DNA of 35,961 bases from a virus. The stretch is taken from positions 1 to 35,961 of the IMG/VR virus record IMGVR_UViG_3300037264_001640; one strand, 5' to 3'. A program made the translations under genes and the position numbers. Under the pieces are notes generated by a model. That model did no database searches. It worked only from the letters and a program-made list of their open reading frames with translations, and was not told where the DNA came from. This document shows positions 1 to 35,961 of the stretch, piece after piece; position 1 is the stretch's first letter, and each line of letters starts with the position of its first letter.

Positions 1-1643
1 CTCGTCACAGAGGACCAGGGAAACACTTTAAGCCTGCCGTCCTTTCTGATTCAGTAAAGATTCAGGAAATAAGTATGTCGGCAAGGGATTTCGAGTTCAT
101 GGGCCTTGCTGGGTTTACAAAAGATCATATTTTGGCCGCTTATCATGTTCCAGAGGCGATGCTGGGATTATTTCAGAGTTTTAACAAGGCGAGTTCGATT
201 ACAGCAGAAACGATCTTCGTCAATAATTCTATCAATGAGCGGCTAGATTTATACGAAGATGTGGTTAATCATCAACTCCTTCCTTTGTATCGCAATCCTG
301 AAGGTCTTGAATTCGAGCATGCGAACGCGAAGCCTAAAGATGATGAATGGGATCTTGCGAGGAATACGAGCGAATTGAGTTCGGGTCTTGTGAGCCCGAA
401 CGAGATAAGAAAGCGAGAGGGCCTACAGCCGTGGCCGAGTCCGCTGATGGACATCCCCTGGATTAATGGCGAGCCCGTTCCTGGTAATAATCCAGAGGCA
501 GATAAGTTGTGGGCGGAAAAAACAGCCGCAGCCATGATGCCCGCAATGCCTGGGGTAGATCCTAATGCCGTCACCGGAACGGAAGCAACCCCGCAAGTTG
601 CTTCTAATGATCCGACTGCTCAGGGGGCTATGGGGCAGTTGGGTGGCAGACCGGAACTGCCCCAGACACCCATGTCCACGATGGTTGCGGAAACTTTGCG
701 TTCGTCACGGCCTGCATTGTCGAATCTCCTGGCTGCTTCGAGGGGTAAGCGAGGTGGGCTGGCGGCGCTTATAGTAAATAACCCTGGAATGGGGTCTATT
801 GGAGCGGCGCTTGACGGTGATAGAACCGATTTGAGTATGCGGAAACTGCTTACCAAAGAGATTCACGATTATATTGAAGAGGGGTTAAGCGCAGACGATA
901 GGTTGGTTTTCAAAACCTATGAAGAGATGATAGGAGAACTCCAACCACTAGAAGAAGACCTGATAAAGAAGTCTGAAAGTTATTATGTTGAGAAGGGGAT
1001 TGAGATAGCTGATATCGTGCAAAAGATGTTCAACGATATCGTGATTAAGGGTGAAGATGGAGTAAACGACATCGACACTGATGAGTTGAGGGAAGACTAC
1101 AAGCAATCTATCGCTGAGTTTGCGAACAAGGCGGTTGACATAGGATATAGAAGTGGATTCAAGCTTGTCCAGAAGGCTGGAGGTCAAGTAGGTAACCCAG
1201 ACGTTTTTGATGAAGCGTCGAAGGCCGCTGCCGGGAAATTCCTTGATCGTTCTGCCGACCTGAAGGTGAGATCCACCAAAAAGGCTTTGCGAGGTATCAT
1301 TCAGGATGGCCTTGCACAAGGCTTAGATTCCGTTGAGACAGCGGAATTAATTAAGAAACGATTCGCCTGGATAGGATCACAAAGAGCGGAATTGATAGCG
1401 GTGACCGAAATTGCAGCAGCAACCTGGGCTGGACAAGATGCGGCCTATGAACAGATCAACAAAGATGCGGGCAAGATAGTAGTTAAACGGGCCGGATTCT
1501 GGACTTCTTTGGATGAACGTGTTTGTAAAGAGTGTAACGAAAAAGAAGGAGATCCGATTAAGGATTATGAGACTGATACTGTGTATATTGATATGCCTCC
1601 TCACCCTCGTTGTCGTTGCACAGGAAGACCAGTTCTAGTTTAA
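1..1643 (+). CDS. Portal protein with C-terminal MuF minor-head domain (5' partial)
   Basis: The frame is open from the first complete codon at position 3, so the ATG at 75 is internal and the start lies upstream. The first ~90 visible residues match the HK97-type portal core: a conserved stretch ending in AYHVPEAMLG and then the segment ending in LLPLY. This protein forms the dodecameric ring at the capsid vertex through which DNA passes. The last ~90 residues match the Mu protein F family: FWTSLDERVCKEC, then PPHPRCRC, a Cys/His cluster that probably binds metal. In most phages these are two adjacent genes; here they share one frame with a ~300-residue linker. A Gly/Pro/Gln-rich stretch and a helical region lie between them. 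The next gene starts 10 bases downstream. The portal and MuF calls are confident; whether the product is cleaved into two proteins is unknown. Confidence 0.88.
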   Translation, partial: RHRGPGKHFKPAVLSDSVKIQEISMSARDFEFMGLAGFTKDHILAAYHVPEAMLGLFQSFNKASSITAETIFVNNSINERLDLYEDVVNHQLLPLYRNPEGLEFEHANAKPKDDEWDLARNTSELSSGLVSPNEIRKREGLQPWPSPLMDIPWINGEPVPGNNPEADKLWAEKTAAAMMPAMPGVDPNAVTGTEATPQVASNDPTAQGAMGQLGGRPELPQTPMSTMVAETLRSSRPALSNLLAASRGKRGGLAALIVNNPGMGSIGAALDGDRTDLSMRKLLTKEIHDYIEEGLSADDRLVFKTYEEMIGELQPLEEDLIKKSESYYVEKGIEIADIVQKMFNDIVIKGEDGVNDIDTDELREDYKQSIAEFANKAVDIGYRSGFKLVQKAGGQVGNPDVFDEASKAAAGKFLDRSADLKVRSTKKALRGIIQDGLAQGLDSVETAELIKKRFAWIGSQRAELIAVTEIAAATWAGQDAAYEQINKDAGKIVVKRAGFWTSLDERVCKECNEKEGDPIKDYETDTVYIDMPPHPRCRCTGRPVLV

Positions 1644-1653
1644 GGAGAAGACC

Positions 1654-3540
1654 ATGAGTGACCGGGGACAAGCAAAATTTTCAGTCATGGATTCGGTAGG
1701 GATTGAACTTAATCCCGATAAGCAGATAGGTCTTGCCCAAAAACCGGACATTCGTAAGGTTCTTCACAAAGGTAGCGATGTCGAGGAACTTGACAGCGAT
1801 ACAAAGATTGTCACTAAAGATCCTGAAGGATTGGTTCAGAGGAATATCGTAGACAAGGGTATCCTTTCGACTATCGGCAAAAAGGTCACTCAGGGGGCTA
1901 AGGCGGCAGGAGAGGGCCTTACCAAATTAGGCGAACGAGTTGCGGGTGAAGGGGGAGCAGCGGCCAAGCAGGGCGCGTCTAATGTTGCAGATATAGTTGC
2001 ACCGGGGAGCACCAGGGATGTTGTCGGTCAAGCCATGAAGAAGATAGGCAGCACGATATCCCAGAATCCCGAGGCTACTGCGGCGGCGGCGGGTGCAGGC
2101 ACGATAGGCTACATGGCCGGTGGAAGTGGCAAAGACCCTCAGTATAAAGAGGTTGAGGGTGGTATAGAAATAAAGGGCAAATTCAATCTTGCCGGGGACA
2201 GGGTTGCTCGTTCTCTCATAGGGGCGGTGCCAGGAGCGGCGGCGGGTGCTGCTGTAGGTGCGGCTACAGATCCGGTGGATGCGGTAGGAGGTGCAAAGAG
2301 GGGCGCTATATTTGGCGGAATAGGAGGAGCCACGGGAGGACTGCTTGCGAAAGTAGGAGCCGGTGGTAGAGCGGTCAGACATTTTGGTAGCACTACTCGG
2401 GACACTCTCAAAGCCGAGGCAAGAAGAATACCCAAGGCCGGTTTGGTAGGTGGTGTGATGGGCGAGGCCATACTGGACAAGGGAATAAAAAGCAAAGGAG
2501 CCCTCGATGACCCCGTTGGCTTTCTGGAGAATAAAGTCGTGAGAGCGGCGGGCAAGAAGGCCGGGGGTAAGATAGTAGGGGGAGTTCTTGCGATAGCGGA
2601 TAAGGCAAAAAATGCAATAGAAAAGGGTATAGAGACAAAAACTCTTAGGGAGCGTATTGCCAAGCGAGTTGTGGATTTCGCAAAACCTCATCTGGAGAGA
2701 ATTGCAGAGCCCACTATTCAGCGAGTAGAGAATGCTGCTCGTGGCGAAGTGGCATCACAAAGCGCGGCTATGAGGCCCCACATCGAAGCTGCGGCCAGGG
2801 ATGAGGTAGCAAAGCAGAGCGCACAGATCAGAAAGGATCTTGTGAGGGAAGTGGGAGACAAAACGAAACTTGCTACTGGTATAGGCGCAGGAGCAGGGGC
2901 AGTTGTTGGGGGGACCGCTGGGGCCTTATTGGGAAGAAAGGTTCAGGAAAAGGGGTTTATCGGCAATGCTGTCAAGAAACTGAGGGGCGTAGCTCAATCG
3001 CCATTTGAAGGCTCTGTAATGCAGGCAAGGCAACAGGCAGGCCGACATCTCAAGAAAAACATGATCTCTTCTGAAGAGAGAGCGGCAAGAGGGCACCAAA
3101 GAAAGCTTGATGATATTTTGTCTACTACTGCCGAGTTCAATGCGGCACAGGCAAGAACTGCTGAACAACGCCATCGGGATTATATGACCGGCGCTAGTGA
3201 CCGGGAAGATATGGGCAGGCGTGCCTTTTTCAATGACTTGTCTCATGAAGAAAAACGTAATTGGAATTTGGGCCATCAAGATATGGACAGTCACGATTAT
3301 CTTACAGCTAGTGGAAAGCGAATCCCAGCCAAGAAGGGGGTAGGCTCCCATCTCCTGGCCGGTGCAGCCGGTGTTGCCGGAGGGTTGGCACTTGCTCATG
3401 AAATGAATAAGCCTGAAGAGGCCGTCAGTATGCGAGGTAAGATCGAAAGAGCCGACAAAGAACACCGGAAACTTGGACCGCCGAATTTCAAAAATGTGCA
3501 TGTGCCGCTCAAGGGCCAGACCAAGACAGGTAAAAAGTAA
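1654..3540 (+). CDS. Gly/Ala-rich virion protein with glycine-zipper-like segments, function unknown
   Basis: This is a 628-residue protein I do not recognise as a named family. The start is supported by AAGGAGAAG just upstream. It has at least four Gly/Ala-rich hydrophobic stretches with small residues at regular spacing, at roughly residues 138-153, 188-235, 408-428 and 567-580. Such patterns resemble glycine zippers that pack helices or insert in membranes. Long basic, amphipathic helices lie between them, including a pair of related segments around residues 355-395 (each with EVA.QSA). The C-terminus is Lys-rich. It sits between the portal-MuF gene and the protease polyprotein, so it is probably a head-internal or ejected protein that helps DNA cross the host envelope; that role is inference. 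It could also be an assembly factor. The stop codon overlaps the next start as TAATG. Confidence 0.6.
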   Translation: MSDRGQAKFSVMDSVGIELNPDKQIGLAQKPDIRKVLHKGSDVEELDSDTKIVTKDPEGLVQRNIVDKGILSTIGKKVTQGAKAAGEGLTKLGERVAGEGGAAAKQGASNVADIVAPGSTRDVVGQAMKKIGSTISQNPEATAAAAGAGTIGYMAGGSGKDPQYKEVEGGIEIKGKFNLAGDRVARSLIGAVPGAAAGAAVGAATDPVDAVGGAKRGAIFGGIGGATGGLLAKVGAGGRAVRHFGSTTRDTLKAEARRIPKAGLVGGVMGEAILDKGIKSKGALDDPVGFLENKVVRAAGKKAGGKIVGGVLAIADKAKNAIEKGIETKTLRERIAKRVVDFAKPHLERIAEPTIQRVENAARGEVASQSAAMRPHIEAAARDEVAKQSAQIRKDLVREVGDKTKLATGIGAGAGAVVGGTAGALLGRKVQEKGFIGNAVKKLRGVAQSPFEGSVMQARQQAGRHLKKNMISSEERAARGHQRKLDDILSTTAEFNAAQARTAEQRHRDYMTGASDREDMGRRAFFNDLSHEEKRNWNLGHQDMDSHDYLTASGKRIPAKKGVGSHLLAGAAGVAGGLALAHEMNKPEEAVSMRGKIERADKEHRKLGPPNFKNVHVPLKGQTKTGKK

Positions 3541-4502
3541 TGAGAAGAGGGCCAAATACAAAAAAAATGACTCGTCTGAAGAAGGTAGATCTTCAGGCAA
3601 TGATGTTGTGGTATTCACGAGGATATCAGTGTCGTGATTTGGCTCAAGAATTTGATGTTGATTTTACTACAGTGGCATGGCGAGGAAGACAATTTAATGT
3701 TGGCGTGAAAGCCCGTAATTATTCTATGACGGCAAAAATCAGTCCTATGGAAGTAGATCTGATTGCTTATAATTATTTTCAGGGATTTAATGGCCCCGAG
3801 TTAGCAAGAGATTATGGACTTGATCGAACACGAGTCAATCAGATTGCCAAAAGTAAAAACGTGATTTGTCCCAAGATCACGTGTGACGAGAAAGTATTTG
3901 ACAAAATTGAAGACGAGATAATGGACGAGGAAACTCCCTATTGGATAGGGTTTTTGTTGGCAGATGGATGTGTATCATATACGAGCGGAAGTCCTTCTTT
4001 GTATATTTGTTTACAAGCAAGAGATAGGCAACATCTTGTGAAATTTCGGAGATTTATGAAATCTAATGCTAAAATATCATATAATAAATCGAACAATAGC
4101 CATTCAATTTTTATTGTTTCTGCACATGTTGTTGAAACCTTAGCCAAATATGGAATTCGGCCCAATAAAAGTCATAATGCCGAATGTGACGAGCGATTAA
4201 TTTGTAATCCTCATTTTTGGAGAGGATTAATTGATGGGGATGGCTGTATAGGGGAATATAGTTTTGGAACTCTTCTTCAATTGACAGGAACCGAAAAGGT
4301 TGTCATGAGCTTCCGTAATTATATAACTATGATTGTTGGTAAATATAACAAAATAAAAGAATTAATTGGGTGTTGGGAAACCAAGATTCAAGGTAAAACT
4401 GCAACACAAATGGTTCAATTTCTTTATAAGGACTCGACTATATATTTGGATCGTAAAAAAATACTTGCAGATAGAATTTGTCTACAAGGAGGTTGCGCGT
4501 AA
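3540..4502 (+). CDS. LAGLIDADG-type homing endonuclease with N-terminal HTH motifs
   Basis: The 320-residue product has two LAGLIDADG-like motifs, around residues 136-144 (IGFLLADG) and 228-236 (RGLIDGDG), each with the acidic residue expected for metal binding. This is the arrangement of a monomeric two-motif enzyme that cuts a long DNA site. Two helix-turn-helix-like segments precede it at about residues 25-52 and 75-105 and probably bind DNA. It interrupts the head genes at a boundary: its start overlaps the upstream stop, and its stop overlaps the downstream ATG, both as TAATG. Its last codons supply the AAGGAGG Shine-Dalgarno sequence of the protease gene. There is only a weak ribosome site in front of it. 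The gene is visibly richer in A/T than its neighbours, which suggests separate acquisition. It is free-standing; no intron or intein boundary is visible. Confidence 0.88.
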   Translation: MRRGPNTKKMTRLKKVDLQAMMLWYSRGYQCRDLAQEFDVDFTTVAWRGRQFNVGVKARNYSMTAKISPMEVDLIAYNYFQGFNGPELARDYGLDRTRVNQIAKSKNVICPKITCDEKVFDKIEDEIMDEETPYWIGFLLADGCVSYTSGSPSLYICLQARDRQHLVKFRRFMKSNAKISYNKSNNSHSIFIVSAHVVETLAKYGIRPNKSHNAECDERLICNPHFWRGLIDGDGCIGEYSFGTLLQLTGTEKVVMSFRNYITMIVGKYNKIKELIGCWETKIQGKTATQMVQFLYKDSTIYLDRKKILADRICLQGGCA

Positions 4503-7500
4503 TGAGCGAACGTCCTGATAAAGTCACAACTAAATTCGGTACCCTTGGCAATGTCAATGTCAAGGAGCGCACATTTGAAGCTTGGTCAAGCGTGGCCGAT
4601 GTTGACCGAGACAAAGAGTACGTACCGATTTCTGCATTTGTAGAATTGCTATCACTATATAAAGATAACCCCGTGTTATTACTCGGGCATCAGCACAAAA
4701 CTATTAGCTACGAAAGTCTTCCTATAGGCAAATGTCTTGAGATAGAACCTCGTGACGAAGGACTTTGGACAAAGTTCTATATAAGCAAAAGACCATTAGG
4801 CAATGAAGTTCTTACTCTTTTGGATGAAGGGATACTTCGCGGGCTTTCCGCTGGCTTCATTCCTGTAAAATTTATCCCTAATCCTTCTGACCATGAATTG
4901 CCTACCTATTTAAGAGGCAAGGGAATTCGTAAGTATTATCAGCAGGTTGAACTGGTTGAAATTTCTCTGCTTTCTATACCTTCTAACAGAAAGTCGTTGG
5001 TCATTCATGCTCAAAAGGGTAATCGAGTGGCCGATATGGTCATGAAGGAATTCAGGGGTGAAGATGTCACCTACGTCATCAAAGAGTGGCTGTCTGAAGA
5101 AAAGGCCGTCGATCCCTATAAAAAACACCTTTGGCTGGGATTTACGCTTCAACCAGAGGCCCGCACTACGCTGGGTAACGTGGATGTTGAGGGTAAAAAG
5201 GTTGCAGAAGAAGAACTCCACTTGACGCTTCGTTATTTTGGCGATGTCGAGAACATGGGTGACGTAGACGATGTGAGAGATGCCCTCCTGGGTCTGGAGA
5301 ATACTCTTGCGACCACGTATGAATTGAAGCCGGTTGATTACGAGATCTTCAAAGATAATTCTCTTGTGGCTCGATACAGTAATGGGGCCATTTCAGAATT
5401 GCACGAGAAAGTGAACAATCTTCTCAAGAGTAATACGTTGAATTTTCCCGAAGAATTTCCTCATCTCGATAGCCACGTTACGCTTGCAATGGGAGAGGGT
5501 CTTACTCCACCCGTCGAAAAACCGCCCTCTGCTCAAACTGGAGAGCTTCGTTTGATGTGGGGGAAGGATGAGGTCATACATAATTTTACGCCTCACCAGA
5601 TTGCTTGGAATACGTTTGTGAGTAAAGTCTTTGGATGGAACGAGTCAGAACACCCTAGAAGTGATAACGGAGAATTCTCGTCAAAGATTGGTGATATCAA
5701 TTTTGAGACAGAGAGAAATCCGCTGCCATCGCGGCCTTGGTTTTTCTCGGGTCAAGATCCGAAGCATGAAGAGATCAACAATAAGCTCGACAACATTATT
5801 GGGGGTCAGCGCGGCATTGCCACGAACGTTGAGGCAATCAAGAATCAGGATAGTTGGGGAAATTGGGCCAAAAAGTGGGTCGTGAGAATAGGAATCTTGG
5901 CAGGCGCTTACTACGGTATCAAGCATATAGCCAAATCGCCGGAGGCTCGCCAGAAGGTAGTAGGTTGGCTTAAAGATTCAGGGTTGAAGGAATTTAAAGG
6001 GGAAGATGCTACAGATAAACTTCTTCACGTCTTGGACCTTACAAAAGCCGCATTGACAAAGGGTAAATCTTTAGGAGCTACCAATACTCCTGAATACAAA
6101 AAACTGGAATCCTTTTATAATAAGGCGGTTACGTCTTTGAAGAACGTTGGAAAAACTTCCAACGTAGAAGTCAAGACAAATAAAGGACTTAGCCAATTAT
6201 GGGTTGTCACGAAAGAGATGACACCCGAGACATCAAAGGAAGATGCGACTCTTAGGAATGTTCACGGTAGATACCGGAACAAACCCGATACCTCTGGCCA
6301 GAAGAAAGTTAAAGTTGAACATGCGGACGAGGAAGTCACTGTTGCTAAGGATTGGACTGCTGAGGACGAGAGGGAGCATCCTCGTGCGCCTGAAGGTAGT
6401 TCTAGGGGTGGCGAATTTGTCAGCAAGAATGAGCCGACTTCGGAAAGTGGGGCCTGGGGTGGAGTTCGTAAAAATGCCGGTCGGACTTCCAAAAACCCAA
6501 TTATAGCAAGACAAAGGCTTGAGGAACGGTTTAAACAAGAGAACCCTGGAATCACTGATGATAAACTGAAACAAAAGATGATAGAGCATGCAGTCGAGAA
6601 GAAAAATCCCGACCTGTATCTGCATCTTACTGATCCAGGGGCTTATCAGAAAAAGCGAGAACAAGAGATTGTTGAGGCTATGGCCTCAAAGCCTAGCAGG
6701 AATAAGGTTCGTGGCCAAGCAATAGAAAAAATTGATGACCCTGCCGGTACGTCGGTGGTTCTTAACGACATAAAGACTACAAGGGCGGCTTGGAATAGGG
6801 AGCTAACCCAGGCAAAAGATGTTCACGAAGCCTGGAAAACGTTTCACGAAAAAGATCCCGAAGAACTTGACTTGGCTAGGGCCAAACTTATTACTGCCGC
6901 AGCAAGTGTAGCCACTCTTGTTGGTCTGGGTGTTCTTCTTGCGAAGAGGCCAAACCTTAGATCTGCTGGATTCAAATTCCTTCCTGGGGCCGAAAGTGGT
7001 AGCGCCCTTCCTATGGACGCTAAAACTGGCCTAGTAGATTTTTTTGTTAGAGATCACCCTACTTGGGTGAGGTTCTTTAAGAATTTGGGTATTGAAGGAG
7101 AGCACTCAGCCAAAGCGGCAGGCATGGGCGATGTGGTTTATGATAGGGAAATAGGCGCATTGAGAAAATGGGCAGCGAAAAAACTCAATGTGAAAGATCC
7201 CAAGACGGGCGAATTACTCTATCCCTTTGCTGGACCTAAACTTACGGGATATGGTCCTGGCTCACGTTATGGCATCAAAGACTACCATACCATAAATGGC
7301 ATGTCGTCTAATTATGTTCCAACGCCTGGGGATGCCAATGAATATGGTGATATCCTCGTTACGCAATTAAGAGAGAAAATAGCCAGAGAAGGGAAGGCCA
7401 CGGCGGCTGAACAGGTTGGGTGGGATTATGTCAACTTGGCCATTGCTTTAAAAAGGTTGCCTAAAAATCCTCGTGAATGGCGAGGACCGCACCCTCCTGG

Positions 7501-9049
7501 CCTGCGTATAGCAACAGACGAAAAGGGGAAAGCATATTGGACATATAAGGGTGGTGTTTCGAGTAGAGAAGGCATTTCTCAAAGATTGGCCGCAGAGCCC
7601 AAAGTAAGCCCTTCTGGCAATATAGATACCGACAAGGCGGCTGCAAAAGCGAAGTTGGTCACGGGCGAAAGTATTTTTAAGAAATACCTTGCCGGGGACA
7701 TTAAGGGTGGCGGTAAATTCAATCGAATGTCAAATGAGGCTATATTGGACAAAAACACTCTTTTGCCAATAAGAAAGCCTTCAAAAGTTTTGCGACCTAT
7801 TCCAGACGAAGCGAAGACGGCGTTTAACGCAAAGGCCGAAGCGTACAAGAGCAATGCTCATGCCTTCACGAAAAATATTTTGCCCCAACTGAGTGGTCGC
7901 GCATTGGGCATGCTTACTGTCACATCTGGAGTAGCGGGCGTTGCTGGAGCGGCTGAAGGTATTTATTACTTCCAACAAGACATCGAGAGATACCTTTCTG
8001 GTTACTTTAAGCATAAAGAAGAGCAGGCGAAAGCCGCTGCTGTAGAAACCCCTGGTTCAAAACAGACCGAAGCCGAGAGGGTAAAGGCTCAAATGGCGCT
8101 TCTCAAGCAGCAACAAAAGCTTGCAGAAGCCCAAGGCAATGCTGCTGAACGCAAAACGATTCTTGAAGATCGACGTGCCAAACTTAGACAAGAACTTGTT
8201 GATATGGGCGTTAGAAGATATGCCGAGGGTGCAGTGCCTATGTGGGCTGCGAATCCCGAAACGTTCTTTCGCCGCTTGCACGATACCGGAATGCTTGAAA
8301 ACGAAAGCGATATCCGCAGAGTCAGTGAGATTATGCTTGGTGAAGATAGAAGAAAAGCAGCAAGATTAATCGAAGAATTAGATGGAATGCCGCTTACGAG
8401 GAATCGCGGTTGGTGGAAGAAGTGGGATCAGCAAACTTGGGACGAGAAGGCCAAGGGAACGTTTTGGGAGCAGGAAGGGTACACTGAGAGTGATTACCAT
8501 AAAGCTCAACGTGAGGCTCGCGAGAATGCCAAGAAGGCAAAAGCCGAGGGAGAAGCGGGAACAAAGGGCGCAAGTGGTTTGGATCTAATTATCAAAATGT
8601 TTGAGCCCTCAGAGACTACACCTCTGGCTATTACATTCAAGGCTATCGAGATAAAAGAAGATGAGCCCTTTAATGAAGAGAAGTTTCAAGATGATGCGAT
8701 CACTGCTCTGGCCGAACATATTGCCAGGATGATTTCGGATATATCGCAGAGTTGTAAGACGGTGATTCGGGCTGGGATGCCTGGGATGTCGGAATACGTG
8801 GAACTTAATAACATTGTTACGGAAATCTATGCATATCTGAAAGACGTTGTGAAAAATTCACCTCAAGAAGTTTCCCAAAAGGGCTTTGAAAATGTAATGA
8901 GCAGTCAGGTCGATGCGGGCGGCGGTCTTTTCGCGGAACCAAGACGTTGCCGGATTTGTGGGCAGACGGTTACAGAAGGCTTAATCCTGAAATGCAAGAA
9001 GGCCGGATGTCCCTTCAGTTTTCTGGAAAAGATCGAGAATAAGGATTGA
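4502..9049 (+). CDS. Prohead protease polyprotein with 2H-phosphoesterase-like domain and C-terminal zinc ribbon
   Basis: The product has 1515 residues, against ~200 for a usual prohead protease. The ATG is chosen because AAGGAGG lies 9 bases upstream; an in-frame TTG at 4478 lacks such a site. Residues ~10-172 match the HK97 prohead protease family (U35/S78), with H63 in LLGHQH, S116 in GLSAGF and an acidic residue in LVEISLLSIP as likely active-site residues. This enzyme matures the capsid. Residues ~208-332 look like a 2H phosphoesterase (LigT/ThpR type), with HLTL at 240 and HVTL at 325. Two HPR...G.F motifs follow near 384 and 625, then GAWGGVRKNAGR. Hydrophobic segments occur near 455-475, 800-820 and 1135-1160, then a Lys/Glu/Gln coiled coil. 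The end carries SQVDAGGGLF and a zinc ribbon (C1483, C1486, C1498, C1503). The middle is unrecognised and is probably cleaved and packaged or ejected; that is inference. Confidence 0.85.
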   Translation: MSERPDKVTTKFGTLGNVNVKERTFEAWSSVADVDRDKEYVPISAFVELLSLYKDNPVLLLGHQHKTISYESLPIGKCLEIEPRDEGLWTKFYISKRPLGNEVLTLLDEGILRGLSAGFIPVKFIPNPSDHELPTYLRGKGIRKYYQQVELVEISLLSIPSNRKSLVIHAQKGNRVADMVMKEFRGEDVTYVIKEWLSEEKAVDPYKKHLWLGFTLQPEARTTLGNVDVEGKKVAEEELHLTLRYFGDVENMGDVDDVRDALLGLENTLATTYELKPVDYEIFKDNSLVARYSNGAISELHEKVNNLLKSNTLNFPEEFPHLDSHVTLAMGEGLTPPVEKPPSAQTGELRLMWGKDEVIHNFTPHQIAWNTFVSKVFGWNESEHPRSDNGEFSSKIGDINFETERNPLPSRPWFFSGQDPKHEEINNKLDNIIGGQRGIATNVEAIKNQDSWGNWAKKWVVRIGILAGAYYGIKHIAKSPEARQKVVGWLKDSGLKEFKGEDATDKLLHVLDLTKAALTKGKSLGATNTPEYKKLESFYNKAVTSLKNVGKTSNVEVKTNKGLSQLWVVTKEMTPETSKEDATLRNVHGRYRNKPDTSGQKKVKVEHADEEVTVAKDWTAEDEREHPRAPEGSSRGGEFVSKNEPTSESGAWGGVRKNAGRTSKNPIIARQRLEERFKQENPGITDDKLKQKMIEHAVEKKNPDLYLHLTDPGAYQKKREQEIVEAMASKPSRNKVRGQAIEKIDDPAGTSVVLNDIKTTRAAWNRELTQAKDVHEAWKTFHEKDPEELDLARAKLITAAASVATLVGLGVLLAKRPNLRSAGFKFLPGAESGSALPMDAKTGLVDFFVRDHPTWVRFFKNLGIEGEHSAKAAGMGDVVYDREIGALRKWAAKKLNVKDPKTGELLYPFAGPKLTGYGPGSRYGIKDYHTINGMSSNYVPTPGDANEYGDILVTQLREKIAREGKATAAEQVGWDYVNLAIALKRLPKNPREWRGPHPPGLRIATDEKGKAYWTYKGGVSSREGISQRLAAEPKVSPSGNIDTDKAAAKAKLVTGESIFKKYLAGDIKGGGKFNRMSNEAILDKNTLLPIRKPSKVLRPIPDEAKTAFNAKAEAYKSNAHAFTKNILPQLSGRALGMLTVTSGVAGVAGAAEGIYYFQQDIERYLSGYFKHKEEQAKAAAVETPGSKQTEAERVKAQMALLKQQQKLAEAQGNAAERKTILEDRRAKLRQELVDMGVRRYAEGAVPMWAANPETFFRRLHDTGMLENESDIRRVSEIMLGEDRRKAARLIEELDGMPLTRNRGWWKKWDQQTWDEKAKGTFWEQEGYTESDYHKAQREARENAKKAKAEGEAGTKGASGLDLIIKMFEPSETTPLAITFKAIEIKEDEPFNEEKFQDDAITALAEHIARMISDISQSCKTVIRAGMPGMSEYVELNNIVTEIYAYLKDVVKNSPQEVSQKGFENVMSSQVDAGGGLFAEPRRCRICGQTVTEGLILKCKKAGCPFSFLEKIENKD
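6144..6165. repeat. Dispersed palindrome, copy 1 (variant centre)
   Basis: Arms ACGTTGGAA (6144-6152) and TTCCAACGT (6157-6165) flank a 4-base AAAC centre. The arms match the other copies at 13962, 18897 and 31183 except that one centre base differs (C for T). It lies inside the protease polyprotein and encodes VGKTSN. Confidence 0.8.
8916..8933 (+). repeat. 18-bp segment shared with the capsid gene (copy 1)
   Basis: The sequence CGGGCGGCGGTCTTTTCG occurs here and again at 11362-11379. It encodes GGGLF in both places, within the wider pattern VM.SQ.D.GGGLF. In the capsid protein it lies at the usual delta-domain boundary. Confidence 0.85.
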
Positions 9050-9052
9050 CCC

Positions 9053-10933
9053 ATGAAAAAGAAGGTCATACGACGCAAAGAAAAGATTGTGAAGAAAGAA
9101 GTTTCTAGTGTAGGAGCGCTTGGTCAAATTGGCGTTCCAGCTAGTGTGATTGATACGCCGACCAACTCGCTTCCCGGTCAACCTTTTTCTACGCCACAAA
9201 CTACAATGGGCCATTGGCCCTCTCCTAATTTGTGGTACGCGCAAGGGAAGGCCGCTGCAAAAAAAGCTTATTATGAATATCTAGGACTCCTCAATCAATA
9301 TACTGGCGCTCCTCCTGATCAAGCCGACAGAAAACTTCAACTTGCGGGGCAGATGAATAATATCATCGTGTCAATGATTCAAGGGGTGACGATAGGACTT
9401 GAAGCCGAAGAGACTGCGGCAAAGAGGGCCAGAATAGGGGATGCGGCAGGTGTCATCGAAAAAGAGGTTATTGCGGATACTCTTCAGAAGATGTTGAAGG
9501 TCATTTGGATTCACGATACCGCAGCGTATTCTCAGAAGTTTGCTGGTCTTGATGTGCAGGCTATCGAATCTTCAGTTACAGGGCGCTTGAATCGAGTTAA
9601 TGATTGGGAAGTTACAGAGGTAGGAATTCCGCTATTGACCGCCCAAGAGGCAGATACGCTTTGGATTGAAGACCCCTTAGCTGCCCCCATTGATGATCCT
9701 GCGATGATTAATCAGATCCCAGGAGAGGGCGCTGATACGGGGGGGACTGCACCGAATGACCTTGAGGCCCCTGCTGGTCAAGAAGATTTGATGTCTTCAG
9801 GTGAAGTGCCGCCGCCCGAAAATGAGGCGGCAAATGCCTTTTCAGATAACACGGAACGAAGCGTAACGGATACCGATACAACTGATACCCCGCAAGAAGG
9901 GGGTGAAGAAATTCCCGAAGAAGCAATGCAGGGCTTTCTAGGAGAGCCCGAGGAGGATATAGACATGTCTGGACCCAATCATGACCTGAAGGTGGCCTGG
10001 GTGGATTTCATTGATCAGAATCCCGAGATAGCTGCCCAATTACTCGAAGAAGCCACGGCTGGAGGGGGAGAGGTCGTTGATGAAGGTTCAGAGATGACAT
10101 CTCCTGATGAGAATACGGCCCTTGAGACAGAAGAGACACCCGAGGAAGGTGAAGAAATTGTCGAGGGTGAAGAAGAGGTTATTCCTCCCGAGGAAGGTGA
10201 AGAGGTGGTCGAAGGCGAGGAGGAAGTAGTCCCCCCCGAGGAAGGCGAAGAGGTTGTTGAGGGCGAGGAAGAGGTTGTTCCTCCCGAGGAAGGCGAAGAC
10301 AAGGTGGTTGCCGCAGAGGATATACCCGAGGGCGAAGAGGTAGTTGTGGATGAAGACGAGCCCGAAACTGTTTATTGCGTAGGGTGCGATAAGGACGTGA
10401 CGGAAGAGGAAATCGCGGCTTGCGAGAATCCTGATTGCCCCTACAAGCAAGAAGAGGAAGTTGTGGAAGAGAAGGGCGTGCAGGATGATAAGGCGACAGA
10501 AAATAAGGGCGTGCAGGATGACGAGGTAACCGAGAAACACTTCATCCTTCTGGATCATGATGACCACTGCGATTGTCGCACTCACGGAATTAAAGTGAAG
10601 GAGTTCACGGGGGTAGAGGGCGAGTATTGCCTAGATCACACTAAGCTCGTCTCTTATTCTTTTGATCAGGGCATCTGGAGTTCTGCTGATGCAGCGGCCT
10701 GGGTGAAGAAACAATTCGCAATCAACAAAAAGAAAAACAAGACCGCCGAAGAAATTGTCAACGAGAAAATTGACAATATTGACGAGGTAGTCTTAAAAGA
10801 GTTCCTACAAGGTAAAGAATCCGATCCTGAAGAAATAGAGGTAGATTTCGACATGATCGGAAGAGTTGTTGACAACGCTATGAATAGAGCACTAGGGCCT
10901 TTGAATGAACGGCTCAAAGAACTTGAAGCATAA
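9053..10933 (+). CDS. Acidic repeat protein upstream of the capsid gene, possible scaffold or capsid-associated protein
   Basis: This 626-residue protein is not a family I recognise. The N-terminal ~200 residues are helical and mixed in charge. Residues ~230-435 are very rich in Glu and Asp and hold three near-perfect 16-residue repeats (PEEGEEVVEGEEEVVP). A zinc ribbon follows with C442, C445, C457 and C462, spaced exactly as in the end of the upstream polyprotein. Two KGVQDD repeats come next, then a His/Cys-rich patch (HDDHCDCRTHG) and a helical tail. The last ~21 residues align without gaps to residues 17-37 of the capsid protein delta domain and end in the same ELEA. Start and stop lie tightly between the polyprotein (3-base gap) and the capsid gene. 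A scaffold or chaperone role in head assembly is inferred from position, acidity and the coiled-coil match; DNA mimicry is another option. Confidence 0.6.
   Translation: MKKKVIRRKEKIVKKEVSSVGALGQIGVPASVIDTPTNSLPGQPFSTPQTTMGHWPSPNLWYAQGKAAAKKAYYEYLGLLNQYTGAPPDQADRKLQLAGQMNNIIVSMIQGVTIGLEAEETAAKRARIGDAAGVIEKEVIADTLQKMLKVIWIHDTAAYSQKFAGLDVQAIESSVTGRLNRVNDWEVTEVGIPLLTAQEADTLWIEDPLAAPIDDPAMINQIPGEGADTGGTAPNDLEAPAGQEDLMSSGEVPPPENEAANAFSDNTERSVTDTDTTDTPQEGGEEIPEEAMQGFLGEPEEDIDMSGPNHDLKVAWVDFIDQNPEIAAQLLEEATAGGGEVVDEGSEMTSPDENTALETEETPEEGEEIVEGEEEVIPPEEGEEVVEGEEEVVPPEEGEEVVEGEEEVVPPEEGEDKVVAAEDIPEGEEVVVDEDEPETVYCVGCDKDVTEEEIAACENPDCPYKQEEEVVEEKGVQDDKATENKGVQDDEVTEKHFILLDHDDHCDCRTHGIKVKEFTGVEGEYCLDHTKLVSYSFDQGIWSSADAAAWVKKQFAINKKKNKTAEEIVNEKIDNIDEVVLKEFLQGKESDPEEIEVDFDMIGRVVDNAMNRALGPLNERLKELEA
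10139..10300 (+). repeat. Tandem 48-bp coding repeats (acidic)
   Basis: Three full 48-bp units (10139-10186, 10187-10234, 10235-10282) and a partial fourth encode PEEGEEVVEGEEEVVP with few changes. Synonymous third-position differences between units show that the protein repeat is kept while the DNA drifts. The copy number may vary among relatives. Confidence 0.9.
10472..10521 (+). repeat. Two-copy 33-bp coding repeat (KGVQDD)
   Basis: AAGGGCGTGCAGGATGA occurs at 10472-10488 and again at 10505-10521, a 33-bp period within the acidic protein gene. It encodes KGVQDD twice, joined by a short Thr/Glu linker. Confidence 0.8.
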
Positions 10934-10961
10934 TCATTGCATGCAATAAGGAGTAACTGAA

Positions 10962-12254
10962 ATGGCTACTATGACTGCTGAAGAGATGGAGAAAAAACTT
11001 ACCGATAAGGTTGCGAATAGCGTGGCAATCGCGACAAAGGGCATTTCCGACAGGCTTACCGAACTGGAAGCCCATAAGCCTACGACCCTTCATCACGGCA
11101 CGGACGTAATGGACGATGGCCACGTTCAGGATGTTGGACACAACATGTTCCGACTTCCTGGTGGGTCCGTGGTCAACGTGGGTCGGATGTGGAATTCGGT
11201 CGGCAAGGGCTTCCGCAGATGCCCCGGCGTGTTCGAGAAGCTTGGCGAGGACAGCAAAGAGTTCTTTGTCAAGATGAAGGAACACCTGGAAGCGACCAAC
11301 ACGTTCAAGGTCAAGACTAAGGCGCTCGACATTGGCGACGTTATGCGGAGCCAGGAAGACTCGGGCGGCGGTCTTTTCGTGCCGGAAGACGTAAGGTACG
11401 CTTTGTTACAGTTCGCACCGCCAGGGACCATCGTATGGCCCCGCGCGCAGGTCTGGCCGATGTCAACCCAAACCATCCAATGGCCCAAGCTGAAACAGAG
11501 CTTGGTGGATGGCGAAGAAGAATTTTTCGGCAACGTTGTGATGCATTGGACGGAGGAAGGTCGCGAGAAGACCGATACCCGTCCGAAGTTCGGCCAGATT
11601 GGCCTCACCTGTCACGAACTCAGCGCATACACCGAGATCACCGACATCTTGATCGAGGACAGTGCGATCAACATTGGGAACTTGCTCGTGCAATTGTTCC
11701 AGGGGTCGTACTGGCACTACACCGACCGCTCCTTCTTGCGCGGCATGGGAAATGTGCAGCCTCTTGGCGTGTTGAACGACCCGAAGATCAGGGTTGTGAA
11801 GCGCTGCGAAGCAGACAAGCTTCGTTACGAAGACTTCATCAACATGTCCACCGAACTGCCCCCGATGTTCGATGCGGGCGCATGCTGGTTCATGACGAAG
11901 GGTGCCTTCAACAGTCTGCGTAAGCAGAAAGACAATGACGGCCATCCCGTGATTCAGTTGGGTGAAGGCTACAACAATTTCGGGGAAGGGATCGCAGGAT
12001 ATATCCTGGGTTATCCCGTTGTCATGGCCGATTACAAGGTCAACAAGCTGGGCCAGAGGGGCGATGTTCTCTTAGGTGACTGGAAACATTACTTTATTGG
12101 TGAGCGCAGCGGTGTGAAGATGGAAATGTCTCGCCACACCGCGTTCGAGTTCAACCGAACTGCGTTCCGTGCCAGCGCCCGTCTTGGCGGCATCCCCGAG
12201 GAAGCGAATGCTTTCGTCGTGATGTCTGACGAAGTTGACGAGGACCAGAGCTAG
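10962..12254 (+). CDS. Major capsid protein, HK97 fold
   Basis: The 430-residue product forms the icosahedral shell. The start follows AAGGAG with normal spacing. Residues 1 to ~130 are a helical, charged delta domain of the kind that acts as a built-in scaffold and is removed by the prohead protease. The segment SQEDSGGGLFVPE near 129-141 is the usual start of the mature HK97-type chain, leaving ~300 residues, close to the size of mature HK97 gp5. Later segments (an aromatic, Pro-rich strand, then the GYPVVMADYK region and the closing strand with FRASARLGG) fit the A-domain and P-domain of this fold. The gene is richer in G/C and in C-ending codons than most of the window, as often seen in very highly expressed genes. 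The family is clear; the exact cleavage point is inferred. Confidence 0.92.
   Translation: MATMTAEEMEKKLTDKVANSVAIATKGISDRLTELEAHKPTTLHHGTDVMDDGHVQDVGHNMFRLPGGSVVNVGRMWNSVGKGFRRCPGVFEKLGEDSKEFFVKMKEHLEATNTFKVKTKALDIGDVMRSQEDSGGGLFVPEDVRYALLQFAPPGTIVWPRAQVWPMSTQTIQWPKLKQSLVDGEEEFFGNVVMHWTEEGREKTDTRPKFGQIGLTCHELSAYTEITDILIEDSAINIGNLLVQLFQGSYWHYTDRSFLRGMGNVQPLGVLNDPKIRVVKRCEADKLRYEDFINMSTELPPMFDAGACWFMTKGAFNSLRKQKDNDGHPVIQLGEGYNNFGEGIAGYILGYPVVMADYKVNKLGQRGDVLLGDWKHYFIGERSGVKMEMSRHTAFEFNRTAFRASARLGGIPEEANAFVVMSDEVDEDQS
11362..11379 (+). repeat. 18-bp segment shared with the protease polyprotein (copy 2)
   Basis: This is identical to 8916-8933 and encodes the GGGLF at residues 135-139 of the capsid protein, at the boundary between delta domain and mature chain. 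Confidence 0.85.
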
Positions 12255-12294
12255 GATTGACTGAACTTACGAATGAAACCTTGGAGGTTATAAG

Positions 12295-12828
12295 ATGTTT
12301 ACTGGATTCGCACATGCTGAACTGCTTTCCTTGCTGTGGCCCGTAGTCGGCGTCGTTCACGGTCAGGTGACTACCGGCAATAGCGTCAATTCATACGATG
12401 CCGATCCACAGCCCGCCGCAGGTATCGACACTTGGCAGGCTGGCGGCACCATGTTCACCAATATGTTGATGTGCATTGGCGTAACGGAAGCAACCGCAGG
12501 CGCGCTGGCCATTTCATTGATGGATGCCAAGGATGCCATCACAACGGCCAATGGTGCCGCTTCAACCAAAATGGTGGCGACACTGGAAGACATAACCGCA
12601 GTGGGCCTTTACATTGCGGAGTTCCAGTTCTCTCACGTTTTCGCAGATGCGACAGCAAGGGTTGTGGCTGATGCGGATAACCTGACGGTTCGCCGGTATC
12701 ATAGCATTCGAGGAACGGCCACGGGTGGCACATTCTCTTTCGCAGCGCTTTGCATTTATGGCTTCAATGCTAGGGATTATCCCGTGCAGACGGCAGACGC
12801 GCTGACCATTACTTGGCAGGCTACCTAA
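12295..12828 (+). CDS. Small protein after the capsid gene, probable capsid decoration protein
   Basis: The 177-residue product has no family signature I recognise. A good ribosome site (TTGGAGG) precedes the ATG. The sequence is rich in Ala, Thr and Gly with alternating hydrophobic residues, as expected for a compact beta-rich virion protein, and has few charged residues. Its N-terminus is hydrophobic but lacks the positive start and cleavage site of a signal peptide. In HK97-type phages the gene right after the capsid gene often codes for a decoration or cement protein, and like the capsid gene this one is relatively G/C-rich. It is the last gene before a strong terminator, so it shares the capsid transcript. 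The decoration role rests on position and composition only. Confidence 0.5.
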   Translation: MFTGFAHAELLSLLWPVVGVVHGQVTTGNSVNSYDADPQPAAGIDTWQAGGTMFTNMLMCIGVTEATAGALAISLMDAKDAITTANGAASTKMVATLEDITAVGLYIAEFQFSHVFADATARVVADADNLTVRRYHSIRGTATGGTFSFAALCIYGFNARDYPVQTADALTITWQAT

Positions 12829-12879
12829 GCCTTACAGGATAGGTTGTCAGTTTTGTCCTCCTTCTGACACCTAAAAGAG

Positions 12880-12918
12880 CCCCTTCACTTGGGAGAGTGG
12901 GGGGGTTTCTTTTTTTTC
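12880..12918 (+). terminator. Intrinsic (rho-independent) terminator after the capsid operon
   Basis: A 10-bp stem pairs CCCCTTCACT (12880-12889) with AGTGGGGGGG (12896-12905), including two G:U pairs, around a 6-base loop. A T-rich run (12906-12918) follows directly. It lies 51 bases after the stop codon of the decoration-like gene and should end the head transcript. Confidence 0.88.
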
Positions 12919-12920
12919 TC

Positions 12921-12949
12921 TTGACAGAAACGACTTAGTGACGTAAAGA
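12921..12949 (+). promoter_or_regulatory. Candidate sigma-70-type promoter for the glycosyltransferase operon
   Basis: A perfect TTGACA (12921-12926) is separated by 17 bases from TAAAGA (12944-12949), a weak -10 match. It sits right behind the terminator and 28 bases before the next ATG, where a new transcript would be needed. The weak -10 may mean an activator or a phage-modified polymerase. Confidence 0.45.
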
Positions 12950-12977
12950 CAGGACTAACGTTGAGGAGGATTCACAC

Positions 12978-13874
12978 ATGGCAGAAGAAAAAGTTTTAGT
13001 AAAATACATAGATTCAGCCCTTGCCGCGCAAAACGGTAGTCAGTCCTTTAGAATGGGATTGCATCTTGCTAGACAATGGGAAGATAAGGGTTGGATTAGG
13101 ATTCTTGACAAGATCGCAAGAGCAAATCCTTCCGTGCCAATTGACAAAGATGAAGTCAGAAACACCCCTCTCATAAAGATGCTAGAAGAAGAGAACCTAA
13201 CGAAGATCGCCTGGGTAACGAGCGATTACATTGATGCTGCTGTCAGAAAAGTGGGAGCGCAATGTGGATTCCAGGTTGAACATTTTTCGGCTTCGGTATT
13301 CAGTTCTGGCCTTCTCATGAAAACAAAATTGATGATTGTAGAGTCCAACATGAAAGGATTCACCCCCGGTCAGCTTGAAAATCTTCGTTGCATCCAATTT
13401 CAAAAGGGTATTCCTTTCATCTTTAGAATCGTCGGTTATGATGGTTCCGAGTTTTTTCAGCAAGGGCTTATTCATTCAAGACTGAATGTCTTTGCTTCGG
13501 CACAGCTTTTCGAGTACGCATGCGATCTTCACGAAAACCTCATAGAACCCTGGTTCATTGAAAGCAAATCAGATCATTTCGCTTTTTGGAGAGCGATAGA
13601 AGGGGCATTAAACGTAAAGCCAAAAGAGGCAGAGAATGGAGGTTTTTATATTCCTCCCGCCGTCAGAGCATCCCTTCTTACTTTTGAACCTCCTCCCAAT
13701 ACGCCGGTTACGGTTGAATTTGAAACCAGAATGCTCGAAGGACCAATAGAAAACATCCACAAGAATGAGACGGCAACGGACGCTCGTAGCGCTGAATATC
13801 AAGCCGAATTACAAAGGCAGAGACGGAAAGGGGGCACGAAGAATAGGGTGGTTAGACGGAGGAAAAGTGAATGA
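12978..13874 (+). CDS. Unrecognised protein heading the glycosyltransferase operon
   Basis: The product has 298 residues. The ATG follows GAGGAGG at good spacing. I do not recognise the family. The central part, ~residues 70-200, alternates short hydrophobic strands and helices in a Rossmann-like way. It includes PFIFRIVGYDGSEFF, which resembles the strand and loop pattern in N-terminal halves of GT-B glycosyltransferases, but no donor-site motif is visible, so this is weak. The C-terminal ~40 residues are very rich in Arg and Lys (RQRRKGG, RRRKSE) and could bind nucleic acid or acidic glycans. It overlaps the next gene by 4 bases (ATGA), so it is co-translated with a GT2-like enzyme. It is most likely part of the same modification pathway, perhaps as a partner or divergent transferase. 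Confidence 0.55.
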   Translation: MAEEKVLVKYIDSALAAQNGSQSFRMGLHLARQWEDKGWIRILDKIARANPSVPIDKDEVRNTPLIKMLEEENLTKIAWVTSDYIDAAVRKVGAQCGFQVEHFSASVFSSGLLMKTKLMIVESNMKGFTPGQLENLRCIQFQKGIPFIFRIVGYDGSEFFQQGLIHSRLNVFASAQLFEYACDLHENLIEPWFIESKSDHFAFWRAIEGALNVKPKEAENGGFYIPPAVRASLLTFEPPPNTPVTVEFETRMLEGPIENIHKNETATDARSAEYQAELQRQRRKGGTKNRVVRRRKSE

Positions 13875-14665
13875 AAATCCTCACGGCCATTTTTTCATGC
13901 TCAAAAAATCTGCCTTACTTCTTCAAATCATTAGAATATTGGGACAAGGCCATGCAAAAAGCGTTGGAAATTTTTCCAACGATGGAATCCGAACTTCTCG
14001 TGATCGACTTCTCGGAGGACAACTGTAAAGAACTTCAGGCAGTGAAGGGCCGCTACAACTTCAAGCCCCAAGCCGGTTTTGGAAAAAATTTCAATGCAGC
14101 ATGGACATATGCCTTTTTTGGAGCTTTTGATTTTCTCATCAACTTCAATGACGATGCGATAATTTCAGAACAATTTATCTCGGAAGGACTAAAGCTTTTT
14201 GAGAGAGGAAAGGATATAGGCATGGTGGGGGGAATCCCCAACACAGGCTCCTGGTGTTCCTCTTTAGATCTCTTGAGCATTCCAGCGCCTACTAATGAAC
14301 TCGCGCTTGTCGATCCTATGGTGCAATTGAAGTGGGAGTGTTCGGCAGCGATTTATCGGGTAGAGGCGATTCTGCAAACAGGGAAGTGGGATGAAAGATT
14401 TGACATAGGTGGATCGGGGGTTTGTGGGGACAATGATTATTACATTCGGATGATAAAGGCCGGACGGACATTATTCCGATCAGGTCAAATGCGATTTTGG
14501 CATGCCAAGGGAATAACACAAAGTAGAGTAAGGATTCCCCTTCGAGGAAGGCCCGATCCTATAAAAGAAGCCAATTATGCATATTTGGCGAGCAAGTGGG
14601 GAATTAATAGAGAGGGCATGAAGATCGAAGATCTTTATCAAGCCCCCTTTAATGCTGGTGCATAA
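13871..14665 (+). CDS. GT2-like (GT-A fold) glycosyltransferase
   Basis: The 264-residue product resembles family 2 glycosyltransferases, which move a sugar from a nucleotide donor to an acceptor in the cytoplasm. The N-terminus (MKILTAIFSCSKNLPYFFKSL) is the usual first strand and helix. NDD at residues 93-95 is the DxD-like metal and nucleotide-binding motif. GDNDYYIRMIKAG near 186-198 fits the acidic catalytic segment, and FWHAKG at 209-214 fits the C-terminal His motif. There is no membrane segment. It overlaps the gene before it by ATGA and the gene after it by TAATG, so all three are translationally coupled. A palindrome (13962-13981) lies inside the coding region. The donor sugar and acceptor cannot be read from the sequence. 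Confidence 0.8.
   Translation: MKILTAIFSCSKNLPYFFKSLEYWDKAMQKALEIFPTMESELLVIDFSEDNCKELQAVKGRYNFKPQAGFGKNFNAAWTYAFFGAFDFLINFNDDAIISEQFISEGLKLFERGKDIGMVGGIPNTGSWCSSLDLLSIPAPTNELALVDPMVQLKWECSAAIYRVEAILQTGKWDERFDIGGSGVCGDNDYYIRMIKAGRTLFRSGQMRFWHAKGITQSRVRIPLRGRPDPIKEANYAYLASKWGINREGMKIEDLYQAPFNAGA
13962..13981. repeat. Dispersed palindrome, copy 2 (inverted centre)
   Basis: Arms CGTTGGAAA (13962-13970) and TTTCCAACG (13973-13981) flank a 2-base centre TT. It is the reverse-complement orientation of the copies at 18897 and 31183, and lies inside the GT2-like gene. Confidence 0.85.
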
Positions 14666-16293
14666 TGAAGCTTACAATTTCAGTGCTTTTTTATGGCAAG
14701 CCTGACGTTTCACGGAAATTTCTTCAGTATCTTGAGCCTGGGTTGAAGAACAGACCGGACGTAGAGGTGATCATAAGAGATAATGGCTGCATAGGAATGG
14801 AACAGTCCGCCTCTGCCGTTCTCACAGCCGACATCAAGAACATTGTCTACATACCTTCTGGCATCAATTTGGGGTTTGGCGCAGGACACAATGAGAACCT
14901 CAAACTCGCCCGAGGGGAATTTTTTCTCTGTATGAATAATGATCTATTTATGCAGGACAATTCCTGGGTAAACAAGCTTCTTATGGCCTTTAGTAATGGC
15001 GGCAATGCCAGCCTTGTAGGACTTCAAGGAGTGCCCTGCGAGCTTCAATCCAATATGAGAACTCTCTATATCGAAGGCAAAAAGGGGGATCGCCTAGATT
15101 ACATAGAGGGTGCTTTTTTTTGCGGCCGTACCAAAGATTTTCAAAAGTATGGCCTTTTCAGTCCTGCTTTCAAGATTGGCCTATTTGAAGACGGTGACTT
15201 GTCTTTGCGTTTTAAACAGATGGGATTTGAAATTTCGGTTTTGAAAATTGCCCATCAACACTTGCGGGCTCAATCTCTTAGTCTTTTTTCTGCTGAAGAG
15301 AGGGAAAGAATAGCAGACTATAACTGTGAAATCTTCAAGAAGCGCTGGGGAACATACATGCAGAATCAAAGGTTTGCTAATCGAGTTCTTATAAAGGCTG
15401 AAAGCGCAGGCATAGGGGATATTCTCGCCATCACTCCGGTTGTAGAGGCGGTACGCCGGGATCATCCTACAGCTATAATTGAAGTAACCACATCATGCCC
15501 CGATCTCTTTATCAATAATAAGCACCTGACGGAACTCTATAAAACAAAAAGAGAATATCCCAATAGTTACGATAGGGTTGTCGATCTCAAAATCAATTAT
15601 GCTTCCTATGAGCCGATGGTTAAAGAAGCGGAAAGAGTGGCGGTGACGAAATTCAATTCGTATCTACCTCAAATTTTTTTGACAAAATTGGAATTAGAAG
15701 AGGGGCGCAAGGTTGTCGAGTCAGTAAGGAGAGGAGAAGGCCAAACGGTAGTCGGCGTTCAATTACAAAACAATCGCCCTGCCTGGGAAGGAAAATCGTG
15801 GGATTTTCAACATATTGCTCCTCTTATTAAGATGATTCAGGGTATCGACAGTAGCACGGTTATTGAATTCGGTAAAGACGTTCAGAGTAGTGGAGAGGCT
15901 GATCTCGATTTAGTAAATCAAACGGATTTGCGCGAATACCTCGCAATAGTGGCTAATTTAGATGTGATGGTGTGCATTGATAGTCTTCCGTTGCATGCTA
16001 GTCAAGCCTTTGGCATTCCTACATTTTGCATTTTTGGAGCAACGAGCCCGTTAGGATACGTCATTGATTGGAAGACTGTTTTTCCTATTCAGTGTCCTGA
16101 TCTCGAATGCCTTGGTTGCTATCAGCGCAAAGGAGATTCGGGTTTTAATAAGTGCGCCGTGGGGTTTCAACACTGTATGCATGATTTGTCACCCGAACGA
16201 GTGTTTGAGACTCTTGTGACAGACAGAGACATTCTCTTGGAAAGAAATATTGAATATCTTTCAAAGCATTTGCAGTATAGTGGTCCTGAGTAA
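14665..16293 (+). CDS. Two-domain glycosyltransferase (GT2-like plus GT9-like)
   Basis: The 542-residue product fuses two transferases. Residues 1 to ~235 are a GT2 domain of the rhamnosyltransferase kind: NLGFGAGHNENLKLARG at 68-84, the metal-binding NND at 91-93, and FEDGDLSLRFKQMG at 174-187. Residues ~239-530 resemble GT9 heptosyltransferases: GIGD at 249-252 near the start, an IDSLPLHASQAFG segment, FGATSP, and a Cys-rich end (CPDLECLGC...C......C) before LSPERVFETL. GT9 enzymes normally build LPS core; in a phage this one could modify a virion protein or alter a host glycan. It starts in a TAATG overlap with the GT2-like gene. A homing endonuclease gene follows after 4 bases. The domain calls are firm; the substrates are unknown. 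Confidence 0.87.
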   Translation: MKLTISVLFYGKPDVSRKFLQYLEPGLKNRPDVEVIIRDNGCIGMEQSASAVLTADIKNIVYIPSGINLGFGAGHNENLKLARGEFFLCMNNDLFMQDNSWVNKLLMAFSNGGNASLVGLQGVPCELQSNMRTLYIEGKKGDRLDYIEGAFFCGRTKDFQKYGLFSPAFKIGLFEDGDLSLRFKQMGFEISVLKIAHQHLRAQSLSLFSAEERERIADYNCEIFKKRWGTYMQNQRFANRVLIKAESAGIGDILAITPVVEAVRRDHPTAIIEVTTSCPDLFINNKHLTELYKTKREYPNSYDRVVDLKINYASYEPMVKEAERVAVTKFNSYLPQIFLTKLELEEGRKVVESVRRGEGQTVVGVQLQNNRPAWEGKSWDFQHIAPLIKMIQGIDSSTVIEFGKDVQSSGEADLDLVNQTDLREYLAIVANLDVMVCIDSLPLHASQAFGIPTFCIFGATSPLGYVIDWKTVFPIQCPDLECLGCYQRKGDSGFNKCAVGFQHCMHDLSPERVFETLVTDRDILLERNIEYLSKHLQYSGPE

Positions 16294-16297
16294 GAAA

Positions 16298-16927
16298 ATG
16301 CGAAAGCTTAACCTCATAGACCAAAAATTTACAAGACTCACTGTGGTTCTTGAAGCGGGAAGGGACAAGTCGGGGCATATTCTTTATCACTGTATTTGCG
16401 ACTGCGGAGAGCCGCGTATTGTTAGCGGTAGTGATCTCAAGGGTGACATAATTCAAAGTTGTGGCTGTCTTGCTAAAGAAAACCTAATTCAGAGAAACAC
16501 TACTCATGGCATGTATCATTCAAGAGAAAATGGTGTGCGGAAAGCTATGATCGCAAGATGCACTAACCCCAATCATCCTGATTGGGAAAATTACGGTGGT
16601 CGTGGCATTAAGATTTGCGACAGGTGGAGATATTCCTTTGAAAATTTTTATACTGACATAGGGCCGATTCCTCCTGGCATGACGATAGATCGAAAAGATA
16701 ATGACGGAGACTATGAACCAAATAATTGGAGGTTTGCCACTAGGAAAGAGCAAGCAAATAATACAAGGAAAAATCATATCATCAAACACGATAACGAAGA
16801 ATTAACCATTTCTCAGTGGGCTGACAAAAAGAGAGTTTCGCGTAAAACTCTCACTTGCAGAAAACAACGAGACTGGTCTGATGAACGGGCTTTAACCACT
16901 TCTGTTCAAAGAAGAAAGGCGGCATAA
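16298..16927 (+). CDS. HNH/AP2-type homing endonuclease (copy 1)
   Basis: The 209-residue product belongs to a common phage family. An N-terminal Cys module (CICDCG...SCGCL at about 33-58) probably binds zinc. The core holds YGGRGIKICDRW and then TIDRKDNDGDYEPNNWRF.T..EQANN, an HNH/AP2-like nuclease signature. The end (LTISQWADKKRVSRKTL..R...WSDERAL) is a DNA-binding repeat found in homing enzymes. The ATG at 16298 is chosen because the open frame upstream lies wholly inside the GT2-GT9 gene. There is no clear Shine-Dalgarno sequence, and translation probably depends on the stop 5 bases upstream. The stop overlaps the next start as TAATG. It interrupts the glycosyltransferase operon and is a paralogue of 17662-18279. 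Canonical catalytic His residues are not all evident, so activity is not certain. Confidence 0.82.
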   Translation: MRKLNLIDQKFTRLTVVLEAGRDKSGHILYHCICDCGEPRIVSGSDLKGDIIQSCGCLAKENLIQRNTTHGMYHSRENGVRKAMIARCTNPNHPDWENYGGRGIKICDRWRYSFENFYTDIGPIPPGMTIDRKDNDGDYEPNNWRFATRKEQANNTRKNHIIKHDNEELTISQWADKKRVSRKTLTCRKQRDWSDERALTTSVQRRKAA

Positions 16928-17655
16928 TGAGACTCACTTCTACTGCTGTTGAGGTGCCCTTGGATGAGGGCCTTGTTTCAATTTTGGCAGATCTTTTCGC
17001 AAAAACGCCGAGGATCAAAGCTGTTATAGAAACGGGAACGTATCAGGGCACCGGGACTACTCAGATAGTTATTGAGGCCGTAAAAAAAATGTTCAAAGAG
17101 CATCCAAAGATTAGTAAAAAACCAGCGGCCTATACAATAGAGGCAAGTGAAAAGAACTACCTGATTGCCAAAAACAATCTAAAGCAGCACGATTGGATCA
17201 CTGTCATTCACGGCTGCTCCCTGGATCTTGGAGATTGTAAGAAATTCATAGAGGAGGACGATGCCATACTTCATCATGAAGATTATCCTGATATCTTTAT
17301 TGATAGTCACGAGCCCGTGGATTTTTATACGAAGGAAATTGCGGGACAACTCTTCGGGAAAGGTGGAGTGGGGACGGATAATGTTCTGGCGCGACTAATT
17401 CCTGATATCTGGAAGATGCGACCATTGTTCATTTTGGATTCGGCGGGTGGCGTAGGCTGGAAGGAGTTTCAGACGGTTGTTGAGCTTATGCAGGATAGAT
17501 TATACTATGTATTTGCTGATGATTGCGCCCATTTGAAGCACTTTCGGACAAAAGCTTACATGAAACATTGTCAATGGCCTATTTTAGCAGAAGACTCAAA
17601 CGGTCGATGGATATTGGCCCAACATCCTGGGAGGACAGGAAATCCTAATTGGTAA
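16927..17655 (+). CDS. SAM-dependent methyltransferase-like protein
   Basis: The 242-residue product has a Rossmann-type N-terminal half. IETGTYQGTGTTQ (34-46) matches the glycine-rich motif I that binds S-adenosylmethionine. YTIEASEKNYLIAKNNL (69-85) matches motif II with an acidic residue at the end of strand 2, followed by ITVIHGCSLDL, a motif III-like strand. DIFIDSH (near 118-124) and FILDSAGGVGW further on may form the active-site loops. Such proteins in glycosyltransferase clusters often methylate sugars, so a sugar O-methyltransferase is the favoured guess, though a protein or small-molecule methyltransferase is possible. The start overlaps the homing gene stop as TAATG, and an AAAGG-like ribosome site lies in the homing gene end. 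Six bases separate it from the second homing endonuclease. Confidence 0.7.
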   Translation: MRLTSTAVEVPLDEGLVSILADLFAKTPRIKAVIETGTYQGTGTTQIVIEAVKKMFKEHPKISKKPAAYTIEASEKNYLIAKNNLKQHDWITVIHGCSLDLGDCKKFIEEDDAILHHEDYPDIFIDSHEPVDFYTKEIAGQLFGKGGVGTDNVLARLIPDIWKMRPLFILDSAGGVGWKEFQTVVELMQDRLYYVFADDCAHLKHFRTKAYMKHCQWPILAEDSNGRWILAQHPGRTGNPNW

Positions 17656-17661
17656 TAAAGA

Positions 17662-18279
17662 ATGCCAAAGTTCATTGATTTGACTAACGAAACCTTTGGG
17701 CGCTTATTTGTGTTATGGCAATATGAAGAACGAGATAAGTTTGGATATCGTCTTTGGGTTTGTCTTTGCGAATGTGGTGAGCAAAAACTTGTTACAAGTA
17801 GTAACCTACTTAATGGTTCAACTCGAAGTTGTGGTTGTCTTCGTAAGGAACGACCCACTCGTCTTGTTCATGGTATGAGTAAAACTAAAGAGCACCATAT
17901 ATGGCGTAGTATGATAGTTCGCTGTTACAATTCTCAAGGCCCACATAAAGATTATGGGGCTCGGGGAATCAAAGTCTGTGACCGATGGCTTGGGCCTAAA
18001 GGCTTTGAGAATTTCTTCGCTGACATGGGCAAATGCCCCTTTGGCTTAACGCTGGAACGAAAAGACGTAAATGGAGATTACAACCCCGACAATTGTTGTT
18101 GGGCAACTAGAGAACAGCAAGCGAACAATAGAAGGACAAGTCGTTTTATCGAACATAATGGAGAAAAATTGACATTTGCCCAATGGGAAAGGAAAAAAGG
18201 ACTTACGAGAGGCATTCTTCATTATAGAAAGAAGGCTGGCTGGTCTGATGAAAGGGCTCTCGCCCCAGGATGCGTGTAA
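17662..18279 (+). CDS. HNH/AP2-type homing endonuclease (copy 2)
   Basis: The 205-residue product has the same layout as the protein at 16298: an N-terminal Cys module (CLCECG...SCGCL), YGARGIKVCDRW, then LERKDVNGDYNPDNCCWATREQQANNRR and a C-terminal LTFAQWERKKGLTRG....R...GWSDERAL repeat. The two copies are clearly related but diverged along their whole length, so they arose by old duplication or separate arrivals. The ribosome site is weak. The stop is in a TAATG overlap with the GT9-like gene, and an AGGA in the last codons can serve as its ribosome site. It sits between the methyltransferase-like gene and the GT9-like gene, so the pair of homing genes brackets the methyltransferase-like gene exactly. 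Confidence 0.83.
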   Translation: MPKFIDLTNETFGRLFVLWQYEERDKFGYRLWVCLCECGEQKLVTSSNLLNGSTRSCGCLRKERPTRLVHGMSKTKEHHIWRSMIVRCYNSQGPHKDYGARGIKVCDRWLGPKGFENFFADMGKCPFGLTLERKDVNGDYNPDNCCWATREQQANNRRTSRFIEHNGEKLTFAQWERKKGLTRGILHYRKKAGWSDERALAPGCV

Positions 18280-19244
18280 TGCAAATTGCGGCGTTTTTCA
18301 GGTCAGGCGTAGGCAACTTCATAATTTTCTCGAACGTCCTACAGTCACTTGCTCATGAAGCCGGAAACCCCGTAGATTTGGTTCTGGACGATGATTGGCA
18401 AAATGAAGGTCGAAAATCCGTAGAATTGATGGCTCGACAATTTCCATTCATAAAAAATATCGTAAAATTCCCTTCCGAGTTCGATAGAAAAAAATACGAC
18501 AAGATTTTCATGAGTCGTCATTCGTTTTTGGGTGGGAGTTCTTACTCTTATCACTTCGGCAATCAACAGATCGAAGTGGCTAAACTTCCTTTGTGGGCCA
18601 AACACTTCTATCACGAACGGGATTTCTATTTTTCTGAACTCGTCGCTCAATTTGACTACAGGGGGCCTGTATTCTCGCAGTTTATGCCAATGGCTGACAA
18701 GTTGCCGATAGAACTTGCGCCAGAGCCTAAAATCGTAATTGCTAACGGATGGGCCAGGAGTCCTAATGGAAAGGATAAATGGAAAAGGAAAATTTGGCCT
18801 CATTTTCCCGAGTTGGTAGAGACTCTTCTTGGCTTCTATCCTGACGTAACCGTGTATTTGGTAGGGGGCAAAGAAGACCAAGAATGGGCCGAGCCCGTTG
18901 GAAAAATTTCCAACCATAGGGTTATTGATATTACTGGACATTTGACTATTTTGGAGACTGCAAGACTGATTTATGAAAGTAATTTAACTATTTGCAACGA
19001 TTCACTTGTCATGCACGTCTGCGATGCGCTTCAGAAGCCGGGTATAGCGTTATTTGGCAGCACGCTGGTATCAAAAAATGGTCCTTTGAATGGCACAATG
19101 GAAGTTGTCCGATCAGGAATGCCTTGTGCTCCATGTCAAGGAACACTTTCGTTCGTTCTTTGCTCTGGGCCTGATAGATGCATGTCCGTGCTTCCTGTTG
19201 GCTGGGTTATGGCCGTGGCAAGAAAACTCCTGCCTTTTTCTTGA
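18279..19244 (+). CDS. GT9-like glycosyltransferase (heptosyltransferase family)
   Basis: The 321-residue product fits GT9: an N-terminal RSGVGNF nucleotide-fold loop, VIANGWARSPNGKDKWKRKIWPHFPELV in the middle, and YLVGGKED. An ITGHLTILETARLI segment then leads into the acceptor-domain pattern NDSLVMHVCDALQKPGIALFG. It ends with a Cys pattern CAPC...C...RCM, as in GT9 enzymes. The start at 18279 is in the TAATG overlap with the upstream homing gene; an in-frame ATG at 18270 is the alternative and adds three residues. A palindrome lies inside the gene at 18897-18914. It is probably the last gene of the modification operon; 57 bases without a clear terminator separate it from the connector gene, so read-through into the tail block is possible. 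Confidence 0.83.
   Translation: MQIAAFFRSGVGNFIIFSNVLQSLAHEAGNPVDLVLDDDWQNEGRKSVELMARQFPFIKNIVKFPSEFDRKKYDKIFMSRHSFLGGSSYSYHFGNQQIEVAKLPLWAKHFYHERDFYFSELVAQFDYRGPVFSQFMPMADKLPIELAPEPKIVIANGWARSPNGKDKWKRKIWPHFPELVETLLGFYPDVTVYLVGGKEDQEWAEPVGKISNHRVIDITGHLTILETARLIYESNLTICNDSLVMHVCDALQKPGIALFGSTLVSKNGPLNGTMEVVRSGMPCAPCQGTLSFVLCSGPDRCMSVLPVGWVMAVARKLLPFS
18897..18914. repeat. Dispersed palindrome, copy 3
   Basis: GTTGGAAAAATTTCCAAC: arms GTTGGAAA (18897-18904) and TTTCCAAC (18907-18914) around AA. It is identical to the copy at 31183-31200 and lies in the GT9-like gene, where it encodes VGKISN. Confidence 0.88.
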
Positions 19245-19301
19245 GTAATCTATAAAAAAATGTGAGAAGAGGGGCCATACAGCTTTTGTAATGGAGCAGA
19301 C

Positions 19302-19922
19302 ATGGCCATCATAACTCTTGAAAATCTCAAAGTGTATGCTGGATTAGATCCAGACAATACCGAGGAAGATGAAAAACTCGGCTGGATCATTGACGCCGTG
19401 CATTTGAGTATCGACAATTATGTGGGGAGAGCTTTAGCCGAAACTGAACATGAAGGCGAACTTTATGATGGGCCGGGGACCGAAGCCTTGTGCCTGCGAA
19501 ATTATCCCATTACGGAAGTTACGACAGTTTGGGTTGCGGGAGTGGAAGTTCCTGCTTCTGAGCCCTATTCAGATACGCCTACTTATGGCACCTATGGTTC
19601 TTACTACATTCAAAATGCTGACGATGGTATCCTATTCCATAGCCTATGCTGGCCCTCTGGTCGTGCGATCATCAAAGTGGCTTACAAAGGGGGATATGCT
19701 ACGATACCTAAAGACATCTTCCTGGGAACGCTAGAAATGGCCGAGTTTTATCGTAAGGTGACAAAGAAGACCGCCATTTCGTCCGAAGGTCTAGGAAGTT
19801 ACAGCACGGTTTTATACAGTTCTTTGGGATCAATGGATGGTTTACTGACTATCCCGTCGATTCCCTTCATGATGATTCTCAATCATTATCGGGCAAATAG
19901 CTATTCTCATTTGGTGTACTAA
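19302..19922 (+). CDS. Head-tail connector protein (HK97 gp6-like adaptor)
   Basis: The 206-residue product matches the gp6-like adaptor family that forms a ring below the portal. It starts with ITLENLKVYAGLDPDNTEEDEKLGWIIDAVHLSIDNYVGRAL, the usual helical opening in which a short acidic stretch precedes a long helix ending in GR. It then has ELYDGPGTEALCLRNYPITEVTTVWV, the typical beta section with the NYPI motif. Residues after ~95 (GTYGSYYIQNADDGILFHSLCWPSGRAIIKVAYKGGY) are the family pattern leading to a final helix. A GGAG ribosome site lies just upstream of the ATG. It begins the connector block, yet it is separated from the capsid gene by the whole modification cassette, an uncommon gene order. 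Confidence 0.85.
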   Translation: MAIITLENLKVYAGLDPDNTEEDEKLGWIIDAVHLSIDNYVGRALAETEHEGELYDGPGTEALCLRNYPITEVTTVWVAGVEVPASEPYSDTPTYGTYGSYYIQNADDGILFHSLCWPSGRAIIKVAYKGGYATIPKDIFLGTLEMAEFYRKVTKKTAISSEGLGSYSTVLYSSLGSMDGLLTIPSIPFMMILNHYRANSYSHLVY

Positions 19923-19923
19923 T

Positions 19924-20670
19924 ATGAGTTTCGTAGACTGTCTCAATGCAAGAAGTAATATTTACCGTTTACAGGACGGCACTAACTATGATTTCTCTCA
20001 ATCAGAAGAGGGAGAAGTGAATGAAGTTTGGGCCATCGTGTCGTTAAATACGAAATGTCGAGTCGATGTAGATCATGTTTCAGTAAAGAGACGGTCAGAT
20101 GGTCCAGTAGATTTAGGAACCAGAAAAATATTTTTCGATGGAAGAACGGATGTACGTAATGGCGACAGGATTTACAGAAACGGGGAGCACGGAGCAGAGC
20201 AATATGAAGTAGTTGATGCCACTCCCATAGATGACTTCGATAAAAGGATTCATCATTGGGAAGTAACTGCTAAGTTTACCGATTGGAGTCCCCCTGCCTA
20301 CATGGTGCTCTGGGTCGGTGAGGTGGCCTTCTCGAACGTCTTGATAAAGGAAAAGATATTTGGCTATAGAGACACGTATCCTTTAAGTATCGTTCATCTT
20401 GCGAGTGGGAGTCGGATTATGAACGTTTCGGTTCAGATCAAGATTCCCTTCAACGATCCAGCAGCCTTCGTAACAGTAGGATATGGCGACATTCAAGACA
20501 ATCTTATATCGAGTGATATGGTAGATTTAGGAAGCGTGGAAGTTCATGAAGAGGTAGAGAATATCCTTATGGACGCATATACTGCGGTCAAAATCTATGC
20601 AGACGTGGGAGAATCAACAGAAGGAAGTGGGATTGTTTTCGTAGAGTCGGTTACTATGGAGCAACCATAA
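19924..20670 (+). CDS. Possible head-closure (stopper) protein with extra C-terminal domain
   Basis: The 248-residue product is tentative. Residues ~10-120 have the pattern of head-closure proteins: an early strand with YRLQDGTNYDF, KCRVDVDHVSVKRR, then RNGDRIYRNG...YEVVDATPIDDFDKRIHHWEVTAKF, where a conserved loop and a final H.EV strand are typical. These proteins close the portal channel under the adaptor. The remaining ~120 residues are extra and look beta-rich, with IVHLASGSRIMNVSVQIKIPFNDPAAFVTVGYG, close to a repeat domain found in phage surface proteins. The gene follows the adaptor after one base and overlaps the next start as TAATG. The position fits; the sequence match alone is modest. 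Confidence 0.55.
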   Translation: MSFVDCLNARSNIYRLQDGTNYDFSQSEEGEVNEVWAIVSLNTKCRVDVDHVSVKRRSDGPVDLGTRKIFFDGRTDVRNGDRIYRNGEHGAEQYEVVDATPIDDFDKRIHHWEVTAKFTDWSPPAYMVLWVGEVAFSNVLIKEKIFGYRDTYPLSIVHLASGSRIMNVSVQIKIPFNDPAAFVTVGYGDIQDNLISSDMVDLGSVEVHEEVENILMDAYTAVKIYADVGESTEGSGIVFVESVTMEQP

Positions 20671-21239
20671 TGCCGGGGCAGGAGAGATCAAGTAAATATT
20701 CCAAAACTATTGACAAATTCTTTCAAACTCAAGGAGGACTTGAAGGGAAAGGAATTCCTACTCAACCTCCCCCTACTCCTGGGCGGTTTAGGCTTTATCC
20801 TCATGAAGATGGCCGCTGGTACACTTTGGATAGTGAGGGGAACGAGCAAGAGATAGGAATCGGCGAGCCTGGACCTGCTGGACCTGATACCAGATTTATA
20901 CGAGAAATCGCTGGAGAAGCCCTTGGTGGCAATAGAGTGGTCATAGTCGATGATGATAGTAAAGCCTACTATGCTGATCGCTCTATTTCTTCTCATACAA
21001 ACCGAGTTTTGGGCATTACTACAAGCGCAGTTTCTCAAGATGTATTTGTGGATATTCAGATATTCGGCATCATGGTGGAGCCGAGTTGGAACTGGACAAT
21101 GGAGTTACCGATATTTCTTTCGACTAGCGGGGTGTTGACTCAAACTGCCCCAACTAGCGGATTTATACTCATAATGGGATTTCCTGTTTCGTCAAGTGCC
21201 ATGATGATTGAAAAGGGCATCCCTATCACACTCGCATAA
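20670..21239 (+). CDS. Virion surface protein with collagen-like GEPGPAGP and a beta-domain
   Basis: The 189-residue product begins with a charged helix, a Pro-rich hinge (PTQPPPTPGRF), then GEPGPAGPD near residues 66-73, a short collagen-like Gly-Pro stretch as in fibre linkers. Residues ~78-189 form a beta-domain: GGNRVVIVDDDSKAYYADRS, NRVLGITTSAV, FVDIQIFGIM, LPIFLSTSGVLTQTAPTSG and ILIMGFPVSSS. A related pattern is seen in the proteins at 21250 and 22260. It probably attaches to the virion surface or a fibre, exact role unknown. It overlaps the previous gene as TAATG and is followed 10 bases later by the next gene, with AAGGAGAAG in between. No enzyme motif is seen. Confidence 0.6.
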   Translation: MPGQERSSKYSKTIDKFFQTQGGLEGKGIPTQPPPTPGRFRLYPHEDGRWYTLDSEGNEQEIGIGEPGPAGPDTRFIREIAGEALGGNRVVIVDDDSKAYYADRSISSHTNRVLGITTSAVSQDVFVDIQIFGIMVEPSWNWTMELPIFLSTSGVLTQTAPTSGFILIMGFPVSSSAMMIEKGIPITLA

Positions 21240-21249
21240 GGAGAAGGCT

Positions 21250-22251
21250 ATGGCTGCAAAAAAGCCTCTTGCAAACTATTCCGGTGACACAAAAGAGATT
21301 CAAAGTGGAGATTCCATTGAGGTCGGTCTTATTCCTGCTGCAATAGCTGGGGGGGCCTCCGGCCTTTTGACGGGCGCTGATAAGACTAAGTTGGACAATC
21401 AGAGCAATACCAATACCGGGGATCAGACCCTTGGAAGTCTTGGCGCAGAAGCCGTTGCTAACAAATCCACTACTACTACTCTTGGCACCTCTGACACGCT
21501 CTATCCCACTCAGAACGCGGTTAAAACTTATGTGGATACTGCTGTAACGGGCCTGATTGATGATCGTGGCAACTATGATGCATCTGGCAATGCGTGGCCA
21601 TCTACGGGTGGGTCGGGTGCGGCTGGTGCCATTCTTAAAGGTGACTTGTGGTACATCTCTGTTGCCGGGACGCTCAAGGGCGGAACTGTTGCGGTCGGGT
21701 CTTCTATTAGGGCCTTAGTGGACACCCCTGGCTCAACGGATGGAAATTGGGATATTCTAAATGTTGGACTAGGTTTCACTCCTGAAAACGTGGCCAACAA
21801 GTCTACAAGCAATACCCTTGGAACATCTGACACCCTGTATCCTACACAGAAAGCCGTCAAAGAATATGTGGATAATCATGTGGTGGCACTTCCTACTATT
21901 ACATTGGTTGCCTCAGAAGCCTTGCCTGATGGTGGATGGGTAAATTTCTGGAATAGCTCGGGAACAATGAAGGTGCGAAAAGCGGACGCAACCACGAGTG
22001 GGAAAGAATGTCATGGATTTGTAAAGGCAACATATTCAACAAACGATTCGGCAGTTTGTTATTTGCCAGGACAACTCAATGATCATTTGACGGGGCAAAC
22101 ATTAGGTCCGCTATTTCTTTCAACTACGGCAGGCGAAGGAGTGAGCAGTGCGCCGTCTGGTTCTGGCAATGCGGTTCAAAAGGTGGGAGTAGTTTATTCA
22201 GCAACGGCGGCAGTTTGTTGGCCGAATCCTAATCCGGTAACTTTGGCATAG
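21250..22251 (+). CDS. Tail-fibre-like protein with duplicated NKST...YPTQ.AVK.YVD repeats
   Basis: The 333-residue product contains two copies of the phage fibre repeat (VANKST..TLGTSDTLYPTQ.AVK.YVD) at about residues 69-97 and 180-208. This repeat is typical of trimeric fibres and adhesins. The last ~115 residues carry the shared beta-domain (LVASEALPDGGWVNFW, CHGFVKATYSTNDSAVCYLPGQ, GPLFLSTTAGEGV, VQKVGVVYSATAAV). The ATG at 21250 is chosen because AAGGAGAAG lies at the right distance; the longer frame to 21208 lies inside the previous gene. The N-terminus MAAKKPLANYSGDTKEIQSGD is near-identical in pattern to that of the next protein, probably an attachment tag. Its host receptor, if any, is unknown. 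Confidence 0.75.
   Translation: MAAKKPLANYSGDTKEIQSGDSIEVGLIPAAIAGGASGLLTGADKTKLDNQSNTNTGDQTLGSLGAEAVANKSTTTTLGTSDTLYPTQNAVKTYVDTAVTGLIDDRGNYDASGNAWPSTGGSGAAGAILKGDLWYISVAGTLKGGTVAVGSSIRALVDTPGSTDGNWDILNVGLGFTPENVANKSTSNTLGTSDTLYPTQKAVKEYVDNHVVALPTITLVASEALPDGGWVNFWNSSGTMKVRKADATTSGKECHGFVKATYSTNDSAVCYLPGQLNDHLTGQTLGPLFLSTTAGEGVSSAPSGSGNAVQKVGVVYSATAAVCWPNPNPVTLA
21454..21873 (+). repeat. Two-copy ~87-bp tail-fibre repeat
   Basis: The copies at 21454-21540 and 21787-21873 encode the same repeat with many synonymous differences, so it is an old duplication kept by protein-level selection. The 333-bp spacing includes a Gly/Ala-rich segment. Confidence 0.8.
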
Positions 22252-22259
22252 GTGTTGCA

Positions 22260-23723
22260 TTGGCTGAGAAAAATCCTATTTGTAATTACGCCGGGGAGTT
22301 TAAGGAGCTTCAAAGTGGAGATACGCTTCCCGGAGGTACAGGCTCGGGAGATTCTGTTAAGAAGACTTATACTCAGGCTTCTCATGGGTTTGCCGCGGGG
22401 AATCCGATTTATCGAAAGTCGGATTCGACTTGGGTAAAGGCTAAGGCCGATGTTGCTACTACAGCCGAGGTTATTGGTGTAGTTGAGAGTGTAAACGGTG
22501 ACGACTTTGTTTTAGTGGAGTCTGGGTACATTACAGGACTTTCAGGGGGAACAGACGGGGCAGTTGGTTTTCTTTCGGCAGCAACAGCCGGGGCAATTAC
22601 AACGACGGAGCCTGACCCTTCTCTTTATATATCCAAGCCTCTCTTAACCTATACGGGAACTACAACGGCTATCGTAAATATTATGCGGGGCATGACGCAG
22701 GCTCCTACTGATCCTGCTCCTGATATAATGAGAGGGCGGCTAGTTTATGTCTCTACTACCCAAATAAAACTACAGAACCAACCCGGAAATCAATCCCGGC
22801 TTTGGGATAACACAAATGGGTATGATCGAGTTGTAGCAAGGGCGGCAGAGCCGACCCTTTCAAGTACGGCCGCAGACATGAACGGTGACGCAATAACTTA
22901 TGCTACAGTTTATGATGTTTTTGAAGTATTTGACAGCCCTACGGAGTCTCATCTAGCCGTTGCGAAATGGGCAGTCTCAACTCAAGGGAGTTCTGTGAGG
23001 ACAGCGGCATGGGTGACTTCAACGGCCTATAAGATTGGTCAAAGAGTGAGTAATTCAGGAAGTTACTACCCCTGTCTTGAAGCCCACACTTCAGAGACTT
23101 TCGCTATAGACCTTGCGGCTGGCAAGTGGGGTCCGGCAATGACCGGAACAGGTGATTTCCTAGGCCTAGACATCGGGGACGCCGGGTATCCTATCTATTC
23201 CAATACAGGGGCATGGAGAAGCTATCGTTGGCTTGGAGTAGCAATAGCTTACAATGACACCGGGAGTAAGTTTAGGAATACGAATCAAGACTCCAGTATC
23301 GGTAATTACTATAATCGACAACCTAGAAAACACGCTAGCTATAACAGCACGCCTAATTGGACATTAGGCACTCAGGTTGCTTGGCAGGAATACAACAATG
23401 GCACTGGAGTAAATCATGCAAACTGGGTTTGCGCCGTTACACATGCAGCAACGTGTTTCTATATCGAAAAATTATCGGTATCGTCAGGAGTGACGGGATA
23501 TACAGGAACGTCATTAGATGGCATAGACCCAGACTCCCCTGGTGGTGTTTGGATTGCCTTTGCGATTTCGGGAGTAACTCAAAAGGTGTTCTCTATCAAT
23601 TCCGTTTCTGTAGGCCCTGGTTATCATTATGCCACGGAGGTTCAGTCCTCAAGTGGAGCAAGCACAACGTACTATGGAAATAACGCAAATGGTATTTTTG
23701 CGGCTTGGGTAGTGGAGGTTTAG
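22260..23723 (+). CDS. Fibre or receptor-binding-like protein with carbohydrate-binding-like module (TTG start)
   Basis: The 487-residue product starts at TTG (22260) with AGGTG upstream. The start is supported by alignment: its first 20 residues (MAEKNPICNYAGEFKELQSG) match those of the previous protein from residue 1. Residues ~35-140 form the shared beta-domain (AGNPIYRKSDSTWVKAKA, AEVIGVVESVNGDDFVLVESG, GFLSAATAGAI). Residues ~250-300 (WVTSTAYKIGQRVSNSGSYYPCLEAHT...AAGKWGP) resemble the small chitin/carbohydrate-binding modules found in many phage tail proteins. The final ~190 residues are rich in Gly, Ser, Thr, Trp and Tyr and look like a beta-sandwich. This set suggests surface binding to a host glycan. 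The stop abuts the next ATG. Confidence is good for the virion-surface role, low for the exact ligand. Confidence 0.68.
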   Translation: MAEKNPICNYAGEFKELQSGDTLPGGTGSGDSVKKTYTQASHGFAAGNPIYRKSDSTWVKAKADVATTAEVIGVVESVNGDDFVLVESGYITGLSGGTDGAVGFLSAATAGAITTTEPDPSLYISKPLLTYTGTTTAIVNIMRGMTQAPTDPAPDIMRGRLVYVSTTQIKLQNQPGNQSRLWDNTNGYDRVVARAAEPTLSSTAADMNGDAITYATVYDVFEVFDSPTESHLAVAKWAVSTQGSSVRTAAWVTSTAYKIGQRVSNSGSYYPCLEAHTSETFAIDLAAGKWGPAMTGTGDFLGLDIGDAGYPIYSNTGAWRSYRWLGVAIAYNDTGSKFRNTNQDSSIGNYYNRQPRKHASYNSTPNWTLGTQVAWQEYNNGTGVNHANWVCAVTHAATCFYIEKLSVSSGVTGYTGTSLDGIDPDSPGGVWIAFAISGVTQKVFSINSVSVGPGYHYATEVQSSSGASTTYYGNNANGIFAAWVVEV

Positions 23724-24185
23724 ATGCCGAGTCCGGCGGAACAGGAAATTTTAGACCAGTTAGCCTTGAAAGAGATGACAAGGTTTCATGGCGAATTGAT
23801 AGCGGCAGGTGTGGAATTTACCGGGGTTGATAGCAATGATATATTGTCTGACCTCAATCCGGCACATGCTTCTTTGGCTGCTCTTGTAATTGCAGCCAAA
23901 GGCAAAGCTCTTGCCTCTACGGAATGCCAAGCGGTTAAAACGGCTCTTGGAGAAGCCTCTTCACAATGGGTGGCTTATCAAGCCGTGAGAAATGCTTGGG
24001 CAGAACACCAACGCACAGAGAAGCTTCTGGTTGAGGTCGTGACGATGATTGCGGAGCTTTTTTACACAGCCGTTTACAACAATGCTGGACTACCTGTGGG
24101 GGTACCTAAATTCAACATGACAAAGCTACAGGAAGCAAAAACGAGGATAGATGAGATCAAAGCACAGTATCCGTATCTGACGTAG
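23724..24185 (+). CDS. Small helical protein within the fibre cluster, function unknown
   Basis: The 153-residue product is not recognised. It is largely helical, with a short segment of Asp/Asn residues (GVDSNDILSDLNPAHASL) near residues 33-50, and alternating hydrophobic and polar residues elsewhere. There is no signal peptide, membrane segment or catalytic motif. The ATG directly follows the stop of the previous gene, and the end is 6 bases from the next gene, so it is part of the fibre operon and probably translated by coupling. Candidates are a fibre-assembly chaperone or a small adaptor for a surface protein; I infer these only from position and helical content. Confidence 0.55.
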   Translation: MPSPAEQEILDQLALKEMTRFHGELIAAGVEFTGVDSNDILSDLNPAHASLAALVIAAKGKALASTECQAVKTALGEASSQWVAYQAVRNAWAEHQRTEKLLVEVVTMIAELFYTAVYNNAGLPVGVPKFNMTKLQEAKTRIDEIKAQYPYLT

Positions 24186-24191
24186 GACAAA

Positions 24192-25253
24192 ATGGGTAGC
24201 ACGTTTCAAACACACTTCAAGCTTTCAGATTCCGGTAGCCGATTACAGTTTGGTCAAATATCGAGCCTTGCAAAGCTACAGGATAGGCTCGCTTCTCATT
24301 CTGATATGGTAGGGGATTTGACCCATGTTCAAATCATCAACAGTATGTATGATCGTTTTTTGAACGAGAACGGCATTGATGGAAGTTCAGTTTATACATT
24401 CGGGACGGGGTATTGTACGTCAGTGGAGGGGGTTGTCTCTGCCGCGGTGAATCTGATACCTTCAGGGGACGGGGACCTTTCTAGTGGATGGACGGGTGGG
24501 CCTTTGTGGTCATTAGTAGACGACCCTCCAGCATCCCCAGATGATAATGCTACTTTTTGTGCTAACTACACTAATGTTGGAGGATATGGATATTTTGCTT
24601 TTCCTACTCCTGATATTTCCCCTTATGCTACTATAACAAACGTCCGGGTTTATGTAAGATCCAAACTTCAAACGACGGGAACGCTGAAAATACGATCAGC
24701 CGTAAAGGTAAATGGAACTCGTTACGGAACGGTTGCAACCGAATTCACAGTGACTTCGTCTTGGGCAACCTATGATTATACATTCTCAACGAATCCTGAT
24801 ACTGGTTTGGCATGGATAGCAGAAGATATTTTAGGAACAGGGCCTCATCCTCTTCAACAAATAGGAGTTTATAGTAGTACGAATAACGCTAACGGCATAT
24901 GTTTTACTCAACTTTACGGAACAGTAACGAGGTATATTTCCGCTCAAAATATGGTTTTGATTTCTAACCCTGTAACCTCTTCTCGCATTGCTTCTCAAGG
25001 TAGAGCAGTTGCGCTCGTCAAAAACATAGACGCATCGACAAAGATTTATATCTCTTCAGCAACTTCTCCGTCATGGACGGAGCTTACAAATCTAACGCTA
25101 GTGAATGCCAATATTGGAGGGCCGGGAATAAACCTTTACCTAAGTGACATCGTGGCTATTCCTTATAGCGCAGACAAGGCCATGAGATGGAAGGCCGAGA
25201 CGGACGAGGGACATGGGACTTTGGTTTATAGGGTAGCGACGGATTGGGCATAG
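24192..25253 (+). CDS. Beta-sandwich virion surface protein
   Basis: The 353-residue product starts with a short helical N-terminus (~50 residues, an attachment segment perhaps) and continues as Gly/Ser/Thr-rich beta strands. Residues ~95-250 (WSLVDDPPASPDD.A, YGYFAFPTPDISPYATITNVRVYVRSK, ...SAVKVNG...VTSSWATYDYTFSTNPDTGLAWIAEDI) follow the jelly-roll pattern seen in many phage tail proteins, where the final WI..DI element closes the sheet. The C-terminal ~100 residues form another strand-rich part. It has no enzyme motif. AGGA precedes the ATG. It is the last gene before a candidate promoter in an 85-base gap, so transcription may restart there. Likely a receptor-binding or baseplate-periphery component. 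Confidence 0.6.
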   Translation: MGSTFQTHFKLSDSGSRLQFGQISSLAKLQDRLASHSDMVGDLTHVQIINSMYDRFLNENGIDGSSVYTFGTGYCTSVEGVVSAAVNLIPSGDGDLSSGWTGGPLWSLVDDPPASPDDNATFCANYTNVGGYGYFAFPTPDISPYATITNVRVYVRSKLQTTGTLKIRSAVKVNGTRYGTVATEFTVTSSWATYDYTFSTNPDTGLAWIAEDILGTGPHPLQQIGVYSSTNNANGICFTQLYGTVTRYISAQNMVLISNPVTSSRIASQGRAVALVKNIDASTKIYISSATSPSWTELTNLTLVNANIGGPGINLYLSDIVAIPYSADKAMRWKAETDEGHGTLVYRVATDWA

Positions 25254-25280
25254 GCAAAGCTTAAAACAAATGCCGAATTC

Positions 25281-25309
25281 TTGACCTTTGAGGCATCAAT
25301 CTCTATATC
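25281..25309 (+). promoter_or_regulatory. Candidate promoter in the fibre cluster
   Basis: TTGACC (25281-25286) and TATATC (25304-25309) are 17 bases apart, a fair sigma-70-type match. It lies in the 85-base gap between 24192-25253 and the next gene, 29 bases before the ATG at 25339. An upstream inverted repeat (ATGCC...GGCAT) around the -35 is too weak to call. Confidence 0.4.
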
Positions 25310-25338
25310 CTTTTTCAAATTGAAGGTAGGAGAAAATC

Positions 25339-25641
25339 ATGAAACTTATTCTCACGAAAGCCTTTACGCTAGACACTACGGGAGTTTTGATAAGAAAAGG
25401 TGCTACTGCGGGAGACGGAGTAATCCCTTCTGGAATTGATGTTGCAGGTATTTTTATTGAACCTGTAAGCGAAAGTGATGTAATTGAAATCTGCGGTATT
25501 ACCGAAGGAAGTGATTGGCTTCCTCAAAGGGCGGGCGTAGGCTATCGGCTCGATAGAATTATGGATGACGATAAAAGGTTTTTGCTTGTAAGAGCGGCAA
25601 GCAGCACCGTTGCAGTGCATATGCACGTAGAGGGGAGTTAA
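25339..25641 (+). CDS. Small beta-rich protein, possibly a virion surface component
   Basis: The 100-residue product is not recognised. AGGAG lies upstream at normal spacing. The sequence alternates short strands and Gly turns (MKLILTKAFTLDTTGVLIRKGATAG, VAGIFIEPVSESDVIEICG), with a Leu/Arg-rich segment near the end. No signal peptide, membrane helix or catalytic motif is visible. It is one base from the next surface protein gene. Given the neighbours it may be an adaptor for the fibre that follows. Confidence 0.5.
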   Translation: MKLILTKAFTLDTTGVLIRKGATAGDGVIPSGIDVAGIFIEPVSESDVIEICGITEGSDWLPQRAGVGYRLDRIMDDDKRFLLVRAASSTVAVHMHVEGS

Positions 25642-25642
25642 A

Positions 25643-27013
25643 ATGAGTTTCGGACCTCAAAGTAGTAAAGGCTTTACCTCCATACCCCAGGAAGCCGCGC
25701 CAGACCCACGAACCAACGGCGGGCGGCTTGCAGTTACTCCAGCGTATATGAACACCGCGTCCGATTCAGCTTTCCAGGCAAACGCTACAGATGATCGTAT
25801 CTTGTTTGGCTGGACTCAGGAAGTGGCTCATACGCTTTCTGCTCTTAGTCTTTATGTAACAGCAGTAGGAACGCAAGGAAACATCACGCTGGGTTTATAT
25901 TCAGTTGATGCTGATGGTGAGCCTGATACACTTGTTTTCGACATTGGAACCGTGGACAGCGGAGCCAGCGCAGATACGTGGATCAGAAAGACATTCACGG
26001 CTCAACAGCTTTACCCTGGAAAAAGATATTGCGTTGTCGCCAGTGTAGCGGCTGATAAGGACGTTTCATTTTCCTACAATCGACAAGATACAGGGCAGAC
26101 TTCGGGCTTAGTGCCGGGATGTTGGAGTAAGTCAACCGTAAACGGAGGAACTGCTTGGACGGACGTTACTAAGGATTCTCAACCGGCACTACTCAACATG
26201 GTTTTGCAATCTACCGCAAATCATATTCCTCAATTAGTTTATGGGTGGGATGGGAAACACGGGAATAAAGTTGCTTTATATAACACCAATACGTCGGCCT
26301 GGGAATTAAAGGCAATTCCTGATGCGGGCTTACTGTATGATGCGTCAGGGGATACCGCCGACGAAACCAAAAATTGTTATATATGGTGGGAGAACGCGCA
26401 ACTCAATATTACCATCATGCAAGAGGGAACAGGCTTTCAAGACGGAATTGTAGTAGCTGACTCAGGCGGACAAGACCACGATCAGAGATTTATTGGCCTT
26501 GTCACCCCCGTCAACAGAATCTCCACCTATCAAGCCCCTATCCGGTGTGATTCTTACAATACTCTCTGGAACGCAGATAATCAGACTGAGCAAGTGCTGT
26601 ATCGACAGCCTTATGTGAGTCAAACGGTTCATACGTTTACACCATATACGTGGGAAAAAGCACATAAAGATGATAGCTTTACTATCAAGGTATTAACCGG
26701 AAACGAAGTTTTGACCTCTATCATTGAGGGAAATGGCTTCAATGCAAATAATCCTGTGATGACTACTGTTGGATATGACTCTACCGTCTTGACTATTCCC
26801 GCAGAACCGTCCGCCTTTTGTTTAGATTTCGCTGTTCAGGCAGGAAGTCGCTCTTATGTCCAGAAGAAAAGAATGACAGAAGGACTTCATACTCTATATC
26901 TAATGGTTCAGGGTTGTACCGCCGGGATGTATTTGTGGAACACTACTAATAACGGTCAACCCAATGACTACATGACTCAAATTTGGAGATTCAAAGCATC
27001 TTACATGGGATAA
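25643..27013 (+). CDS. Large beta-rich surface protein, probably receptor-binding or fibre
   Basis: The 456-residue product has a flexible N-terminus (~35 residues) and a beta-sandwich at ~35-190 with the pattern LFGWTQEVAHTLSALSLYVTAVGTQG and NITLGLYSVDADGEPDTL, then RKTFTAQQLYPGKRYCVVASV. This is a layout common in phage carbohydrate-binding-like domains that mimic a CBM or fibronectin-like sheet. Residues ~190-456 are rich in Trp, Tyr, Asn and Gln with no recognised catalytic set and may form further sheets. The start overlaps nothing: it is 1 base after the upstream stop, and the next gene lies 29 bases on. A role in binding the host surface is inferred. Confidence 0.6.
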   Translation: MSFGPQSSKGFTSIPQEAAPDPRTNGGRLAVTPAYMNTASDSAFQANATDDRILFGWTQEVAHTLSALSLYVTAVGTQGNITLGLYSVDADGEPDTLVFDIGTVDSGASADTWIRKTFTAQQLYPGKRYCVVASVAADKDVSFSYNRQDTGQTSGLVPGCWSKSTVNGGTAWTDVTKDSQPALLNMVLQSTANHIPQLVYGWDGKHGNKVALYNTNTSAWELKAIPDAGLLYDASGDTADETKNCYIWWENAQLNITIMQEGTGFQDGIVVADSGGQDHDQRFIGLVTPVNRISTYQAPIRCDSYNTLWNADNQTEQVLYRQPYVSQTVHTFTPYTWEKAHKDDSFTIKVLTGNEVLTSIIEGNGFNANNPVMTTVGYDSTVLTIPAEPSAFCLDFAVQAGSRSYVQKKRMTEGLHTLYLMVQGCTAGMYLWNTTNNGQPNDYMTQIWRFKASYMG

Positions 27014-27042
27014 GCAATGCAGGCGAGAGGCGAAACAGACAA

Positions 27043-28335
27043 ATGCTTAACCGTCTATTAGACAAAATAAAGACTTCCGCACGATTCTGGATTCCCTTCC
27101 TGGCTATTTGCGCTGTAATGGGAATGGTGATTATCACTGTGCGAACACAGACTCACCAAATCTCGCTCCAGCAGCAAGCTATTGTGGAAACGAAAGCCCT
27201 TGCCATAAAGCAGGATCTCCTTGCAAGCAACAACGAGGTTTTGAACATTCTTAGGGTTAATGGGGAAAAAGCTGCCGCCATTGTAGATTCACAGACCATA
27301 ATTAATGATTTAGAGGCTTCGCCTTACGATGGAATACATTGCATGGCGTGGGGGGGCAACCTTCCACCATCATCGTTGACGAGTTTGGCATGGACTGATG
27401 ATCTAATGCTCGGGACAAAAGATCTTTGGTTTACAACTCTATTTTATGAAATCACAACAGCAGGCCGTGGGATAGATATCAATGATCTCTACGGTGGATT
27501 GACTCAGTGGTTGATTCAATGGACGATGGCATTAACGAAGGCTAAACAGATCAATAGCCCTGGGATTATTTTCGACCCGGAAATTTATTCAAACGATGCC
27601 CTTGGTTTGACAACTAATGCAGCCCTAAGCGGTTTAACGCAAAACGAATTAGAGGCTGGCCTTCAGGCTATAGGCGCGCAGATGATTGATATTGCCAACA
27701 ATATTTATCCGACTGTTACCATTTTGGATTTATTCGGGATGGTCAGTCCTACAGCACAAAATGGTTCATATCTCACTTGCGTTGACTACTATTTAGCAAC
27801 GGGCATGTTGGCCCGAGCAAAAGAAACTGCTTCTCAAATAACCTACGTTGCGGGAGGAGAACTTGATATTCACTATTGGCATTCGACAGTGGAACATTTG
27901 ATTGCGAATATAGTAGCAACGGAATCAGCAAACGCTGAAGCCTTAGCAGAATATCCAAACTTAAAAGTCGGCGCTCCCTTTTTCCCCTGGAACGGGATTG
28001 CAAATACCACTGGGGCATTTCTGACTTACCTTCAAGGGCAAGATATTGTCGATTTTGCAGACGTTTACGAGATGTATCCTGTTCTAAATGCCTTGAATGC
28101 TTATGTCGGAGATGATGGGATAATTTGGACATACGGAGACCCTTCAAATGGTTTTCAGCCGTTTCATGCCTCAATCGGCCCACCATTCACGAGAGTTTTT
28201 GCACATGCAAAGTATAGGGAACAGATAGTTGCAGAGCTGGGCCAAACAGGACTTTACGACGTGACTGCTGCCCTCGCTGACCATGACAAGAACATTTCGC
28301 AGGGTGAATACGTACGGGCTGGTGAGCTGCAATGA
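27043..28335 (+). CDS. Membrane-anchored protein with coiled coil and hydrolase-like C-terminal domain
   Basis: The 430-residue product starts at ATG 27043; an in-frame TTG 60 bases upstream lies inside the previous gene. A single membrane helix (FWIPFLAICAVMGMVIITV, residues 15-33) follows a short basic N-terminus, so it is probably a type II anchor with the C-terminus outside. Residues ~37-90 are a coiled coil containing NGEKAAAI (73-80). The rest, ~95-425, alternates helices and hydrophobic strands in a barrel-like pattern. FDPEIY (177-182) and GELDIHYWHS (272-281) place acidic residues after strands, as in glycoside hydrolases, but the family is not certain. It could be a cell-wall or glycan hydrolase used in lysis or entry. 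It is followed by a 62-base gap and two other TM-coiled-coil genes. Confidence 0.5.
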   Translation: MLNRLLDKIKTSARFWIPFLAICAVMGMVIITVRTQTHQISLQQQAIVETKALAIKQDLLASNNEVLNILRVNGEKAAAIVDSQTIINDLEASPYDGIHCMAWGGNLPPSSLTSLAWTDDLMLGTKDLWFTTLFYEITTAGRGIDINDLYGGLTQWLIQWTMALTKAKQINSPGIIFDPEIYSNDALGLTTNAALSGLTQNELEAGLQAIGAQMIDIANNIYPTVTILDLFGMVSPTAQNGSYLTCVDYYLATGMLARAKETASQITYVAGGELDIHYWHSTVEHLIANIVATESANAEALAEYPNLKVGAPFFPWNGIANTTGAFLTYLQGQDIVDFADVYEMYPVLNALNAYVGDDGIIWTYGDPSNGFQPFHASIGPPFTRVFAHAKYREQIVAELGQTGLYDVTAALADHDKNISQGEYVRAGELQ

Positions 28336-28397
28336 CCGCAAAGGATCGTGCCAAATGATCTCAGGGGAAAGGACAGTGCCGATGTCGGAAATAAGCC

Positions 28398-28796
28398 GTG
28401 AGGCCAAGCAAAGCAATGTGGACTAAGCAAGAAATATGGCAGAAAGCGAAAGGGCTTCCCCGAACTATGGGAGCATGGATGTTTTTCTGCATTATAGTCT
28501 TTGGGACTGCTATGGTTATCTCGGAATGGCATCAAACTTCCACGCAGAAGGAGACGCAGGCTGAAGTTAAAATCATAAAGCAAAATCAGGCAATATTAAA
28601 AAGCATTGAATCTAACGGGGGAAAGGCCAATGCAATTCAAGTCCTCGTTTTAGATTTAGTCGCTGATATTAAGCGGCTTTCAACTGAAATAATCAGTAAT
28701 CAAAAGGATCTAAGAACCAATAGAGAACTCTTGTTGGAAGGTCTTCAAAAGATAGAAAAAAGGCTTGAAGCTATCGAAAAAAAGGTGGGAAAGTAA
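28398..28796 (+). CDS. Small TM plus coiled-coil protein related to the N-terminus of its upstream neighbour
   Basis: The 132-residue product has a short basic start, a membrane helix (WMFFCIIVFGTAMVI, about residues 27-41) and a coiled coil to the end. The segment NGGKANAI at 73-80 matches NGEKAAAI at the same positions in the protein at 27043, and the surrounding heptads are alike, so they share a module. GTG at 28398 is taken as start; an in-frame ATG at 28416 is the alternative, and neither has a strong ribosome site. It lacks the lipobox or length of known spanins. It may be a holin-like or membrane-tethered partner of the upstream protein, but this is inference. Confidence 0.55.
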   Translation: MRPSKAMWTKQEIWQKAKGLPRTMGAWMFFCIIVFGTAMVISEWHQTSTQKETQAEVKIIKQNQAILKSIESNGGKANAIQVLVLDLVADIKRLSTEIISNQKDLRTNRELLLEGLQKIEKRLEAIEKKVGK

Positions 28797-29486
28797 ATGC
28801 CTACGTGGTGGACCGAAGCTATTCATTTTTTGTGGTCGTATAGTACTTGGTTCGCCATGACGGTGATTCTTGGAGGAATAATCATCCAATTTCTAGTGCG
28901 TCCCTATCTTGCCAAGGTGTCTGGCGGTTTTCATAAAATGGTTTGTTATGTGGAGCAATTACGGGATTCTAAAATCGACCCGAGCAAGACAGACAAGAAG
29001 GGGTATCCTGTTCTGATTGCTACACACGAATTAGTAGAGGCTATAAGGGAAAACAAAGAGCTTTTCATTAAACATTGCGATTCGGCTTTCTGTCCGGTGG
29101 TTCCAATCATCATGAAAGATTGGAAGGAAACGCGGGATAGACTTGATGAAGTAAATAGTTCTCTTTTAGAAACCCACAGAGAATTACGAATATTGCTCAC
29201 ACAGATGGCGGGAACATCCAAGGAACATTTAGATAGAGCTTCAAAAGTCAAGACAGAACTCGAAAAAAGCATTATCGTGGTCTTAGAGAGGGACGAGAAG
29301 CAGCAAAAAGAGACAAGAGATGCGGTCAATGCTGGATATGAACGCATGAATGATGTTCTTAATACTATATTGGCTGACAAAAATGTTCAAATGGCCGAGA
29401 ACAACGCCTTAATGGGACGAGTGGTTACTGCTCTTGAAAAATTAGCCTCGGAAAAGACCGAAAGGATGAAGAACGGTGGCAAGTAA
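28797..29486 (+). CDS. TM plus long coiled-coil protein, function unknown
   Basis: The 229-residue product has an N-terminal hydrophobic helix (FAMTVILGGIIIQFLV, roughly residues 18-33) after a Trp-rich start, then a mostly helical, charged region that becomes a long coiled coil from ~residue 105 (repeated Leu/Val heptads, Lys/Glu/Gln rich, ending KLASEKTERMKNGGK). There is a Cys/His bearing segment (KHCDSAFCPVVP, near 82-93) that may bind metal or form disulfides. It directly abuts the previous stop (ATG at 28797) and overlaps the next start as TAATG, so the three genes are co-translated. Together with its two neighbours it looks like part of a membrane-bound set. It could be a lysis or exclusion protein; the function is open. 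Confidence 0.5.
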   Translation: MPTWWTEAIHFLWSYSTWFAMTVILGGIIIQFLVRPYLAKVSGGFHKMVCYVEQLRDSKIDPSKTDKKGYPVLIATHELVEAIRENKELFIKHCDSAFCPVVPIIMKDWKETRDRLDEVNSSLLETHRELRILLTQMAGTSKEHLDRASKVKTELEKSIIVVLERDEKQQKETRDAVNAGYERMNDVLNTILADKNVQMAENNALMGRVVTALEKLASEKTERMKNGGK

Positions 29487-29677
29487 TGAGCACTTCCGCA
29501 ATAAACGAGGATACGTGGAGGTTTAGCATGGGAACCGCCGAAAGGATGGAATATCAGAATAAAGAGCAGCACGAGCAGGTTATGGAAGGTTTTGTCAAAA
29601 ACGAGGGGGTTCCGATATTTATTGCCGCCACCAAAGGGTGGATTGTTATTTTAGACGAAGTGATAGAGAAGCTTTAA
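29486..29677 (+). CDS. Small protein, function unknown
   Basis: The 63-residue product is acidic at the start, then has a moderately hydrophobic end (IFIAATKGWIVILDEVIEKL). It is coupled on both sides by TAATG: with the TM-coiled-coil gene upstream and the gp10-like gene downstream. The length and double coupling support a real gene. I recognise no family. It may be a small tail-completion or membrane-associated factor, but nothing in the sequence decides this. Confidence 0.5.
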   Translation: MSTSAINEDTWRFSMGTAERMEYQNKEQHEQVMEGFVKNEGVPIFIAATKGWIVILDEVIEKL

Positions 29678-30198
29678 TGAGCGCAGATACAATACTTGAT
29701 CTTCGTTTTAGAACCGCCACCCACGAAGCTGCTCAAAAGATAGGGATTCTCATTGTCCAAGGAATCCAAGAAGAGCTTTCTGGCACTCGAAATGGACGAT
29801 GGTATCCTTCGCCTGGAAATAGGCTTTACGATAAAGAAGTCTATCATAGTCTTCCTCCAGATCAGAAATCAAAAATCAACTATCGACTGAAATTTACTGG
29901 CGCACGCAATAGAAATGATATTGTCGGGGCGGCTTATCAAGCTTCTGCCCCTGGCGAGGCTCCTGCCCCCAGGACCGGGAGACTAATACAGTCTTTCTTT
30001 ATGGTCATCGAAATGCTGGATCAGAATGTTTACGAGGTTTCGATTCGGTCGAATGTTTTTTATGCTGATGATTTGAACTACGGCACAGAACGACTAGATC
30101 CAAGACCTTTCATTGAGCCCGTTATCATTAAAAAAATGCCCGAGATAGTTGCCATTCAACATCATTTTTTGTATCAGGTGCTTCGAGGTAGACCATGA
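29677..30198 (+). CDS. HK97 gp10-like head-tail/tail completion protein
   Basis: The 173-residue product fits the gp10-like tail-component family that sits at the head-tail junction. It begins with a helical segment, has the signature ASAPGEAPAPRTGRLIQSFFMVIEM (a Pro/Gly loop leading to a TGRL.QS strand), then VYEVSIRSNVFYADDLNYGTERLDPRPFIEP, where a strand, a YG.T and the RPFI.P ending are characteristic. The ATG at 29677 overlaps the upstream stop as TAATG; a longer frame to 29638 lies inside the previous gene. It overlaps the tail-terminator gene by ATGA. The position just before the tail terminator and tube genes is the usual one in siphoviruses. Confidence 0.8.
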   Translation: MSADTILDLRFRTATHEAAQKIGILIVQGIQEELSGTRNGRWYPSPGNRLYDKEVYHSLPPDQKSKINYRLKFTGARNRNDIVGAAYQASAPGEAPAPRTGRLIQSFFMVIEMLDQNVYEVSIRSNVFYADDLNYGTERLDPRPFIEPVIIKKMPEIVAIQHHFLYQVLRGRP

Positions 30199-30638
30199 GT
30201 AATGAACTAAATAAATTGTTTTATCAAACCGTTATCAATGATGCCATATTCAAAAGCGAAACGGGCGGAACGGCTCAAGATCCTCGTCTTTATAGGTTCA
30301 AAACGCCCGTTAAACTCACTGTGTCGGACAGTAGACCTGCATATGGCATTTATCGTCTCATGGGGACCGGACATGTGAGAGGAAGTGCCAAAATAGATCA
30401 GGGCCAAGAAGATGACCACACATATTCCCTGGAGCTTTATGCCAAGTCGGATTCTATGGTTCATACGATTGCTCATGAGATTCATGAATTATTTAAAGAG
30501 GCAAATTTCTTTACAGAAAATCTGAGGGTAGGTTATACGTGGGCCACTAGAGGAACAATCGACTTTGACGAGGGCCGTCAACTCTATTACGAGACAATGG
30601 CTGCCTTCTTTACGAAAGTCATAAAGCTGATTGCATAA
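30195..30638 (+). CDS. Tail terminator-like protein
   Basis: The 147-residue product fits the minor tail protein U/terminator type: a helical N-terminus (LNKLFYQTVINDAI), a strand-rich middle (YRLMGTGHVRGSAKIDQGQEDDHTYSLELYAKS), a helix (MVHTIAHEIHELFKEANF) and a last strand region (GTIDFDEGRQLYYETMAAFF). Such proteins cap the tail tube at the head end. It overlaps the gp10-like gene by ATGA and is followed by the tube gene after 11 bases. The gene-order fit is strong, and the sequence pattern is moderate. Confidence 0.68.
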   Translation: MSNELNKLFYQTVINDAIFKSETGGTAQDPRLYRFKTPVKLTVSDSRPAYGIYRLMGTGHVRGSAKIDQGQEDDHTYSLELYAKSDSMVHTIAHEIHELFKEANFFTENLRVGYTWATRGTIDFDEGRQLYYETMAAFFTKVIKLIA

Positions 30639-30649
30639 GGAGTTTGAAC

Positions 30650-31183
30650 ATGGCAGGCGACGGACGAAAAGTAAAAATGGGGGCCGCTTGGGTCACCTTT
30701 GGCACCATTCTTGGCAACGTGGGTCAGGTAGTGGATCTTGGCTATACCAAGGGCGGCATCTCGTTCACAATGGAAACGGCTTCTCACGAAGTTACAGTTG
30801 ACCAGGAAGGAACCACTCCGATTGCTGAGACGATAATGGGTCGGCGTGTAACAGTGAACTGCCCGATGGCAGAATCGAACTATGAGCGGCTTAGTTACTT
30901 GATGCCCGAATCGACCTATTCGACGGACGGCACAGGTGGGCTCCTGAAGATCAAATCAGGCGTCGGTGGCGCTCTCATGGACTTTGCCGATGAGGTGATG
31001 ATCACATCCAAACAAGATCCCGAGGATTGGATTAAGCTTTATTTCGCCGCTCCCATTGCCAACCTGAATGCTTCTTTCACGGCAGATGGCGAAAGAATCT
31101 GGCCAATCCAGTTCAAAGGATACGTGGTGCCTACCGGAATGGCGAATGCCGGTTACATTATGGGTATTCACGAAGGGTCATAG
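30650..31183 (+). CDS. Major tail tube protein
   Basis: The 177-residue product fits the siphovirus tail tube family: an early strand WVTFGTILGNVGQVVDLGYTKGGISF, then SHEVTVDQEGTTPIAETIMGRRVTVNCPMAES, and a C-terminal beta part. The protein stacks as hexamer rings forming the tail tube. The ATG at 30650 is chosen over an upstream in-frame TTG because AAGGAG sits 7 bases in front of it. It is followed by the palindrome at 31183, whose first base is the last base of the stop codon. Like the capsid gene it is richer in G/C than nearby genes, as fits a highly made protein. Confidence 0.82.
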   Translation: MAGDGRKVKMGAAWVTFGTILGNVGQVVDLGYTKGGISFTMETASHEVTVDQEGTTPIAETIMGRRVTVNCPMAESNYERLSYLMPESTYSTDGTGGLLKIKSGVGGALMDFADEVMITSKQDPEDWIKLYFAAPIANLNASFTADGERIWPIQFKGYVVPTGMANAGYIMGIHEGS

Positions 31184-31200
31184 TTGGAAAAATTTCCAAC
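31183..31200. repeat. Dispersed palindrome, copy 4 (intergenic)
   Basis: GTTGGAAAAATTTCCAAC with arms 31183-31190 and 31193-31200 around AA. It follows directly on the stop of the tail tube gene and precedes the AAGGAGG of the chaperone gene, so it could affect the level of downstream transcript or translation. Confidence 0.88.
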
Positions 31201-31225
31201 GGTCTGAACAAAAAGGAGGAGCAAT

Positions 31226-31624
31226 ATGAGGACGTTAGATTTGGACATGGTAAAGCAGCAGATTGGAGAGCTTAAACTTGGGGGAAAAATTTTCCCCATT
31301 TTTGAGCCCTCCATCGGCCAGCGACTTCGGCATACGGCTGAATTGGAACAAACTCGCAAAGACATGCAGAAGTGGCAGAAGAAAAAAGAGGAAGAGGGAT
31401 TTTCTGACAAGTATGATGCCTTTTTGAGAGCATGGTATTTACGAGAACTCAAGATCTTTATACCCGAGTTCACAAAAGAGGACTTAGAGAAGATTGATCA
31501 CAATCAGCGGGCAAAGATTTTCGAGTTGATTTTTGGCATTGAGCCCGCTGAATCTGAAGTTCCGGCTGAAAAAAAAACAACCTCCCGCAGAAAAAAGGGG
31601 GGATCGCATGGAGGGAAGTCATAG
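31226..31624 (+). CDS. Tail assembly chaperone, unshifted product (G-like)
   Basis: The 132-residue product is the shorter form of the tail assembly chaperone, in the place of lambda gpG or HK97 gp13. An AAGGAGG site precedes the ATG. It has a strand-rich N-terminus (LGGKIFPIFEPSIGQRLRHT), a charged helical middle and an acidic-to-basic C-terminal tail (AEKKTTSRRKKGG). The gene lies between tube and tape measure, the conserved place for this function, and ends near a slippery heptamer. Such chaperones coat the tape measure protein during tail assembly. Confidence 0.8.
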   Translation: MRTLDLDMVKQQIGELKLGGKIFPIFEPSIGQRLRHTAELEQTRKDMQKWQKKKEEEGFSDKYDAFLRAWYLRELKIFIPEFTKEDLEKIDHNQRAKIFELIFGIEPAESEVPAEKKTTSRRKKGGSHGGKS

Positions 31625-31914
31625 GAAAGGTTTGTGATGTTTTTGGTGGAGAGAATAGGGCAAGTTGTCTCGACATGACGCGCAAACAGCTTCTCGGTGC
31701 ATATTGGGAAGCGATGCGCGTTGAAGCGCGTCGAGGGCTATGGCTTCTCAGAGTGATGATAGCGGCAAAATCGCCAAAGGTTTACAAAACCCTTACCGAA
31801 GAACTTGAGCAGCGGGCCTATCCGGTTGATCCAGAAGCAGATGGCCATTTTGGGAAAGAGGACATACGGGCGGTTAGAGGACTTATGAAGAACATGGCGA
31901 AGGGTGAGCGATGA
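31226..31914 (+). CDS. Tail assembly chaperone, -1 frameshift fusion (G-GT-like)
   Basis: Reading the first frame to AAG at 31595-31597 and shifting back by one base gives a 229-residue fusion that continues to the stop at 31912-31914. The -1 frame is open with no stop from the heptamer to the end, and its last 79 residues would otherwise need a start at 31675 that has no ribosome site. The second part begins GGIAWREVIGKVC and ends ...GLMKNMAKGER, helical. In lambda and HK97 a frameshift makes a small amount of the long form at a fixed ratio that sets up the tape measure complex. Here the layout, spacing and heptamer match that scheme; the ratio cannot be read. The end overlaps the tape measure start by ATGA. 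Confidence 0.82.
31591..31597 (+). promoter_or_regulatory. Slippery heptamer A_AAA_AAG for -1 frameshifting
   Basis: In the chaperone frame the codons AGA AAA AAG give A_AAA_AAG, the E. coli dnaX-type heptamer. It is followed at once by GGGGGGA, which is itself shift-prone in the same frame. A further A_AAA_AAA lies at 31570-31576 in the same phase, so two or three positions could shift to the same -1 frame. Confidence 0.82.
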
Positions 31915-34900
31915 CTGACGTTCTCGACCTCTATAATAGCATTTCGGATGCCGCCGATAAGGCCCTTTCAAAAGGCGCTGCGCTCTTGGAACAGAGCAAG
32001 GTGCTGTCTAATTTGAAGCCTATTGCCGGGACAATTGCTCAAGGAGCAATTGGTCCTGGCATCATGCTTGCTGACCCATTACAAAAATTTGTCACGGGCG
32101 AGGCGGCATTCCATAAGGCTGCTGCTGAATTTGTTATTGATGCCAAACAACTTCAAGTGGGGGGGACTCTAGCCTCAAAAGGAATTGGCGCTGCTGGAGA
32201 GGCTTGGGCCACTGAAGGCACCCGTGTTGGCAAATCTCTACAGTGGTTGTCTAAGACTGCAAAGGAATGGACTAACACCGCAGGAATGATGGAGGATACT
32301 CTTAAATCCTTGGCGGGCAAAACAGGAGCGCTTGCAACTGGATTTAGAGGGGCAGCAACGGTCATAAAGATCGCTACAGGACCGATAGCGACGGCTCTCT
32401 TGGCAACTACTGCTGCCTATGAACACTTTGTTAAGCAATGGATGGAGGATTCTGATAAACTTCAGGCCAGCATTAAGGCTACGGCAGGCGTTTTCAAAGG
32501 AGGAGATTTTACCAGTATCGCTCAAGGAATGCATCAATTTACACAAGCTGGAGGGTCACGGAAAGACTTTCTTGACACGATGCAAACTGGTGGTGGAGTA
32601 GGACAGAACCTTAATTCTGGAACGGCCACTCAACTTGTTGAGCTTGCAAAAGTTCAAGCGAGGGAAAGTGGCAAGACGATGGCCGAGGAATTTCAGAAAA
32701 ATATCCATACTTTTCAAGCCATGCAGGCCGAGGGGGCCACTCCTTATAAAATACAGCGGGAAGTTACTCAAAGGCGAGTTATAGCGGGTGGTCCTGATGC
32801 CGGTCGGAGCATGAAGAGCCCGATAGATGCATATCAGGAGTGGGGCGAGGATGTAGGTCGAAACCTCAATATAGGCAGTCAGGGTGCTGGCATCGGTGAG
32901 GGAATAAGCCGGATGAAGTATTTGATGCCAGGAAGATCTATCCAAGACAGAGTTCACGAAGGAATGGTAAATGCCTCTGATTCGGCATATGGCAATCTTC
33001 ATAGACTGCCCTTATTCAGTGGCATTTCTCAGGCCGGTAATCTTATAAGTAAGGCTGGTGAGGCTTACGCTGGGGCGAGTTCAAAATGGGACACTTATTT
33101 AGGAAAAAGTAATTTAGCGGAATCTGAAAGATTGTTGGGAACAGGTGACGAGGCCGACAGAGAAAGAGGAATACGGCACGGTGTTTTGGGAACGAGGGAT
33201 CTTGCAAGCGGAAGCATGAAACAATTCGAGCTAAGTGCTACTGCGGAACAAAAGGCGAATGCTGCCGAAGAGGCAAAAGTCTCTAAACAAGAACAAATAG
33301 TTGAAGCTGCCAGAATGCGGGAGCGAGGTAAGGAGCTAGGCCCCAAGGTTATAGAAGACACAAAACGCATACGCGATCAGCTTCAAAAGGCCGCTGAATC
33401 TGGAAACGCTGATGAGTTAGAAGCTGCCAGGAAGTCTGCCGAAAAGTTGGCCACGGCTAATGGCAAAAATTTTCAAGAGCTAATCAATATTCAGAAGGCC
33501 ACCGATCAATGGGGACACTTGCTCCCTAGTTCTGAAAATTTGGCGAAAGCGACAGACGAAGCGCAAAAATCTAGGGCAGACCTAGAAAAGAAAAAGAAGT
33601 TTGCGACCGAATTGCAGAAGAGCGCTGGTGTGCTACAAGGCACGACGGGAGCAGTTCCCGCAGCGGCATTGTCGCAAAAAGATATTTATTCTCAGACTCC
33701 TGCCCAATTAGAAGAACAAGAGCGGGCGCACCAGAAGGGGATAGCCGCTGCTCAACGCACACAAAGAGAAATGCAACTCATTCAAAAGGGAGGAGGAACT
33801 TTAACCAAAGAGCAAAAGGATAAATTAGCTCAGGCTCAACGAGATATAGTAAAGGGTCGATCTGAAGAAACGGGCATGTCGGCAGAAACCGAAAAGCTTA
33901 TTCAAAAACACACGGAAGCGGGGCAAAAACTAGAGGAGAAAGGGAAACCCGAAGAGGCGCAAAAAGAATATGATAAGGCAAAAAAAGCGCAACAAGAGGG
34001 ATACAAAACATCCGATACCCATATTAGAAGAATAGCTCTTAAAGAAACTCGGGCAAAATTAGAAATGGAGCAGCAAGAGTCTGGCGTTAGGATTGCCAGG
34101 ACTCAATTACCCGTATCTATAGCCGCCATGAAGGAGCGAGGAGTGCTCCAGGGTGCAGAGGCTAAAGAAGTTGAGGGAATGTTGGGCAAGAAGCCGGAAG
34201 ATGTCGGTTCCGATCAGGCTCAACGTATCGAGATGAAATTGAAAGAGGCCCAGGCCAAACGTGAGGCCGAAATCCAAAAGGTAGACCTTCAATTTATTAA
34301 GCCACAGCAAGAGTTGCAAGGCAGAAGTGTAAGGATTACTGCCGGTCAAATGGGCGCTACGGGTGCCATGAGTCCCGAACAGGTCAAAGAAGCCCAAGCA
34401 TTGGCCGCAAAGGGCGATGAAGTCTCGATTCATAATGCCGAAAAGCTGATTGAATTGGCCCAAACAAGACAGAAGGTAGAATTGGCCGCAGTAGAGGCTA
34501 GATACGCCAAGACTGAACAGAAGCTTGCTGGAGAAGGAATTGACGTGCAGGCCAAAGGCATGGCCGATTCGGGCGTTCTGGATGAGGAGAGGGTCAAGGA
34601 GGTTCAAGCCCTGGTTGCAAAGGGGGATGCGGTTGCGCTACAAGAGGCTCAGAAGATCCTCTCGATTGCTGAAAAACGAAAGCAAATTGAAGAGGGTATC
34701 CTTCAGATTAAAATCCAGAGTATCACGAGAACTGGCGAACGCTCTAGTATTGGCACTCAGGCGGCATCTCTTCAAAGGCAGGACGCTTTAGGACCAGAAG
34801 CCGGGATGATAAATAAAATCTCTCAAGAGGGCAGCAACAGAGAGTTTGATGCGGCCAAAGGAACGATGACAAATATCCTGAACATCCGAAAGAAGATGTT

Positions 34901-35961
34901 TCAGGATGAAATCAGTTTTACGGTCCAGTATGCTACTGCCCGCATGAACATTATCAAAACTCATTACGAGAATTTGAATGAGATGGAAAGGGGTAAATTA
35001 CAGCAGGCAGATCGGAAATATGCTCCCCACATCCAGTATGCCGGTGAGGTGGCCCAGGCGCAACAAACTATGGTGGGCGCTCAGATGGGTAGATATGCTG
35101 GGGAAGATTATTGGAGACAACAGCAACGGGGCGAACGTGGCATTCGAGAAGAAGGAACCGATCTTGCATTCAATCTTGGCGGTGGTTCAACTCCTCGTGA
35201 AGTTCAGCAAGTGAGGGCAATAAGGGCTCATAAAGAACGTAAGGAGGATTTTGCAAGACAACAGGCGAGGACACAAGAAGAAGATACCGCAAATATCGAA
35301 GCAGGTACAACGGCACAAGCCGCCGTGCGGGAAGAAGTTGTGGCGGGTGGCGGTAACGTAGAGGAGTTTGAACAATCCGAAGGTGGGAGGGCCTTTGTCC
35401 TTGGGCAACTACAAAAGAATCAAGCGGCCTACAGCCGACAAGGAATAGATGTCTCTGGTCAGATCAAAGAGTTAGCTGGGAAACAACAGGAACATGCTGG
35501 AAAGAAATTAGGCGTTGAGACAACCATAAGGCGGCGAGATATGGAGTCTCAAGAAAAACAAGTCGGTGTTATGGAAGAGGAGATCGAGAAACTCAAACCT
35601 GGAGAACAACAGGACAAGGCTAAGGTTGAATTGGCGGGTAAATACAAGGACGCTGCGGCAGTAGCCCTACAACAAGGGGATACGGAAAAGGCAAAGCAAT
35701 ATAACGACAAGCAGGAAAAAATTCTTGAGCAGGTTCCCGATATTCTAAAGAAAGACTTCGGAGATGTGGCAAAACAAAGTCTGAATGAACTCAAGACCCA
35801 GACTGAAGTTTTGAATGCCATTAACGAGTCTCTTGGTGGCGAGAAGCCAGGATCATCGAAAGATGATGATACAGGCATAGAAGGCGAAGCAGCAGGAGAA
35901 GGCGAAGGAAAGGGTAAAGGAGGAGCTAAGGCGGCATTCGGCCAGTTCAATGAATCTGTTG
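31911..35961 (+). CDS. Tape measure protein (3' partial)
   Basis: The frame opens at ATG 31911, overlapping the chaperone stop as ATGA, and is still open at the window end after 1350 complete codons. It is rich in Ala, Gln, Glu, Lys and has long coiled-coil stretches, as expected for the ruler that sets tail length and is ejected with DNA. A hydrophobic Gly/Ala/Thr segment near residues 144-173 could cross a membrane. Residues ~750-962 carry three ~70-residue repeats (E..KE.QAL.AKGD....A.K pattern). At one base pair of rise per coiled residue the visible part already implies a tail of at least ~2000 angstroms. No lytic-enzyme domain is seen in the visible part, but the C-terminus is missing. 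Confidence 0.88.
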   Translation, partial: MTDVLDLYNSISDAADKALSKGAALLEQSKVLSNLKPIAGTIAQGAIGPGIMLADPLQKFVTGEAAFHKAAAEFVIDAKQLQVGGTLASKGIGAAGEAWATEGTRVGKSLQWLSKTAKEWTNTAGMMEDTLKSLAGKTGALATGFRGAATVIKIATGPIATALLATTAAYEHFVKQWMEDSDKLQASIKATAGVFKGGDFTSIAQGMHQFTQAGGSRKDFLDTMQTGGGVGQNLNSGTATQLVELAKVQARESGKTMAEEFQKNIHTFQAMQAEGATPYKIQREVTQRRVIAGGPDAGRSMKSPIDAYQEWGEDVGRNLNIGSQGAGIGEGISRMKYLMPGRSIQDRVHEGMVNASDSAYGNLHRLPLFSGISQAGNLISKAGEAYAGASSKWDTYLGKSNLAESERLLGTGDEADRERGIRHGVLGTRDLASGSMKQFELSATAEQKANAAEEAKVSKQEQIVEAARMRERGKELGPKVIEDTKRIRDQLQKAAESGNADELEAARKSAEKLATANGKNFQELINIQKATDQWGHLLPSSENLAKATDEAQKSRADLEKKKKFATELQKSAGVLQGTTGAVPAAALSQKDIYSQTPAQLEEQERAHQKGIAAAQRTQREMQLIQKGGGTLTKEQKDKLAQAQRDIVKGRSEETGMSAETEKLIQKHTEAGQKLEEKGKPEEAQKEYDKAKKAQQEGYKTSDTHIRRIALKETRAKLEMEQQESGVRIARTQLPVSIAAMKERGVLQGAEAKEVEGMLGKKPEDVGSDQAQRIEMKLKEAQAKREAEIQKVDLQFIKPQQELQGRSVRITAGQMGATGAMSPEQVKEAQALAAKGDEVSIHNAEKLIELAQTRQKVELAAVEARYAKTEQKLAGEGIDVQAKGMADSGVLDEERVKEVQALVAKGDAVALQEAQKILSIAEKRKQIEEGILQIKIQSITRTGERSSIGTQAASLQRQDALGPEAGMINKISQEGSNREFDAAKGTMTNILNIRKKMFQDEISFTVQYATARMNIIKTHYENLNEMERGKLQQADRKYAPHIQYAGEVAQAQQTMVGAQMGRYAGEDYWRQQQRGERGIREEGTDLAFNLGGGSTPREVQQVRAIRAHKERKEDFARQQARTQEEDTANIEAGTTAQAAVREEVVAGGGNVEEFEQSEGGRAFVLGQLQKNQAAYSRQGIDVSGQIKELAGKQQEHAGKKLGVETTIRRRDMESQEKQVGVMEEEIEKLKPGEQQDKAKVELAGKYKDAAAVALQQGDTEKAKQYNDKQEKILEQVPDILKKDFGDVAKQSLNELKTQTEVLNAINESLGGEKPGSSKDDDTGIEGEAAGEGEGKGKGGAKAAFGQFNESV
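34158..34796 (+). repeat. Three ~70-residue repeats in the tape measure gene
   Basis: The pattern E..KE...L.AKGD....A.K starts at 34158 (divergent), 34377 and 34587, spaced 219 and 210 bases (73 and 70 residues). The last two are the most alike (VKEAQALAAKGDEV and VKEVQALVAKGDAV). Repeat number in tape measures sets tail length. Confidence 0.7.

Follow-up and report, generated by a model that had tools for sequence, protein, structure and literature searches.

A single 1,515-residue open reading frame (ORF) of the viral record IMGVR_UViG_3300037264_001640 was found to join an S78 prohead protease to a 2H phosphoesterase domain, with the latter occupying a slot between the protease and a long conserved backbone. 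The content of this slot differs among related phages, one of which carries a Pnkp-type phosphatase in the equivalent position. What is new here is this exchange; the architecture itself is a variant of fusions already known. The exchange suggests that the capsid machinery has a built-in cargo slot. Our preferred interpretation, to which we give a little less than an even chance, is that the gene encodes a cargo-slot polyprotein from which the 2H domain is cut free, packaged and injected to open cyclic phosphate ends of RNA.

Organization of the polyprotein gene and its neighborhood

The window (the whole stretch of DNA analyzed, a linear viral record 35,961 bases long) encodes a block of head genes and ends in an apparent tape-measure gene, as judged by eye. 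The features used below are as follows.

75-1643: portal-MuF protein
1654-3540: scaffold-like ORF
3540-4502: LAGLIDADG ORF (PHROG endonuclease match, E 1e-38)
4486-4492, plus strand: Shine-Dalgarno sequence AAGGAGG, read directly and separated by 9 bases from the ATG at 4502
4502-9049, plus strand: polyprotein gene, 1515 aa ORF
4529-5017, plus strand: S78 prohead protease domain, residues 10-172, with H63, S116, and E153 (Pfam PF04586)
5045-5047, plus strand: K182, candidate cleavage site MVMK/EF between protease and slot; the lysine is conserved in all five relatives
5114-5596, plus strand: 2H phosphoesterase domain that fills the slot, residues ~205-365 (profile, AF2, and Foldseek)
5219-5230, plus strand: first HxT motif, HLTL, residues 240-243
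5474-5485, plus strand: second HxT motif, HVTL, residues 325-328
5624-5680, plus strand: linker from K375, FVSK/VFGWNES-EHPR..NGEF; candidate cleavage after K375, with EHPR next
5687-9046, plus strand: conserved polyprotein backbone, with a strongly hydrophobic segment at residues 796-814 (hydropathy)
6347-6418, plus strand: second EHPR linker, from K616, AK/DWTAEDER-EHPR..GGEF
9053-10933: further ORF after the polyprotein gene
10962-12254, plus strand: major capsid protein, HK97 type (Pfam PF05065, 6.6e-39)

The protease assignment of the first-pass annotation, which had pointed to H63, S116, and an LVEISL context, was borne out: LVEISL was located at residue 151, and Peptidase_S78 (PF04586) scored above its cut-off of 21 bits both on the whole protein (residues 25-169, 29.6 bits, E 8.8e-7) and on the isolated stretch (34.4 bits, E 2.9e-8). 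To the catalytic His and Ser we add E153 as an acidic third, triad-like residue, and all three were invariant in an alignment of five related phages. The gene is positioned between the portal-MuF and capsid genes, as is typical of a prohead protease.

A divergent 2H domain follows the protease

The earlier reading of a 2H domain behind the protease on the same polypeptide also proved correct, including the positions of its motifs (HLTL at 240, RYFGDV at 244, and HVTL at 325). Its proposed end at residue 332 was found to be wrong; the domain extends to about residue 365, because two more strands come after the second motif. By the curated profile, Pfam LigT_PEase, the window domain was detected at an E-value of 0.001 when isolated and 0.06 within the whole protein (14.0-19.6 bits), which is below the cut-off of 23.3, while most of its aligned relatives pass a 2H profile. 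Since such a cut-off marks a limit of detection and is not a trait, membership in the 2H superfamily was instead judged from (i) the fold; (ii) the motifs; and (iii) a custom profile.

Relatives were gathered by scanning viral contigs for the pattern H[hydrophobic]TLxYFGD, which returned ten real 2H proteins; a narrower HLTLRYFGD-type pattern gave no matches, and a direct search with the 2H domain in viral contigs and phages retrieved no close relative. Nine of these phage 2H domains, leaving out that of the window, were combined into a profile, which matched the whole polyprotein at an E-value of 6.8e-12, compared with 0.5 for the best of 200 shuffles. Because the search pattern includes the first motif, every protein it retrieves must have that motif, and the half after the first motif was therefore tested separately; in the isolated domain it matched at a profile E-value of 0.002. 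When aligned with nine relatives, the window domain was found to have two HxT/S motifs. The position after the second motif is M in the window domain versus arginine in the cellular enzymes, in which the second motif reads HxTLxR.

That the domain is catalytically dead and retained for a structural role appears very improbable. In favor of this reading, the window domain is a divergent member of the alignment, sharing 15-23% identity with the remaining sequences, and S precedes its second His where every other aligned 2H has P; all four HxT catalytic residues are, however, retained.

The predicted fold is closest to LigT/ThpR and CPDase

The structure prediction called for by the first-pass annotation was performed with AlphaFold (AF2). 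When supplied with the ten-sequence alignment, AF2 returned a model of the 2H domain with a pLDDT of 85 and a pTM of 0.80, whereas the model made without the alignment was poor and uninformative (pLDDT 51); the fold call thus leans on the relatives. Foldseek matched the aligned model to 44 PDB entries under an E-value of 1e-3, all of them 2H-superfamily proteins going by their descriptions. The predicted structure displays the duplicated 2H arrangement and, as a model, confirms that the domain has a genuine 2H fold.

The best of these matches were the D. radiodurans CPDase (7.8e-8) and E. coli LigT (about 5e-7), followed by rotavirus VP3 (3e-6), Acb1 (7t26, 7.8e-5), and Usb1 (7e-4), with AKAP18 and coronavirus ns2 also matched. 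Profile comparison gave a similar order, with E-values of 2e-9 for LigT/ThpR/CPDase and 0.01 for Acb1. Of the two kinships suggested earlier, the one with LigT/ThpR is therefore the nearer, as seen from the Foldseek values, and that with Acb1 is weaker. The cellular LigT/ThpR and CPDase enzymes (E. coli LigT 5ldi and D. radiodurans 5h7e) have the fold and both HxT motifs in common with the window domain but are stand-alone proteins, with 14-20% identity to it.

These comparisons bear on a serious rival, in which the delivered 2H domain would destroy nucleotide second messengers (the cyclic oligonucleotides of CBASS, the oligoadenylates of type III CRISPR, or 2'-5' linked signals) in the manner of Acb1 (T4 and FBB1; PMC9117128). 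Acb1 is likewise a phage protein, with the 2H fold and an HxT/HxT tetrad, and several Acb1 proteins were among the structure matches in BFVD. Some of the aligned 2H relatives match the Acb1 profile (best 2.5e-7), and two of the fold matches, rotavirus VP3 and coronavirus ns2, are 2'-5' phosphodiesterases. Signal degradation has in addition been proposed for 2H domains on MuF/portal proteins (PMC5512222). The window domain itself, however, has no match to the Acb1 profile PF23474 at an E-value of 0.05 and is structurally closer to LigT/CPDase; we consider this rival rather unlikely.

A further alternative, in which the injected 2H domain is a Usb1-like RNase that attacks host RNA, is quite improbable in our estimate. 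Such a role has been suggested in the literature, where polyvalent proteins with 2H were likened to PBECR RNase fusions (PMC5512222), and Usb1 structures are present among the fold matches, but they rank well below LigT.

Protease-2H fusions in other phages

Fusion of such a domain to the capsid protease had been regarded as uncommon. It is not unique to the window, as cultured actinophages were found to carry a 2H domain and an XkdF-type capsid protease (Peptidase_S78_2) in one protein. In Edmundo gp18 (QGJ88092.1), ValentiniPuff gp7 (AYD87311.1), and Ottawa gp87 (WIC89319.1), a 2H domain is followed by XkdF, with both above their Pfam cut-offs. Like the window gene, these proteins have both domains in one chain and are encoded within a head gene cluster; they differ in that the 2H domain is N-terminal of the protease and in that they are about 370-390 aa in length and have no long backbone. 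In the metagenomic L043, ChaB, 2H, and XkdF are combined, and L041 joins a 2H domain to a match to a PHROG head maturation protease. As the fusion recurs in unrelated phages and in reversed order relative to the window, it has arisen or persisted more than once. The same 2H-protease gene was observed under differing public labels in Arthrobacter phages Laroye, LiSara, Salgado, and Edmundo (gene 18), namely aldolase class I, RNA ligase, and capsid maturation protease.

Related arrangements are also described in the literature, including 2H on MuF/portal proteins (Iyer et al. 2017, PMC5512222) and Nudix on a capsid-processing serine peptidase (PMC9503650). These polyvalent proteins and MuF/portal-2H fusions resemble the window polyprotein in having a 2H domain; they are virion-associated and thought to be injected, as the window polyprotein may be. 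The window differs in that its carrier is an S78 prohead protease and that the slot content is swapped between relatives. Polyvalent proteins combine several effector domains in a virion protein encoded among head genes; in the window polyprotein, one effector domain was recognized next to the protease.

The direct fusion to an assembly protease could also mean that the 2H domain acts during head assembly or late in infection and not after injection, with the fusion setting only its amount or place. Genes for 2H proteins do stand as separate neighbors of capsid protease genes, as in Gordonia phage Nubi, in which the protease gene adjoins a 2H gene annotated as 'RNA ligase'. However, the 2H domain is missing from two close relatives of the window phage (L004 and L005, see below) and so is not needed for assembly, which renders such a role quite doubtful.

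Candidate cleavage sites flank the slot

An EHPR..(D/N)G(K/E)F-like motif was detected in two or three copies per phage polyprotein, compared with fewer than 0.01 expected per protein by shuffling. In all 13 of the EHPR linkers from five phages, a lysine is located 8-11 residues upstream, mostly with T or S before it; these 13 cases are homologous repeats and hence not independent. The lysine motif was also considered as a polyprotein-wide signal and was dropped, as 6 occurrences compared with 3.8 expected is no clear enrichment and only its position is telling.

The HK97 capsid protein is cut after a lysine. In the window capsid protein, K120 (VKTK/ALD, codon 11319-11321) is invariant, has a V.TK/A-like context across the capsid proteins, and stands just before the conserved shell domain; from its sequence context, it is likely the delta-domain cleavage site. 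Consistent with this position, the 103-residue scaffold domain of the HK97 capsid protein ends at a place that matches the capsid lysine (PMC10275583). Because the linker lysines resemble this invariant capsid lysine, we infer that the protease may cut both the capsid protein and the linkers. Release of the 2H domain by its fused protease, as the first-pass annotation envisaged, is plausible on this sequence evidence.

A separate resemblance was noted between the C-terminus of the polyprotein (window about 8909-8947) and the capsid N-arm (VMSSQVDAGGGLF versus VMRSQEDSGGGLF). In L003, the best local alignment of polyprotein C-terminus and capsid fell at the same capsid site and scored above all 100 shuffles; the window alignment did not.

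The slot content is exchanged among related phages

Four related phages (L002 to L005) were reached through the capsid protein, with 54-63% identity in this protein, and were found to have the same gene block; a search of bacterial and archaeal genomes with the capsid alignment found no relative. Comparison by tblastn and alignment revealed a polyprotein backbone common to all five phages, for which Pfam and the PDB provided nothing reliable. The slot lies between the protease and this backbone, with common flanks KEW... and NWDESEHPR; when protease and 2H were aligned jointly in 12 sequences, both domains came out misaligned, and the alignment was used only for these flanks in the five phages. 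L003 encodes its protease in an ORF of its own. The L002 slot encodes a HAD_PNKP phosphatase (E 1.3e-22) with the motif FDLDGT (DxDGT type) and about 40% identity to phage 3'-phosphatase/5'-kinase enzymes, the slot of L005 has only a short spacer, and no recognizable enzyme domain was detected in that of L004. As the slot content differs among related phages, the 2H domain is an exchangeable insert; the exchange for a Pnkp-type domain was seen in one relative only.

The T4 Pnkp 3'-phosphatase domain, the counterpart of the L002 insert, is unrelated in fold to 2H and missing from the window but carries out an identical chemical step when RNA is repaired. According to a review, 2',3'-cyclic phosphates are cleared by either the T4 Pnkp DxDxT phosphoesterase or the 2H domain of yeast and plant ligases as alternatives (PMC3400036). 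Of the two functions named in the first-pass annotation, RNA-end repair is therefore favored over the disarming of nucleotide signals, because the 2H and Pnkp-type domains share one slot. It is hard to see what a Pnkp phosphatase would do against cyclic oligonucleotides, and, being an enzyme that processes ends and not a nuclease, it also speaks against an injected RNase.

The reading we prefer, early RNA end-healing, would proceed as follows. The gene would encode a head-assembly polyprotein composed of the S78 prohead protease, the cargo slot, and the long conserved backbone. During head maturation, the protease would cut at a lysine on either side of the slot (near K182 and K375), and the resulting 2H fragment of ~193 residues would stay inside the head and enter the cell together with the DNA. 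There it would open the 2',3'-cyclic phosphate ends that anticodon nucleases of the host and other metal-independent RNases of this kind leave behind, which would be a first step of RNA healing. Several observations count against this reading: (i) no RNA ligase or kinase was seen in the 36-kb window fragment; (ii) a published survey never saw RNA ligases in association with polyvalent 2H proteins (PMC5512222); (iii) the Pnkp exchange is known from a single relative; (iv) the lysine motif is not clearly enriched over the polyprotein; and (v) M replaces the arginine of the cellular second motif.

More tentatively, and with clearly less confidence, we propose that the protease is a carrier for swappable cyclic-phosphate enzymes that are self-released and injected, such that RNA repair precedes phage gene expression. 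If so, one gene would couple capsid maturation to the delivery of counter-defense enzymes, and the slot content would be predictable from sequence. Two unrelated enzymes of one chemical step at one position provide a direct and testable clue to the substrate, a clue that bears on the large class of phage 2H proteins labeled RNA ligase or Acb1 by default.

Other features of the window and its relatives

The polyproteins of L002 and L004 have additional inserts with HExxH metallopeptidase-like motifs (LLMHEYAHS and LLMHEWGHA), with no match in Pfam. The LAGLIDADG ORF at 3540-4502 lies in a low-GC stretch with the scaffold-like ORF on one side and the polyprotein gene on the other; in L002 to L005 it is missing, and the scaffold-like gene directly adjoins the polyprotein gene. 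The ORF at 1654-3540 has segments that resemble glycine zippers as well as several [VI]xKG repeats, with similar Lys-Gly motifs in the upstream ORFs of the relatives. Zinc-ribbon-like CxxC...CxxxxC motifs are similar between the polyprotein C-terminus and the ORF at 9053-10933. Finally, the region at 13871-19244, inside the structural gene cluster, encodes glycosyltransferases of the GT2 and GT9/heptosyltransferase types (Pfam), among which HNH-like ORFs, recognized by eye, are interspersed.
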